Source of the DNA: Candidatus Poribacteria bacterium
GTDB lineage: Bacteria > Poribacteria > WGA-4E > WGA-3G
Length of the DNA stretch: 59,476 bases
Direction of reading: 5' to 3'
Assembly: GCA_028821605.1 (NCBI GenBank)
Contig: JAPPFM010000001.1
Coordinates: forward strand, 1 to 59,476
Under the pieces are notes generated by a model, which saw only the letters and a program-made list of their open reading frames with translations, had not been told where the DNA came from and did no database searches. The position numbers and the translations under genes are program-made. Below are positions 1-59,476 of this stretch, piece after piece. Positions within the stretch are counted from its first letter, which is position 1. The number at the start of each line of letters is the position of its first letter.

Positions 1-2072
1 AGACGCTCGCAAGTGGCAGTCGGGACAACACCATCCGCCTGTGGGATGTCAATACAGGCACTGAAATCAAAAAACTCACAGGGCATACGAGTTGGGTCCG
101 GAGCGTATCGTTCAGCCCAGATGGACAAACACTCGCAAGTGGCAGTGGTAGTCATGACAGGACCCTCCGTCTCTGGGATGTCAACACCGGCACTGAAGTC
201 AAAAAACTCACAGGGCATACGGATGGTGTCCGGAGCGTATCGTTCAGCCCGAATGGACAGACGCTCGCAAGTGGCAGTGAGGACCAAACCATCCGCCTCT
301 GGGATGTTAGCACAGGAACAGAAATCAAAAAACTCACAGGGCGTACGGGGTGGGTCAAGAGTGTATCGTTCAGCCCAGATGGACAGACGCTCGCAAGTAG
401 CGGTGGCTCGACCATCCATCTCTGGGATGTCAACACCGGCACTGAAACCAAAAAACTCACGGGGCATACGAGGAGTGTCTATACCGTGTCGTTCAGCCCA
501 GATGGGCAAACTATCGCAAGTAGCAGTGCGGACGGGACCATCGGGCTCTGGGATATCAGCAAAAGGAAAAAAATCAGAGGACATACGGGCGATGTCCACA
601 GCGTGGCGTTCAGCCTGGATGGACAAACACTCGCAAGTGGGAGTGGGGACGACACCATCCGCCTCTGGGATGTCACCACCGGGACGCAGCGCAAAGTCCT
701 TATAGGACATACGAGAGATGTCACCAGTGTTGCGTTCAGCTTGGATGGGCAAACCCTCGCCAGTGGCAGTGCGGACAATACTATCCGGCTCTGGGATATC
801 AACACTGGCACACAACGCAAAATCCTTATAGGGCATACGGGGACTGTCCACAGTGTTGCGTTGAGCCTGGATGGATCAACCCTCGCCAGTGGCGGTGCGG
901 ACAATACTATCCGGCTCTGGGATATCAACACTGGCACACAACGCAAAATGTTCCCGGGTGCTGCCCGCAGCGTTGCGTTCAGCTCGGATGGTCAGACGCT
1001 CGCAAGTGGGAGCGGTGCCATCATCCGTCTCTGGGATATCACCACCGGCACACAACGCAAAGTCCTCACAGGGCATATCGGGTATGTTACCGGTGTGGTG
1101 TTCAGCCTGGATGGACAAACTATCGCAAGTGGGAGCTCAGACAGAACGGCGCGCCTCTGGGATGTCACCACGGGCAGGCAACGCCAAATGTTGATAGGGC
1201 ATACGGGGACTGTCACCAGTGTGGCGTTCAGCTCGGATGGTCAGACGCTCGCAAGTGCAAGTGAGGATACCACCGTTCGCCTCTGGAATCCTCACACCGG
1301 CAAAGAACTAAAAATGCTGACAGGGCATACGTATCGTGTCAATAGTGTGGCGTTTAGCCCATCTTTCAATCTGGATGGGAGCCAAACTTTTGCCAGCGGG
1401 AGTTTAGACCGGACGGTGCGGGTCTGGCACTTCACCCCGCCTGTTCAAGTGTTGGTGTCACCGGCGGATGTCAACGGCGATGGTGTTGTGGATCTCCAAG
1501 ATACAGCCGCGGTTCGCGCGAACTTGGGGCAGCGGGGACAGAATGCCGCGGATGTCAACGGCGATGGCGTTGTCGATGTAGATGATCTCGTGCTGGTTTT
1601 GGCGGCGATAGAGGCTGCTGCTGGCGGAGCTCCTTCTTTCCAGAGACAAGTTCTACGTCTATTCACTGCTGAAGAGGTGCAACAGTGGTTAGCGGAAGCT
1701 CGGTTATCGGGGGATACCTCACCTGCCTATTTGCGAGGAATCGCTATGCTTGAGCAGATACTGGCACTCTTTACACCACAGGAGACTTTGCTGTTAGCGA
1801 ATTACCCGAACCCATTCAACCCAGAAACTTGGATACCGTATCGCTTGGCAGCATCCGCGGAAGTCACGCTGACCATCTATGCGGTGAATGGGCAGGTGGT
1901 GCGGACTTTGGACTTAGGGCATCAGGCAGCAGGTTTCTATGAGAGCCGGAGCCGTGCGGCGTATTGGGATGGCAGAAACGCACAGGGGGAACCCGTGGCA
2001 AGTGGTGTCTATTTCTATACGCTCACAGTAGGCGACTTCTCTGCCACGCGTAAAATGCTTATACGGAAATAG
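1..2072 (+). CDS. Secreted WD40-repeat protein with dockerin-like region and C-terminal sorting tail (5' partial)
   Basis: The reading frame is open from base 3, so the gene begins before the window; the GTG at 486 is only an internal codon. The protein is a run of about 42-residue WD40 repeats (pattern [25 protein letters not shown]). Two calcium-loop repeats typical of dockerin type I follow ([12 protein letters not shown] and [12 protein letters not shown], near 1465-1610). The C-terminal ~90 residues start at [15 protein letters not shown] and resemble the FlgD-Ig/type IX-like sorting tails of surface proteins. Known for the families: WD40 propellers are binding scaffolds, and such tails mark export. 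It is the upstream paralogue of the gene at 2211. From 571 to the end the two align without gaps, and 1158-1537 is identical to 4518-4897. The ligand is unknown. Confidence 0.85.
1158..1537 (+). repeat. 380-bp tract identical to 4518-4897 (paralogue conversion tract)
   Basis: Reading the two WD40 genes at an offset of 3360, every base from 1158 to 1537 equals its partner at 4518-4897. Synonymous differences occur on both sides, for example at 1154 and 1157 upstream, at 1538 onward, and frequently near 1801-1860. The pattern fits gene conversion or recent unequal recombination between tandem genes. Confidence 0.88.
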
Positions 2073-2210
2073 AATCCGAATGTTATGTTGATGTGTAAGA
2101 TGTTCTATAGACAATAGGTTGGCCAGTTTCTGTTCCTATTCTACAGATGGAACAGGCTAACGGTCTCCTATTCTACAGGAAATCACCCAAACTAAGGAGA
2201 TATTTCATAA

Positions 2211-5200
2211 ATGAAAATGCATCGAATTTCAATCGGACCGTTGTTTTTAGGTTTGATCGTAATGATCGTTAGCGTCTGCGGACAGGGGGCAGATGCCCAA
2301 ACCCTTAGGGGACATACGGATGGGGTCCGTAGCGTGTCGTTCAGTTCGGATGGACAAACGCTCGCAAGTGGCAGTTGGGACAACACCATCCGTCTCTGGG
2401 ATGTCAATACAGGCACTGAAGTCAAAAAAATCACAGGACATACGGATGATGTCAATAGCGTCGTGTTCAGCCCGGATGGGCAAACTATCGCAAGTGGGAG
2501 TGATGATGACACCCTCCGCCTCTGGGATGTCAACACCGGCACTGAAGTCAAAAAAATCACAGGACATACGCGGGATGTCCTTAGTGTGGCGTTCAGCCCA
2601 GATGGACAAACTATCGCAAGTGGGAGCTCAGACAAAACGGTGCGAGTCTGGGATATCAGCACCGCCACTGAAATCAAAAAACTCATAGGGCATACGGCGT
2701 ATACGGGCAGTGTCAATAGCGTAGCGTTCAGTGCGGATGGACAAACGCTCGCAAGTGGGAGTGGGGACGGCACCATCCGCCTCTGGGATGTAAACACCGG
2801 CACTGAAATCAAAAAAATCACGGGACATACGAGTTGGGTCAATAGCGTGGCGTTCAGCCCGGATGGACAAACTATCGCAAGTGGCAGTTGGGACGACACC
2901 CTCCGCCTCTGGGATGTCAATACGGGCACTGAAATCAAAAAACTCACAGGACATACGGATGGTGTCTTGAGTGTGTCGTTCAGCTCAGATGGACAAACGC
3001 TCGCAAGTGGCAGTGTTGACAAAACCATCCGGCTCTGGAATGTCCCGGACATAATACCCAAAAAACTCATAGGGCATACGGGCAGTGTCAATAGCGTGGC
3101 GTTTAGTCCCAATGGTCAGACGCTCGCAAGTGGCAGTTGGGACGACACCCTCCGCCTCTGGGATGTCAATACGGGCACTGAAATCAAAAAACTCACAGGA
3201 CATACGGATGGTGTCTTGAGTGTGTCGTTCAGCTCAGATGGACAAACGCTCGCAAGTGGCAGTGTTGACAAAACCATCCGGCTCTGGGATGTCAACACAG
3301 GCACCGAAGTGAAAAAAATCACAGGGCATACGCGGGATGTCCTTAGTGTGGCGTTCAGCCCGGATGGACAAACACTCGCAAGTGGAAGTGAAGACCACAC
3401 CATCCGACTCTGGGATGTCAACACAGGCACTGAAATTAAAAAACTCACAGGACGTACGGGGTGGGTCTATAGCGTGGTGTTCAGTCCGGATGGTCAGACG
3501 CTCGCAAGTGGCAGTAGTGACCACACCCTCCGACTCTGGGATGTCAATACGGGCACTGAAATCAAAAAACTCACAGGCCATACGTTTGATGTCCGTAGCG
3601 TAGCGTTTAGTCTGGATGGACAAACACTCGCAAGTGGGAGTGTAGACAACACCATCCGCCTCTGGAATGTAAACACCGGCACTGAAATCAAAAAAATCAC
3701 GGGGCATACGGGGTGGGTCTATAGCGTGGCGTTCAGCTCGGATAGACAAACACTCGCAAGTGGGAGCTCAGACGAGACCATCCGCCTCTGGGATGTCAAT
3801 ACAGGCACTGCAATCAAAAAACTCACAGACCATACGTCTGATGTCAATAGCGTGGCGTTCAGTCCAGATGGACAAACACTCGCAAGTGGCAGTTTTGACC
3901 GGACCATCCAGCTCTGGGATATCAGGAAAAAGATCAGAGGACATACGGGCGATGTCAATAGTGTGGCGTTCAGCACGGATGGTCAGACGCTCGCAAGTGG
4001 GAGCTCAGACGACACCATCCGCCTCTGGCATGTCACCACCGGGACGCAGCGCAAAGTCCTTATAGGACATACGAGAGATGTCACCAGTGTGGCGTTCAGC
4101 CCAGATGGACAAACACTCGCAAGTGGGAGTGCGGACAATACTATCCGGCTCTGGGATATCACCACCGGCACACAACGAAAAATCCTTATAGGGCATACGG
4201 GGACTGTCCATAGTGTGGCATTCAGCCTGGATGGGTCAACCCTCGCAAGTGGCGGTGCGGACAATACCATCCGGCTTTGGGATATCACGACTGGCACACA
4301 ACGCAAAATGTTCCCGGGAGCTGCCCGCAGCGTTGCGTTCAGTTCGGATGGTCAGACGCTCGCAAGCGGGAGTGGGGTCATCATCCGTCTCTGGGATATC
4401 ACCACCGGCACGCAAAGCAAAGTCCTTATAGGGCATACGGGGACTGTCCACAGTGTGTCGTTCAGTCTGGATGGGCAAACACTCGCAAGTGGGAGCTCAG
4501 ACAGAACGGCGCGTCTTTGGGATGTCACCACGGGCAGGCAACGCCAAATGTTGATAGGGCATACGGGGACTGTCACCAGTGTGGCGTTCAGCTCGGATGG
4601 TCAGACGCTCGCAAGTGCAAGTGAGGATACCACCGTTCGCCTCTGGAATCCTCACACCGGCAAAGAACTAAAAATGCTGACAGGGCATACGTATCGTGTC
4701 AATAGTGTGGCGTTTAGCCCATCTTTCAATCTGGATGGGAGCCAAACTTTTGCCAGCGGGAGTTTAGACCGGACGGTGCGGGTCTGGCACTTCACCCCGC
4801 CTGTTCAAGTGTTGGTGTCACCGGCGGATGTCAACGGCGATGGTGTTGTGGATCTCCAAGATACAGCCGCGGTTCGCGCGAACTTGGGGCAGCGGGGGCA
4901 GAACGATGCGGATGTCAACGGTGATGGCGTTGTCGATGTAGACGATCTCGTGCTGGTTTTGGCAGCGATAGAGGCTGCTGCTGGCGCAGCACCTTCTTTC
5001 CAGAACCAAGTTCTACGTCTATTCACTGCTGAAGAGGTGCAACAGTGGTTAGCAGAAGCTCGGTTATCGGGGGATACCTCACCTGCCTATTTGCGAGGAA
5101 TCGCTGTGCTTGAGCAGATATTGGCACTCTTGACACCACAAGAGACCTTGCTGTTGGCGAATTATCCGAATCCGTTCAACCCAGAGACGTGGATCCCGTA

Positions 5201-5432
5201 TCGTTTGGCAGCATCCGCGGAAGTCACGCTGACCATCTATGCGGTCAACGGACAGGTGGTGCGGACCTTGGCATTAGGGCATCAGGCAGCAGGTTTCTAT
5301 GAGAGTCGGAGCCGTGCGGCACATTGGGATGGTCGCAATGCACAGGGTGAGTCTGTTGCAAGTGGTGTCTATTTCTATACGCTGAAGACGGGGGATTTCT
5401 CGGCGACGCGGAAGATGTTGATACGGAAATAA
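2211..5432 (+). CDS. Secreted protein with about 20 WD40 repeats, dockerin-like region and sorting tail
   Basis: A 1073-residue protein. An N-terminal signal peptide ends near ADA-Q (residue ~29). About 20 WD40 repeats of ~42 residues follow (roughly residues 31-860), enough for nearly three seven-bladed propellers. Then come two dockerin-like Ca-binding loops (about 871-921) and a tail from about 981 containing [15 protein letters not shown] and a final [10 protein letters not shown]. The start is supported by an AAGGAGATAT Shine-Dalgarno sequence at about 2193-2202. Some repeats are nearly identical in DNA: bases 2875-3037 recur exactly at 3124-3286, which points to recent internal duplication. 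It is a tandem paralogue of the gene ending at 2072, and the DNA of the shared 3' half aligns at a constant offset of 3360. It probably acts at the cell surface or outside the cell as a protein-binding scaffold; the partner cannot be inferred. Confidence 0.88.
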   Translation: MKMHRISIGPLFLGLIVMIVSVCGQGADAQTLRGHTDGVRSVSFSSDGQTLASGSWDNTIRLWDVNTGTEVKKITGHTDDVNSVVFSPDGQTIASGSDDDTLRLWDVNTGTEVKKITGHTRDVLSVAFSPDGQTIASGSSDKTVRVWDISTATEIKKLIGHTAYTGSVNSVAFSADGQTLASGSGDGTIRLWDVNTGTEIKKITGHTSWVNSVAFSPDGQTIASGSWDDTLRLWDVNTGTEIKKLTGHTDGVLSVSFSSDGQTLASGSVDKTIRLWNVPDIIPKKLIGHTGSVNSVAFSPNGQTLASGSWDDTLRLWDVNTGTEIKKLTGHTDGVLSVSFSSDGQTLASGSVDKTIRLWDVNTGTEVKKITGHTRDVLSVAFSPDGQTLASGSEDHTIRLWDVNTGTEIKKLTGRTGWVYSVVFSPDGQTLASGSSDHTLRLWDVNTGTEIKKLTGHTFDVRSVAFSLDGQTLASGSVDNTIRLWNVNTGTEIKKITGHTGWVYSVAFSSDRQTLASGSSDETIRLWDVNTGTAIKKLTDHTSDVNSVAFSPDGQTLASGSFDRTIQLWDIRKKIRGHTGDVNSVAFSTDGQTLASGSSDDTIRLWHVTTGTQRKVLIGHTRDVTSVAFSPDGQTLASGSADNTIRLWDITTGTQRKILIGHTGTVHSVAFSLDGSTLASGGADNTIRLWDITTGTQRKMFPGAARSVAFSSDGQTLASGSGVIIRLWDITTGTQSKVLIGHTGTVHSVSFSLDGQTLASGSSDRTARLWDVTTGRQRQMLIGHTGTVTSVAFSSDGQTLASASEDTTVRLWNPHTGKELKMLTGHTYRVNSVAFSPSFNLDGSQTFASGSLDRTVRVWHFTPPVQVLVSPADVNGDGVVDLQDTAAVRANLGQRGQNDADVNGDGVVDVDDLVLVLAAIEAAAGAAPSFQNQVLRLFTAEEVQQWLAEARLSGDTSPAYLRGIAVLEQILALLTPQETLLLANYPNPFNPETWIPYRLAASAEVTLTIYAVNGQVVRTLALGHQAAGFYESRSRAAHWDGRNAQGESVASGVYFYTLKTGDFSATRKMLIRK
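2875..3286 (+). repeat. 163-bp identical direct repeat inside the WD40 array
   Basis: Bases 2875-3037 and 3124-3286 are identical and offset by 249 bp (one 42-residue plus one 41-residue WD40 unit). This shows a recent duplication or homogenisation of WD40 units within the gene at 2211. Collapse of this region in short-read assemblies is a risk. Confidence 0.9.
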
Positions 5433-5512
5433 TTATCTGAATGAGGACGGTCCTGTACGAATTATCTTGTTCTCGAACGACGTTACCCATCGTAACTTTA
5501 CCTTGGAACAGA

Positions 5513-5542
5513 TTGGACATCAAACGGGTTTTGTGGTATACT
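5513..5542 (+). promoter_or_regulatory. Candidate sigma70 promoter for the gene at 5578
   Basis: TTGGAC at 5513-5518 and TATACT at 5537-5542 are separated by 18 bp. The site lies 35 bp before the start codon, with a GGAG ribosome-binding site at 5567. Match to consensus is good at -10 and moderate at -35. Confidence 0.45.
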
Positions 5543-5577
5543 AAACATTGAAAATTTAAACGCATACGGAGCGCATC

Positions 5578-6273
5578 ATGCCAAACATTACAGAGATGAA
5601 TCCTACAGAATTTCGGGAGTTGCTCCACACCCTTGTCAACGAGGAGTTGTTCAAATCGCGGGAACAGCTTGCTGCACTACTTGCTAAGGATAGTCCGCAA
5701 GAGGAATTGGAGGCGGAGTTTTTTCATTTCCAAGGTGACTACGTGGATTTCGCCTTTTGGTTGGAGAGCTACGAGGAAGATCCGCTTGAGGGACTCACAC
5801 CAGATACACCACTCGCCAAAAAACTCAAGCGACAACGGGAATATGTCCTCGCGAACCGGAAAACAACGCTCAAAGAGCGTAACTTCAGACGGATGGGGGT
5901 TTACCTAAATAGTGATCCGATGCCAGAGAAGAAAATCGCCGAGTTGCCACCGGACGAATACCGAAATCTGCTCCGCTCCCTTGTCGCCGAAGAGCTGTTC
6001 CCGGTACGGGTGCGGCTTGTCGCGCTGCTTAAGCAGAATCCAACAGATCAGGAATTAGACCTTGCATTTCGGGAACTTTACGTTGCTTATGAACTTTTGG
6101 AAGTCGCCTTTGAGGACTACCACTACGATCCGGACGAAGGTTTGGAGTTGAGGCCAGAGGTTGCAGAGAGGATTGATCAAAGCATAGCAGAGATTGAAGC
6201 AGGAACAGCAGAAACGTTTACGCTTGAGGAGGTTGCTAAAAAGTTCGGGGTGAAATTGAAATGTACACGTTAG
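5578..6273 (+). CDS. Hypothetical acidic protein built from two similar halves
   Basis: A 231-residue soluble protein with no signal peptide or membrane segment. Its two halves resemble each other. The first has EFRELLHTLVNEELF..R.QLAALL (residues ~9-35) followed by an acidic ..YEEDPLEGL segment. The second has EYRNLLRSLVAEELFPVRVRLVALL (~123-148) followed by ..YHYDPDEGLEL. The C-terminus (TFTLEEVAKKFGVKLK) looks like a short helix-turn-helix or antitoxin-like tail, but no family is recognised. The start is the ATG after a GGAG site and a plausible promoter at 5513. The gene ends 2 nt from the convergent amidohydrolase. Function unknown; a domain duplication is visible, and the rest is speculation. 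Confidence 0.7.
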   Translation: MPNITEMNPTEFRELLHTLVNEELFKSREQLAALLAKDSPQEELEAEFFHFQGDYVDFAFWLESYEEDPLEGLTPDTPLAKKLKRQREYVLANRKTTLKERNFRRMGVYLNSDPMPEKKIAELPPDEYRNLLRSLVAEELFPVRVRLVALLKQNPTDQELDLAFRELYVAYELLEVAFEDYHYDPDEGLELRPEVAERIDQSIAEIEAGTAETFTLEEVAKKFGVKLKCTR

Positions 6274-6275
6274 TG

Positions 6276-7301
6276 CTAAACATCTATCCGATACACACGG
6301 GTGGCGGTGTCATGAAACAGTGCAGCGCGCTCGTCGTCTGAGTAGTCTGTTGACAACCGTTTGAACGCATTATACATCACGTTGTAGGAGAACGAAACCT
6401 TGTCAACTGGGAAGTTGCTTTCAAACATGCACCGCTCTGGACCGAACTGCTCAATACAGTAGTTCATAAAGGGAGCCATAGATTCCGCTAACTCCTCAGA
6501 ACCGATCGGTATTTCCCGCTCGTGCCAGTCGAAGCCAGTGCGCGGCATCCCAATGCCGCCCAGTTTCATATTAATGTTGGGACAAGCCGCTACTACGGCA
6601 ATACCGTTCCGCCAAGCCTCCAAGACTTCATCATCTCTACCACCGTAGGGGCCGACGCGTAGCAGACCGCCAATATGGTTCGAGATAATTGTCAAATCGG
6701 GTACGGCTTTCGCGAAATCGGCGAGTTCTGGGAGTTGTGGTGCATACATCCACGCCTCGAAAGACATCCCCATACGCGCTAACACCCGTGCGCCTGCGCG
6801 GAAGTCCTCACGCGCGAGTTGTCCCTCTCTTCTGTAGACAGAGGCTTTTTCTATCTCTGGATGCGGATCCCAAGTGACAGAATGACGAATCCCGCGAAAT
6901 CGGTTTGGGCTTGCTGCTTGCAAGGCTTCCAACACTGGCTCAACGCGTTCCCCCAAATTCAGGTTCGCATGCCCGACGATTGCAGCGGCTGCACGACTCG
7001 TGCCGTATAAACCGCTTGCGCTCGCAGCTGCTAACCCTTGCACGAATTCGACTTCACCGACGGGACGCATCTCTTCCGGTCCATCGGCGCGATACATTGC
7101 TCTCGCCTCAACAAATACAGTAGAGCGCACGTTGTGTCCACTGTCAATGTCTGCAATCAACTCGTGAAGTAGATATCGTTGGTAAGGGATACGCTCAGTT
7201 CGGAAATCCCAAAAATGGTGGTGTGGATCGCAGATGGGTATCTCCGGTTCTAACGTCGGTTCCTCGGTTAAAGCGAGCCAGTCGTTGTCTCCATAAGGCA
7301 T
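6276..7301 (-). CDS. Amidohydrolase family protein (Amidohydro_2-like TIM barrel)
   Basis: A 341-residue cytoplasmic enzyme. The N-terminal metal-binding signature ICDPHHHFWDF lies near residues 23-33. Later conserved elements are the NHIGG segment, NINMKLGGIGMP, and ESNFPVDK near the C-terminus, as in the lactonase/PDC-hydrolase branch of the metal-dependent hydrolases (2-pyrone-4,6-dicarboxylate lactonase, fuconolactonase). Length fits the family. Members hydrolyse lactones or decarboxylate aromatic acids using one divalent metal ion. The exact substrate cannot be told, and no catabolic neighbours are present. It is monocistronic and convergent with the gene at 5578. Confidence 0.82.
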   Translation of the reverse strand: MPYGDNDWLALTEEPTLEPEIPICDPHHHFWDFRTERIPYQRYLLHELIADIDSGHNVRSTVFVEARAMYRADGPEEMRPVGEVEFVQGLAAASASGLYGTSRAAAAIVGHANLNLGERVEPVLEALQAASPNRFRGIRHSVTWDPHPEIEKASVYRREGQLAREDFRAGARVLARMGMSFEAWMYAPQLPELADFAKAVPDLTIISNHIGGLLRVGPYGGRDDEVLEAWRNGIAVVAACPNINMKLGGIGMPRTGFDWHEREIPIGSEELAESMAPFMNYCIEQFGPERCMFESNFPVDKVSFSYNVMYNAFKRLSTDYSDDERAALFHDTATRVYRIDV

Positions 7302-7426
7302 AGAAATCTCTCCGTCTTTGTAATCAATCCAAATTGTTCGTTCTGTTTCTTAGTGTCACTGTAGAACATTGAGGGATTTTTGTCAACACTTTTGATTGCT
7401 TATAGAGGGGTATTTATAGCGTTTAC

Positions 7427-7447
7427 GGGCACCCACAAGGGGTGCCC
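7427..7447. repeat. Small hairpin repeat (GGGCACCC-acaag-GGGTGCCC)
   Basis: Perfect 8-bp inverted repeat with a 5-nt loop, followed by CCTAC. It resembles short dispersed palindromic elements rather than a terminator, because no T-run follows and neither flanking gene ends here. Confidence 0.7.
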
Positions 7448-7491
7448 CTACAAGAGGTCTACGCATTTTGATAATTCACTACAGTTCTCTT

Positions 7492-7516
7492 GTAGAAAGA
7501 CTCTCCGAGTCCCGAC
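7492..7516 (-). repeat. Dispersed palindromic repeat, GTCGGGA-TCGGAG family
   Basis: On the minus strand this reads GTCGGGACTCGGAGAGTC then TTTCTAC. It is the same family as the copies at 7848-7872 and 7902-7926 (GTCGGGAATCGGAGTTCC then CTCCTAC), which lie inside a coding sequence. The core GACTC-TCC-GAGTC is palindromic. Confidence 0.65.
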
Positions 7517-7699
7517 CTTCCAAAATCATTGCAGAGGCAGTATTACACTGATACAACTTTTTTAAGGGATTTACCGCTGATATGCGTCATATAAAAGAAA
7601 GTTTGCAAGTGTATCTAAAATTGTGAAGTGCCTAAAGTTATTGTGGAGAAAGAACATTTTTCAACTTTACATACTTTGAAACTTTCCGATATGCTTTTC

Positions 7700-7728
7700 T
7701 TGCGTATGAAGTGTTTCTGTGGCATAAT
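7700..7728 (+). promoter_or_regulatory. Candidate sigma70 promoter for the propeller lipoprotein
   Basis: TTGCGT (7700-7705), a 17-bp spacer and CATAAT (7723-7728), about 70 bp upstream of the start codon. Moderate match only. Confidence 0.42.
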
Positions 7729-7798
7729 AGATACAAGATGGTGAAAGGCAGTCTTCAGATTCCGAGATGCGAACTTAAATAAAGGGGAGAGGGTGGAA

Positions 7799-10700
7799 AT
7801 GATGAAGCGATCAGATGAGAGTAATCATTGGATTGTGGAGGAAGTGTCGGGAATCGGAGTTCCCTCCTACAAAAGTAACCATTGGGTTGTAGAGAAAGAG
7901 TCGGGAATCGGAGTTCCCTCCTACAAAAGTAAATGTTTTTACACTGCTTGGGTTGCGTGTGCTTTGTTGTTGCTTGTCCACCTTGTGATTATAGGGTGTG
8001 GACCGTTGACGAGCGATCAGCAATCCAATCTTCCGTTCGAGGATTCCGGTGTAGATTCACGTCCCGAAAAAGTATGGCCCGTGGAACGGACACTCGTCAG
8101 CAACGAGGTTAACTGTATTGCTGCCGATCCAGACAATGTATGGATTGCGACAGCGCGTGGGGTTTCGCGCTGGGAACGTCAGCAGGATAAGTGGCTCCAC
8201 TATACGATGGAAGATGGGCTGGCGAACGATATGGTAAATGCGGTTGCTGTTGATGGGCAATGGGTCTGGTTTGCCACAGATGAAGGTGTGAGTCGCTACG
8301 ATATGCAAACAGACACTTTCGCGACTTTCCGAACTATTGATGGTTTAGCGAGCGACGAAGTCTCCTCTATTGCGATAGATGGAAATTACGTCTGGTTTGG
8401 TACATCCGATGGGTTGAACCGTTATGACAAAACGATTGATAGTTGGGCGGTACGTACCCGAAAAGATGGCTTGGTCAGCAAAGTAATTACAACGATAGCC
8501 GTCGAACCGGAGTATGTCTGGGTCGGCACCGATAGGGAGATAAACCCGGATCCGCATGGATGGGATGAGGATCCAAGGTTCAGCAGAGGTGGCGTGAGCC
8601 GCTACCATCGGGATACCGATTCTTGGAATAACTATACGAAATCGGACGGTTTGATAGACAGCGAAATCGCCACGATTGCAGTGGACGACGACAGTGTTTG
8701 GTTTGGCACGCAAGAAGAAGGTGTCAGTCAGTACAATACGGTTGATCAAACGTTCATCAAAACCTATACGAAAACCGATCTGCTGAAAAGCAATATGATC
8801 ACTTCCATTCGGTCAGACGGTTTCCAAGTCTGGTTTGGGACTGCTAATGCGGGTGTACATCGGTTCATCAAACCCGTCAATACATGGGTACATTACACTA
8901 AAGCAGATGGGTTGTCGAGTAATCATGTGAGTTGGATTGCTATACAAGGTAATGATGTTTGGTTCGCGAGTAAAGAGGATGGTGTAAGTCGCTTCGACAA
9001 AGTGAGCGGTGAATGGACAATTTACAAGCAAGCCGATTTTCTCTCCGACAACGATGTTCGTGCCATAACACGTGATACCGATGGGAACTTCTGGATGGCG
9101 ACAGTCGCCGGGATTTCGGTTTATTCTCCTCAAACGCGTAATTGGGAAATCATCTCCAAAGAGGATGGACTACCGACACCCTATGTCACATCAATACTTA
9201 TTAGTCATCAGCAAGAAGAGTCTGTGGCAGAAACCAGTACGCAACCGTCGCACGCTGACAGCCAAGAACCGACAGCCGAAAACCGTTCTGCACAGGTCTG
9301 GGTTGGGACTGATCGAGGGCTTGGAGCGCGGACGTATACGGGTGACGAATGGACATTTTATACGCCACCTCAAGCGGAGACACACGGTGAGGCTTTCGTG
9401 ACAGCGTTTGATACCGATGCGGCACGGGCGGACTCTGTTGTCTGGCTCGGTACCAGTTCGGGACCCGCCATGTATGATCCAACATCTCAAAAGTGGACGC
9501 AGCTTGCCATAGCGGACGCGCCCGAAAACCCGATTATACTTTCTGTATTTGTTCGTGATGGTAATGTTTGGTTTGGTGGGGCTGAGGGCGTTTGGCGATA
9601 TTCAATCGTCGATAAGCAGATGCAACGTGCTGCCGATGGACTTCCCAATCCGTATGTTAATGTCCTGTTGTCCACAGGGGAAAAAGGGAAAGAAGAGACG
9701 CTTTGGGCGGGAACGCGCCAGGGGCTTGCAAAATATGACAGCACTCGACAGCGTTGGGTCCCGCTGTCCTTTAATAACCAATTGCCGTCTCCCAATGTCA
9801 CTGCGCTCGCTTTTCGAGATGGGACTCTCTGGATCGGTACGCCGCATGGGTTAGGAAGTTATGCAATCGCTTCCGATTCTTGGAATTCGCTCTCAAATGT
9901 GCCGTATAACGTTCGCGACATTCTGTGTGAAGCAAATAATACCCTTTGGCTGGCAACGGACACTGGTCTTATTGAATATGGTACGCAGGATGGAAGAGAG
10001 GTACTTCATCAATCCCGTCCGGTGCGAGAGCCGTTCCTTGAAACCAAAGTCTCACACATCCAATTTGATGGCGATTACATTTGGTTCACTAACTGGAGGT
10101 CTTCGCCGAACGGTAGTATTGTGCGGTTTCATCGTCCAACGGCAACGTGGCGGCGTTTCACACGCTTAGATATTTTACAGTCCACTCAGAAAAGATCCAT
10201 GACCTTTATCCGTTGGACCTACGTAGATACTGATGCCGTTTGGTTCACCACGGACTACGGTGTTCTCCGTTATGATAAAATGGCGGATACGTGGCAGCAT
10301 TGGACGAAAGAAGATGGACTCTCTACAGACGATGTGAATAGAATTGATGTCAGTGAGCAGAGCGTCTGGGTCATTCCGATGATAGGTTTGGAATTAAACC
10401 ATTATAGTAAAGCGACTGGAACATGGAAAGTGGTTGAAGAAGGGGATCACCGCGAGATTGAGCGTGTAAAGGCACTTGGGGTTGATGGACCGGAGGTCTG
10501 GTTTTCATCTGGGCGCGGTCTCACGCGTTACAATGAGATCACTGGTGAATGGAAGGATTTCGGACCAAGGGATGGTCTGGCAGGTAGAGGCGGGGAATGG
10601 ATTACTGTGGATGACGATTTCATCTGGGTTGCGCGTTCGGAATGGGACAGGGGCAGCAACCGTCCATTGTCACGATACGATAAGAAGACAAAAAAATGGA

Positions 10701-12124
10701 CAACGTTTTCAACGAATGACGTACTTGCTGCGAATACCATTAGACGCATTATCTCAACAGAGAACGATGTCTGGATACTCTACAGACCTTGGGAGGATGT
10801 AGGTGTTACCCGATACGACAAGCGGAACAAGGAGTGGACGACAATCAGATCGGGACGCGGAACGCTCGAACTGGCAGTCGATGATGACTATCTGTGGTTA
10901 GCTGCACCCAACGATGGGCTTCGACGATTTCATTTTGCCTCTGGTACGTGGGCAAGGTTTAGAGATATCAAAGGGTTGCTCCATAACCATGTCGGCGAGT
11001 ATGGGCTTGCGGTCGATGAGGACTATGTATGGGTGGGGACCTTGCGCGGGCTTTCTCGTTATGACAAGCGGAAGGAATCTTGGACCCCTTTGACAGCATT
11101 ACCAACGCTTGTTGGACGCACCATTCGGACAGTAGATACGGATGAACGTTTCGTCTGGATCGGTTCCGATGAGGGTATGTCACGCTATGACAAGGTGTTA
11201 GGGACTTGGAAGAATTATCAGCAGGAGGGTGGCCACGAACACATAGAAACCCACGGGGGTCATTGGGACCGACATGGACGGAAAAAGAGAGACTGTCTCT
11301 CCGATAACGTTGTGAGTTCTATTGTAACGGATGAACAATACGTCTGGGTCGGGACACGCGACGGTGCGAATCGCTTTGATAAGATAGCTCTGGAATGGGA
11401 CCAGTACAAAACTCACCACGGGTTGCCCGCCAATAATGTGACTTCTGTCAGCAGTGACGGCGATAGCATTTGGGTTGGGACTAATTCCGGGATTGGGAAG
11501 TATCCCCGCACAGCGGATGACCTCAACGCCTGGGTTACCTACACATCAGGGACTGAGATTCAGCCTTCCGCTGTGTCTAAGGAGTTCGCCGAATCATTGG
11601 TTACCGACCAAATTTGGTGCATCACGGCGAGCAAGAAACACGTCTGGGTTGGGACACGCCGTGGTGTGAGTAAATACGACATCGGTAGAGACATCTGGAA
11701 GACAATCACAGTGAAAGATGGGCTTGCGAGTGATGAAATCAGTTGTATCGCTATTGATGGCGACAATGTCTGGTTTGGCAGCGATCTCGGTGTGACACTC
11801 TATAATGAAAAGACAGAAGTTTGGGCGGCCTATACGACAGAGGATGGACTCGCCAGCAACAAGGTTACCACTATCGGTGTTGATGGAACAGAGGTCTGGA
11901 TCGGCACTTACAATGCTGGGGTCAGTCGGTTTGATCAGTTGACAAATACCTGGACGACTTACACCCGAGAGGACGGTTTAGCGCATAACGGTATCCTTTC
12001 TATGGCTATAGGGGACACTTACATTTGGTTGGGCACATATCGTGGATTGAGTCGTTTCGATAAACGGACAGGAACTTGGACTACCTTCACGGAGTCCTAT
12101 GGACCAGAGGATATTTTGAGGTGA
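7799..12124 (+). CDS. Giant lipoprotein of Reg_prop-type beta-propeller repeats, no kinase domain
   Basis: About 1441 residues. The N-terminus carries a hydrophobic segment ending in the lipobox-like LVIIGC (Cys at residue ~68), so it is probably a lipoprotein. The rest is dozens of ~40-residue units of the form ..G.YVWFGT..GVSRYD..T..W..YT..DGL..N.V..IA.D. This is the 'two-component regulator propeller' repeat normally found in the sensor part of hybrid histidine kinases. No kinase, receiver or HTH domain follows, so it is a stand-alone sensor or binding scaffold. The start is ATG 7799 (GTG 7793 is possible), behind a GGGGAGAGGG purine tract. The signal peptide is preceded by two tandem 18-residue units encoded by a dispersed repeat (7820-7927). 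A Gln/Glu/Ser-rich linker near residues 470-500 also looks repeat-derived. Confidence 0.85.
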   Translation: MMKRSDESNHWIVEEVSGIGVPSYKSNHWVVEKESGIGVPSYKSKCFYTAWVACALLLLVHLVIIGCGPLTSDQQSNLPFEDSGVDSRPEKVWPVERTLVSNEVNCIAADPDNVWIATARGVSRWERQQDKWLHYTMEDGLANDMVNAVAVDGQWVWFATDEGVSRYDMQTDTFATFRTIDGLASDEVSSIAIDGNYVWFGTSDGLNRYDKTIDSWAVRTRKDGLVSKVITTIAVEPEYVWVGTDREINPDPHGWDEDPRFSRGGVSRYHRDTDSWNNYTKSDGLIDSEIATIAVDDDSVWFGTQEEGVSQYNTVDQTFIKTYTKTDLLKSNMITSIRSDGFQVWFGTANAGVHRFIKPVNTWVHYTKADGLSSNHVSWIAIQGNDVWFASKEDGVSRFDKVSGEWTIYKQADFLSDNDVRAITRDTDGNFWMATVAGISVYSPQTRNWEIISKEDGLPTPYVTSILISHQQEESVAETSTQPSHADSQEPTAENRSAQVWVGTDRGLGARTYTGDEWTFYTPPQAETHGEAFVTAFDTDAARADSVVWLGTSSGPAMYDPTSQKWTQLAIADAPENPIILSVFVRDGNVWFGGAEGVWRYSIVDKQMQRAADGLPNPYVNVLLSTGEKGKEETLWAGTRQGLAKYDSTRQRWVPLSFNNQLPSPNVTALAFRDGTLWIGTPHGLGSYAIASDSWNSLSNVPYNVRDILCEANNTLWLATDTGLIEYGTQDGREVLHQSRPVREPFLETKVSHIQFDGDYIWFTNWRSSPNGSIVRFHRPTATWRRFTRLDILQSTQKRSMTFIRWTYVDTDAVWFTTDYGVLRYDKMADTWQHWTKEDGLSTDDVNRIDVSEQSVWVIPMIGLELNHYSKATGTWKVVEEGDHREIERVKALGVDGPEVWFSSGRGLTRYNEITGEWKDFGPRDGLAGRGGEWITVDDDFIWVARSEWDRGSNRPLSRYDKKTKKWTTFSTNDVLAANTIRRIISTENDVWILYRPWEDVGVTRYDKRNKEWTTIRSGRGTLELAVDDDYLWLAAPNDGLRRFHFASGTWARFRDIKGLLHNHVGEYGLAVDEDYVWVGTLRGLSRYDKRKESWTPLTALPTLVGRTIRTVDTDERFVWIGSDEGMSRYDKVLGTWKNYQQEGGHEHIETHGGHWDRHGRKKRDCLSDNVVSSIVTDEQYVWVGTRDGANRFDKIALEWDQYKTHHGLPANNVTSVSSDGDSIWVGTNSGIGKYPRTADDLNAWVTYTSGTEIQPSAVSKEFAESLVTDQIWCITASKKHVWVGTRRGVSKYDIGRDIWKTITVKDGLASDEISCIAIDGDNVWFGSDLGVTLYNEKTEVWAAYTTEDGLASNKVTTIGVDGTEVWIGTYNAGVSRFDQLTNTWTTYTREDGLAHNGILSMAIGDTYIWLGTYRGLSRFDKRTGTWTTFTESYGPEDILR
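7820..7927 (+). repeat. Two tandem 54-bp units inside the propeller lipoprotein N-terminus
   Basis: Units 7820-7873 and 7874-7927 encode SNHWIVEEVSGIGVPSYK and SNHWVVEKESGIGVPSYK. Each contains GTCGGGAATCGGAGTTCC followed by CTCCTACAAA, also related to the intergenic copy at 7492-7516. The repeat therefore appears to have entered the coding region in frame and duplicated. Confidence 0.85.
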
Positions 12125-12154
12125 GGAATGGTTTTCAGTTGTCAGTTGTAAGTT

Positions 12155-12207
12155 TTAACCATCAACTCGTGCTTTAACATTTATAACGGAGTCGAGTTGA
12201 TGGTTAA
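12155..12207. repeat. Hairpin element with perfect 15-bp arms (copy 1)
   Basis: TTAACCATCAACTCG (12155-12169) and its exact reverse complement (12193-12207) enclose a 23-nt loop. A second copy with the same loop sequence (GTGCTTTAACATTTATAA) lies at 31258-31310. Both copies sit just after a gene end. Downstream there is a run of degenerate CCGATAACC units (12257-12293). Confidence 0.85.
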
Positions 12208-12295
12208 GGTTAAGTGTGTGGTATTCACGAGCATTTTTTCCCACCAAAACCTCTTAACCGATAACCCATAACCGATAACCCATAACCGATAAGAT

Positions 12296-14275
12296 ATGGA
12301 AATAAATGCAGACGACCGAAAACCCCGGATCTGTGCCCGTTTTCCTGTTAAATGTCTTTTTTTTCTATTGAAAGTCTTGCTTTGCTGTGCTCTCGCGTTC
12401 CGCGCTGAGGCAGAGGATGCGTACAGTCTATTCGGTAAATTGTTCCTATCCGGACGCGTCGAATACGATTTCACAAATAGACGAAACTTTCTCGCGGATA
12501 CAGAGGAAGAACGAGTTAGACAAGACAGTTTTGATTTCGATCGCCTCTTTCGGCGTGGTTTTCATAGCGTCATGGTGATTGAAGAAACCGCGGGCAGAGT
12601 TAAGAATATCCTGAGTCTCGGTGAAGTTCCAACGACCTTCACGAAGTTCACTTTCGATCAGATCGACCTCAGTGGTGTTCGCTGGGAGGTCCGCTCTGAT
12701 CGCACGGATTGGACGATCCTGATGGTCCCCGGATTGCTCAATCGACTGAACGGACAAGAAGGACAAACGGAAGGGTCCGGGATCGGCTTGCGCGAGGTCA
12801 CAAAGTTCGGCAGGTCGCAGTTGGGACTTTCTTGGTACTACCGTAAGGTACCCGTATGGGCGGTGGATTTGGAAACCAATTTCACGAACTACGGTATAAA
12901 AGCCGAGGTGGCTGTCACGCCGAAAAGCGCGTTGCAGAAAAACTTGCGTTCACGTTTCGATGCGACGACAACAGTTTTCAAAGCCTTCCAAACTGTAGGT
13001 GATACGATTTTTCAGGCGGAAGCGTATCGCGTCGGCCCCAGATTCGATGCCTCCCGTTCAGTTGGTGATAACGATGATCAGGACCGCTACTCCGATAACA
13101 CACCGGCTGATCCTCCCTCTCTAATTATTCCCGGTGACCTTGATAAAAATAACAACGGTGTCTTTGACTACGAAGATGATATTCTGCTTTTTGATGTCGA
13201 TGAGGATTTCCTTGATGAAAGCGATCAGAACAACAACGGCATTCGTGATGAAGAGGAGAATGATAAGGACCCCAATTACGAGTTCGATGTCGGGCTTCAA
13301 GGTGTCCGGCTTTTCATGAACCGTAAGATAAGTCAACAGGCGAGTGTGGTTGACTTAGATCTTGGGTTACAGATTGAAGAAAATCTCAGACTTAGGAATA
13401 CACCGTCCTCAACGAAAGCGTTTGCTAATCTGATTTATCGGAAGGAACTCGCGCGGGCTTCTTCACTCATTTTTGAGAACGAACTGAAATTGGTAAAAGA
13501 CCGGATTCCTGACGAGACGTGGTATTTTGCTGGATTTTTAAGTGGAACGGAAGAACGGCTCTATCGGTCACAGCCAGAGGTGCGAAAAATGGAGAGGGAT
13601 GGCGGTGTGGAATTCTTCCATATTGATGGCGGCACCGAGGTCGAAAAACGGCGCAAGGATCCACTGCTGATGCAGAACGATCTGATTAACACTGCCAAGA
13701 TCACGTATGAATATTTGGGTATTGACCGGATGGTTACCACGGCTCGTGCCAAAGTTCAATACGACTACGATTTTGAAAAGGACAATCAGCATTACGAGGT
13801 CGGCATTTTCAAAACCCTCTACCGGATGCGTCCTACCAAATCACTTGAGATCAGTCCAATGTTCAAGTCCACCATCCGTAACGGATTTCGGATGGCGGAG
13901 AACCGGCTTGAATACCTTTCCTTGAGCGGAGAAATCGACGGTAGGGAAGCCTTTCGCCGACTCCGGTTACGGGAGATTGAACGGACATACGTACGGGATA
14001 TGGCTTCAGCACTTATCCTTAAGGTCGTGTATCAGTTTACGAAGACGATCAAGCTTACCGGTGGTGGGCAAATTCTTCTGTTCAATGATATGCGTGACAA
14101 TGATAACGACTTTGTACGTCAAGCATTGTTAGCCGAGATGGAAAAAAGTTTTGTCGCTTACGAGAAGCGGATGTTTCTGCATGTCGGTGCTCGGTACATA
14201 GATCAGCGCGCGATCGGGGATGTTAATGATCAGAACTACATGGAAATTTTTGTGCGTGTCTTTGGGAGATTCTAA
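12296..14275 (+). CDS. Exported hypothetical protein, probable outer-membrane/envelope protein with Asp/Asn-rich Ca-binding-like segment
   Basis: A 659-residue protein whose N-terminal hydrophobic stretch (about residues 20-38, ending AFRAEA) is a likely signal peptide. The middle (about 280-325) has an acidic segment with DKNNNGVFDYEDD and DQNNNGIRDEEEND, resembling thrombospondin type-3 or EF-hand-like calcium loops. The remainder alternates charged and aromatic residues in a pattern suggestive of beta strands (YRKVPVWAVDLETNF, YDYDFEKDNQHYEVGIF) and ends in a Phe (VRVFGRF), as outer-membrane barrels often do. No family is recognised. The start ATG has no strong ribosome-binding site, but no better in-frame start keeps the signal peptide. 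It follows the propeller lipoprotein in the same direction; a link is possible but not shown. Confidence 0.7.
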   Translation: MEINADDRKPRICARFPVKCLFFLLKVLLCCALAFRAEAEDAYSLFGKLFLSGRVEYDFTNRRNFLADTEEERVRQDSFDFDRLFRRGFHSVMVIEETAGRVKNILSLGEVPTTFTKFTFDQIDLSGVRWEVRSDRTDWTILMVPGLLNRLNGQEGQTEGSGIGLREVTKFGRSQLGLSWYYRKVPVWAVDLETNFTNYGIKAEVAVTPKSALQKNLRSRFDATTTVFKAFQTVGDTIFQAEAYRVGPRFDASRSVGDNDDQDRYSDNTPADPPSLIIPGDLDKNNNGVFDYEDDILLFDVDEDFLDESDQNNNGIRDEEENDKDPNYEFDVGLQGVRLFMNRKISQQASVVDLDLGLQIEENLRLRNTPSSTKAFANLIYRKELARASSLIFENELKLVKDRIPDETWYFAGFLSGTEERLYRSQPEVRKMERDGGVEFFHIDGGTEVEKRRKDPLLMQNDLINTAKITYEYLGIDRMVTTARAKVQYDYDFEKDNQHYEVGIFKTLYRMRPTKSLEISPMFKSTIRNGFRMAENRLEYLSLSGEIDGREAFRRLRLREIERTYVRDMASALILKVVYQFTKTIKLTGGGQILLFNDMRDNDNDFVRQALLAEMEKSFVAYEKRMFLHVGARYIDQRAIGDVNDQNYMEIFVRVFGRF

Positions 14276-14322
14276 AAAAATAGACGAATTATAAAAAATT
14301 ATGCATTTTTTTGTAAATTAAC

Positions 14323-14367
14323 TTGACAAATATATTTATACGGTGTATAATACTATTACTACGTATT
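14323..14367 (+). promoter_or_regulatory. Consensus sigma70 promoter with possible BlaI operator
   Basis: TTGACA (14323-14328), a 17-bp spacer and TATAAT (14346-14351): a perfect consensus promoter 114 bp before the BlaI-type repressor gene. A dyad AATAC-N9-GTATT (14349-14367) overlaps the -10 and the expected start site, a sensible place for an autoregulatory operator. The dyad assignment is inference. Confidence 0.72.
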
Positions 14368-14464
14368 TAGAATTAGTATTTGATAATCGTAATTCGCAAT
14401 ATGAGCATTAGCATTCTGGCTCGTGATTCAAATTCACCTTTAACTAACATAAGGATTAAATCAG

Positions 14465-14851
14465 ATGAAAACCAAAAGATTACATCCCTTAGAACTTGAG
14501 GTGATGAAAGTGGTATGGAGGTTGACGCGTGCTACGGTCAACGATGTTCTTGATAACATTAACCGCAAGCTCGCCTATACCACTGTCGCCACGACTATGA
14601 AAAGTCTGGAAAAGAAGGGTTTTTTGTCGCATCAAGTTGACGGTAGGACGTTCGTTTACCAGCCTTTGGTCAAAGAAACAGAGATTACGCATTCCATGCT
14701 CAACGATTTGCTGGAACGCCTCTTTGACAACTCAGCTGAGAAGTTGGTGAACACGCTCCTCGAGGTGCGACAAACCAGCGTAGATGAACACAACCGTTTA
14801 CAAGCGTTGATTAATAACTATCAACCTGAAGGAGAAGAAACCAATGACTAA
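14465..14851 (+). CDS. BlaI/MecI-family transcriptional repressor
   Basis: A 128-residue winged-helix DNA-binding protein. The N-terminus LHPLELEVMKVVW, the recognition region AYTTVATTMKSLEKKGFLSH and the wing DGRTFVYQPLV are typical of the BlaI/MecI/CopY penicillinase-repressor family. The C-terminal helices would serve dimerisation. Members repress their own operon until a BlaR1-type protease relieves them. The gene sits behind a consensus promoter with a dyad over the -10. Its last 8 nt overlap the start of the M56/BlaR1-like gene (ATGACTAA), so the pair is translationally coupled. No beta-lactamase lies nearby, so the regulated target is unknown; many environmental members control other genes. 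Confidence 0.9.
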   Translation: MKTKRLHPLELEVMKVVWRLTRATVNDVLDNINRKLAYTTVATTMKSLEKKGFLSHQVDGRTFVYQPLVKETEITHSMLNDLLERLFDNSAEKLVNTLLEVRQTSVDEHNRLQALINNYQPEGEETND

Positions 14852-17800
14852 GCAAATCCTTCTTTCCTTGCTCAATTGTTCGTGGCAGTGGATGCTTCTG
14901 ATCGGCTTGATATGGTTCGTCGCAACTCCCCCATTCCACAAAAGTCGTCGCTCCAACACCACTGTTCATCTGCTCTGGCTGTTATCTTTACTCAGTCTAC
15001 CGATCTTATTCGGTTTGAATCAATTTGTGCCAGCACCCTCCATCGGCAACACGGTGCCAGAATTAGCGCAGGCGAGACCAATAGAGGTATCGGGTTTAGT
15101 TGCTCAGGCTACGGATTTACCAGAAATTTCGTCCACTGAAAACTATACACAATCCGAGAACCAACTGTTTATTGGCGGTAAATCTTTCTTTAATTGGAAA
15201 ACCAAAACGGACCTGCTATTGTGTGTCTGGGCAATTGGTGCACTTGCCATGTTAGTCCGTTTCATCTTTGGCTTGTACCGAATCTATCAACTCCGACGCA
15301 ATGCTGTGGCGGCTGATGATTCATATCAGGCAATCTGCCGACGATTGGCGCGACAATTGGATATAAATCGTCCGGTTACTGTATGCTTCTCGGATCGGGT
15401 ATCATCACCGATTTCATTCGGTTGGTTATCACCCTACATTCTGATTCCACGAAAACTGAATTTGGAGCAGTTTGAGTTGGTAGCCGCTCACGAGTTGGCA
15501 CATGTACAACGCCTTGATTGGTTGACGAACCTCTTTTCGCACTTGGTGGGTGTTATCTTCTTCTTCCATCCAATTTACCATTTCCTTAACCGCGAGCTCG
15601 TCCGCGTACGGGAACGTATCTGTGACGATTGGGTCATCCGATTGACGGGTGCCAGAAAAAACTATGCGCAGTGTCTATTGGATCTGGTGCGTCACGAAGA
15701 CCGAGTTATCCCACTTGCGTTATCACTCAATCAGCCATCGCAATTGGAATCTCGCATTGATTCTATTTTGAAAAGCAATCGACGGTTAGACGTGCAATTG
15801 AAGCCGCGTTTGCAGTTAATGGTAGCGACTTTACTCCTAACCTGCCTTCCCTTATTAGCGATGGCACAATTAGTGCCTTTGAAGACTTTCCAAGTCTCGC
15901 TGTTCGCTCAGACACCTCGGAAAGCAGAAAAAGAGGTTGGTAAGACTGACGAAAAGCAGGTCATGCAAAAAGAGAAAGCTGGAAAGATGGATGGGAAACA
16001 GTACAAAGATGATTCATATATCAAAGTGAAAGACCCTATCCTGTTTGCGAAGTCTGAAGAAAACAAGATATTCTCTGGACCGCAACCTGGGGAAAGACTC
16101 CCGGCATTGATGGTGACCGGCATTGATGGCGAACTTGAGGGTCAGACGTATGATATCACCGCTGAGATGGATGGGAAGCCATTTGTATTGTTCTTGCAAG
16201 ATACCAATGGCGTTGGCGTAAAAGGGCTTGTTAACGTGTTTGAGTTGCTGCTTCAAATTGATGCTTTCCAAAAAAGGCATAGCAAGGCAACGGGTGCCGA
16301 AAAGTCTAATGAAGGGCTCCAGATAGGTGTTGTGTTCCTTGCAGATAATCTTGACACTCTACCTGAATGGGCGCGTGATATGTTAAGAAAAGAGGTTCCA
16401 AATGAGGTATTAACAGGATTATCGCCCGATGGACGTGAAGGACCAGGGAGTTATGGACTGAACCGCAATGTGGCACAGACCGTTCTTATCGCTAAAGATG
16501 GGAAAGTGCTACACAACTTCGCTTTCACACAACCGATGCTCTATCCCGATCCACATTTCCTCGGTGCCATCGCAGACGCAGTTGGAGCAGATGCCCTTGC
16601 GCTGGAGAAATGGTTGAATGAAGCAACAACGAAACGCAGCGACGAGAAAAAGGTGAAGGCTGTCATCATTAAAGAGAACGACGATACCTCTGGTGATACT
16701 CATGACTGGTGGTTGGAACTCCGCAATCTAACCGATAACGAAGTGAACTTGAAAGGGTGGACACTCGACATTGTCACCACCGAATTGGATACTGAAGGGA
16801 AGTTAATCCGATTCACTAACGATGTTAAAATCCCCGCTGGTGGTGTCATTATTAAAGATATCGACGATGCCTCTGGTGATGCTCATGACTGGTGGTTGGA
16901 ACTCCGTAACCCAACCGATAACGAAATGAACTTGAAAGGGTTGACCGTGAACCTTTTCGCCCCCAAGTTGGATACCGAGGGGAAGTTAATTCCAGTTCTC
17001 TTTTTTAATAAGGATGTTAAAATTCCCGCTGGCGGTGTCCTTCGGGTTCCTTACCCGGAATCCCTCGAAAAATTGGGCATTATCTTTCAGGAATATGAGC
17101 AACCCCACAAAGAAAAAAAGGAACGTGGGCAGACAATGGAGAAAGACGATGCTCGCGAGCGTGAACACACTCCATCTCTCGAAGAACTCGTCAAGCCGTT
17201 CGACAAAGATGGCGATGGCAAATTGAATAAGGAAGAAGGCATGGCAATGCGCCGCGCCTTAGTAAATCGGGAATCCCCAAACCGATACCGCAGAGAGAAC
17301 GTTGAAGTGAAAAACCCTGCTGGGTTTGAAAAGGTGCGGGGCGCAACGCTCTTTTCTGGTCCACAATCCGGTGAAAATCTGCCACCATTGATGGCTAAGG
17401 GCATCAATGGTGAAACGAAAGGCAAAACGTTCGATGTTATCGCCAAGGCAGACGGACAACTCCTCGTTCTCTTCCTACAAGATGAAAGCGGTCTCGGTTT
17501 ACGAGGGTTGCTTGGCATTTCTCGTTTACTCGCTCAAATTGCCGAGAAGTCTGAACAGGCAATGCATATAAATGCTGTGTTTTTAGGGGATACACCGGAT
17601 ACCGTGGAGAATCAAGCCAGTAAGTTAGTATCACATGTTCCAAGTGGTGTCTTACTTGGTGTTTCCCAGGATGGTCGTGAAGGACCAGGCAGCTACGGAC
17701 TCAATCGCAGTGTCGCGCAGACGGTTATCATCGCCAAAGATGGCAAAGTGCTATATAACTTTGCTTTCACGCAACCTATGCTCCGTCCAGATCCATACCT

Positions 17801-18233
17801 TCTTGGGGCTGTTGGTGAGGCAATTGGTGTAAAACCTAAGACGCTTGAAAAATGGTTGAATGTAGGAGATCTTACAATCGCCATTAAAAACCCTACCGAG
17901 GGTGAAAAGACTGGCAAAATGCGCTTAAACGGAAACATTGTCCAGTTTGACGAATTGGGCTCTCGCCTTCTCAATTTGCCTGAAGAACAAAAATCTATGC
18001 TCACTATCCAATCTGGACGAGATGTACCTCATGAACAGATTGTCAAAGTAATGGATATGGCAAAAAAGGCAGGTATTGATCAAATTGGATTTGCAATCGA
18101 TTCAACTGAAGGTGATCGGATGCAGCGAGCTTTTGTCGGACAGCTTCGAGAGATGGTCGAAAAGGGCGAAATCACTGGCGAAGAAGCCCGCGAACTATAC
18201 GAGGAAGCATTTCCTCGTAGCAAAGAAGATTGA
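14844..18233 (+). CDS. BlaR1-like M56 metallopeptidase sensor fused to tandem redoxin-like, lamin-tail-like and EF-hand modules
   Basis: An 1129-residue integral membrane protein. The N-terminal ~330 residues are a BlaR1/MecR1-type M56 peptidase: several membrane segments and the zinc motif HELAH at residues 216-220, with a downstream RERICDDWV segment. Instead of a penicillin-binding sensor, the C-terminal part holds two copies of a module beginning FSGPQ.GE.LP.LM..GI.GE (about 408 and 835). Each copy later has GPGSYGLNR..AQTV and KDGKVL.NFAFTQPML, suggestive of a cysteine-less redoxin fold. Between them are two DWWLELRN.TDNE.NLKG repeats like lamin-tail domains (about 602-730) and an EF-hand loop DKDGDGKLNKEE (about 787-798). 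A GAAGGAG site precedes the ATG inside the repressor gene. Inference: a signal-transducing protease paired with the BlaI-type repressor, with an unknown stimulus. Confidence 0.85.
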   Translation: MTKQILLSLLNCSWQWMLLIGLIWFVATPPFHKSRRSNTTVHLLWLLSLLSLPILFGLNQFVPAPSIGNTVPELAQARPIEVSGLVAQATDLPEISSTENYTQSENQLFIGGKSFFNWKTKTDLLLCVWAIGALAMLVRFIFGLYRIYQLRRNAVAADDSYQAICRRLARQLDINRPVTVCFSDRVSSPISFGWLSPYILIPRKLNLEQFELVAAHELAHVQRLDWLTNLFSHLVGVIFFFHPIYHFLNRELVRVRERICDDWVIRLTGARKNYAQCLLDLVRHEDRVIPLALSLNQPSQLESRIDSILKSNRRLDVQLKPRLQLMVATLLLTCLPLLAMAQLVPLKTFQVSLFAQTPRKAEKEVGKTDEKQVMQKEKAGKMDGKQYKDDSYIKVKDPILFAKSEENKIFSGPQPGERLPALMVTGIDGELEGQTYDITAEMDGKPFVLFLQDTNGVGVKGLVNVFELLLQIDAFQKRHSKATGAEKSNEGLQIGVVFLADNLDTLPEWARDMLRKEVPNEVLTGLSPDGREGPGSYGLNRNVAQTVLIAKDGKVLHNFAFTQPMLYPDPHFLGAIADAVGADALALEKWLNEATTKRSDEKKVKAVIIKENDDTSGDTHDWWLELRNLTDNEVNLKGWTLDIVTTELDTEGKLIRFTNDVKIPAGGVIIKDIDDASGDAHDWWLELRNPTDNEMNLKGLTVNLFAPKLDTEGKLIPVLFFNKDVKIPAGGVLRVPYPESLEKLGIIFQEYEQPHKEKKERGQTMEKDDAREREHTPSLEELVKPFDKDGDGKLNKEEGMAMRRALVNRESPNRYRRENVEVKNPAGFEKVRGATLFSGPQSGENLPPLMAKGINGETKGKTFDVIAKADGQLLVLFLQDESGLGLRGLLGISRLLAQIAEKSEQAMHINAVFLGDTPDTVENQASKLVSHVPSGVLLGVSQDGREGPGSYGLNRSVAQTVIIAKDGKVLYNFAFTQPMLRPDPYLLGAVGEAIGVKPKTLEKWLNVGDLTIAIKNPTEGEKTGKMRLNGNIVQFDELGSRLLNLPEEQKSMLTIQSGRDVPHEQIVKVMDMAKKAGIDQIGFAIDSTEGDRMQRAFVGQLREMVEKGEITGEEARELYEEAFPRSKED

Positions 18234-18247
18234 GCTTCGGAAAACCT

Positions 18248-18277
18248 GTAGGGACGGAAATAACATACCGTCCCTAC
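18248..18277. terminator. Inverted repeat after the BlaR1-like gene (terminator or dispersed hairpin)
   Basis: GTAGGGACGG (18248-18257) and CCGTCCCTAC (18268-18277) form a perfect 10-bp stem with a 10-nt loop, 15 bp after the stop codon. No T-run follows, so it may be a dispersed repeat rather than a true rho-independent terminator. Confidence 0.55.
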
Positions 18278-18310
18278 ACGAAACAAAGCAGATATTGTAT
18301 GAGGAGAAAA

Positions 18311-19705
18311 ATGAAGGGAATAAAACGATGCGATGGGATTAACCGTCGTGATTTTCTGCGCGTCGGTGGATTGGCGGCACTCGGATTAGGGTTAGGTGAT
18401 TTTTTCTACCTCCAACGCGCCTTTGCTGTGGGGGCGGGGTCACCGCGAAGAAACACCCAAGCAAAAACCCCCTACGCAGCAAAAGCGAAATCCTGTATCC
18501 TGATATGGCTTGATGGGGGTCCCAGCCATTTGGAGACCTTCGATCCGAAACCTAACGCGCCGCAGGAAGTTCGCGGACCGTTAAAAACTATTCCCACAAA
18601 TCTGGCAGGCGTATATATCAGTGAATGTTTGGAACGAACGGCAGGCATTATGGATAAAATTGCCATCATTCGCTCGATGACCTCGCCGCTTGGTGAACAC
18701 AGTCTCGGCACGCAATACTTAATGACTGGATACAAACCTACGCCTGCGTTGGAGTATCCGACCTTTGGGGCAACGGTCACCTATATCAGATCTCAAAATA
18801 GTCAGAACGCTTCAAGAGATGCACTCACCGCTTTGCCGCCCAACATTGCAGTTCCGAATTTCACAGGTCAAGTGTCGGGAAACGGTTACTTACCGAATGC
18901 TACGCGCCCATTTTCTGTTGGCAGTGATCCGAAAAGACCTGACTTTAAAGTTCGCGACCTTGATTTCTATGAGGGGCTTGATTTGCAACGCGTTTCCCGG
19001 CGTAGGCAGTTCGTCAATGCGCTCAACGAATTCAGTCGTGCCAAAGACGCTGACGCAACGACGGTATCGGATCCGGACTTAGAACGTGCCTATAATCTGA
19101 TTACATCACCCGAAGCCAAAGCAGCGTTCACGCTTTCCGAGGAGCCGCAAGAGGTACACCAGCGATATGGTCGGGGTGGTGTGAACGGAATCGGGCAGAG
19201 CTGCTTATTGGCACGCAGGCTTGTTGAACGTGGTGTGCCATTCGTGACCGTCAATCATACTGGGTGGGATACGCATAACGATATATTCCAGTTGAAAGAG
19301 CGATATCCTACCGATCGGAATGCACATCTACCCTCCCTTGATCGGGCATTGAGTGCGTTGATTCAGGACCTTACCGATCGTCGCATGTTGGATGAAACGC
19401 TCGTGGTGGTTATGGGCGAGTTTGGACGTACCCCGAAGATTAACTCGCAAGGTGGACGTGATCATTGGCCCAACGTGTTCAGCGTGATGTTGGCAGGTGG
19501 TGGTGTGCAAGGCGGTCAAATCGTCGGTAGTAGCGATGCGCTCGGTGAGTTTCCAAAGGAACGTCCCGTGACACCATCGGATCTGTCAGCCACAATCTAT
19601 ACGCTGCTCGGTATTGACCCCAGTTTTGAGTTGCATACCAGTGACGGGAGACCTGTCCGCGTTGCTCCTGATGGTGCTAATGTTGTTTCGGAATTAATCG
19701 CTTAA
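18311..19705 (+). CDS. DUF1501 family protein with Tat signal (sulfatase-like fold)
   Basis: 464 residues from ATG 18311, chosen because GAGGAG lies 10 nt upstream and the twin-arginine signal NRRDFLRVGGLAALGLGLG then sits at the N-terminus. Conserved blocks include CILIWLDGGPSHLETFDPKP, GEHSLGTQYLMTGY, NHTGWDTHNDIF and VVMGEFGRTPKIN, with GGRDHWPNVF, as in DUF1501 proteins (alkaline-phosphatase/sulfatase-like superfamily). These are exported, folded before export, and in Planctomycetes they usually pair with DUF1549/DUF1553 cytochrome proteins. Such a protein is encoded 1.6 kb downstream in the same direction. The enzymatic role of DUF1501 is not established. Confidence 0.9.
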   Translation: MKGIKRCDGINRRDFLRVGGLAALGLGLGDFFYLQRAFAVGAGSPRRNTQAKTPYAAKAKSCILIWLDGGPSHLETFDPKPNAPQEVRGPLKTIPTNLAGVYISECLERTAGIMDKIAIIRSMTSPLGEHSLGTQYLMTGYKPTPALEYPTFGATVTYIRSQNSQNASRDALTALPPNIAVPNFTGQVSGNGYLPNATRPFSVGSDPKRPDFKVRDLDFYEGLDLQRVSRRRQFVNALNEFSRAKDADATTVSDPDLERAYNLITSPEAKAAFTLSEEPQEVHQRYGRGGVNGIGQSCLLARRLVERGVPFVTVNHTGWDTHNDIFQLKERYPTDRNAHLPSLDRALSALIQDLTDRRMLDETLVVVMGEFGRTPKINSQGGRDHWPNVFSVMLAGGGVQGGQIVGSSDALGEFPKERPVTPSDLSATIYTLLGIDPSFELHTSDGRPVRVAPDGANVVSELIA

Positions 19706-19747
19706 GTTCTCAACTATTGCATAATAGTATATGCGATAATTGTCAAT

Positions 19748-19897
19748 TGTCTGAATCGCGGAAGCCACTGAGGACGCGGAGGACGCGGAGGTAAGAGATT
19801 TTTTCTGACTGCACACATTTTTAGGAAAGGCCATGTAAGAATCACAATAGCAGTTTCCGCGTCTTCTGTGTTCTCCGCGCGCTCCGCGATTCAGACA
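19748..19897. mobile_element. 150-bp MITE-like element with 15-bp perfect terminal inverted repeats
   Basis: TGTCTGAATCGCGGA (19748-19762) and its exact reverse complement (19883-19897) bound a 150-bp non-coding element. The similarity of the ends extends imperfectly to about 42 nt (inner part GAGGACGCGGAG on the left, mirrored on the right). No transposase is inside. It sits between two exported-protein genes. A clear target-site duplication was not seen. Confidence 0.75.
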
Positions 19898-19932
19898 ACA
19901 TCCCTAATTGAACAAAACAAATAGATCTATTT

Positions 19933-21285
19933 ATGAAATGTATACCCGCAACAATTTTAACTTTAATCTTGGTTGGTGTGTTGGTTTCGGTTTGCGCGCT
20001 TTACGCACAAGATCGGACAAAAGAGGATTATTGGAATCAGTTCCGCGGTCCAAATGGAGACGGCAAGGCAATAGGTAGTGCCCTCCCTACCGAATTTAGC
20101 GAAACGAAAAACGTCCGTTGGAAAACACCTATTCACGATAAAGGGTATTCATCGCCTATTGTTTGGGGAAATCAGATTTGGGTGACAACCGCGCGTGAAG
20201 ATGGCAGAGAACTCTTTGCGATCTGTGTAGACTTGGAGAGTGGGGACATCTTGCACGATATAAAAGTATTCGATGTCGCGGAACCGCAACTTGAACACGG
20301 GGACCTCAACAGTCACGCTTCGCCGACTCCAATTGTAGAGGAAGGACGCATCTATGTTCACTATGGCACTTATGGCACCGCCTGTCTGGACACGAAAACA
20401 GGCGAGAAACTTTGGGAACGCCGAGACCTCAATTGTGATCACCGTGTGCGTCCCGCGTCTTCTCCGATTATTGATGAGGAGACACTATTCCTTACCTTCG
20501 ATGGCGTTGATGTGCAGTTTATTGCTGCACTGAATAAAAACACTGGGGACACCTTGTGGCTGCAGCATCGAAAAGTTGACTCAAATTTTGAGGATGTTCT
20601 CAGAGCCAAGGGTGTTAAGGATATTGAAGAAACGAAAAAAGAAAAGCCAAACGATAACAGGAAATCTTATGCAACGCCAACGATTATCACATATCAAGGA
20701 AAGAAGCAGTTGGTGAGTCCGGCAGCGGAAGTCACAATATCATACAATCCGAAAACAGGCGATGAACTTTGGCGCGTTCGACATGAAGGGTGGGGCTGGA
20801 ACGTTGCATGCCGTCCGATTTTTGCACACAATCTTGTCTATTTTACAACTGGCGTGGAAAAATTATTGCTGGCTGTTGATCCGTCTGGCATGGGTGATGT
20901 TACGGATACACATACCGTTTGGAGCCATCGCAAGGGTGCTCCTGAAATACCGTCGCCACTCATTGTTGACGACTTGATGTTTATGGTTAACGAGGGCGGT
21001 GTCGTCTCTTGTATAGAGGCAAAGAATGGAAATCTTGTATGGAAAGGTCGTGTCGGCGGAAATCACTGGGCATCACCGCTATATGCAGGTGGCAACATCT
21101 ATTTTTTCAGCATGGAAGGACGAGTGTCGGTTATCCGTGCGGCGCGCGAATTTAAATTACTTGCACGGAATGAGTTTGATAACGAATTTATTGCCTCTGG
21201 TGCCGTTGCTGGTAACGCGCTAATTCTGCGTTCGCTTACCCACCTCTATTGTATTGAAGAAATGAATCCAAGTGAACGAAAATAA
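19933..21285 (+). CDS. Exported PQQ-type beta-propeller repeat protein
   Basis: A 450-residue protein with an N-terminal signal peptide (hydrophobic residues 5-24, ending ALYAQ). The start of the mature part, WNQFRGPNGDGKA, is the usual opening of planctomycete/verrucomicrobial PQQ-like propeller proteins. Several blades with A.D..TG...W motifs follow (LDTKTGEKLWERR, LNKNTGDTLWLQH, EAKNGNLVWKGR). These are BamB/quinoprotein-like propellers, but the catalytic residues of PQQ dehydrogenases are not evident, so it is more likely structural or binding. The ATG at 19933 has a weak ribosome-binding site. It lies downstream of the MITE and 27 nt upstream of the DUF1549/1553 gene, probably co-transcribed with it. 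Confidence 0.86.
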   Translation: MKCIPATILTLILVGVLVSVCALYAQDRTKEDYWNQFRGPNGDGKAIGSALPTEFSETKNVRWKTPIHDKGYSSPIVWGNQIWVTTAREDGRELFAICVDLESGDILHDIKVFDVAEPQLEHGDLNSHASPTPIVEEGRIYVHYGTYGTACLDTKTGEKLWERRDLNCDHRVRPASSPIIDEETLFLTFDGVDVQFIAALNKNTGDTLWLQHRKVDSNFEDVLRAKGVKDIEETKKEKPNDNRKSYATPTIITYQGKKQLVSPAAEVTISYNPKTGDELWRVRHEGWGWNVACRPIFAHNLVYFTTGVEKLLLAVDPSGMGDVTDTHTVWSHRKGAPEIPSPLIVDDLMFMVNEGGVVSCIEAKNGNLVWKGRVGGNHWASPLYAGGNIYFFSMEGRVSVIRAAREFKLLARNEFDNEFIASGAVAGNALILRSLTHLYCIEEMNPSERK

Positions 21286-21312
21286 AATACAGATTAGACA
21301 GAGACGAAACAA

Positions 21313-23592
21313 ATGAAAATCATTCGGTTAGCTCCTATAGCATTGACACTATCAGTCGTCTTATTTTTCTGCGATTACCTCCACCAGAATATATCTTTTG
21401 CAGATGACGATCAGACTAACTTTGCTGCATCAAAATCGTCTGACCGTGTTGATTTTGAAAATGATTTGATACCGATTTTTACCAAGTTCGGGTGTAACGC
21501 TGGGGCATGTCATGGCGCAGCTGCTGGTCGGGGTGAATTCAATTTGTCGCTCTTCGGTGGTAATCCACAAGCGGACTATGCGGCGATTGTTCGGCAGCTC
21601 GCAGGACGGCGCATCAATCTGATGCACCCAGAAGAGAGCCTCGTCATTCTAAAACCGACAGCGCAAATCAGTCATGGCGGTGGGCAGGTTTTGGATGAAA
21701 ATGGAGAAGGCGCGCGATTGCTCCGCAATTGGATCCGGCAAGGCGCGACTTACGAAACGCTACGTCATTTGGAGCGTGTTGAAATATCGCCGCAAAAACA
21801 TGTTATCTCTACTCTTGAGCGTCCGGTTCAACTGCACGCAACTGCCCATTTTTCAGATGGGACAAGAGAAGACGTGACACGATGGACTGTCTTTACACCA
21901 GAGGACACTTCAGCGATTGAAATTGACACAGCCACTGCCGTCGCCAAAGTGCTTCGCCGCGGTCGGCATATCATTCTTGCTCGTTATCTCACAGAGGTCG
22001 TTCCCATTGAGTTTATTGTACCTTTGAACAAAGTTCTGCCACACAGCCCAATTCAGAAAAACAAGCCTGAAACGAAGTGGAAGGCGATCCAAGAGAGAAG
22101 CACGTTGATACCTAAACCCACTTCACTTAACCGCAAGGAAAATTTAAAAATTGATGATGAAATCCTCAAATTACTCTCAACGCTCCGATTGCCAGTATCC
22201 CCACCTGTTGATGATGCCACCTTCTTACGTAGAGTGACACTTGACCTCACCGGACACCTCCCTACATCAGATGAGACGACAGCATTTCTCGCAGATTCCA
22301 ATAGAAATAAACGGGAAACGTTGGTGGATACATTGCTTGGGTCGGATGAATTTAACGAGTACTGGACATTGCAGCTGGCGAAGCTGCTACGGATTGGCGC
22401 GCAGGAAAGAAATACACAAGGCACTTTTGTCTATCACCAATGGCTTTCCGAACAGATTCGCGACGGTGTTGGATATAATCAGATAGCACGTTCAGTTATT
22501 TTAGCAACAGGCGATTCCCATGAGGTCGGTCCGGCGAATTTTTACCGCACAGTAAATGGAGCGCGAGAACAAGCCGAATTCATGAGTGAACTCTTCATGG
22601 GAGCTCGACTCCGATGCGCGAATTGCCATAACCACCCACTCGACAAATGGACACAAGACGATTACCACGGATTGGCGGCGATCTTTGCGAAAATAGAGAG
22701 CGATCAGATCGTTAAGGTAAAACCGTCGGGTGAGGTTATCCACCCAGCGACGCGGGAAAAAGCAGTGCCGCGGATTCCCGGCAATTGGTTTTTGCCTGCC
22801 GATGTTGCTGATGGGCGAGTCGAATTGGTGGATTGGCTAACAGGTCAAGACAACCCATACTTTGCCAAAGCGATCGTTAACAGATTGTGGAAGGCGATGA
22901 TGGGACGAGGGTTAGTCGAACCCGTTGACGATTTCCGATCTACCAATCCAGCCACCCACCCTGCGTTGCTAACAGAACTCGCTGACGACTTCGTGGCACA
23001 CGGCTATGACTTACGATGGACACTCAGACGCATCGCGCTCAGTGAATCTTACGCACGCAGTGCAGATACGCTCCCCCAAAACGCGACGGATGATCGTTTC
23101 TATTCACATGCGCTGCAAAAACCGCTTGAACCGGAGGTGTTGGCGGATGCCATTTCAGATGTCCTCGGTATACCTGACACCTACGGCAATGAACCAAAAG
23201 GCACTCGTGCGGTCTCTCTATTCAATCCAAACACTGAATCCGAGGCACTTGATATCTTAGGACGATGTGGACGTGAAACCTCATGTGAGAGTGCTACTGA
23301 AGTAACGGATGGACTTCAGCGTAAACTGCACCTGTTCAATGGCGATCTTCTCAATGCTCGCATCGGGGTTGCGGGCAGTCGACTTGACAGATTGATGGCA
23401 GTTGACAAATTACCGATGGAGATTGTTAGCGAGTTCTACCTTGCTGCGCTAAGTCGGTATCCAACAGAGACCGAGCAACAGTTTTGGGAACAGCACATTG
23501 ATGTCAATTCATCTGCCAATTTGCAACGCGCGATCCTCGAGGACATGGTGTGGAGTCTGCTAACCTGTAATGAGTTTGTGGCAAATCACTAA
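21313..23592 (+). CDS. DUF1549/DUF1553 protein with N-terminal cytochrome-like region
   Basis: 759 residues. A signal peptide (about 1-30) precedes a planctomycete-type region with CNAGACHGA (a CxxxCH-like haem site, about residues 61-70) and an Ig-like beta segment. DUF1549 starts about residue 280 (LPVSPPVDDATFLRRVTLDL, then LTGHLPTSDE) and contains FMGARLRCANCHNHPLDKWTQDDY, a CxxCH haem site. DUF1553 follows (LVDWLTGQDNPYFAKAIVNR, then RGLVEPVDD and LRWTLRRIALSESYARS). This matches the PSD1/PSCyt2 arrangement common in Planctomycetes and Poribacteria. Probably a periplasmic multi-haem or haem-like protein acting with the DUF1501 partner at 18311, possibly in polysaccharide degradation; that role is inference from recurrent gene clusters. 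Confidence 0.88.
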   Translation: MKIIRLAPIALTLSVVLFFCDYLHQNISFADDDQTNFAASKSSDRVDFENDLIPIFTKFGCNAGACHGAAAGRGEFNLSLFGGNPQADYAAIVRQLAGRRINLMHPEESLVILKPTAQISHGGGQVLDENGEGARLLRNWIRQGATYETLRHLERVEISPQKHVISTLERPVQLHATAHFSDGTREDVTRWTVFTPEDTSAIEIDTATAVAKVLRRGRHIILARYLTEVVPIEFIVPLNKVLPHSPIQKNKPETKWKAIQERSTLIPKPTSLNRKENLKIDDEILKLLSTLRLPVSPPVDDATFLRRVTLDLTGHLPTSDETTAFLADSNRNKRETLVDTLLGSDEFNEYWTLQLAKLLRIGAQERNTQGTFVYHQWLSEQIRDGVGYNQIARSVILATGDSHEVGPANFYRTVNGAREQAEFMSELFMGARLRCANCHNHPLDKWTQDDYHGLAAIFAKIESDQIVKVKPSGEVIHPATREKAVPRIPGNWFLPADVADGRVELVDWLTGQDNPYFAKAIVNRLWKAMMGRGLVEPVDDFRSTNPATHPALLTELADDFVAHGYDLRWTLRRIALSESYARSADTLPQNATDDRFYSHALQKPLEPEVLADAISDVLGIPDTYGNEPKGTRAVSLFNPNTESEALDILGRCGRETSCESATEVTDGLQRKLHLFNGDLLNARIGVAGSRLDRLMAVDKLPMEIVSEFYLAALSRYPTETEQQFWEQHIDVNSSANLQRAILEDMVWSLLTCNEFVANH

Positions 23593-23654
23593 TACAACGA
23601 CTCTATTCAAATAGAATTGGGTCGTATCCGTTGTTTTATTACGAGGTAAGTTTC

Positions 23655-25592
23655 GTGCCAAATCTCTTTTTTGCAATTTTAGTTGCGTTCATCTGCGTAG
23701 TCTCTATTGCTCCGGCACAGGAAAAAACCATGCATAACCAAGATGCTGTCGAAGTAAACAGCAAGGCATTGATCGTGGACATAGTACGTGCTGCGGGTAG
23801 TCGTTCCGAGATCAATGTAAACCAGTTGTTGAATAACCAGAAAAGCCCTGAATCCGTTGGGGCAGATGAAGCGATTGAGAAATGGATTGACGAAAATGGG
23901 GAATCGATCATTGGTACTCGCGGCGGTCCCTTTACTCCTACTGATCAGTATGTGACCACCTATAAGAATAGCAAAATCTATGTTCATGTACTTTCGTGGG
24001 ATGGAAAGAACAATATTACCCTTCCCGCTATCACTGATCGGGTGGTAAAGAACGCTTGGATTCTGGGAAATCCCACGGTAGACGGCACTTCGTGGGGTAT
24101 CGTGCGACAGCATCCGTGGGGGCTTTTGATTGTAGTACCAGAGGCGTACCAAAATGGTGTTGATGACATCGTCGTTCTTGATATTGAAGGGGATCCCACT
24201 ACACTTAAGAAGCCAAGATTGATTGAGGCAGATCCTTCGTCAGTTATCTATCTGTTTGGAGACAGTGCCGAAGTAGGAGGGGGTCTTGTGCACTTGCAGG
24301 CACAAGACTGGATTGAAGGTTGGAACGAGTCATCTGCTTCACTTTCATGGAAGGTGAAACTTCCTACATCTTCCGATTACAAACTCGCGATGACCTATAC
24401 TGCTGATACACATGCGGTAGGTTCGGCATTTGAGATTGTTGCTGGACACAATAAAACCGTTGGAACAGTTCGCCAAACGACTGGATGGGCAGGAGATTCG
24501 CAGAATTTTGAGAGGATATCGCTTCCGGGAACATTGCGCCTCCCCGCAGGTGAAAGCATAATTATGCTGCGTCTCATTGGAGAGGCAAAGTCTAAAGATG
24601 GTGTGCGAGTCCATTCGCTTGAATTAATTTCGCCGCTCGCTGATAAAGCAAGGATTGCTTCAAACGAGAAAGCGCAGCAGATACGTACCAAAACGGACTG
24701 GTTCGTCGAAGCGAAGTACGGCGTGATGTTCCATTGGTCAACAACAACACAACCGTCGCGTGGTTCTCAAAAACCTTACGTGGAGGCGGTGAACGCTTTT
24801 GACCTTGATGCTTTTGTCGACATGGTGAGTGAAACTGGAGCGGGCTACGTCATTTTCACTGCTGTCCACGGAATTATGCATTTCCCTGCCCCCTTAAAAT
24901 CGATCGAAGTGGTTATGCCGGGACGCACCTGCAAACGAGACCTAATTGGAGAAATGGCTGGTAAGCTGCAAGAATGTGGTATTGCCCTTATTCTTTATTT
25001 TCATCACGGCGTAGGAGATTTGGAGTGGGTGAAAGCCGCTGGATTTTTAAGTCCAGACAAGTCAAAATTTTTCAAAATTGAGCATGACATTCTTACCGAA
25101 ATCGGCGTGCGCTATGGTAAAAAGGTCGCAGGTTACTGGTTTGATGATCGGTATCCGCTTCAGCCGTTTGAAGAATTGTATGAGGCAACTAAAGTTGGCA
25201 ATCCCGAACGCATCGTCGCTTGGAACAGTTGGATTCTCCCCAAGACGACTGAATTTCAAGAGTACTATGCTGGCGAGTTTGGCGGTGCGCTCGTGGATCC
25301 ACCAGAAAATTTCTTTGCAGAGGGTGGCAGTGCGGGTGGTTTACAACCGCACGGCTTGATCTTTCTTGACGACCCTTGGCAGCACGGATATCCAGATACC
25401 GATATCGCCCCACCCTTATTTACCACTCAACAGATTATCAATTACGTGAAGGCGTGTATTGCTCAAAAACTGGTGATTACGATGAATATGGGTATTACTC
25501 AGGATGGGAAGGTTTCGCCGACAACACTTGAACAGATGAAAGCCTTGCGAAAAACGATCCGAGAGGATTCAAATACATTGGGAGCTAACTGA
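23655..25592 (+). CDS. Exported GH29-like (alpha-L-fucosidase-like) glycoside hydrolase
   Basis: About 645 residues from GTG 23655, chosen because GAGG lies 8 nt upstream and the signal peptide (ending SIAPAQ) then starts at the N-terminus. A TTG at 23631 would add 8 residues. The first half is a beta-rich region ending in a carbohydrate-binding-like segment. From about residue 350 there is a TIM-barrel part with TDWFVEAKYGVMFHWS, FDLDAFVDMVSETGAGYVIF, GIALILYFHHGVGD and KKVAGYWFDDRYP, the latter in the position of the GH29 nucleophile segment. Alpha-L-fucosidases release fucose from glycans; here the exact specificity is unsure because the canonical motif order is only partly recognisable. 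Its stop overlaps the next ATG by 1 nt (TGATG), so the two are coupled. Confidence 0.78.
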   Translation: MPNLFFAILVAFICVVSIAPAQEKTMHNQDAVEVNSKALIVDIVRAAGSRSEINVNQLLNNQKSPESVGADEAIEKWIDENGESIIGTRGGPFTPTDQYVTTYKNSKIYVHVLSWDGKNNITLPAITDRVVKNAWILGNPTVDGTSWGIVRQHPWGLLIVVPEAYQNGVDDIVVLDIEGDPTTLKKPRLIEADPSSVIYLFGDSAEVGGGLVHLQAQDWIEGWNESSASLSWKVKLPTSSDYKLAMTYTADTHAVGSAFEIVAGHNKTVGTVRQTTGWAGDSQNFERISLPGTLRLPAGESIIMLRLIGEAKSKDGVRVHSLELISPLADKARIASNEKAQQIRTKTDWFVEAKYGVMFHWSTTTQPSRGSQKPYVEAVNAFDLDAFVDMVSETGAGYVIFTAVHGIMHFPAPLKSIEVVMPGRTCKRDLIGEMAGKLQECGIALILYFHHGVGDLEWVKAAGFLSPDKSKFFKIEHDILTEIGVRYGKKVAGYWFDDRYPLQPFEELYEATKVGNPERIVAWNSWILPKTTEFQEYYAGEFGGALVDPPENFFAEGGSAGGLQPHGLIFLDDPWQHGYPDTDIAPPLFTTQQIINYVKACIAQKLVITMNMGITQDGKVSPTTLEQMKALRKTIREDSNTLGAN

Positions 25593-26941
25593 TGAAGCAT
25601 GAACAACAAAATTTAGCAGTATCAATCTTCAGTTTCATGTTTATCCTTATATTTTCTGCACTCGCTATCTCAGCAGAACCTCAAATCGAGATCGACTTTG
25701 AGACGCAAGTCTTACCTATCCTCCAAAACCGTTGTTTCAGTTGCCATAGCGCACCAAAGACAGGTCCCAGTGGTGCCATCACGAAATCGAAAGGCGGTGT
25801 TCAACTGGACAACGTGAAGGGCATTGAGGAGAGCCTGTATGGAGAAGTAATTATCGCTGGTGAACCCGAAGATTCTCTGCTCTACCAGCGCATCACCTTA
25901 CCCGAAGCGGATACTGGTATCATGCCTCCACAAGAAGAAGGCGCGCCCTTGACAAAGCAGGAAACTGATCTTATCCGAAAGTGGATTGAGCAGGGGGCAA
26001 CCTATGGAGAATGGAAGGGAAATCAATCGCAACCGAAGCCATTGACAACTGACACCAATTCGCACCAACCTACCGTCATGCCACCGATTACTTCTCTCGC
26101 ATTTTCACCGGATGGAAAATCTGTCGTTGCATGTTCCCAAGCGGGATTACACGTTTACGGTTTTCCTACACTCAGTCTACAGCGGACAATTGAGGTATCA
26201 GCCCATAATATACACGATCTCGCGTTTTCACCTGATGGGGATCAATTGGCAGTTGGCGGTGGAAATCCTGCAACTGATGGGATTATAGAGATTTTTTCGT
26301 GGCCAGAGGGAAAGTCGTTTCGCGTTCTTAAGGAGCATCGGGATTCAGTCACGGCTGTGGCATGGCGGGATGCGTCGTCGCTCGCATCGGCAAGCTTAGA
26401 CCGACGCATTCTCCTTTGGGACTTGTATACTGGCACTGCCATCGAGCAGTTGGAAGGTCATTCAAAAGGAGTGTCATCCCTCTGTTTCCTGAGTGATAAG
26501 GATGTACTCGTGAGCACGGGGATAGATCAGAGTGTCCGCGTTTGGGATTTGATGTCTGGTGAATTGATTCGCAGTATGAACAATCATACGCTGCCGGTTC
26601 ATGACCTTGCACTGCATCCAAGTGATGCTGGACTACCTGTAATTGTTTCAGCGGGCGATGATCGTACCGTTCGATTTTGGCAGCCGACTATTGGTCGGAT
26701 GGTAAAGTTCGCACGACTGGAGGAAGCACCACTTGCCGCGGCATGGTTGAACGACGGCTCAAAGGTTGTTGCTGCATGTACCGATGGTGCTGTTCGTTTC
26801 GTTGATCCGGATTCAGTGGAAGTTACGGGTGAGATTCACGCGCTAAACGGTTGGGCGTACTCGCTGGCGGTTCATCCAACGGATGGTAGTGTTGTTGTTG
26901 GCGGGCAGAACGCGCAGGTCCGACGGATTGTACCTGAGTAA
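25592..26941 (+). CDS. Exported planctomycete-type cytochrome c (PSCyt1) fused to WD40 propeller
   Basis: 449 residues with a signal peptide ending LAISAEP. The PSCyt1 region (about 30-140) contains CFSCHSAP (CxxCH haem attachment, about 48-52) followed by KGGVQLDNVKGIEESLYGEV, SLLYQRITLPEADTGIMPP and TKQETDLIRKWIEQGATY, all hallmarks of the planctomycete cytochrome module. From ~165 a WD40 propeller follows (ITSLAFSPDGKSVV, DSVTAVAWRDASSLASASLD, RVWDLMSGELI). Translationally coupled to the preceding GH29-like gene. Together with the upstream DUF1501, PQQ-propeller and DUF1549/1553 genes it forms a same-strand cluster of exported proteins, plausibly one functional unit for handling a complex substrate outside the cell. 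Confidence 0.88.
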   Translation: MKHEQQNLAVSIFSFMFILIFSALAISAEPQIEIDFETQVLPILQNRCFSCHSAPKTGPSGAITKSKGGVQLDNVKGIEESLYGEVIIAGEPEDSLLYQRITLPEADTGIMPPQEEGAPLTKQETDLIRKWIEQGATYGEWKGNQSQPKPLTTDTNSHQPTVMPPITSLAFSPDGKSVVACSQAGLHVYGFPTLSLQRTIEVSAHNIHDLAFSPDGDQLAVGGGNPATDGIIEIFSWPEGKSFRVLKEHRDSVTAVAWRDASSLASASLDRRILLWDLYTGTAIEQLEGHSKGVSSLCFLSDKDVLVSTGIDQSVRVWDLMSGELIRSMNNHTLPVHDLALHPSDAGLPVIVSAGDDRTVRFWQPTIGRMVKFARLEEAPLAAAWLNDGSKVVAACTDGAVRFVDPDSVEVTGEIHALNGWAYSLAVHPTDGSVVVGGQNAQVRRIVPE

Positions 26942-26956
26942 CTGAAACCGTATTAT

Positions 26957-27922
26957 TTACGCCATTTCAATGAGGGTGCCTAACCCTTTCGCTTCCGCTT
27001 CTGTCAGTACTGCTGCGCCTGCGACTGTGTCTTGCACCGCTACACCTACGGATTTGAAAAACGTGATTTCGCTGTCCGACTCACGCTTGGGTTTGTCGCC
27101 GTTGAGAATTTCGCCGATTTCGGCATCAATTTCAGCGTTGGGAATAATCAGGTCTCCCGCTTCTTCTGTGCAGGCTTCACGCGAGTCAACAACAATTCGA
27201 TCTGATCGCCTTATTGTCGTCGTATCGACTTCCCGTTTTTCCGGCACGAATGTGCCAACAGCTGTGATGTGTGTGCCCGGTTGTAGGTTGTTCCCGTCGA
27301 AAAGAGGCGTTGCCGATGTCGTCGCACATAGTACAATATCGGCATCCTCAACGACTTTTTGTGGTGTGGATACAATATTGACTTTGGGTGGGTCTGTCCA
27401 CTTTGAAATTTCAGTAGCGAGTTGTTGCGCCGAGGCTTCTGTACGACTGATGAGGTTCACGCGTGCGATATTTCTGACTGCCATTACTGCGTGTAACTGT
27501 GCCCTCGCTTGTACACCCGCTCCGAAGAGTCCGACCTTCTTTGCGTCCTTACGGGCAAGTAAATCTGCTGCCACGCCGCCACCGGCTCCTGTTCGGATAG
27601 CAGTGAGACTGGCACCGTCCATAAAGGCTTTCGGGGTTCCTGTCGCTGGGTCGAGGACTAAAACCGTGGCGGTGATACGAGGTAAGTCGAGGTTGGGATT
27701 ATCGTCGTAAACTGAAACGACTTTGATGCCGAATTCGCTGTGCTCAGGCAGATAGGCGGGCATGATGAGCGTGACACCTTTGTCAGTGGAGAGATGTTGG
27801 CGAGGTGGTGCGACTGCTTTGTCTGCTGAGAGTTGGCTATAAGCGCGCCGCATCGCCTCGATCGCTTTGGGCATTGGTAACGCTGCGCGGACATCAGCTG
27901 CAGAGAGGATTCTAATAGGCAT
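26957..27922 (-). CDS. Ornithine cyclodeaminase/mu-crystallin family; candidate delta1-pyrroline-2-carboxylate reductase
   Basis: A 321-residue cytoplasmic protein of usual family length. The N-terminus (LSAADVRAALPMPKAIEAM), the mid segment GIKVVSVYDDNPNLDLPRI and the Rossmann motif GLFGAGVQARAQLHAV (about 132-147), with later ADIVLCATTSATPLFDG, define the family. Members bind NAD(P) and include ornithine cyclodeaminase, alanine dehydrogenase and pyrroline-2-carboxylate reductase. The gene starts 4 nt after the stop of an enolase-superfamily gene resembling cis-3-hydroxy-L-proline dehydratase. Because that dehydratase makes delta1-pyrroline-2-carboxylate, reduction to L-proline is the best-supported role, but this is context inference. 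Confidence 0.85.
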   Translation of the reverse strand: MPIRILSAADVRAALPMPKAIEAMRRAYSQLSADKAVAPPRQHLSTDKGVTLIMPAYLPEHSEFGIKVVSVYDDNPNLDLPRITATVLVLDPATGTPKAFMDGASLTAIRTGAGGGVAADLLARKDAKKVGLFGAGVQARAQLHAVMAVRNIARVNLISRTEASAQQLATEISKWTDPPKVNIVSTPQKVVEDADIVLCATTSATPLFDGNNLQPGTHITAVGTFVPEKREVDTTTIRRSDRIVVDSREACTEEAGDLIIPNAEIDAEIGEILNGDKPKRESDSEITFFKSVGVAVQDTVAGAAVLTEAEAKGLGTLIEMA

Positions 27923-27926
27923 GCAA

Positions 27927-29030
27927 TTACTCCACGCGAACTACCGCTTCACCCAACACATCCATATTTGGAGTGATGCCCAAACCGGGTTGTGTTGAAG
28001 CTGCCATCCTGCCACTCACCCGTTGTGGAGCACCTTCTGCCGTGCTGACGGTGACGTAGCTGTTGAAATCGGTTGCTGTGAATAGGAACTCTGTCGGTGT
28101 ACTGTGGGCGAGATGGGCAATCGCTGCGGTTGTGATGTCGCCACCCCAACTATCTTCGATTGTCATTGCGACTCCGAGTTCAATGCATAAGTCTCTGGCG
28201 AGTTTCGCTTTGGTCAATCCACCGAATTTGCTGATCTTGATGTTGACGACATCCATCGCTTGGTCGGCATGGCCGTGTAACAACGCATGGATGCTGTCAA
28301 TCGTCTCATCGAGAATGAAGGGATGGTTTGTTCGCTGGCGGATGGCAAGGCATTCTTCGTAGGAGAGGCAGGGTTGTTCAATGTAGACATCCACATCGCG
28401 CACACCTCGGACGACGCGGACGGCTTGGTGCATCAACCAACCGGTGTTCGCATCTGCAATGAGCACATCTCCTGGTTCCATCAATTCGGCGACGGCGTGG
28501 ATACGTTCAATATCGGTATTTGGGTCACTACCAACTTTCAACTGGAATTTGCGATAGCCTTCCGCACGATAGGTGGCAACCTTCGCTGCCATCTCGTCGG
28601 GAGATTGTTGGGAGATCGCACGATAAAGCATGAAATCCTGTCCATACCTTCCACCGAGAAGTGTGCAGACAGATTGGTTTGAAACCTTGCCGAGGATATC
28701 CCAACACGCGATGTCAATTGCGGATTTCACATAGGGATGTCCCTTGAGCGCGGTGTCCATGCGTTGATTGAGCGGAAGCAGTTGGGTCGGGTCTTCGCCG
28801 ATGAGGTGCGGTGCGAGTTCAGTAATACCGGTACGGGTTCCTGTTGCATAAGCGGGGAGATAGAACGGTCCCAACGGACACACCTCACCGTAACCTGTAA
28901 TGCCTTCGTCCGTTTCAATTGATACAATGGTACTGTCGAAGACGGATACAGATTTGCCACCCGACCAGTTGTAGCTGCCTTCATGGAGTGGAAGGTCAAC
29001 TTGATAAGCGTTAATACAGCGAATCTTCAT
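27927..29030 (-). CDS. Mandelate racemase/muconate-lactonizing (enolase superfamily) enzyme; candidate cis-3-hydroxy-L-proline dehydratase
   Basis: 367 residues. The N-terminal capping domain (to ~125) has [15 protein letters not shown] and [16 protein letters not shown]. The barrel carries the KxxLK-type lysine region (FQLKVG, ~164), metal ligands in IADAN (Asp), IEQPC (Glu) and LDETI (Asp), and the second lysine in [10 protein letters not shown] (~266-275). The YNWS and GPFYLPAYA segments and the adjacent mu-crystallin-family gene fit cis-3-hydroxyproline dehydratase rather than a muconate cycloisomerase or dipeptide epimerase, though those remain possible. The reaction would remove water from cis-3-hydroxy-L-proline to give pyrroline-2-carboxylate. 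First gene of a two-gene operon. Confidence 0.85.
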
Positions 29031-29180
29031 TTTTTAACAATTACCCTTTTTTCCCCGCTGCCGTGAATTTAGGGGGTTAGGTCCATAGAAACTTATGGAA
29101 GGGCTCTGTAACCCCGATATCTACACCGTGCTGGTTTCCGCTGAAAAGACTCTATTCAGTATTGAGAGGATAGTTGTATG

Positions 29181-30128
29181 CTACACCTCTAACTGTTGTT
29201 GGAATTGGCGAAAGTTGGTTACTAAGGAAGCGTTTAGATTCAACTGCTTCAAACGCTTAAGATCGTCAATCGCTTCAAGCTTAGGTTTCAGAGCGTTAGC
29301 ATCATCGTTTGGGAAACGGGCGTTGAGAATGGCGATAGTGCTTTCGATATTAGTTTGGCGCGCCCCTTGTTCACGCCCTTGCTCAATACCTTGTTCACGC
29401 CCTTGCTCAATACCTTGTTCACGCCCTTGCTCAATACCTTGTGCGATACCGCGTTGCATCACGCGTTCGTAGAAAGGAGATTCTTGCATGATTTCCTCCA
29501 ATATTCGGTCCTGAAAAAGTTCAGGCGGATGTGCTAAACTCCCGAAAATCGAGAGCGCAAATAACAGTGTTGCTCGCGTCTGTCTGTCCACATCAGCTGC
29601 GTGCGTTGTCTCTATACATTTCTCAACCCAGGTTTCAGGTGCCATACCTGCGGGGGGTTTCATCAAAGGTGTGAAGGGCAGCAACCCAACAGAGGCGGCA
29701 TCCAAAAATGTTGCGCCCTCTAACGCATACAATCTTATCACATTATACTTGAACCACAGACCCCCTCGGTGATCGTTTCCGTATCCATAGAACCCTGGGT
29801 CTCTCTGCCCGGCAGTGGGGCGGAAATAGAGAACAGTTGAATAGACATTCATCTCATGCTGGAGTGCAAGGAAACTGGCATACGCGAGCATCCGAAGTGG
29901 CATAGGTTTATGGGTGCTATCATCAGTTTGTGCCTCTATATGAAGAATCGCCTCTTCGTCAGGGAGGCGTACCTTAAAAGTCATATCGCTGTGATGTATC
30001 TTAACAGTTGGCTGCTCTGTGCTAAGGCTGTCTCCGACTTCCACATGCGGTGTATTGAGTGCTAACACTGCGAAGGGATAAGGGAACCGGTCCATGAGAT
30101 GCTTGACGATTTCATCGAAGTATGGCAT
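29181..30128 (-). CDS. Rpn/YhgA-like PD-(D/E)XK nuclease family protein
   Basis: About 315 residues from ATG 30128 (MPYFDEIVKHLMDRFP); an in-frame ATG at 30164 would add 12 residues with no conserved content. The DEEAILHIEAQTDD segment carries the acidic/ExQ catalytic site of the Rpn (recombination-promoting nuclease, PDDEXK) family, and HKPMPLRMLAYASFL follows as usual. The C-terminal region has tandem GIEQGREQ octapeptides, a low-complexity coiled segment typical of these proteins, encoded by three 24-bp DNA repeats (about 29377-29450). In such families the repeat number often varies. Predicted role: DNA nuclease linked to recombination or mobile DNA; stand-alone here. Confidence 0.8.
   Translation of the reverse strand: MPYFDEIVKHLMDRFPYPFAVLALNTPHVEVGDSLSTEQPTVKIHHSDMTFKVRLPDEEAILHIEAQTDDSTHKPMPLRMLAYASFLALQHEMNVYSTVLYFRPTAGQRDPGFYGYGNDHRGGLWFKYNVIRLYALEGATFLDAASVGLLPFTPLMKPPAGMAPETWVEKCIETTHAADVDRQTRATLLFALSIFGSLAHPPELFQDRILEEIMQESPFYERVMQRGIAQGIEQGREQGIEQGREQGIEQGREQGARQTNIESTIAILNARFPNDDANALKPKLEAIDDLKRLKQLNLNASLVTNFRQFQQQLEV
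29377..29450 (-). repeat. Tandem 24-bp repeats encoding GIEQGREQ
   Basis: Three consecutive copies of a 24-bp unit (TTGTTCACGCCCTTGCTC then AATACC on the plus strand) within the Rpn-like gene. In-frame copy-number change would be tolerated, so this is a possible slippage hotspot. Confidence 0.85.
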
Positions 30129-30530
30129 ATCAATATTATATCTTGGTTCGGAGTGGAATGTCAACTATTTTCCGTGCGCGCCAGGACTATTTAGTCTTGG
30201 GTTTTCTCCGGACTTTAGGTAATCCAAGGTTAGGAACCGAAAATCCATCTATAGAGCGGAGAACCCGCTGGGGTGGCATTGTAGTGCGCCATGGGAGTTT
30301 ATGACCTGCGTATGCGCAAATTCACAGTTTCGTGGCATCCTCGCCCAGATGCGATGCCCATCATGTTACAAAATTGAGAACTGAACAGCCCTGTCTTCTG
30401 GATAGTTTTTATGGACAATTGGTGTGAGTTGGTATAAATTATCTATTGAAAACGCTGAGAACTGTTTGAACAGCACTTCAGGATAATCAGTTGAAAAGGT
30501 GAAGAAAAATTGATCTCGTAGGATAACAGG
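30129..30530. other. Intergenic region, nothing clear
   Basis: About 400 bp between the divergent Rpn-like and deacetylase genes. It contains GGTTAGGAACCG (about 30229-30240), a degenerate piece of the GGTTCGGTTAGGAAAC repeat family, and an AT-rich stretch with TATAAA near 30434 that could belong to a deacetylase promoter. No gene or RNA was recognised. Confidence 0.4.
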
Positions 30531-31238
30531 ATGCAATCAGTGATTACCCTTGTAATAGGATTCGTAACGTCAGTACTTTTATGGTTTTTCTTTAGACCGC
30601 CTTTCGGAAAGAATGTCGCTCGACTGAACACAGATCAGAAGGTTGTCGCGCTCACTTTTGATGACGGTCCACAACCCCCTTACACCGATCGGTTGCTTGA
30701 TGTTCTCGCCAAGTATAACGTCAAAGCCACCTTCTTCGTGATCGGAAATCGGATTGAAAAGTATCCTGAAACATCGCACCGCATTATTGCTGAGGGACAT
30801 CAGATCGGCAATCACTCCTATACTCACCCTGTACTGGGCTGTTTGCCGCCGATCTACGTCGAACGGCAAATTGAACGAACAGATAAGCTGCTTCGGCAAC
30901 TGGGCATTACTGAAGAGATTGTGTTTCGAGCCCCGATGTTAACGAGGTTTTTGCCGGTGGCATGGGTGCTCGCGAAAGGTGACCGAACGCACATCAGCTG
31001 CAATGTGTGGGGTTGGGATTGGATAACCCAAAACGCTGACAGGATCGCTAAAACGGTGTTGCGGAAGGTACTTTCATCTACAGGGGCGGGTTCAATTATT
31101 GTTCTACACGATGGAAAAGCGGGAAATGCGGACGCGAACCGTTCAGGGACGGTCGAGGCGGCAGACCGCATCATCACAGCACTGAAACAGGAGGGATACC
31201 GGTTTGTGCGGTTGTCGGATGTCGGTAATCAGAGTTAA
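30531..31238 (+). CDS. Membrane-anchored polysaccharide deacetylase (NodB homology)
   Basis: 235 residues. An N-terminal membrane anchor (about 3-20) precedes a NodB domain: ALTFDDGP (motif 1, catalytic Asp plus metal Asp), HSYTHP (motif 2 metal histidines), FRAP (motif 3), WGWDWI (motif 4) and IIVLHDG (motif 5). All catalytic motifs are present, so it should be an active metal-dependent N- or O-deacetylase of peptidoglycan, chitin-like or other GlcNAc polymers. AGGATAACAGG precedes the ATG. Monocistronic; a hairpin element and simple repeats lie downstream. Confidence 0.9.
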   Translation: MQSVITLVIGFVTSVLLWFFFRPPFGKNVARLNTDQKVVALTFDDGPQPPYTDRLLDVLAKYNVKATFFVIGNRIEKYPETSHRIIAEGHQIGNHSYTHPVLGCLPPIYVERQIERTDKLLRQLGITEEIVFRAPMLTRFLPVAWVLAKGDRTHISCNVWGWDWITQNADRIAKTVLRKVLSSTGAGSIIVLHDGKAGNADANRSGTVEAADRIITALKQEGYRFVRLSDVGNQS

Positions 31239-31257
31239 CAGTTGTCAGTTCTCGGTT

Positions 31258-31310
31258 TTAACCATCAACCCGTGCTTTAACATTTATAAGGGAGGCGAGT
31301 TGATAGTTAA
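31258..31310. repeat. Hairpin element (copy 2)
   Basis: TTAACCATCAAC on the left and GTTGATAGTTAA on the right (one mismatch) enclose the same loop sequence, GTGCTTTAACATTTATAA, seen in the copy at 12155-12207. It is preceded by CAGTTGTCAGTT and followed by TTAACTGATGGC- and TTAACTGACGAC-type units, the same company kept by copy 1. Confidence 0.78.
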
Positions 31311-31384
31311 AGTTAAAGAGGAATTTTGCCCAATTAAACCATCTCTTAACTGATGGCTGTTCCCTGTTAACTGACGACTATTCT

Positions 31385-33022
31385 TCAATCTGCGGCTTCC
31401 ATAGAGATTTTTGCGTGAAAAGCGTTTATATCGCCTATTTCACTCCATTGGTCTCCAGTCACACATAGTTTAAAGCGTTGACCACGATCGAACTGATACG
31501 TAATTTGTCCAGATTCACCGGGGAATATCCCCCAGATTCTGGTAAGTGCGCCAAGTGCCTTCTTATATTCATCGCTTTCTTGGCTGTTCCATTCTGTGGG
31601 ATCAATGCCATCAGGCACTTTTTCCGTCGGGAGTTTTTTGTCTCCATCAAGGAGATGGAAAATCCCTATTCCGTTATCTCTCCCGACTTGGATGTTGGCA
31701 GTGAGTGTCCCCCCACCTTCAAACGCCGTGGCATCAATGTAGACAACAGTGTAATCCTGGTGTGCGAGCATCGGGGTATAAAAAGTATCTACGACCTCCT
31801 TTGAGGGTTGCTCCGGCGTAAGGATGAGATCACCCAACCCGGGACGTTTTCCTTCCAAGGACTCCCTGAGAAATAGTAGGTAAGGTTCGGCATGGTCATC
31901 AGACTCCGTTAGTTTGTCAAGGAACATATAAGCCGCGTGGTCAGGTTCCGTCATGTTGTCGAGAAATATATTGTAGTCTATGCCCCCCATCGCTTCAAAC
32001 TCCGGTGAGATAACCAAACAATCCACTGGTGAACCCTTTTTCCAAGTTTTGATAATTGCTTGTGCTAAGGGATGGCTTGTGTCGAAGGTCTTACCTTCGC
32101 GTTCGCGTCGCCTTGCAATCGGTTCTCGTAAACTTGGCGTTCGTCCTAACTCCGCGTTGGGGACCCACGTGTTGATAAAGTTTTCGTTCAAAAATTCTAT
32201 GATTCGATCTTCAGAGAGCTCAACTGCCCTCAGGATTTTACCACTCCCTCAGCACCCCTCGTCAAAGAGCGGTCCATCCACTGAGATGACATGGATTGGT
32301 TTCCCTTGTGCGGGTGCCATCTCTAACGCTTCTTCCAGCGATACCCAGTTGATTTTCTGAAACTTATAGAAACACGAGGACAGTGCGCGTTGGGCTTCTT
32401 CTTCCGTGATTGACGCGGTGAATTCGACATCAGTAGGTTGTGTGCCAGCAGCAAGTTCTATTCGCGGGCAAAAGCCTATTTCCGCTGCGCCACCCGGGTG
32501 CGCCGGTGCTTTCCAACCCGCGTCAAAGTTCAGTATTGTTTCAGGCACGTACACCTTAAAGGACACAACTTTCCCTCGGATTCGGTCAATAACCAAGTGT
32601 CCAGTAAATTGTGAAGGCGTAAACCACCCATTTTCCATGACGAATTCCGCGTGGATACGGAACAGAATCTCGGCAAATTCGTTATTGTAAGCACGCAAAC
32701 ATGCCCACAAACCAAAAGAATCTCCATTATTGATGTGCAAATCCAAGCTCGGATTCGGGTGAAGTTGCCTTAGCAACGTTAGCGCGCCTTCTGCTTGAAT
32801 CTGCCAGCATCCACCGACCGAAACCGCTTCTGATAGGAGAAACGCTTGAAAAACGGATGTGGGATGCTGCTTTTCTGGTTCAGCGACCCGAAAGTTCGCC
32901 AATTCGTCCCACTCTATGTGGAAGTTGTATTGCGTGTATTCGATCGGCGCGATGAAGCCTTTGACAGAGACTTCTGTGTCCCCATCAAGATTGAGCGTGA
33001 TTTTGTCTGATAAAATCCTCAT
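31385..33022 (-). CDS. Predicted selenoprotein 4: Cys-Sec thioredoxin-like protein (TGA at 32249-32251 read as Sec258)
   Basis: Reading TGA at 32249-32251 as selenocysteine gives a 545-residue protein. The first half alone would be 257 residues ending ...DGPLFDEGC. Immediately after the TGA the same frame continues GSGKILRAVELSEDRIIEFL and NENFINTWVPN. The junction WVSLEEALEMAPAQGKPIH...C-Sec-GSGK resembles thioredoxin-like domains of the Thioredoxin_7/DUF255 kind, with a CU dyad at the redox site. A 6-bp hairpin (GAGGGC-AGTTGA-GCTCTC) lies 17 nt after the TGA. The start ATG is 1 nt after the stop of the previous gene (TGAAATG) with GGAG upstream. No signal peptide, so cytoplasmic. The C-terminal ~100 residues are beta-rich (TANIQVG...). 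Likely a redox enzyme; substrate unknown. Confidence 0.8.
32214..32231 (-). promoter_or_regulatory. Candidate bacterial SECIS hairpin of selenoprotein 4
   Basis: On the mRNA: GAGGGC-AGUUGA-GCUCUC, 6 bp including one G-U, 17 nt after the UGA at 32249-32251. It keeps the stem although the encoded residues here (RAVEL) differ from the RAGVL of the other three. Confidence 0.62.
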
Positions 33023-33023
33023 T

Positions 33024-34586
33024 TCAATTCTCCACTACAGAAATTTTTGCGCGAAAAGCGTTAATACACGGTTCATCTCTCGCCCAATGTCCGGTAACAC
33101 CCAACTTAAAAAATTGACCTTGGTCGAAAGCGTGCGTGATTTGACGGGTGTCACCGGGTTCACCCCACTCCCAAGTAATCTTGTCTTTAGGCGATTCTTC
33201 TTCTGTGGAGAGTTCTTTATCACCATCAAACAGATAGAACGCAGCTTCTCCCTCTTCCCTACCGATTTCAATGTCAATAGTGAGGATGCCGCCGTTTTCA
33301 AACGCGGTGGCATCAATCACGACTACGGTATAATCCTGATAGCCTACCGTTGGTGTCCGGAAAAGATCCAACACCGACTGCGAAGTCTGCTCAGGGGTGA
33401 GAACAATATTACCTAACCCGGGCTGTTTTCCTGCTAAGGCTTCTTTGAGAAAAGCAAGATAATATTCAGATTCGCTATGCTCGCTATCTCCGCGGAGGTC
33501 GTGTATCAGTTGTCTACCCATCAGTTCAAACGTTGATGATATAACGAAACAATCCACGGGTGAGTCTTTTTTTGCTCCGGTTTTCCATCCCTTTATAATT
33601 GCTTGTGCCAAGGGGTGCGTTGTATCAAACGTTTGACCTTCGCGTTCGCGCCTTTTGGCAATCGGTTCCCGCAAACTATGGATGCGTCCTAATTCAGAAT
33701 TGGGGACCCATGTGTTAATGAAATTGTCGTTCAAGAATTCAATAATTTGATTATTAGAGAGCACACCTGCCCTCAGGCGTTTGCCACTCCCTCAGCAGGA
33801 TTCGTCCAAGAGCGGTCCATCTATTGAAATCGCATGGATCGGTTTCTGTTGTGCGGGTGCCATCTCCAACGCTTCTTCCAACGGGACCCAATCAATTTGC
33901 TGCGATTTGTAGAAGCAGAGACTCAATTTGTGCTCCACTTCTTCTTGTGTCATGGATTCAATGAATTCAGTGTTTCGCCCAACGTTTTCTATGCCAGCAC
34001 GGAGTTCCATTTGTGGGCAGAAGCCGCTGTCCGTAATATGACCCTCCTCGTCTGGATCAATCTTCCATTTAGTACCAAAGTTTATGGTACTTTTAGGAAC
34101 GTACATCTGAAAGAAGGCAACTGACCTTTTAATCCTATCAATAACAAGGTGCCCCGTGAACTGGGAAGGCGTGAACCAACCGTCCTTTAGATCAAATTGC
34201 GCATGGATACGGAACACAACGTCAGCGAATTCAGTGTCATAGGCGCGGAGGCATGCCCACAGACCTTGAGATTCGGTTTTATAGGGCTGCAGCTCCGCAC
34301 GCATACCCAGAGATGGACTTGGATGAAGCTGCTTCAGCAATTCCAGGGCACCGGCGTGCTCAATCTCCCAAGGCACACCCACAGAGACAGCTTCCTTCGG
34401 AAGAAAGTCTCGGAAAATTGAAACGAGATACTGTTTTTCTGGTTCAGCGACTCGCAGATTCGCCAATGTGTCCCACTCTACATGAAAGTTATATGAGGAG
34501 TACTCAATCGGGGCAATGAAACCTTTGACAGACACTTGTGCGTCGCCGTTAAGATTAAGTGCGATTTTGTTGTTGAAAGTTTGCAT
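33024..34586 (-). CDS. Predicted selenoprotein 3: Cys-Sec thioredoxin-like protein (TGA at 33792-33794 read as Sec265)
   Basis: From ATG 34586 (aligned with the paralogues' starts MKPLNNKITL/MQTFNNKIAL; AAGGAAG lies upstream) to 33024: 520 residues if TGA 33792-33794 is Sec. An upstream ATG at 34613 is less likely. The N-terminal domain (~240 residues) shares GFIAPIEY...NFH.EW..LANLRVAEPEKQ and WFTPSQFTGHLVIDR with the three paralogues. The redox junction is EEALEMAPAQQKPIHAISID, GPLLDESC, Sec, then GSGKRLRAGVLSNNQIIEFL and NDNFINTWVP. The second half has FDTTHPLAQAI, SPVDCFVIS and a beta-rich C-terminal domain. A hairpin GAGGGC-AGGTGT-GCTCTC lies 17 nt after the TGA. It is separated from selenoprotein 2 by ~150 bp carrying an AAGCATT hairpin, so it may start a second transcript. 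Confidence 0.8.
33757..33774 (-). promoter_or_regulatory. Candidate bacterial SECIS hairpin of selenoprotein 3
   Basis: On the mRNA: GAGGGC-AGGUGU-GCUCUC, 6 bp with a 6-nt apical loop whose AGGU start recalls the loop of the E. coli formate dehydrogenase SECIS. It begins 17 nt after the UGA at 33792-33794. Confidence 0.68.
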
Positions 34587-34697
34587 TTTCGTTACGAACT
34601 TCCTTTTCAGCATAAGATACCATTGCTATTGGAAAGAGGCAATGATTCACTGATACGCAGCATTGGATGCACTTTTGCCAGTGATATAGTATCCATA

Positions 34698-34714
34698 AAG
34701 CATTACAAATGCTT
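34698..34714 (-). terminator. Small hairpin between selenoproteins 2 and 3
   Basis: AAGCATT-tgt-AATGCTT on the minus strand, perfect 7-bp arms, about 24 nt after the stop of selenoprotein 2. A weak terminator or attenuator is possible; only TTA follows, so no real U-tract. Confidence 0.35.
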
Positions 34715-34737
34715 CATAGGTTTGGGATTTCCCTGCG

Positions 34738-36420
34738 TTATTTTTTGTTCTTTTCTGCTGGCTCTACAGAAATTCTTGCCTGAAAGGCATTAACATATTC
34801 CTCTTTATCTGACAGTTCAGCGGCGGCGATGGCGAGCTTAAAAACTTGCCCTCGGTAGAAAGGGTACGTAATTTGTGCCGTTCCACCGGGCGGAACATCC
34901 GTAGCATTGGCAATAGACTGGTCGTAACGCTGCCCGCGTTCTGTGGGGAATTCGATGTCGCTATCGTACAAATAGAACGAACCTGCAAGTTCGGCACTTC
35001 CGAGGCGTATATCAATGGTGAGTATCCCACCCTTTTCAAAGGTAGTTGCATCAATTCTTGCGATGGTGGACTCCTGATAACCGACCTCCAGCGTCCGGAT
35101 AACATCCAATACTTCCAACATAGGCTGCGTAGGGTTGAGCACCAGGTCTAAGTCTGTTAAGAAAGGTTTGAAAGGGCTTTCTTGTTTAGGAATATTCTCT
35201 TCCACGTCTAATAGATAAGCGAAAGAGTTGTCGGCACTAAACCCGGGATATTTTCCTTCTAAGGCTTCAATGAGAAAGAGTCGGTAATTTTCCGCTCTTG
35301 TCCTTCCTCCATCCCAATCGTGACCGTCATAGAGATATTTATTCAAAGGGAGTTTCCCTTTCAATTCAAAGTCAGGTGATATAATCAGACAGTCCACAGG
35401 TGAGCGTTCGTGCCAACCCTTTTTGATTGCTTGTGCTAATGGATGGGTAGTGTCAAACGACTTAGATTCGTGTGCGTATCTTTTGGCGAGATATTCTCGC
35501 ACACTCGGTTTCCTGCCTAATTCAAAATTAGACACCCATGTGTTGATAAAATTTTCGTTCAAGAATTGAATGACGCGTTCATTTGCGAGGACACCTGCCC
35601 TCAAATCTTTACCGCTCCCTCAGCATGCTTCATCGGCGAGAGGACCATCGACTGAAATGACATGAACGGGCTTCTGTTGTGCCTGTGTCATTTCCAATGC
35701 TTCCTCCAGCGATACCCAGTTAATTCGTTGCGATTCGTAGAATCGCAGTATTAGTGAACGTTCTGCTTCTTCTTGCGTGATTACTTCTGTGAATTCAGCG
35801 TCTTGTAGAACATCTTGTGTTCCGGCACAGAGTTCCATTTGCGAGCAGTAGCCTGCATCTGTAATCCATCTCGGAGCGTCCCAACCTTCTAATGTTGTTT
35901 CCCAATGAACGTCAAAGTTTAGGGTGCCTGCGGGGAGGTACATCTGAAAGAAAACAAGGACCTCTTGTGCCCGATCAATAATTAGATGTCCAGCAAACTG
36001 GGAAGGCGTGAACCAACCGTCAGTTAAGGCAAATTCCGCGTGAATGCGAAACACGATGTGAACAAATTGATCGTTGTAAGCGCGGAGGCATGCCCAGAGC
36101 CCCTTAGCTTCTTCTATGCCATACATCTCTGCACGCATTTCCAGGGAGGGTTTGGGATGAAGTTGTTTCAGCAATTGCTGGACATTGGTTTGTTTTATCT
36201 GCCAACACTCACCCACTGAAACTGCTTCGGCTGGGAGAAAATCACGAAAAACAGACGTAGAATACTGCTTTTCTGGTTCCGCAGCTCGCAGATTCGCCAA
36301 CGCATCCCATTCCTTATGAAAGTTGCCCGCGGTATGCTCAATCGATGCGATGAAGGCTTTGACCAATACATCTGCGTCCCCGGTAAGATTAATCGTAATT
36401 TCGTTTGATAATGTTTTCAT
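34738..36420 (-). CDS. Predicted selenoprotein 2: Cys-Sec thioredoxin-like protein (TGA at 35620-35622 read as Sec267)
   Basis: 560 residues if TGA 35620-35622 is decoded as selenocysteine. The first half ends INWVSLEEALEMTQAQQKPV, then HVISVDGPLADEAC; the frame continues Sec-GSGKDLRAGVLANERVIQFL, NENFINTWV. It is the longest paralogue because of an insertion near NKYLYDGHDWDGGRTRAENY and the extra KYPGFSADNSFAYLLDVEEN segment in the second half. GAGGAG lies 8 nt before the ATG, which itself follows the stop of selenoprotein 1 by one base (TGAAATG), so the two are translationally coupled. A hairpin GAGGGC-AGGT-GTCCTC lies 17 nt after the TGA. The protein ends in a lysine-rich AEKNKK. Same predicted role as its paralogues: cytoplasmic thiol/selenol redox enzyme of unknown substrate. 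Confidence 0.8.
35587..35602 (-). promoter_or_regulatory. Candidate bacterial SECIS hairpin of selenoprotein 2
   Basis: On the mRNA: GAGGGC-AGGU-GUCCUC (6 bp with one G-U; a 4-bp stem with an 8-nt loop is the alternative), 17 nt after the UGA at 35620-35622. Confidence 0.65.
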
Positions 36421-36421
36421 T

Positions 36422-37942
36422 TCAATTCTCCTCTACAGAGATTTTTGCCAGAAATGCGTTGGTACACATTTCTCCTTCATCCCAATATCCTGAAGCACCT
36501 AACCTAAAACGTTGTCCTCGGTCAAAACGGTGTGTCATCTGCAGTGTATCTCCGGGTTCACCCCATGTTCCAGTAAGTGCATCTTTCGGTTCTTCTTCAT
36601 CTATGGAAAGTTCGCCATCCTCGTCAAATAGATAAAACTCGCCGTCACCACCACCGCTACCGATTTTAATATCAATGGTGAGTATCCCGCCGTTTTCAAA
36701 AGACGTGACATCAATCACGACAACGGTGTAATCTAAATAACCGACAGTTGGTGTCCGAAAAACGTCCAGCACCTCCTCAACAGGATGCTTACGGGTAAGA
36801 ACAATGTTTCCCAATCCGGGCTGTTTTCCTTCCAAGGCATCCTTGAGAAATAGGTGGTAATATTTTGCTGGAGAGGTATTATCCCTCGTGAGTTCATTGA
36901 ACTGTTGTTTACCCATCAGTTCAAATTCGGGTGATATAACGAAGGAATCCACTGGCGAACCTTTTCTTGATCCGGTTTTCCATCCCCTCATGATGGCTTG
37001 CGCCAAAGCGTGAGTTGTATCAAACAGCGTGCCTTCGCGTTCGCGTCTTTTGGCAATCGGTTCCCGTAAACGACGGACACGTCCCAACTCAGAGTGGGGG
37101 ACCCATGTGTTAATGAAATGTTCGTTCAAAAATTCAATAATTTCGTCTCTTGAGAGGACACCTGCCCTCAGACCTTTGCCACTCGCTCAGCAGGACTCAT
37201 CGAAAAGCGGTCCATCTAATGTGACCGCGTGGATCGGTTTCTGCTGTGCGTGTGCCATCTCCAACGCTTCCTCCAGCGATACCCAGTTAATGTGCTGAAC
37301 CTTGTAGAAACGCGATATCAGTATGTGTTCGGCTTCTTCTTGTGTGATTGATGCGGTGAATTCGACATCGTGAGGTGGTGTACCTGTGCAGAGTTCCATT
37401 TGAGGACAATAGCCGATCTCGGATCCGATTGTGTTCCGATAAGCATCGAAATTCAGTGTCCCTTTAGGCACATGTATCTGAAAAAATGTGATTTCTTCTT
37501 TAGTTCGGTCAATAACGAGATGGCCAGCAAACTGGGAAGGTGTGAACCTCCCATCTGCAAATTTAAACTCCGCATGGAGGCGAAATACAACCTCAGCAAA
37601 TTTATCGTTGTAGGCGCGTAGACATGCCCACAAGCCATACGAATCTCCGTTATTGACATCCAAATCCAATCTCGGATTCGGGTGAAGTTGCCTGAGTAAT
37701 TCCAAAACACCCACCTCAATTTGCCAGCAATCACCGACCGAAACCGGTTCCGATGGAAGAAATGCCTGAAAAGTGGATGCGGCATGTTGCTTTTCTGGTT
37801 CAGCGACTCGCAAATTTGCCAATGCCTCCCACTCTATGTGGAAGTTGTATTGGGTGTATTCAATCGGCACGATGAACCCTTTAACGTTGACTTCTGTGTT
37901 CCCGTCAAGATTAAGCGTAATTTTGTTGTTCAGAGGTTTCAT
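36422..37942 (-). CDS. Predicted selenoprotein 1: Cys-Sec thioredoxin-like protein (TGA at 37187-37189 read as Sec252)
   Basis: 506 residues if TGA 37187-37189 is selenocysteine. The N-terminal domain (~225 residues) has NKITLNLDGNTEVNVKGF, LANLRVAEPEKQ and GLWACLRAYND. The junction is INWVSLEEALEMAHAQQKPI, then HAVTLDGPLFDESC, Sec, and ASGKGLRAGVLSRDEIIEFL, NEHFINTWVP (Ala replaces the Gly that follows Sec in the others). The second half contains FDTTHALAQAIMRGW, KGSPVDSFVIS and VVVIDVTSFENGGILTIDI. A hairpin GAGGGC-AGGT-GTCCTC lies 17 nt after the TGA. The ATG is 2 nt after the stop of the IMP dehydrogenase-like gene, and an AGGATGG ribosome-binding site lies inside that gene's end. First of four tandem paralogues; no signal peptide. 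Confidence 0.8.
37154..37169 (-). promoter_or_regulatory. Candidate bacterial SECIS hairpin of selenoprotein 1
   Basis: On the mRNA: GAGGGC-AGGU-GUCCUC, 17 nt after the UGA at 37187-37189, the same placement as in the other three genes. Confidence 0.65.
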
Positions 37943-37944
37943 TT

Positions 37945-39447
37945 TTATCCATCCTGCGTCGTTCTTGGGATAATGTCGTGAACACCGCCTTCACGAATAC
38001 TTGCTGAGGAGACTAACACGAATCTTGCTTTTTGACGAAATTCTGGTAGCGATATCGCCCCACAATTACATAGAAGCGATCGGATTTTCGCGAGGGTTGT
38101 TTTCAAATTATCGTTCATCTTTCCGGCATAAGGGACATAAGCGTCGGCACCTTCCTCGAACAATAATTCCGTACCGCCGCCCTCGTGGTAGCGTTGCCAA
38201 TTGGATGCTCGCTTTGTTCCTTCGCCCCAATATTCTTTCACTGTATTCATACCCAATTTTCTTAGCTTACTTGGACTTTCATCAAATCTTGCGAAATATC
38301 TGCCCATCATCACGAAATCGGCACCCATAGCAAGTGCCAAACCGATATGATAATCTTGGAATATGCCGCCATCTGAACAAATCGGCACGTAAACACCGGT
38401 TTCCTTCAAATACAGGTCTCTTTGCCGGGCGACTTCAATGACAGCAGTCGCTTGCCCACAACCAATCCCTTTCTGTTCTCTTGTTATACAAATAGCCCCG
38501 CCACCGATGCCCACTTTTACAAAATCAGCACCGGCTTCTACCAAATACATGAATGCATCTCCGTGAACGACATTCCCGCCGCCGACTTTTACAGTCCCAT
38601 TGTACGTATCTTTAATAAATTGAATGGTGTCTGATTGCCACTCTGTGTACCCTTCGGAAGAATCAACACAAATAATATCGACACCCGCTGCGACCAGTGC
38701 TGGTACTCTCTCTTTGTAATCTCTTGTATTAATTCCGGCACCCACCACGAGTCTTTTCTGAGAATCTACGGATTCAAGTGGATTTTTCTTATGGTCATCG
38801 TAATCCTTCCTGAAGACCAAATGTACCAGTTTACGATTTTCATCAACGATCGGCAGACAATTTATTTTGTGTTTCCAAATGAGGTCGTTGGCATCTTCAA
38901 TCGTAATCCCCTTTTGACCGACAATCAGTTCGGGAAACGGTGTCATGAATTCGCTTACTTTGGCGTTTAAATCTACTCGACTCAGTCTATAGTCCTTATC
39001 CGTTATGAGTCCGAAGAGTTCACCTGAAGACGAACCATCTTCGGTTATAGGAATCGTCGAGTGTCCTGTTTCTTCGGTGAGTTTCACGACATCTGCTATC
39101 GTGCTATCACACTTTAAATTTGAGTCGCTGACGACGAAACCCGCTTTGTGGCTTTTAACTGTCCGGACCATTGCTGCCTGCTCTTCAATACTTTGGGATC
39201 CATAGATAAAGGAGATCCCACCCTGTCTTGCGAGTGCAATTGCCAAATTGTGATCCGAAACGGCTTGCATGATGGCTGAAGCAAACGGGATATTCACTTC
39301 CAGAGATGGCGGTTGCTGCCCAACTTTAAACTTCACGAGCGGGGTTCTCAGGATAACGTTTTCAGGGATACAATCCTTCGTGGTTAAGTTGGGTAAAAGC
39401 AGGTATTCGCTGAAAGTCCGGCTTGCTTCAGAAAAAAAGTGAGCCAT
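37945..39447 (-). CDS. guaB: Divergent IMP dehydrogenase (GuaB-like) with two CBS domains
   Basis: 500 residues, the usual length for IMP dehydrogenase. The N-terminal barrel part ([20 protein letters not shown]) is followed by a CBS pair (~95-215: [40 protein letters not shown]), then the barrel with [18 protein letters not shown] and KVGGGNVV. The catalytic loop [17 protein letters not shown] has the active Cys (about 318) but differs from the common GPGSICTTR. Next come CSDGGI and a flap region with [10 protein letters not shown]. The enzyme oxidises IMP to XMP using NAD+, the committed step to GMP. AGGAGGAATGAATC precedes the ATG. It directly heads the selenoprotein array, with only 2 nt between stop and next start. 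Related GMP reductase-like activity cannot be excluded. Confidence 0.85.
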
Positions 39448-39511
39448 GATTCATTCCTCCTGTCAAAAGAAAAAATGGTTGTTTGAGCTTCTCGATTTGG
39501 GTAACACATAA

Positions 39512-40210
39512 TTATGCTAATTCGGAAACGATGTCGCACAACTCCGAGATTTCATCAATGGCAATTCCCTGCCAGTTTTCTACTTCCGGTCGATATGAGT
39601 CGTAGACATCTGTTAAATCGACTCGTTTTAGTATGGGTAGCATGCCGACCGCCGCTGCACCCGTCAATTCTTCACCGCTTCCATCCCCAACGTAAAGGCA
39701 CTCCTGTGGTTGGACCTTCAGCCGTTCACACACTATCTGGTAGATACGCCGCGATGGTTTCCTAATCCGTTCTTCACAGGAGAAAACAGGAACGTCAATG
39801 TATTGGGCTAACGAAGATTGCGCGAACGCAGATGGGATAGGCGGCCTGCAGTTCGTAATAAGACCTAAAAGTAAACCATCACTTTTTAGTGTATCTAATG
39901 CCTCTAAGACCTTGGACTCGATCACGAGTGTACTCTCTGAGAATTCATAATGTAGAGTGACAACCTGCTCAATTTGGGTGGTATTCACTTTAACACTTAA
40001 GCGACCACATATCTCAAGTATATTGTCTTCAACGGCATAATAGCCGCCTGAGGATTTATCGTTAATTGTTTCCAGCATGACTTGCCGGAATTTTAGGTAT
40101 GGAATATCAAGAGTTTTTGCCATCTGTTCTTGGACCTGGTCGTACGCTTGGCTGCTGAAATTTTCAACTAATGTACCGTATAAATCGAATATGATGGCTT
40201 TGTAAGGCAT
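39512..40210 (-). CDS. HAD-superfamily hydrolase (phosphatase-like)
   Basis: About 232 residues from ATG 40210 (GGTGGAG just upstream; an earlier in-frame ATG at 40282 would add 24 non-conserved residues). HAD motif I is IIFDLYGTLVE (residues ~6-16), motif II LITNCRPP, motif III lysine in RKPSRRIY, and motif IV YVGDGSGEEL. An alpha-helical cap lies between motifs I and II, so it belongs to the C1-cap group with phosphoglycolate phosphatase and haloacid dehalogenase; substrate unknown. It ends 64 bp before the IMP dehydrogenase-like gene on the same strand, so nucleotide-related dephosphorylation is possible but unproven. Confidence 0.82.
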   Translation of the reverse strand: MPYKAIIFDLYGTLVENFSSQAYDQVQEQMAKTLDIPYLKFRQVMLETINDKSSGGYYAVEDNILEICGRLSVKVNTTQIEQVVTLHYEFSESTLVIESKVLEALDTLKSDGLLLGLITNCRPPIPSAFAQSSLAQYIDVPVFSCEERIRKPSRRIYQIVCERLKVQPQECLYVGDGSGEELTGAAAVGMLPILKRVDLTDVYDSYRPEVENWQGIAIDEISELCDIVSELA

Positions 40211-40331
40211 CTCTCCACCGGATGCTAAAGTTGGAACGATTTTAAGATGAAAACAGGCACTGTTGTTATGGTTAACTCGCAAGTGCCTGGTTTGTTCAGA
40301 TTTTTGCTGTTAGCGTCTGGAAAACTGGAAT

Positions 40332-40592
40332 CTAAAACTCTCGATCCCATGGGTGCCTTTCTGATTCGATGTACGCGTTAATTTCTTCAACGGTACTTCC
40401 CCATGTGCCTTTCATTGAGCCGCGGTTTTTTTCAATCAGTGCTCTCTTTTGATCAAGAGAAAGTTCAGAAGTGGCAGAAGGGAGGGTTTTGATTTCAACC
40501 TCAAGTGCTTGTCCTTCAGGAAGATTGATCTTATCTAATGGCTCAATCACCCCGTTTTTGTAGGTTGCTTTTATCTTTTTTGGATGTGTCAT
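40332..40592 (-). CDS. AF2212/DUF104-like antitoxin, apparently without its own toxin
   Basis: 86 residues. The N-terminus KKIKATYKNGVIEPLDKINL followed by PEGQALEVEI is the beta-strand signature of the AF2212-like (DUF104) antitoxin family. The C-terminal tail (GSMKGTWGSTVEEINAYIESE) resembles VapB-type antitoxin ends that bind a PIN toxin. No toxin gene is adjacent; the nearest PIN gene (41324) already has its own partner. It lies between the HAD gene and leuD, all on the minus strand. Possibly an orphan antitoxin or part of a decayed module. Confidence 0.68.
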   Translation of the reverse strand: MTHPKKIKATYKNGVIEPLDKINLPEGQALEVEIKTLPSATSELSLDQKRALIEKNRGSMKGTWGSTVEEINAYIESERHPWDREF

Positions 40593-40667
40593 CTTTTATC
40601 TCCGTCTTAATTTTTCCACAATTAGCACTCAAAACGGGCACTATAGACCCTGACTACGGAAACCAAC

Positions 40668-41249
40668 CTATCGATTTTCATACGCTGCAATGTCCCCTTC
40701 ATATTGCAAAGTCCAACCGATCTCATCGAGTCCGTTGAGTAAGCAGTATTTCTCAAAGTCACCGATTTCAAAAGTGTGGGCAGCGCCGTCAGAACAGATG
40801 ACCGATTGCTCTTCTAAGTCTATCATCAGCTGGTAGCCCTCGGTGTCTTGTGCTTCTTGACTGAGCGAGGTGATAACATCTGCTGGCAGAGCTATCGGAA
40901 GGATGCCGTTCTTATAGCAGTTGTTACGGAAGATGTCCGCAAATGAGGGTGCGAGAATCGCTTTGAAGCCGTACTGTTGGAGTGCCCACGGTGCGTGTTC
41001 ACGGGAGCTGCCACACCCGAAATTCGCACCTGCGATGAGAATACTCGCCCCTGCGTAGCGCGGGAGGTTCAGCACGAATTCTGGGTTCGGATCTCCGTTT
41101 TCAAGGTAACGCCAATCGTTAAAGAGAAATTCACCGAAGCCTGTCCGTTCAATCCGTTTCAAAAATTGCTTCGGGATAATCTGGTCGGTATCAACATTAA
41201 TCCGGTCGAGTAGGACGACACGTCCGACGTGTTCTGTGAATGCTTCCAT
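40668..41249 (-). CDS. leuD: 3-isopropylmalate dehydratase small subunit
   Basis: 193 residues, the usual LeuD length. Conserved features: [17 protein letters not shown] near the N-terminus, [17 protein letters not shown] (about 71-87) in the substrate-binding region, [14 protein letters not shown], and the C-terminal [11 protein letters not shown]. With LeuC it isomerises 2-isopropylmalate to 3-isopropylmalate in leucine synthesis, in the cytoplasm. leuC lies upstream on the same strand but is separated by a toxin-antitoxin pair, which breaks the usual leuCD adjacency. Confidence 0.95.
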
Positions 41250-41323
41250 TTTTCTGTTTTCTCCTTCTTATGTTTTCTGGCATTTTCAGATAAATTTGGG
41301 TTTCATACTGCCGAAGAATTTCA

Positions 41324-41728
41324 TTATAATACCTCAATAGGTTCCTTTCGTTTCCTTTCGGTCCGATCAAAATCCGCATCGAAACTGATGAGTTGCATCT
41401 CGTATTTCGCGGCGACAGTGTATTGGTATGCATCGTCAAAGTCAAGGTTAAATTTATCGACTGTCAGGTCCAGCGTTTTAAGATCTTCCGGAGGCAATGA
41501 GAGGATGCCGATCCCGTCAACAATTATATCCTCTAAGAACGAACTAAAGAGCGCGAAATTCTTCAACCGATACAGAATAATGCCTATGGAATGAAGCGAC
41601 AAATCTGTTATGAAGATTGTGCTCAAGTCAATATTCTGTAAGAATGATTGGACATCTTCCTTTTTATCTTGTCCCAACAAGGCTTCAAGAAAAATATTGG
41701 TATCCGCGAGGTACACTAATCCCTCCAA
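41324..41728 (-). CDS. PIN-domain toxin (VapC-like)
   Basis: 134 residues. The acidic residues expected of the PIN ribonuclease fold are visible: YLADTNIFLEAL (first Asp, ~9), the mid-region ITDLSLHSIGIILYRL (in place of the usual Glu segment, so partly divergent) and the C-terminal DFDDAYQYTVAAKY and LISFDADFDRT with Asp clusters. Such toxins cleave RNA and are neutralised by a co-encoded antitoxin. The gene overlaps the end of the DUF2281-type antitoxin gene by 13 nt, the standard arrangement. The pair sits between leuC and leuD. Confidence 0.82.
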   Translation of the reverse strand: MEGLVYLADTNIFLEALLGQDKKEDVQSFLQNIDLSTIFITDLSLHSIGIILYRLKNFALFSSFLEDIIVDGIGILSLPPEDLKTLDLTVDKFNLDFDDAYQYTVAAKYEMQLISFDADFDRTERKRKEPIEVL

Positions 41729-41922
41729 TCTGACGCTTTTTTTTGAAGTTCAAGGGCTGTGTACTGGTCACGATACGCTTTTAATCCGCCAACCCATTCC
41801 AAGTTTGGTTTTTTCTTTCGTTTTGAACTTTTTTTGGTTCGTAGAAAATCAATGAAATGGATGACTTCTTCTTGGAGTTCGGGAGGAAGCTCCCTGATTT
41901 TTTCAATAATGGTAGATTCCAT
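41716..41922 (-). CDS. DUF2281-like antitoxin partner of the PIN toxin
   Basis: About 68 residues from ATG 41922 (MESTIIEKIRELPPELQEEV); the longer reading from 41991 adds 23 residues without conserved character. The helix IREL PPELQEEVIHFIDFL, the basic linker (KKSSKRKKKP) and the tail LEWVGGLKAYRDQYTALELQ match small DUF2281 antitoxins that precede PIN toxins. It overlaps the toxin gene by 13 nt. The pair inserts into the leuC-leuD junction. Confidence 0.75.
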   Translation of the reverse strand: MESTIIEKIRELPPELQEEVIHFIDFLRTKKSSKRKKKPNLEWVGGLKAYRDQYTALELQKKASDWRD

Positions 41923-41996
41923 TGTTACCCCGTATTTCCTTATATTGAGTTGAAAGAAAAGGATCCGCCTTCCAATCTTCCAGTCTTCCACGCTTC

Positions 41997-43385
41997 CTAT
42001 TGAAATTTTCGGATGTCAACGAAATGACCTGTAACCGCCGTTGCAGCTGCCATCTGTGGACTGACGAGGTGCGTGCGTCCGCCTTTACCCTGTCTGCCTT
42101 CAAAATTCCGGTTCGATGTGCTGGCGCAACGTTGACCCGGCATCAAAATGTCAGGATTCATGCCGAGGCACATACTGCAACCGGCTTCACGCCATTCAAA
42201 ACCTGCCTCTTGGAAAACCTTGTCAAGTCCTTCCGCCTCCGCTTGACGTTTGACTGCCTGCGAACCCGGAACGACCATCGCATTGACGGTCTCTGCGACT
42301 TTCTTGCCTTTGGCGACTTCCGCAGCAGCCCGTAAATCGCTGATACGGGAGTTGGTGCAGCTGCCGATGAAAACCCTGTCCACAGGAATATCTGTTATCG
42401 GGGTGCCGGGTTGGAGGTCCATGTATTCCAAAGCGTGTTCTGCAGCGCGCTTATCGTCGGTTGTGTTCATGTCTGCTGGATCCGGCACACGTCCTGTCAC
42501 ATCGGTCACCATGCCGGGATTTGTGCCCCATGTCACTTGCGGTGCGATGTCCGCTGCGTCGAGTTGTAGCGTTCGGTCATAAGTTGCGCCTTCGTCAGTC
42601 GGAAGTTGTTTCCAGCGTTCAACTGCTGCATCAAACTCTTCGCCTTTGGGTGCGAAACGCTTGCCAGTGATATATTCGTAGGTGGTATCGTCGGGGGCAA
42701 TCATACCCGCACGTGCGCCTGCCTCAATTGACATATTACAGACAGTCATCCGCTCCTCAATACTGAGGGCGCGGATCGCAGAGCCTGTGTACTCGACCAC
42801 AGCACCGTTGCCGCCGTCAATACCGATATGCCCGATAATCGAGAGGATAATGTCTTTTGCGGTCACGCCGTAGGGGAGTGTACCATCAATCCGAATCTCA
42901 AAGGTCTCCGATTTCTGTTGCAAGAGGCATTGTGTGGCGAGGACGTGTTCAATCTCGCTGGTGCCGATGCCGAAGGCGAGAGCACCTAACGCACCGTGCG
43001 TTGAGGTATGGCTATCGCCGCACACAATGGTTTTGCCGGGCTGCGTGATGCCGAGTTCGGGTCCGATGACATGGACGATGCCTTGCTCAGGACTATCAAT
43101 GTCGTAGAGCGGGATGTCAAACTCAGTGCAGTTTTCTGCGAGCGTTTCCATCTGTTTCGCTGCGATTAGGTCGGTAATAGGCAGCGACCTATCCGTCGTC
43201 GGTACGTTGTGATCCATCGTGGCGAACGTCAGATCAGGACGGCGTACCTTTCGGTTGTTGAGCCGCAACCCTTCAAATGCCTGTGGGGATGTGACTTCGT
43301 GAACGAGGTGTGTGTCGATATAGAGGATCGGCACTTCATCCGCGGAGGCGCGCACGAGATGCGCCTCCCATATTTTTTCGTACAT
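41997..43385 (-). CDS. leuC: 3-isopropylmalate dehydratase large subunit, with N-terminus abutting a tnpB element
   Basis: 462 residues from ATG 43385 ([11 protein letters not shown]), which matches the family's usual start and length (~465). Longer in-frame starts at 43436 and 43478 would read through the end of the neighbouring insertion element and are judged artefactual. The [4Fe-4S] ligands are in [11 protein letters not shown] (one Cys) and [12 protein letters not shown] (two Cys). [23 protein letters not shown], and [20 protein letters not shown] are conserved. The enzyme interconverts 2- and 3-isopropylmalate with LeuD. The original promoter region upstream is cut off by the tnpB element, so expression probably relies on the element's promoter or internal signals. 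Confidence 0.94.
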
Positions 43386-43392
43386 CGTTTTT

Positions 43393-43483
43393 TTGACACT
43401 CCCATGTCTAAAGTCGTGGGATTCTTGTTTCGCCATTTCGTGCCTCCCGCAAGTGGAGGACTTATAGAAACTCCACAAGCGTT
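43393..43483 (-). ncRNA. Predicted omega RNA/right end of the tnpB element
   Basis: In this family the guide RNA scaffold spans the tnpB 3' end and the right end. Here it would finish at TCAA (43393) after the hairpin AATCCCACGACTTTAGACAT (then GGG). The following bases (43392 downwards, AAAAACGATGTACGAAAAAA) would be the guide, covering the leuC start codon. Location by analogy; expression not shown. Confidence 0.55.
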
Positions 43484-44638
43484 TTAGCTCTCCGTCTGCC
43501 CGACGGCGAGGGTTTTTAAATTGATAGCTGCGTTAACATCTCGATCTATAGACGTTCCGCAGTTGCTACAATGATACTGTCTCTCCGAAAGTGTTAAGTC
43601 GTCTTTCTTATGTCCGCACATGCTACATGTTTTACTTGAGGCAAAGAACCGATCGGCTTGAAAAATAGGTATACCCAGGGACGCGGCTTTCGTCTTGAGT
43701 TTCCCAAGGAAACCGCCAAGCGCAGCGTCTGATAACACCTTTGAGAGTTTCCTATTCTTTAGCAGGTTCGTGATCTGTAGCGTTTCTATACCAACACTAC
43801 TGACACCTATGAGAATCTCAGTTGTTGCTTTATGGTGAGCGTCGCGACGGATACACGCAATGCGATAATGGAGTCGCTCCACTTTTCGCTTTTGCTTATA
43901 CCAATTTTTAGACAAGAACACCTTTCGACTTAACTTGCGTTGTTCTCGCTTGAGTTTTCGCTCGTAACGCTTTAATGCCTTCGGGTTTTCGTATTTTCTG
44001 CCATCATCAAGTGTCGCTAATGTGGAAATACCTACGTCTATACCGATTGTGGGGTAGATTGAACGCTCAATCAGGTTTGGTGTTCCAATATCGGTATGAG
44101 ATGCAAACCAATCCACAAACTCTGATGATGCTGGACATCGGTGGATAGGGGGTTGCAGTTCTACAGATACAGACGCAAACCAACGATGTGCAGTTCTTGA
44201 TATGGTAACGGATACGATTTTTCCTTTAAAGCGCAATTCCTCAAACGTTTTGACCCAACCGATTTTGGGTAGCTTGATATGTTTACCTTCCATGCGGACG
44301 GATTGCTCATCGGTTGTATAGGAGTGCCTGCAACCTCGTTTTTTCAGTCTTGGAAACTTCGCCCGCTTTTTCCTCCAGTTGTCTATAGCAGAACCGAGGT
44401 TGTGGATAGCATACATCGCAGCACGTTGATCTTGTGCTTTCGTCCAATCAAACGCTTTCTTTTTCGCGTTAAAGCGTCTGTTTAGATCATACATAGATAA
44501 GAAATTATCCGATGCGAGTTCCGCCTTAAAATCAGACAATGCAGAATTGTAGGCAAACTTCGCATAACCGCATTGCTGGTAAAACCAAGATACCTGCGCG
44601 CGCTCCGGGCGTAATGCCATTTTATGTGTCTTTATCAT
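43484..44638 (-). CDS. tnpB: TnpB RNA-guided endonuclease
   Basis: 384 residues, normal length. The N-terminal helix-turn-helix ([20 protein letters not shown]), wedge and linker lead to the RuvC-like catalytic site: [13 protein letters not shown] (Asp, ~197), [16 protein letters not shown] (Glu) and the final [12 protein letters not shown] (Asp). A zinc finger, CSMCG...CSNCG, sits between the last two. All catalytic residues are intact, so nuclease activity is plausible. TnpB cuts DNA next to the target motif using an omega RNA from the element's right end and helps keep the element in place. The TTGAC motif of the promoter region would be its target-adjacent motif. Confidence 0.93.
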
Positions 44639-44735
44639 GGTACATCACGGCTCACGGCTTTAACCCCTAATGAGTGGGTAGGCAAGCACGTCACCTTGCG
44701 ATAACGCTCATTATGCTTGCCACCGTGATATATTA

Positions 44736-44764
44736 ATTATACCACAAAACACACCTCTTGTCAA
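44736..44764 (-). promoter_or_regulatory. Consensus promoter of tnpB, -35 straddling the element boundary
   Basis: Minus strand TTGACA (44764-44759), 17-bp spacer, TATAAT (44741-44736). TTGAC belongs to the target and the final A to the element, so insertion completes a perfect -35. It would transcribe tnpB and possibly leuC. Confidence 0.65.
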
Positions 44765-44799
44765 ATGTTTTTTCGCTTCTAACGCACGAGACACGGGGG

Positions 44800-44830
44800 T
44801 TGAACCCAAAGCTAAAGCATTGGGATTGTT
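44800..44830 (-). mobile_element. Solo right-end-like remnant of a second IS200/IS605 element
   Basis: Minus strand AACAATCCCAATGCTTTAGC then TTTGGGTTCAA: an imperfect hairpin (CCCAA/TTGGG, GC/GC, loop TTTA) followed by TTCAA. The intact element's right end reads AATCCCACGACTTTAGACAT then GGGAGTGTCAA, the same layout ending in TCAA. No second tnpB is attached. Confidence 0.5.
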
Positions 44831-44945
44831 AAGGGAGTCCCTTCATATCTTTCTTTTACCTTTGTTCTATTTGTCATTATGAAGAATAAAAAAATTATAC
44901 ACAATGTCTCTTGAGAATTCAACTGAAATAGCGATTCTCGAGTCT

Positions 44946-45026
44946 GGTAGGTTTAGTTTCCTAACCGAACCGGATCGGCCATGAAATCTTACCCCGGCCC
45001 GGTAGGTTTAGTTTCCTAACCGAACC
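44946..45026. repeat. Two direct copies of a 26-bp palindromic repeat (GGTAGGTTTAGTTTCC family)
   Basis: Bases 44946-44971 and 45001-45026 are identical (GGTAGGTTTAGTTTCCTAAC then CGAACC), 29 nt apart. An inverted, perfectly palindromic relative (GGTTCGGTT-AAGA-AACCGAACC then TACC) is at 50116-50141 on the far side of the restriction-modification cassette. Confidence 0.85.
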
Positions 45027-45065
45027 GTATTCTACGCGGAAACCTTGAAAACTTCAAAACCCTTG

Positions 45066-45977
45066 TTAGCTGCTTTTGTGGCGCGTTAATGTGGATACGG
45101 CTTCTGTCAATTCTGCTTTGTTTTTTAAGATAGCGGACAACCTTTCAGACAGTTCGCCTAAAACGAGTCTAACGGTACTGGCAAGTTTTAGACATTCTTC
45201 ATCGGTTAATTCGTGCACACCTCGACTAAGCGCATGGTGCAACAAAAGTATTGGACTATGACCATCAATCAATAGGCTTTCCGGCATGGCATCCTTTGCC
45301 ATCTTAATGGCTTTACTAAATTGAGTCTCTTTCATCGCTTCATGTAATGTGTCGATTTTGTCTTGTGGCACCCCGATTTTCTCAGATACTTTGACAATTT
45401 CCGCTAAAATCCTATTCTTTTGGTTCTCCACCACCCGTCGATAATAAGTAAAAGCACCTATACCAAGTCCATGATTCTCACAATTACGCCCCTTGAGAAA
45501 AATATCCCTATCTGGGCCAATTAGTTTAATAAGTTTTGGTGGAACAGGCGGGCCGTAAGGTGGAAGTTCACCAAGTTTGCAACACATTTGAAAGGATTGT
45601 TCACCTGTAAAGAGTATCACCTTCAAAGAATACACTTTTTGAGTTTTTTGGCAATTGGAGCATTGATAGATAACATGCAAATAATTAGCGTTATTTTCTT
45701 TTAAAGTATTTCCTTCAAAATATGTTCCTGCGCTTGAAAAAACATTAGTGCACCGAAAAAATCGAATCCCCTTACATGAATCATCTGAACAGTGAAGTTC
45801 CAAATCAGGTGTATTGAGTTCCATACTCACCGTGGGGTATCGGCCTGCGTGTTCCATTTTTTCTACAGATAAATCCGAGATATACCTTGATTGATTCGGA
45901 GGTGTGTTTTGCAGAAACTCAGAAAGAGTCTGGGCGGTGCCTTCTGTCTGTTTCTGTTCTTGCTTGTTACGATCCAT
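45066..45977 (-). CDS. Hypothetical zinc-ribbon protein downstream of the restriction-modification gene (DUF4145-like)
   Basis: 303 residues, cytoplasmic. Cysteine pairs CSDDSCKG, FFRC, CSNCQK and MCC in the first 140 residues suggest a zinc ribbon. The C-terminal part is helical, with GIGAFTYYRRVVENQKNRIL, recalling DUF4145 proteins that often ride with restriction-modification systems. It starts 17 nt after the stop of the large fused enzyme and is probably co-transcribed with it. Possible roles are an accessory or controller of the restriction enzyme, or an independent defence component; no catalytic motif is seen. Confidence 0.65.
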   Translation of the reverse strand: MDRNKQEQKQTEGTAQTLSEFLQNTPPNQSRYISDLSVEKMEHAGRYPTVSMELNTPDLELHCSDDSCKGIRFFRCTNVFSSAGTYFEGNTLKENNANYLHVIYQCSNCQKTQKVYSLKVILFTGEQSFQMCCKLGELPPYGPPVPPKLIKLIGPDRDIFLKGRNCENHGLGIGAFTYYRRVVENQKNRILAEIVKVSEKIGVPQDKIDTLHEAMKETQFSKAIKMAKDAMPESLLIDGHSPILLLHHALSRGVHELTDEECLKLASTVRLVLGELSERLSAILKNKAELTEAVSTLTRHKSS

Positions 45978-45994
45978 TATAGAGGTGTCCTTTT

Positions 45995-48900
45995 TTATAG
46001 ATACTTTGTGAGAATGACATTTTTACGCTCAGTGGCGTTATCAATCACGGCTTGGGCTTCGGTAATTTTTGCCTCTAATTGATCAACTTCTGTCACTAAT
46101 TGCTGTGGAATATCAAGCGATGGAACAAGGATTCTTTCTATTTTCTCCCAAGATGTTCTCGGTAATTGTTGACCACTGACTGTTCTTATCACCTCAGAAT
46201 TAAATTCTTTAGACAGAAAATAGTGTTTGTAAAAAATAGCCAAGTGTGCGACATAAGGTCTAAGCACCAATATGTCAGTCGAGCAGATTCCATCTACCTG
46301 CGCCAAATGAACTTTATTCAAATTAGGTCTGAGTTTACCGTATAAAATATCGCCTTTACGAAAAACGTTTTTATTGCTTTTTAGCATAGAAAAATCAGAC
46401 TGGGTGTCTCCTAACAATACACCTGTTTGGCTCTCAATATTCTCTAAGCCAACATAGTAAGCGGGGCCATTTTTCTCTTTTGGGTTAACGATGTCGGATA
46501 TTCTGTCAACTACTTCGTTTAACATTGACGTTTTTTCAACAGCACTAACTAAATCTTCAATCTTTTGTTTTGCTGCAGTAATGGTTTCGCGGGTTTGGGC
46601 AGTCTCTTGATCCACTGCTTCACATTTATCAACAATGCGCTTTTGTACCTCAAGTGGTGGGAGAGGGATTTTTATTTCTTTAAGGTTGGTTGAATTTAGT
46701 CCGCCTTGGGCAGAACCTGTGATGTTGTGTTTGAGCAAATTTTGACCGTTTTGAGAAAAAAGAAAATAAAAAATGTAGTGCTGCTTTAATCCGGAGACAC
46801 ACCTTAAGAGAAAGACATGTTCGTTTACCATTGCTTTTTGATCGTTTAGTTCATCTCTTAAGAGCGCAATTTTTCCGGTTAAAGCACCATCTTTACAAAG
46901 TAAAATATCATTTTCTCGCAATATACCTCTCTTACTACCGTGGTAAAACTCCAATGGAACATATTTAGGTGTACTTAAGTCAACCATGCCAGTTGTTGGA
47001 TGTATATGTTCGCCTCCCAAACTCCAAGCACCGTTCGATATATTTCCAACGCCGCCTTCCGGTCTATTTCCGCTTTCAATAGTTTCTATTTCATCTCCTA
47101 ACTTCACCAACGGATATTGTGTTTCTATATCTTGCGGTGGATTCAATCTAATGACTTTATCGAAGTCTACGCGGCTGAAATTCAACATATCGGTGAGCTT
47201 GGTATAGGAGCAGTGTTCAGGCAGTGGATCGGTGATTTCACCGATAAAATTGCGTTTGATTGCTGTGTTTATTTTCGTCCCGTTGTCTAAGTTTTGTGGA
47301 TCAAACAAGGGGGTGATAATGTCATTGACTGTTTCACCGCCTTCGTATTTAATGCCCTCGCGCCCTTTGGCACTGCTCCACTCATAGCCTAAAAATTGTT
47401 TTCGTTCTTTGCTGGTATTCGGGGCATTAACAATGAGTACTTTACTTTCTTGCTCGTGTGCGAGAATGAAGTAATAGAGCTTTTCTTTTTCTATCTTGTG
47501 TAGGTAAACGATAAAGCGTTGATCCAATTCCGCTAATTGCTCTGCTTTCTTTTTCTTTTTGAATACATTGGATTTTTTCAGGTTTTTAATTTCTGTGCTT
47601 TGGTCGAAGTCTTGTCTGTAGTCCTTGAAAATATCGTATTCCAATAGGTTAGAAAGTGGATCAAGGCTGGTCTGATCAAAAAGCTTGATGTATTCTTCAT
47701 AAGAGACCTCAATATGGTTGCAATAGGCTTTTATAAGAGGATAGTCTTGATATACTTCACCGTCCTCATCGCCCTCAAAAAAGTTTTCTACTCGATTGTG
47801 GTAATGCTCGGCAGCTTCCGGTTTTTGTACTTTTTCCTTTCTTCTCAAAAATAGCACCACTGTATTGGTGCCTGTCTTGCCAAAGGTACCGCTCCCTAGT
47901 TCTGCAACACTCACTATATCAAAAAATTGTAGCAGGAATTCACGCGTACAGTTGTGAACAGCCTCCGTGTTGGACAAAATGCTGGATGGAACAATCACAC
48001 CAACCACCCCACCCGGTGCCATTAAGTGGTGAATCCGTTCTAAAAAGAAGCATTCAATGTTATTCGTATTGCTATTTTCGCCTGTGGCTTCAATAAGTTT
48101 ATATTGGTCTTTGTCCGCATCATTCAAGGTGTGTAAAAAGCCTTCGACTGCAAAGGGCGGATTTGCCACTAAGATATCGTAACCCTCCGGTCGAATTTCC
48201 GGGTGGGAAGCAAGCGCGTCGGCATCTAATATTTTAATCTGTTCTTGACCGTGCATATAGGCGGCGACTTTTGCGACTTTTGCCAAGCGGTCTTCTTTTT
48301 CGATGCCCGTGATTTGGCTATAGTAGTTGTTTACATCTCTTTCTTGTTTTTCAACTAACGGTTTTATCTGATAGGCGTATTCATTCAAAAAATGCCCCGA
48401 GCCGCAGGCATAATCAATGGCTTTAAGCGGTTCGGGATCGCCTTTAATTTTTTGAGCGAGTGGTAAGGAGGAAACAATAAATTTGCAGATAGGCAGCGGC
48501 GTGAAGAACTGCCCTTCGGACTGCTTGATCCCGTTGTCAAGAAAAAACTCAAACATATCACCCAAGAACTGGTTTTGGTCATCTGTTTTGAGCCGTAACC
48601 CTTGCCACATTTGGACAACCTCTGACAAAACTGCAGTATTCCTGTTGAACAATTCTTCGTTATGGGTGTCCAGAAAGGAGAACGCAGAGTTGGAAAAAAA
48701 CTTAAGCTCTCTAAAATATTCCTGAATCTGTTTCTTGGTGGCGTTGCGATCATTTTTGACTGGCCAAAATGCCGCGTCGATCTGGTCGCTACTGATGTAG
48801 CTGATTTCTTCGTTTAGAAACTTACGCATGCCTCTTTGATAGAGGTTTTGCAATCTATCAACAAAATCAAAGTAATTGTCGGAAGCGGGTCCGTTCCAAT

Positions 48901-49777
48901 AAAATTTAAGGTTGTCTCTGTTTTCTTCCTCGTCAACCAGTTTGCACAAAAACAGATTGACCAGGACCTCAAAGGCAGTTTCACGTCTTGCGATATTGTG
49001 CGTTCTTAAAATGGTTCGGAAGTCATGGTACTTGCGATCTTTATCGTTGGCACCAATGGGTTTAGTATCTTCGGCAAGGGTGTAGTTGTCCTTGCCAATT
49101 TGATAGGCTTGAATATTGTCTTCAAAAATACCGACTTCTGTGAATTCTAATTTGTAGGTATCACGCCAAGCGACGAAGCGATGTTCAGCTTTGTCCGCCT
49201 CTCCAAAGGAGGGTAGTGTCGTATCTTCTGCTAAAATCTGTGGATTGTCAAGGTGCGGAATCAGTTTGTATTCAAAATCTAATTTATCTTCCAAGAAGTC
49301 AGAAGCGTAAAGACAGAGGTATTGGGTTTGGGCCTCCTGGTGGGCATAGCTAAACAACTGCCCTCCGTCTTGACGAGTGTCGTCCCATGCCTTTTCAAAT
49401 TCATCACCTGCTGTTTTGCATTCAATAATCAGTAAAGGATTCTTTTCTTGGTCTCTAACCAATATATCCGCACGTCCACCGCTGGGACCGTGCCCAATTC
49501 TCCAGGTTGGTTCCAGTTCTAAATGTCTGGGCTTATATCCTTTTTCCAAGAGGCGATGGACGCATTCAAACACGACAAAATTCTCCGGTTGTGAGAAATT
49601 GCATGTATCCCGTCGATTGACTATTAGCCCTCTATCTTCGGGGTAAATTATGCTTTGTTTGCCGAAGTCTACCTTCAAATCGGTTTCACCAATTGATTTT
49701 TGGAAGGTGTTGTCTTCCTCTGTGAAGCCGAGCGTTGTGAGCAGGTCTTTAAGGTTGTTTTTTGTTATCATAGTCAT
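45995..49777 (-). CDS. Single-chain restriction-modification enzyme (endonuclease-methylase-specificity; type IIB/IIG-like)
   Basis: 1260 residues in one chain. An N-terminal HsdR_N-like PD-(D/E)XK nuclease: GRADILVRDQEKNPLLIIEC-K (about 97-118). Then an N6-adenine methylase with motif I AIDYACGSGHF (~452) and motif IV DILVANPPFA (~533). From about 875 there are two HsdS-type target-recognition halves separated by conserved helices (PLVKLGDEIETIESGNRPEG; IPLPPLEVQKRIVDKCEAVD; VPSLDIPQQLVTEVDQLEAK). The order R-M-S and length resemble AloI-type enzymes that methylate adenine and cut on both sides of their site. There is no helicase domain, unlike type I HsdR. Recognition sequence unknown, probably bipartite because two recognition halves exist. 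AGGGGAAAC precedes the ATG. Confidence 0.88.
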   Translation of the reverse strand: MTMITKNNLKDLLTTLGFTEEDNTFQKSIGETDLKVDFGKQSIIYPEDRGLIVNRRDTCNFSQPENFVVFECVHRLLEKGYKPRHLELEPTWRIGHGPSGGRADILVRDQEKNPLLIIECKTAGDEFEKAWDDTRQDGGQLFSYAHQEAQTQYLCLYASDFLEDKLDFEYKLIPHLDNPQILAEDTTLPSFGEADKAEHRFVAWRDTYKLEFTEVGIFEDNIQAYQIGKDNYTLAEDTKPIGANDKDRKYHDFRTILRTHNIARRETAFEVLVNLFLCKLVDEEENRDNLKFYWNGPASDNYFDFVDRLQNLYQRGMRKFLNEEISYISSDQIDAAFWPVKNDRNATKKQIQEYFRELKFFSNSAFSFLDTHNEELFNRNTAVLSEVVQMWQGLRLKTDDQNQFLGDMFEFFLDNGIKQSEGQFFTPLPICKFIVSSLPLAQKIKGDPEPLKAIDYACGSGHFLNEYAYQIKPLVEKQERDVNNYYSQITGIEKEDRLAKVAKVAAYMHGQEQIKILDADALASHPEIRPEGYDILVANPPFAVEGFLHTLNDADKDQYKLIEATGENSNTNNIECFFLERIHHLMAPGGVVGVIVPSSILSNTEAVHNCTREFLLQFFDIVSVAELGSGTFGKTGTNTVVLFLRRKEKVQKPEAAEHYHNRVENFFEGDEDGEVYQDYPLIKAYCNHIEVSYEEYIKLFDQTSLDPLSNLLEYDIFKDYRQDFDQSTEIKNLKKSNVFKKKKKAEQLAELDQRFIVYLHKIEKEKLYYFILAHEQESKVLIVNAPNTSKERKQFLGYEWSSAKGREGIKYEGGETVNDIITPLFDPQNLDNGTKINTAIKRNFIGEITDPLPEHCSYTKLTDMLNFSRVDFDKVIRLNPPQDIETQYPLVKLGDEIETIESGNRPEGGVGNISNGAWSLGGEHIHPTTGMVDLSTPKYVPLEFYHGSKRGILRENDILLCKDGALTGKIALLRDELNDQKAMVNEHVFLLRCVSGLKQHYIFYFLFSQNGQNLLKHNITGSAQGGLNSTNLKEIKIPLPPLEVQKRIVDKCEAVDQETAQTRETITAAKQKIEDLVSAVEKTSMLNEVVDRISDIVNPKEKNGPAYYVGLENIESQTGVLLGDTQSDFSMLKSNKNVFRKGDILYGKLRPNLNKVHLAQVDGICSTDILVLRPYVAHLAIFYKHYFLSKEFNSEVIRTVSGQQLPRTSWEKIERILVPSLDIPQQLVTEVDQLEAKITEAQAVIDNATERKNVILTKYL

Positions 49778-49821
49778 GTTTCCCCTGGAGGGACTTTTGA
49801 TGAAGCTTTAGCAACTACCGA

Positions 49822-50006
49822 TATAAACATACCGCCCTTACAGGGCTTGACTCTTTGTTTGAACACGCTGCTATAAACATTCCGTCCTTACAGGACTGAA
49901 GAGTTTTTGGGCATACACGATTTGCGCAAGATCCGGTGCGGTTGCAAACCACATCATAGGTGGCAATTTAAGGAACGTCTACAAATGCCGCCCCTACGGG
50001 GCTTTA
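49822..50006. repeat. Three copies of a short palindromic repeat with core CC-GYCCYTACRGGRC
   Basis: Units read TATAAACATACCGCCCTTAC-AGGGCTTGA, TATAAACATTCCGTCCTTAC-AGGACTGAA and TACAAATGCCGCCCCTAC-GGGGCTTTA. The stems change in step (GCCC/GGGC, GTCC/GGAC, GCCCC/GGGGC), so the hairpin rather than the exact sequence appears to be kept. Confidence 0.75.
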
Positions 50007-50115
50007 TCTTTTTTTGATTCCCATCTCTACACAGATACTAAAGAAACACCCAAGCAAATAAACCCTACGGGATTCAAGAGGGCTTTAGAGTCTTCAAGGT
50101 TTTTGTGTAAAATCT

Positions 50116-50141
50116 GGTTCGGTTAAGAAACCGAACCTACC
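50116..50141. repeat. Palindromic repeat, inverted relative of 44946-45026
   Basis: GGTTCGGTT-AAGA-AACCGAACC, perfect 9-bp stem, followed by TACC. Together with the copies at 44946 and 45001 (opposite orientation) it brackets the restriction-modification cassette. Confidence 0.82.
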
Positions 50142-50232
50142 GGACCTGGGTTCGAGACGGTTATTTGCTCTAAAATTGACACTTACTTATGAGTACGCCG
50201 CAAAACTGCATCTACCGTTGGCTGGCTAAAGG

Positions 50233-51411
50233 TTACTCAAAAGGTTGCAATGTGCCGTTTTTGGCTATCAGTACCCGCGGCTCGTAAACAGCATCTCCGT
50301 CGGCATTGAAAGAGAACTTGCCAAAAACTGTGTCAAGGTCCCTGATGTTCGCCAGCGCGTCTCGGATTGAGATAGCATCGGTTGCTTGAGCATTCTTAAT
50401 TGCCTCTGCTAAAATGTGAACGGAGGCATACGATGCCGTAGCGAAGACATTTGGTTCCATGCCGTAAATCGCGCTGTAGTTCTTAACAAAGGCTTGATTT
50501 CCAGGTGTGTCGTCTGTGGGGAGCCAACCGATAAAAGTAATTACGCCTTCAGCGGCGGCACCTGCGGCTGCCACCTCAACATCGGTTACTGAGCTCACAA
50601 TAAACGGAACGGATATGCCGAGTTGGCGGGCTTGAATCAGTATCCCCGGTTTTTCGGGTGGTAATGCTGAAACAAAGATAGCATCGGGATTCAACGCCTG
50701 TATTCGGGTTAATTGCGCCGAGAAGTCGGCATCGCCACTTTGGAAGGATTCTGTGGTGAGCACCTCAATACCCTTTGCAGTAAACGCTTCTTGCAATGCC
50801 GTGTCTCGATCTGTAGAAAAACCATCGGTTTCATCATACATTGTAGCCACGCGTTGATAGCCGAGTTTCGCGTGTGTTACCTCTATACCTTTAGGAACCA
50901 CAACGTCTGTCGTGAGCGGGATCCGAAAGACAAAATCACCGATTGCGCTAAGACCGCGCTCACCCGATGTCGGGCTGATTGCGACAATCTGATTCTCTTG
51001 CGCAATAGGAAAAGCCGCTCTCGTTGCGCTTGACGACGCTGGCCCGATAATAACAGACATGCTGTCTTCATGAATTAGTTTATTGAAAGCATCAACCGCA
51101 CCCTCCGGCGTACTGGTGTCGTCTTCAATGATAAACTTGAGTTTTGTATTGCTGGGTCGCGATTCGGAGGGTACGCCCCCTACAAGTTGCGGGTTGTTAA
51201 TTTCATTGAGAGCGAGGTCGAACCCTTGTTTCATGAGTTCACCTGCGGCAGCCAAGTGCCCCGTCAAAGGTAAAACGACTCCGATGGAGATCTCGTCGCT
51301 TTTACCTTCTACCTGTGGTGTAGTAGGTTGGACAACTTGGGATACCCGCTCACAGGCGGAAAAGCCTATTATCAAGGTGGCAATTGCCACGATTAACATA
51401 AATGATTTCAT
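50233..51411 (-). CDS. ABC transporter substrate-binding lipoprotein (branched-chain amino acid/Leu-Ile-Val type)
   Basis: 392 residues. The signal peptide ends in the lipobox GFSAC (Cys ~20), so it is a membrane-anchored lipoprotein. The mature part is a Peripla_BP_6 binding protein: ISIGVVLPLTGHLAAAGELM, GFDLALNEINN, KLKFIIEDDTSTPEGAVDAF, SVIIGPASSSATRAAFPIAQ, DAIFVSALPPE, FVKNYSAIYGMEPNVFATAS. Such proteins bind branched-chain amino acids, amides or related small molecules for an ABC importer. No permease or ATPase genes are adjacent, so the partner transporter is elsewhere or the protein works in sensing. AAAGGACG precedes the ATG. Simple CAGTTGTCAGT-type repeats flank it upstream. Confidence 0.92.
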   Translation of the reverse strand: MKSFMLIVAIATLIIGFSACERVSQVVQPTTPQVEGKSDEISIGVVLPLTGHLAAAGELMKQGFDLALNEINNPQLVGGVPSESRPSNTKLKFIIEDDTSTPEGAVDAFNKLIHEDSMSVIIGPASSSATRAAFPIAQENQIVAISPTSGERGLSAIGDFVFRIPLTTDVVVPKGIEVTHAKLGYQRVATMYDETDGFSTDRDTALQEAFTAKGIEVLTTESFQSGDADFSAQLTRIQALNPDAIFVSALPPEKPGILIQARQLGISVPFIVSSVTDVEVAAAGAAAEGVITFIGWLPTDDTPGNQAFVKNYSAIYGMEPNVFATASYASVHILAEAIKNAQATDAISIRDALANIRDLDTVFGKFSFNADGDAVYEPRVLIAKNGTLQPFE

Positions 51412-51429
51412 TCTATACGTCCTTTCTTT

Positions 51430-51580
51430 TTCGTAGCCGTCAGTTTTCAGTTGTCGGTCGTCGGTTAAGAGGTTTCATGGAACAATTTACCACTCCCTGG
51501 AGTACTCCAAATTTGCGGAGATTGTTACAAAAACGGAAACGCTTAACTGATAACTGACAACTGACGACTGATAACTATTA
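51430..51580. repeat. Simple CAGTTGTCGGT/TAACTGATAACTGAC-type repeat tracts
   Basis: The tract at about 51430-51475 (GTCAGTTTTCAGTTGTCGGT, CGTCGGTTAAGAGG) and its near reverse complement at about 51543-51578 (TAACTGATAACTGACAACTG, ACGACTGATAAC) lie between the binding-protein and ribonuclease J genes. Similar units occur at 12130-12155, 12250-12293 and 31240-31382, and, in frame, inside ribonuclease J. Confidence 0.7.
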
Positions 51581-53404
51581 TCAAACCCGCATGACGACGG
51601 GGAAGATGAGCGGGGTCCGCTGCATCTGTTTCGAGAAAAACCTGCGGAGCGCACCTCGGATTTCGTCTTGGACGGTCTCCGTTTCGTGCTTTTGCTCGTC
51701 GCTCAAATTTTCGATGACGCGCCGGGTGATTTCTTTTGCTTCTTCTATCAGTTCTTCCGATTCGTCCATGTAGACAAACCCACGCGAAATAATCTCTATT
51801 TGTCCGGCGTTGAGTGCTGTTTTAGCGTCGCTATCAGCTGTCGGCTGTCGGCTATCAGTAGACTGTGTGACAGGTGCCGACATTTCGTCCGCCACAATGC
51901 CCTCTTGCTGACTGCTGACTGCTGATTGCTGATTGGCATCACCTGTATCGCTGTGCAAGACAATAATAGGGACGAGGATGCCTTCCTCCGAAAGTTGGAT
52001 ACGGTCTCGTAGGACGATATCTTCAAGTTCAATTTCCGGCTTGCCGTCAACGAGGACGCGTCCGGAGCGTCCCTCACGTCCAAAAACCTCGCACGTCTCA
52101 GGTGTAAGGTGGATGAGTTCGCCGTCTTCAGCGACTTTAATGTTGTCGCTGGGGATGCCGACAGACTCAGCGAGTTCAGCGTGTCGTACAAGGTTTTGGT
52201 ATTCGCCGTGCATTGGCATAAAAAACTTGGGCTGTAAGAGATTGAGGATCAATTTTAGGTCTTCGGCTGATCCGTGGCCCGAGACATGAACGTTGGCATT
52301 ACGCTCATGGTATATCTTCGCGCCGCGTCTGATCAGATGGTTCACTACATTCCCAATAGCCTTTTCGTTGCCGGGTATGATTCGGGCAGACATGACGACC
52401 GTATCGCCCTGTTCTACCTTTAAAAAGGGGTGATTGTCGAGTGCCATCAATGACATGGCAGATCGAGGCTCACCTTGGCTGCCGGTACTCAAAATCACAA
52501 CTTCGTGCGGTTTGAACATAGAGGCGTCGCGAGCGTCAATTAGATAGTCTGGGTTCAGGTTGAGATAGCCGAGTTCGGAAGCGATACGCACGTTATTGAG
52601 AAGGGAACGTCCACTGACAGCAATAAGTCGTCGATGTCTATTTGCTAAATCAATGAATTGCTGGATTCGGTGTAGACTTGAAGAAAAGGTACAAAGAAAA
52701 AGTTTCTGCTCCGTTTTCTGAAAAATATTGTCTATGGTATCATAGATGCTCCGCTCAGAAGGTGTTTGCCCGGGTCGTTCTACGTTTGTGCTGTCGGAGA
52801 TAAGCAGAAGCACGCCTTCTGAACCCAAGCGAGCGAGCGTTTGGATGTCACTCAATTTGCCATCGACAGGGGTCATATCAAACTTGAAGTCGCCTGTATG
52901 AACAATAACACCGATCGGTGTGCGCAGCGCGATCGCTACACTATCTGGAATGCTGTGTGTGACATGGATGAATTCAGCCGAAAAATCACCTAATTCGACG
53001 GTGTCACCGGGGGCAATGGTATTGAGTTGTGCTTTACCGAGGACGTTGTGTTCACGTAATCTCCCACTTGCAATCGCGAGCGTAAGCTGCGTGCCGTAGA
53101 CCGGCACATCTAACTGCCGTAAAACGTAGAATAAGGCACCAATATGATCCTCATGTCCGTGGGTTAAAAGGATGCCGCGAATCTTCTTTTTCCGTTCAAC
53201 GAGATAGTGGATATCTGGCAATATCAGATCAACACCGGGCATGTCAGCATTCGGTAGCATGAAACCGGTGTCAATGACGATAATATCGTCCTCGGTCTCA
53301 TACACCATCATGTTGAGTCCAAATTCACCTAAGCCTCCTAATGGAATGATCGAAACGTTTTTCTCAGTTATCTGTTCACTCTTGACGGGTGTGGAATTTG
53401 TCAT
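51581..53404 (-). CDS. rnj: Ribonuclease J with repeat-derived insert
   Basis: 607 residues, slightly longer than usual (~550-560). Metallo-beta-lactamase/beta-CASP features: the zinc motif LTHGHEDHIGAL (HxHxDH, ~81-92), THSIPDSVAIAL, GDFKFDMTPVDG, SDSTNVERPGQTPSE, STGSQGEPRSAM and HVSGHGSAEDL, PMHGEYQNL. The enzyme performs 5'-exonucleolytic and endonucleolytic RNA turnover in the cytoplasm. Between the beta-CASP part and the C-terminal domain, residues ~487-527 (NQQSAVSSQQEG...TDSRQPTADSDAK) have low-complexity composition and are encoded by CAGTCAGCAGTCAGCA-type repeat DNA, explaining the extra length. The C-terminal domain (QIEIISRGFVYMDESEELIE) is intact. The ribosome-binding site is weak. 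Confidence 0.93.
   Translation of the reverse strand: MTNSTPVKSEQITEKNVSIIPLGGLGEFGLNMMVYETEDDIIVIDTGFMLPNADMPGVDLILPDIHYLVERKKKIRGILLTHGHEDHIGALFYVLRQLDVPVYGTQLTLAIASGRLREHNVLGKAQLNTIAPGDTVELGDFSAEFIHVTHSIPDSVAIALRTPIGVIVHTGDFKFDMTPVDGKLSDIQTLARLGSEGVLLLISDSTNVERPGQTPSERSIYDTIDNIFQKTEQKLFLCTFSSSLHRIQQFIDLANRHRRLIAVSGRSLLNNVRIASELGYLNLNPDYLIDARDASMFKPHEVVILSTGSQGEPRSAMSLMALDNHPFLKVEQGDTVVMSARIIPGNEKAIGNVVNHLIRRGAKIYHERNANVHVSGHGSAEDLKLILNLLQPKFFMPMHGEYQNLVRHAELAESVGIPSDNIKVAEDGELIHLTPETCEVFGREGRSGRVLVDGKPEIELEDIVLRDRIQLSEEGILVPIIVLHSDTGDANQQSAVSSQQEGIVADEMSAPVTQSTDSRQPTADSDAKTALNAGQIEIISRGFVYMDESEELIEEAKEITRRVIENLSDEQKHETETVQDEIRGALRRFFSKQMQRTPLIFPVVMRV
51830..51938 (-). repeat. In-frame dispersed-repeat insert in ribonuclease J
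   Basis: Two simple tracts, GCTGACTGCTGACTGCTGAT (51907-51926) and CTATCAGCTGTCGGCTGTCG (51831-51850), flank a short unique stretch. They encode QQSAVSSQQ and TDSRQPTADSD. The same units occur between genes in this window. Confidence 0.82.
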
Positions 53405-53628
53405 AAAAAGTTATTCAGCCAACTACTGACTGCCGTTTAGGTTTACCAATACTTTCGGCAATTATTGTTATTATGGTAGATTTTACAATTACTTAGACAT
53501 TCTAAAGAGGCGAGGTTAGTACAGGAAATCCGCAGCAACACCCAAGCAAAGACACCAAGCAATACGCAGAAATATCCAGGCAAAGCACCTCGCCAGCGGC
53601 GGTAGAGGTTTTCGCTGCTATAGTTTGC
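53405..53628. other. Intergenic region between ribonuclease J and the TolB-like gene
   Basis: No gene. An 8-bp inverted pair GGCGAGGT (53509-53516)/ACCTCGCC (53587-53594) spans 86 bp, enclosing CACCCAAGCAAAGACACC. An AT-rich stretch (53461-53495) may contain the ribonuclease J promoter, but no clear hexamers were identified. Confidence 0.4.
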
Positions 53629-54654
53629 TTATCGCCAATGCAGATCAAGATAATCGTAAGCAGTTGAGGTAATCTGCTGCATTTTGGCGGTTTCAACGTC
53701 TACGGTAAAAATCTCGCTGGTGCGTCGCCCAGCTAAATCTGCCCCGATAAATGCGACCTGACTTCCGTCTGGAGACCATGTCGCGTTACTTCCCTTGTAT
53801 AAGCTCAGATTCAGATAGTTCTTAAATCGTCCGCGTTCTACCGTAGCAACGCAGATCTCGCCTGACACATAAAACAGGAGCTGTTTACCATCTGGTGACC
53901 ATTCTTCAATCTTTTGACACGGTGGCTCGTCGCGTTGCAGAAACCATTTCCTATTTATACTGACGACCTCCGGTTCTGCAAGCGCGAGGAGTCCATCGGT
54001 CGTAAACGCGATCCATTTACGGTCTGGCGACCACTCGGGCCATGTTGTTCCATTCGGTAACGTCTCAAGTAATCTTCTTTTTGGTTCTTTAACGGTTTCA
54101 CCTTTTGCATCCCAATATAGCCATCCTTTTGCCCACTGCTGGGTTCGCCACCGTTTTATTTTTCCATCAACCGTTACCACCCAATTTTCCAACGGATCTT
54201 TCGGACGGTCAATCTCGACCACAACCAGAAGGGCATGACTTAACGGGGACCACCAGAAATCGTGAATGTCATATTCTCTTTTGATGAGTCGCTTTTTCTC
54301 GGTACCATCTGCCCGCATCACATATAGCGATTTTGCCCCGTCTACCCCGGAGATGTAAGCAATTCGTTCCGTATCAGGGGACCATCGCGGGTTGCGCGAA
54401 AACCCATCATCGGTGAGTCGGCGAAAATCTGTGCCGTCCGGATTCATCGTACAGATGTTATACTGATAGAACTCCCACCATTTTTCTGTATCCCTGCCTC
54501 TCTCCAACATCCGCGTTGATGCTCGAAAACCGTCTTCATGCAGAAACGGCTCGCGAATGGTAAAGACGAATTTCCCCGCACCATCCTCTGCAAACACGCC
54601 TCCACCTAACGTGACAACTAATATGAGGACACCGATCAGACATTTGATAGGCAC
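53629..54654 (-). CDS. Exported TolB-like WD40/PD40 beta-propeller protein
   Basis: 341 residues from GTG 54654 (AAGGTAG 7 nt upstream). The N-terminal signal peptide ends GGGVFA-ED. Blades with TolB/PD40 motifs follow: DGTDFRRLTDDGFSRNPRWS, PDTERIAYIS, WPEWSPDRKWIAFTTDG, IEEWSPDGKQLLFYVSG, NATWSPDGSQVAFIGADLAG. It follows leuS by 57 bp on the same strand and may be co-transcribed with it. Probably periplasmic; binding partner unknown. Confidence 0.85.
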   Translation of the reverse strand: MPIKCLIGVLILVVTLGGGVFAEDGAGKFVFTIREPFLHEDGFRASTRMLERGRDTEKWWEFYQYNICTMNPDGTDFRRLTDDGFSRNPRWSPDTERIAYISGVDGAKSLYVMRADGTEKKRLIKREYDIHDFWWSPLSHALLVVVEIDRPKDPLENWVVTVDGKIKRWRTQQWAKGWLYWDAKGETVKEPKRRLLETLPNGTTWPEWSPDRKWIAFTTDGLLALAEPEVVSINRKWFLQRDEPPCQKIEEWSPDGKQLLFYVSGEICVATVERGRFKNYLNLSLYKGSNATWSPDGSQVAFIGADLAGRRTSEIFTVDVETAKMQQITSTAYDYLDLHWR

Positions 54655-54711
54655 AAGTCTACCTTCTTTGGACGTTTTTGTTGTGATGTTCTACCTACTT
54701 CAAGGCGATTT

Positions 54712-57267
54712 CTAAACAACGATGTTGATAAGGTTGCGCTTCGGCACGACGATAACCTTCCGAACCGGCTTCCCTTCGACGAAACGCTGAACCCGTTCAT
54801 CTGCCAGTGCTGCTTCCTCAATTTCCTTATCAGTTGCCTCGGCAGGAAGTTCAAGACGGCTGCGAAGCTTCCCGTTAACCTGTGCAATTATTGTTACGGT
54901 AGCACTTTCAAGCACTGATTCGTCGTGTGTGGGCCACTGCTCGTGTGCGATGAACCCCGTTTCACCGAGACGATGCCACAATTCCTGTGCAATATGGGGT
55001 GCATAAGGCGAGAGCAGATGCAGGAAGATTTTTAAGGTCTCCTTCGGTAGCGATTGTGCCTGTGTAGCGGTATTAACGAAAATCATCATCTGGCTAATCG
55101 CTGTATTCATCTTATCAATCGACTCCGTATCCTCTGTTACCTGCTTGATAGTTTTGTGGAGTTCGCGCCAAAGTTCGGGCACTGTTGTGCCGGCAGCGTC
55201 GGTCAATTTCTCGCTGAGTTCGCCGCTCTCTTCATCAATAACAAGCCGCCAGACGCGTTGCAGGAATCGGTAGACCCCTTCTACCCCTGCATCCTGCCAC
55301 GGTGTGCTGGCTGTGACCGGACCGATGAATAGCAGATAGAGACGGAGTGCATCCGCACCGTAATTGTCAATAACGTCGTCCGGATTGATGACGTTAAAGC
55401 GCGATTTCGACATCTTCTCTATTTGCACATTGAGGGGTAGGCTGGAAGTTTTCACAACCGATTTTCCATTGTTCTGTTCAACTTCGTGTGGATAGTAGTA
55501 TTTACCCGCATCGTCCTGATACGATTCAGCGAGGATTGTGCCCTGGTTCACCAAACCTTGGAACGGTTCTTTGGTGGAGACGAGTCCACTATCGTAAAGC
55601 ACTTTGTGCCAGAAACGGGCATAGAGCAGGTGCAAAACGGCATGCTCGGCACCTCCCATGTAGAGGTCTACCGGCATCCAGTAGCGTTCGAGTTCAGTAT
55701 CAAAAGGTGCCCCAGTATTATGTGCGTCGAGAAAGCGGAGATAATACCAACAAGAACCTGCCCATTGTGGCATAATGTTCGTCTCCCGCGTCGCTGCTCG
55801 ACCATCAGGTAGTGTCACCTTCAACCAGTCTGCATCAGCGCGGGCAAGTGGCGGTTTGCCATCTTCTGTCGGTTTATAGGCATCAATAGACGGCAGCTCG
55901 ACAGGTAGTGCCTCGTCCGGCAGTTGAACAATCGTTCCGTCGTCAAGGTGTGCCAATGGGAAAGGTTCACCCCAATACCGTTGCCGTGAGAAAAGCCAGT
56001 CCCGCAAGCGGTACTGAACTTGACGCGTGCCCTTTCCCTCGCTTTCGAGCCAGGCAATCATTTTTTCTTTGGCTTCAGCAACTTGCAAGCCGTTGAGGAA
56101 ATCTGAATTGACGCAGACCCCGTCTCCTTCAAAAGCCTCCTCTTCGATTGGTTTTTCACCCCCGCTAATGACCTCAACGATCGGAATGTCAAAAGTCGTA
56201 GCGAATTCGTGATCGCGTTCATCGTGGCCCGGTACTGCCATGATGGCGCCCGTGCCGTATGTCATCAGAACATAATCCGCGACCCAAATTGGGATAGGTT
56301 GATTGTTGCAAGGATTAATAGCATAAGCACCTGTGAAAACGCCTGTCTTTTCTGTCGCCAAATCCGTACGTTGGAGATCGGATTTGTTAACGGCTTCCTC
56401 AACGTAAGCATTAACCACGGATGCTGCATCAGGATGTGTTATTTCAGAAACAAAGGGATGTTCTGGTGCGAGTACGCAATAGGTTGCCCCAAAAAGCGTA
56501 TCGGGACGTGTTGTGAAAACGGTGAACGTCTTATCGCTGTCTTCAATATTGAAAGTAATGTCTGCACCTTCCGATTTGCCGATCCAGTGCCGTTGCATCT
56601 CTTTGAGACCCTCGGGCCAATCCAATAGGTCCAAGTCTTCTAATAACCGTTCAGCATAAGCGGTAATTTTGAGCATCCACTGGTGCATGAGGCGACGTTC
56701 GACTGGATCTTCGGTTTCGACGTATTTTCCATCTTTTACTTCTTCGTTTGAGAGGACAGTGCCTAATGCTGGGCACCAGTTGACCGGCACATCGGCGAGA
56801 TATGCTAAGCCTTTTTCATAGAGACGGAGAAAGATCCATTGTGTCCATTTGTAGTATTCAGGTAGAGAGGTGTCAATTTTGCGAGACCAGTCGTAAGAGA
56901 GACCGATGCGCTGGATCTGCTGCTGAAAGGTTTCTGTATTCCGTTTTGTAACATCCGCTGGATGTTCGTTTTCGCGGACTGCGTACCGCTCTGTGGGAAG
57001 TCCGAAGGCATCCCATCCCATCGGGTGCATCACGTGATAGCCCTGCATCCGCCGAAAATTGGCGAGTACATCGGTCGGGACATAGTTTTTGGCGTGTCCC
57101 ATGTGAAGTCCGGCACCTGAGGTATAGGGAAACATGCCAAGCACATAGAATTTCGGCTTCGTCTTTAGGGTCTCAATATCGTTTGGAACTTTGAATGCTT
57201 CTTTTTTTTGCCACTCGGCTTGCCAATAGGGTTCTATTTTCGCCGGGGCGTAAGGATGGTTCTCCAT
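54712..57267 (-). CDS. leuS: Leucyl-tRNA synthetase
   Basis: 851 residues, usual bacterial length. The HIGH-type motif is [15 protein letters not shown] (~53-67); the KMSKS motif [16 protein letters not shown] begins at about 616. The editing domain ([40 protein letters not shown]) is present with its threonine-rich and GTG segments, and the zinc/leucine-specific region [14 protein letters not shown] is seen. The C-terminal anticodon-binding and LeuRS-specific domains are complete. It charges tRNA-Leu and edits mischarged norvaline or isoleucine. A consensus-like promoter lies 52 bp upstream. It sits near leucine-synthesis genes by chance rather than in an operon with them. Confidence 0.97.
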
Positions 57268-57318
57268 TTCTTGTTCTTCTCCTTTTTCATCATAAGCGTG
57301 TTGGTTTTACGAGAATAA

Positions 57319-57347
57319 ATTTTAACACAACTTTGTTCTATTGTCAA
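57319..57347 (-). promoter_or_regulatory. Sigma70 promoter of leuS
   Basis: Minus strand TTGACA (57347-57342), 17-bp spacer, TAAAAT (57324-57319), 52 bp before the leuS start codon. Confidence 0.65.
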
Positions 57348-57380
57348 GATGGCTTTTTTCAGTGAGGTTGCCATAAACTT

Positions 57381-57409
57381 TTGAAAAAAACTTAAAAGTA
57401 TTGTAAAAT
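57381..57409 (+). promoter_or_regulatory. Candidate sigma70 promoter of the PhoX-like gene
   Basis: TTGAAA (57381-57386), 17-bp spacer, TAAAAT (57404-57409), 94 bp before the start codon. The region is AT-rich, so chance matches are likely. Confidence 0.4.
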
Positions 57410-57502
57410 ATTAAAGTTATACTTTAACATGTGAAGAAAGCATTCCGTCTACAATACAAAGATTTGATAACCGCTTTAACGTTCGCTTGATGAGGGAAAT
57501 TT

Positions 57503-59017
57503 ATGAAAAATAAACTATCTCGACGGCAGTTTCTACGCTCTGGCGCGCTCGCGACCGCATCTGCAGCAGTCAGTCTCGGATTTTTAGGATGTAGCAATGC
57601 ATTGATTCAAAAGATGCCGGGCTTTGAACCTCCACCTCCCTTCGAGTTTGTGCCGACTGCGAACCGTCTCCTTGATCTCCCCGAAGGATTTACCGCGCAC
57701 GCTTTTTCGAGAACGGGTGAAAAGATGGACGATGGACTTTGGGTACCGGGTGGGCACGATGGCATGGCAGCTTTCCCGGGTCCCAACGGTAAGACTATCC
57801 TCGTCCGAAATCACGAATTGGTCGCCACCGCCAAAAACGTCGGACCTTTTGGATGGAATAACGAAAAGATTGAGCGTGCTGCTGTTGACAAATTCTATGA
57901 CGCTGGATCCGGTGAACTACCCTGCCTCGGTGGGACGACGACGCTGGTCTATGACACGCGGACACAGACACTGGAGAAACACTTCTTGAGTCTGATAGGG
58001 ACGATCCGGAATTGTGCCGGTGGACTGACACCTTGGAATACGTGGCTTACCTGTGAAGAGAATGTACAGAAGTTTGACAAAGAAAACACCTATGAAGCAG
58101 ACCACGGGTACAATTTTGAAGTCCCGGCTTCCGCTGACATAGGGTTAGCCGACCCGATCCCGTTGAAGGCGATGGGCCGTTTCAATCATGAAGCGGTGGC
58201 TGTTGATCCCAAAACTGGGATTGTCTATGAAACCGAAGACAGGGGTGATAGTTTAATCTATCGGTTTATCCCGGACCAACCGGGGGAACTCGCTGCAGGC
58301 GGTAAACTTCAGGCATTGAAAATTCGAGACCTTGAAAGTGCAGATACCCAAAACTGGCGAGACCGGAATCAAAAAATCTTCTGGTGGACATACAATCCGG
58401 TGCCAGTGGGAGAAACGCTTGCGGTTGAATGGGTGGATATTGAGAATGTGGAATCACCAAATGATGACCTCCGTATACAAGGGGCTGAGGATAAAGGTGC
58501 GGCGAAGTTCGCACGCGGTGAAGGGATATGGTACGGTAGTGGCTCTGACAATGGCGAATTCTATATTGCCTGCACGAATGGTGGTATTGAATACAAAGGG
58601 CAAATCTGGAAATATGTACCGAGTCCTTATGAAGGCACAAGCCGTGAGGAACAAGAACCGGGTACTATTGAACTCTTCATTGAACCAAACGATGTCAATC
58701 TCATGGAAAACGCTGATAACCTAACAGTTACGCCTTGGGGAGACCTTATCATTTGCGAAGATGGTCCAAATGAGGAATTCCTAATAGGCGTAACCCCCGA
58801 AGGAAATATTTATCGGTTTGCCCGAAATGCTGGGAATATGTCTGAACTCGCGGGTGCGACGTTCTCACCGGATGGCACAACGCTCTTTGTGAATATTCAG
58901 AGTCCTGGGATTACATTGGCGATCACTGGTCCTTGGCACCAAATTCGGCAGCGTTCTGAGGTACTATGGCAGAAGCCTAATAATACGGCATCAACGAGCG
59001 CGTCTCTTGGTGGCTAA
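57503..59017 (+). CDS. PhoX/DUF839 family protein with Tat signal
   Basis: 504 residues. The twin-arginine signal SRRQFLRSGALATASAAVSL is followed by LGC, so it may also be lipid-modified. Family features: LPEGFTAHAFSRTGEKMDDG, VPGGHDGMAAFPGPNGKTIL, VRNHEL, CAGGLTPWNTWLTCEEN, FNHEAVAVDPKTGIVYETED, WVDIENVESPNDD, GEFYIACTNGG and GATFSPDGTTLFVNIQSPG. PhoX enzymes are calcium/iron-dependent alkaline phosphatases acting on phosphate esters in the periplasm; DUF839 also includes uncharacterised propellers, so activity is likely but unproven. GAGGGAAAT precedes the ATG. Monocistronic, with a long inverted repeat after the stop. Confidence 0.9.
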   Translation: MKNKLSRRQFLRSGALATASAAVSLGFLGCSNALIQKMPGFEPPPPFEFVPTANRLLDLPEGFTAHAFSRTGEKMDDGLWVPGGHDGMAAFPGPNGKTILVRNHELVATAKNVGPFGWNNEKIERAAVDKFYDAGSGELPCLGGTTTLVYDTRTQTLEKHFLSLIGTIRNCAGGLTPWNTWLTCEENVQKFDKENTYEADHGYNFEVPASADIGLADPIPLKAMGRFNHEAVAVDPKTGIVYETEDRGDSLIYRFIPDQPGELAAGGKLQALKIRDLESADTQNWRDRNQKIFWWTYNPVPVGETLAVEWVDIENVESPNDDLRIQGAEDKGAAKFARGEGIWYGSGSDNGEFYIACTNGGIEYKGQIWKYVPSPYEGTSREEQEPGTIELFIEPNDVNLMENADNLTVTPWGDLIICEDGPNEEFLIGVTPEGNIYRFARNAGNMSELAGATFSPDGTTLFVNIQSPGITLAITGPWHQIRQRSEVLWQKPNNTASTSASLGG

Positions 59018-59476
59018 CAATCAAAATCTCGCTGCTTAAAATTTCCAAGGGCACTTGAAACCCAACGCATTCTCACACTGACAGTGTTTGAGGTGTTGGG
59101 TTTCGCTATATCTATTCTACAGGAATAGTTCAACCAAAATTAGCATCCTCCGCATAAACTATAGATTCTTTGTCTTTTCCCTCTCAACCCAACCTACGTG
59201 CTTTTGACAAAATATTTACATGCCGTGCCGCTTTTTTCAAAAAAATTAAAGTTTCTGAATACTTTGATAAACCAAATGTGTACTTCTGTTTTGGGTAAAT
59301 ATCCTCAGAAAATTCTGTTGAAACTCCATCGGTTTTGACCCAGAATCTGTTTTTTTCAGAGAATTAGCACAAAATTTGCTTAAGTTGGAACAACATTCTG
59401 AAAGGGAACACGGTGGCATAGACTAAATGAAGTTTCAGAATTTAATTCGGTAATAATCCGACATAGCGTAGCAAAG
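59018..59476. other. Intergenic region to the window end
   Basis: Apart from the inverted repeat at 59057-59104 no feature is clear. TTCTACAGGAATAG (59114-59127) recalls TTCTACAGGAAAT near 2171. The AT-rich sequence with GTGGCATAGACTAAATG near 59412 resembles the promoter area before 7799, and a gene may begin beyond the window. Confidence 0.4.
59057..59104 (+). terminator. Inverted repeat downstream of the PhoX-like gene
   Basis: GAAACCCAAC (59057-59066) and GTTGGGTTTC (59095-59104) form a perfect 10-bp stem around 28 nt containing a small CACT-GAC-AGTG hairpin. It starts 40 bp after the stop; no strong T-run follows, so terminator function is uncertain. Confidence 0.5.

Follow-up and report, generated by a model that had tools for sequence, protein, structure and literature searches.

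BlaI-linked M56 proteases of Candidatus Poribacteria carry a thioredoxin-fold ectodomain that several relatives keep without the protease

Results

The repressor–protease pair and its control region

The window analyzed here, a 59,476-nucleotide stretch of DNA from a sponge-symbiont Candidatus Poribacteria (contig JAPPFM010000001.1), encodes at positions 14,465 to 18,233 a BlaI-type repressor and an M56 (BlaR1-type) protease (Table 1). Both members of the pair named in the preliminary description score above their Pfam cut-offs, with Peptidase_M56 matching residues 10 to 307 at 124.4 bits (cut-off 31). The repressor has the Penicillinase_R fold over its full length and aligns along its length with MecI (E = 6.8e-12); for a CopY/TcrY copper repressor, the score of 70 bits stays below the equivalog cut-off of 121.95.

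The consensus promoter expected upstream is present, and its −10 box is overlapped by a putative BlaI operator, the AATAC-N9-GTATT dyad of which occupies positions 14,349 to 14,367. Of 17 aligned orthologue promoters, 14 retain the longer block (14,349 to 14,380), one row is cut off by a contig end, and two diverge. A genome-wide search for genes sharing the dyad, proposed earlier as a check, returned four sites versus six for the reversed control pattern; the dyad is thus not enriched and alone names no regulon, and a regulon defined through it was dropped as uninformative.

Table 1. Features of the repressor–protease locus and its downstream neighbors in the window
Feature	Position	Strand	Basis
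Sigma-70-type promoter, TTGACA-N17-TATAAT	14323..14351	+	12/12 consensus positions; kept among orthologues
Putative BlaI operator, AATAC-N9-GTATT plus downstream TTAGTATT half, overlapping the −10 box	14349..14380	.	Orthologue conservation
BlaI/MecI-type repressor	14465..14851	+	Penicillinase_R, 109.5 bits (cut-off 22.6)
M56 protease fused to exported multidomain ectodomain, 1129 aa	14844..18233	+	ORF, Pfam
M56 core, aa 1-341, predicted membrane segments	14844..15866	+	Pfam, hydropathy, BlaR1 cryo-EM chain match
HELAH zinc motif, aa 216-220	15489..15503	+	H, E, H invariant in 21/21 A3 sequences
E257-xxx-D261, third zinc ligand and partner Asp	15612..15626	+	Invariant in A3
A339-M-A341/Q342, signal-peptidase-like A-x-A/Q site after last membrane segment	15858..15869	+	Motif
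RX-I module, cysteine-free thioredoxin fold	16068..16619	+	Profile match, structure model
Two lamin-tail domains, about aa 605-666 and 667-738	16656..17057	+	Pfam LTD, 85% DNA repeat
Single EF-hand loop DKDGDGKLNKEE, aa 787-798	17202..17237	+	Motif; Pfam below cut-off
RX-III module, cysteine-free thioredoxin fold	17349..17861	+	Profile match, tree, model
ExbD/TolR periplasmic-type domain, aa 1009-1088	17868..18107	+	Pfam ExbD match aa 1022-1085
DUF1501 gene, usual downstream neighbor	18317..19705	+	353.6 bits
PQQ-type beta-propeller gene	19933..21285	+	PQQ_2, 89.1 bits
PSCyt2/PSD1 (DUF1549/DUF1553) gene	21313..23592	+	139.4 and 128.4 bits

The M56 core is of the BlaR1 type and lacks a penicillin-binding sensor

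BlaR1-type proteases are known chiefly as beta-lactam sensors. A profile of 21 M56 cores (alignment A3) matched the BlaR1 cryo-EM chain with an E value of 8.9e-21, and H216, E217, H220, D225, E257, D261, Y274, and R304 are invariant in 21/21 of these sequences. These eight residues match active-site residues of BlaR1 named in passages of PMC9834060, the E257-xxx-D261 pair corresponding to E242xxxD246 there. The locus resembles S. aureus BlaR1/BlaI in that a BlaI-type repressor adjoins a gluzincin M56 core whose eight active-site residues are shared; the P1′ position of the autocleavage loop and of the BlaI site aligns as Leu here versus Phe in BlaR1/BlaI.

Unlike S. aureus BlaR1, the window protein has no identifiable penicillin-binding sensor with an SXXK motif: no transpeptidase family was found in it with Pfam up to E = 10, and the blaR1_generic model scores only 80.5 bits, where 400 is its cut-off. 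Neither a beta-lactamase nor a resistant transpeptidase gene was found among the seven neighboring window genes scanned. The absence of a penicillin-binding domain and, among those seven genes, of a beta-lactamase, both claimed at the outset, stands, and structure prediction of RX-I and RX-III, set against a conventional penicillin-binding fold, gave thioredoxin folds instead.

An ectodomain assembled from cysteine-free thioredoxin-fold and other modules

The C-terminal half of the protein contains a pair of thioredoxin-fold modules without cysteines (RX), a pair of lamin-tail domains, a single EF-hand-type loop, and an ExbD/TolR domain of the periplasmic type. Direct repeats in the DNA, 245 nt at 72% identity for the redoxin-like modules and 147 nt at 85% for the lamin-tail modules, agree with the duplications noticed in the preliminary description. 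The thioredoxin fold is predicted for RX-I with a pLDDT of 82.8; the model superimposes on 3gl3 with a Z score of 15.1 and an rmsd of 2.6 over 137 residues, and 800 of 1000 re-aligned chains reach Z ≥8 (the absence of a fold from the structure-match lists was not counted as evidence). RX is thus similar in fold to TlpA/ResA/DsbE proteins and peroxiredoxins but lacks CxxC, which occurs in 0/62 RX modules, 56 of which contain no Cys whatever. By sequence, no relative of RX worth naming was found in Pfam (best E = 0.015), and none was found among PDB sequences or in plasmids; RX may resemble planctomycete "redoxin-domain" proteins. A thiol redox sensor was considered and is unlikely for the window protein, because all seven cysteines of the 1129 residues lie at or before residue 334 and the ectodomain has none.

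The lamin-tail domains reach 41.5 bits (cut-off 34.3) in two stretches, in a region that is badly modeled (pLDDT <50). For the putative EF-hand, the Ca-loop motif is canonical and the Pfam EF-hand models fall below their cut-offs (E = 0.054). An ExbD/TolR domain, overlooked in the preliminary description, closes the ectodomain at 27.5 bits (cut-off 25.4) and corresponds to the periplasmic C-terminal domain of that family; it covers only profile positions 61 to 125 of 128, so that the membrane helix with the motor Asp is missing, and is 58% identical over about 80 residues to the stand-alone ExbD of the same genome.

The core–ectodomain junction carries a signal-peptidase-like site (Table 1) that by motif occupies the same position as Gly331/Gln332, where the sensor of S. 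aureus BlaR1 is shed, and the RX ectodomain sits where the BlaR1 sensor sits. A strict [AST]xA rule finds such a site at the last membrane segment in 23/23 RX-fused M56 proteins and at a control membrane segment in 1/23; this rule and its wider search range were chosen after a looser A-x-A rule was seen to give no discrimination (12/23 versus 17/23 at the control), and the control for the strict rule fires in 6/9 paralogues.

RX with and without the protease across Poribacteria

The comparative genomics of BlaI-linked M56 proteins advocated in the preliminary description revealed RX in fused, split, and protease-free form. Full RX modules occur in 28 Poribacteria genomes, 21 with the M56 fusion only, one with both forms, and six with only a protease-free exported protein; the fused form is thus present in 22/28, and protease-free RX proteins are present in 7/28, replacing the fusion in six and accompanying it in one. 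The protease-free copies are full-length and, judged by sequence anatomy, retain as their sole remaining export signal the last membrane segment of M56. Three different in-frame core-deletion junctions are found among them, at residues 13/319 (G004), 44/327 (G019 and G078), and 9/325 (G054, G056, and G065); the N terminus of the G060 protein does not align. In G056 the two halves lie at two loci, as a protease-free RX gene and a separate RX-free BlaI-M56-ExbD copy.

In the RX-I tree, the best topology has five label changes, three of which are forced by well-supported branches, and a single clade of protease-free RX-I is rejected (p-AU = 2.8e-5). Five protease losses were counted at first; since G019 and G078 have a junction in common and one origin for the two is not rejected (p-AU = 0.145), the count was lowered to four. 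Alignment A2 takes in 20 of the fetched ectodomains. Where one genome appeared in two rows with different names (L034/L105, L035/L103, L036/L046, L042/L104, and similar), the trees include it a single time. The G014 gene is split by a frameshift, and its modules were read from each frame separately.

Purifying selection keeps RX without the protease and the M56 core without RX. The omega values are 0.13 to 0.21 for RX among fused pairs, 0.10 to 0.19 in pairs with one or both members lacking the protease, and 0.13 to 0.17 in comparisons within a set of three genomes without it. For the M56 core, omega is 0.11 to 0.13 in pairs with G022 and G007, where RX is truncated or replaced, and 0.16 for the separate copy in G056.

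The usual neighbors of the gene for the RX ectodomain are DUF1501 and PSCyt2/PSD1 genes. DUF1501 lies downstream of the RX gene in 24/28 RX genomes and is missing beside it in G001, G002, and G018. The same neighbor families characterize PSCyt2/PSD1/DUF1501 neighborhoods of Planctomycetes and Verrucomicrobia; no link of this neighborhood to a BlaI-M56-fused protein was found in the literature surveyed, and PSCyt domain genes are reported with unknown function in a passage of PMC5615132. In G037, outside the family, remote RX-like pieces lie near DUF1549- and DUF1501-like ORFs; these were given no weight because the contigs are short and broken.

Discussion

We favor, with moderate confidence, a reading in which the last membrane segment of a BlaR1-type BlaI/M56 induction module became fused to an exported protein that is useful in its own right. 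The RX ectodomain probably serves a separate function and is not only a sensor, because several related species keep the RX protein after loss of the protease. From its family and footprint, BlaI on the operator would repress the operon, and the M56 core, with all active-site residues present, would by analogy with BlaR1 cut BlaI once triggered. The last M56 membrane segment would double as the signal peptide, as its role in the protease-free versions suggests. The ectodomain, comprising RX-I, the lamin-tail pair, the EF-hand loop, RX-III, and the ExbD-like domain, may be a noncatalytic binding protein of the cell envelope, which signal peptidase would probably free from the fused form at A341/Q342, the BlaR1 sensor-shedding position. 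Most tentatively, a fraction still tethered might report a ligand or the envelope state to the protease.

The "novel sensor" of the preliminary description is right in that the ectodomain is no penicillin-binding domain; that it is simply a new sensor is not supported, because RX survives core deletion under purifying selection and its gene slot usually adjoins DUF1501. A dedicated sensor, binding a ligand for the protease as the penicillin-binding domain of BlaR1 does, with protease-free copies as decaying relics or decoys, is unlikely in our judgment. The place of the ectodomain, that of the BlaR1 sensor, and the greater frequency of the fusion do favor a sensor role, as does the conservation of BlaI and the M56 core under selection, and where fused the ectodomain may also act as a sensor. 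Relics or decoys, however, fit poorly with copies that are full-length, retain an export signal, and evolve among themselves at the low omega values given above, or with the presence of the RX gene in G054 and G060, neither of which gave any BlaI match with the window BlaI as query.

Could the fusion instead be without functional meaning, two neighboring genes joined by chance at the base of the family and now separating again? Repeated fission would fit, as would the fact that ectodomain modules have been gained and lost and that relatives carry DUF4097 or HEAT repeats in place of the ectodomain. We nonetheless hold this to be quite improbable, given a conserved junction site and the recurrence of M56–ectodomain fusions with different ectodomains: other Poribacteria M56 proteins likewise combine BlaI and an M56 core with an exchangeable exported domain (HEAT, DUF4097, carboxypeptidase-regulatory-like, or AhpC/TSA), and the second M56 protein of the window's own genome carries a thioredoxin-family domain. 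Coupling to a Ton/Tol motor, in which the ExbD-like domain would pair with the cell's ExbD or bind peptidoglycan and so inform the protease of envelope energy or the state of the cell wall, appears very improbable. It draws on the similarity to the genome's own ExbD, on the retention of ExbD by the RX-free M56 protein of G056, and on the abstract of PMC10771500, in which ExbD periplasmic domains dimerize and peptidoglycan has an anchoring role; against it stand the missing motor helix and the absence of an ExbD hit in several RX genomes, fused and protease-free alike.

A further possibility, which we advance tentatively, is that the fused gene encodes a polyprotein from which signal peptidase yields two products, an M56 antirepressor that stays in the membrane and an envelope protein, devoid of cysteines, that is set free, any sensor role being secondary. 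If so, one message would make both a switch and its product, and the sensor shedding of BlaR1 would be the more ancient property, one by which M56 proteins can acquire and release further exported domains. This raises the question of whether shedding in S. aureus is receptor turnover only or a route for exporting a product. In this lineage, the outer half of an M56 protein can be followed through fusion, splitting, and retention in the absence of the protease, and selection acts on each half separately, so that the question of what M56 ectodomains are for becomes testable. The locus also links poorly understood genes known from planctomycetes, DUF1501 and PSCyt2/PSD1, to a BlaI-type induction switch.

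The BlaI–M56 locus and its protease core

The BlaI–M56 locus lies in a 5.99 Mb Candidatus Poribacteria genome of 60 contigs and has the structure given to it in the preliminary description. The promoter of the pair matches the consensus 12/12, and a putative operator block, which overlaps the −10 box and extends through TTAGTATT, is kept in 14 of 17 aligned promoters; the exact AATAC-N9-GTATT dyad, pointed out in the preliminary description, shows no genome-wide enrichment and does not by itself mark a regulon. A search with the fused protein recovered 12 named loci, of which 11 come from Poribacteria MAGs; the remaining one matches in the ExbD part only.

Features of the locus and of related loci (window positions unless a fetched locus, L0xx, is named)
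Feature	Coordinates	Remarks
Two-component-regulator propeller protein	7793–12124	1443 aa; Reg_prop repeats, PorZ-like; just upstream
Upstream neighbor	12296–14275	659 aa; acidic DxNNNGxxD-like loops; no Pfam match at E 0.01
BlaI	14465–14851	End overlaps start of M56 gene
M56 protein	14844–18233	1129 aa
DUF1501	18317–19705	Downstream
PSCyt2/PSD1 (DUF1549/DUF1553)	21313–23592	Downstream
α-L-Fucosidase-type protein	23574–25589	Downstream; 56.9 bits
Second BlaI–M56 pair, same genome	L002 1061–3816	Contig C54
BlaI–M56 of genome G007	L059 4408–6489	DUF4097 instead of RX ectodomain; outside usual slot
Frameshift in genome G014	L046 2226–2238	In lamin-tail repeat; splits RX-fused gene

The M56 protease core belongs genuinely to the BlaR1 type. 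BlaR1 is its closest solved structure (E 8.9e-21 with a 21-row profile), and H216, E217, H220, D225, E257, D261, Y274, and R304, the counterparts of the catalytic and supporting residues named in PMC9834060, are invariant in 21/21 M56 sequences. The autocleavage loop of Staphylococcus aureus BlaR1 (Ser283|Phe284) aligns to S294|L295, and the S. aureus BlaI site (Asn101|Phe102) aligns, through MecI, to Thr|Leu in the window BlaI, so that both predicted sites carry Leu in place of the staphylococcal Phe. This is consistency rather than strict covariation, because in genome G018 the loop of the M56 orthologue carries Phe, with BlaI unchanged.

The ectodomain comprises, in addition to two lamin-tail domains, an EF-hand loop, and an ExbD-like domain, two cysteine-free redoxin-like (RX) modules, RX-I ahead of the lamin-tail pair and RX-III between the EF-hand loop and the ExbD-like domain. 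The RX module is predicted to adopt a thioredoxin fold (pLDDT 82.8; Z 15.1 against a DsbE/TlpA protein), and a 785-residue model gives reasonable confidence for RX-I, RX-III, and the ExbD-like domain but not for the lamin-tail region. The earlier claim that a penicillin-binding domain is lacking is borne out by this fold and by a Pfam search that found no such family in the protein. None of 62 RX modules has a CxxC motif, and 56 of the 62 have no Cys whatsoever. A tree of these modules resolves three groups, RX-I, RX-II, and RX-III, of which the window protein holds the first and last; comparison with three-module relatives suggests that RX-II was lost. The frameshift in the G014 RX-fused gene falls on a contig of low coverage and could be an artifact of assembly.

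Several relatives keep the ectodomain without the protease

Thirty of 84 genomes of the phylum surveyed have an RX match, and 28 were counted after setting aside G022 (truncated copy) and G037 (remote pieces). The M56 fusion is the sole RX form in 21 of these and a protease-free protein the sole form in six (G004, G019, G054, G056, G060, and G065); G078 has both, its protease-free RX-RX protein lying beside the fusion. Five of the six sole-form protease-free genes lie, as in the window, upstream of a DUF1501 homologue, and four of the five also share the upstream neighbor; in G065, DUF1501 is downstream and the fetched stretch has no recovered upstream neighbor, and the G019 gene has the same upstream neighbor on a contig that ends downstream. 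G004, a single 6.66 Mb contig, retains BlaI, promoter, and putative operator and misses the protease core alone. G019, on a short contig, has neither the core nor, apart from a tail before the RX gene, BlaI. The halves lie apart in G056, with a protease-free RX protein in the usual slot and a separate RX-less BlaI–M56–ExbD elsewhere. The window ectodomain is an exported protein that several relatives retain on its own, and the earlier reading of a new sensor is incomplete with respect to this outer half.

Pairwise estimates of ω indicate purifying selection: for the two RX modules, 0.10 to 0.19 in 11 pairs including a protease-free copy (0.13–0.17 in the three with both members protease-free) and 0.13 to 0.21 across eight fused pairs; for the M56 core, 0.11 to 0.16 in seven pairs (0.11–0.13 in those with G022, whose RX is truncated, and G007, where DUF4097 replaces the ectodomain); and for BlaI, 0.03 to 0.10 in seven pairs (0.045–0.088 in three with G004, whose BlaI has no adjoining M56 core), all being simple counts in which some pairs are saturated (dS >1).

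In most of the protease-free genes the start of M56 is retained, with junctions (window numbering) at 13|319 in G004, 44|327 in both G019 and G078, and 9|325 in G054, G056, and G065, which argues for loss and against an unfused ancestor; the N-terminus of the G060 protein does not align to the M56 start. On the RX-I tree (29 rows), the protease-free label requires five changes in the best tree and likewise over the 5 to 95% bootstrap range, three of them forced by well-supported branches. One clade of protease-free rows is rejected (p-AU 2.8e-5), as are groupings of G004 with the G054/G056/G065/G060 rows (9.0e-5) and of G060 with G054/G056/G065 (8.8e-4); that of G019 with G078 is not (0.145). 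The core was lost in several separate events, of which we count four.

Gene neighborhood and predicted release

Of the 28 RX genomes, 24 have a same-strand DUF1501 gene downstream; G001, G002, and G018 lack this neighbor, each having a single RX and no ExbD match, and in G019 the contig stops short of its position. The stretches fetched from 10 RX-less genomes, drawn from 15 searched with the upstream neighbor's protein, showed no homologue of DUF1501 or PSCyt2/PSD1, at least two of these stretches ending near the slot. PSCyt-type genes are of unknown function according to PMC5615132. The upstream neighbor is highly conserved for a family-less protein (87–92% identity in 15/15 RX-less genomes searched), and a homologue of the fucosidase-type gene directly follows it in RX-less G077, G009, and G074 and is close by in G071.

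A-M-A|Q follows the last membrane segment of the window M56 protein. A strict [AST]xA site occurs there in 23/23 RX-fused M56 proteins, 6/6 with other ectodomains, 8/9 divergent paralogues, and 7/7 protease-free RX proteins; at a control membrane segment, the same rule finds 1/23, 0/6, and 6/9 of the first three sets. An earlier, looser A-x-A rule did not discriminate between the two segments, and a Paraburkholderia comparator M56, whose gene adjoins a class A β-lactamase gene, has a strict site at neither. According to PMC9834060, the signal peptidase SpsB cuts S. aureus BlaR1 at Gly331-Gln332, within the linker that follows the final helix, shedding the sensor. The poribacterial site lies at the equivalent position, again with Gln after the predicted cut, and we infer that cleavage would occur here. 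A BlaI/M56 induction module plus an independently kept exported product is, on balance, a somewhat probable account of the system, its least certain links being the ligand and shedding.

Other M56 ectodomains in the phylum

A search of the open-access literature, outside which lie most subscription papers and all preprints, found no report of M56 ectodomains kept without the protease or of BlaI/M56 in Poribacteria. BlaI–M56 pairs from other families of the order (L062, L063, and L064) have long HEAT-repeat ectodomains, assigned by Pfam for L062 and by eye for the other two. A separate AhpC/TSA-family gene lies just upstream of the second BlaI–M56 pair. The M56 protein of that pair has a C-terminal AhpC/TSA-family domain with WAIWCGFC, and the M56 proteins of relatives end instead in HEAT repeats, DUF4097, or a carboxypeptidase-regulatory-like domain; an M56 core bearing one or another exchangeable exported domain thus looks like a general arrangement within this phylum.
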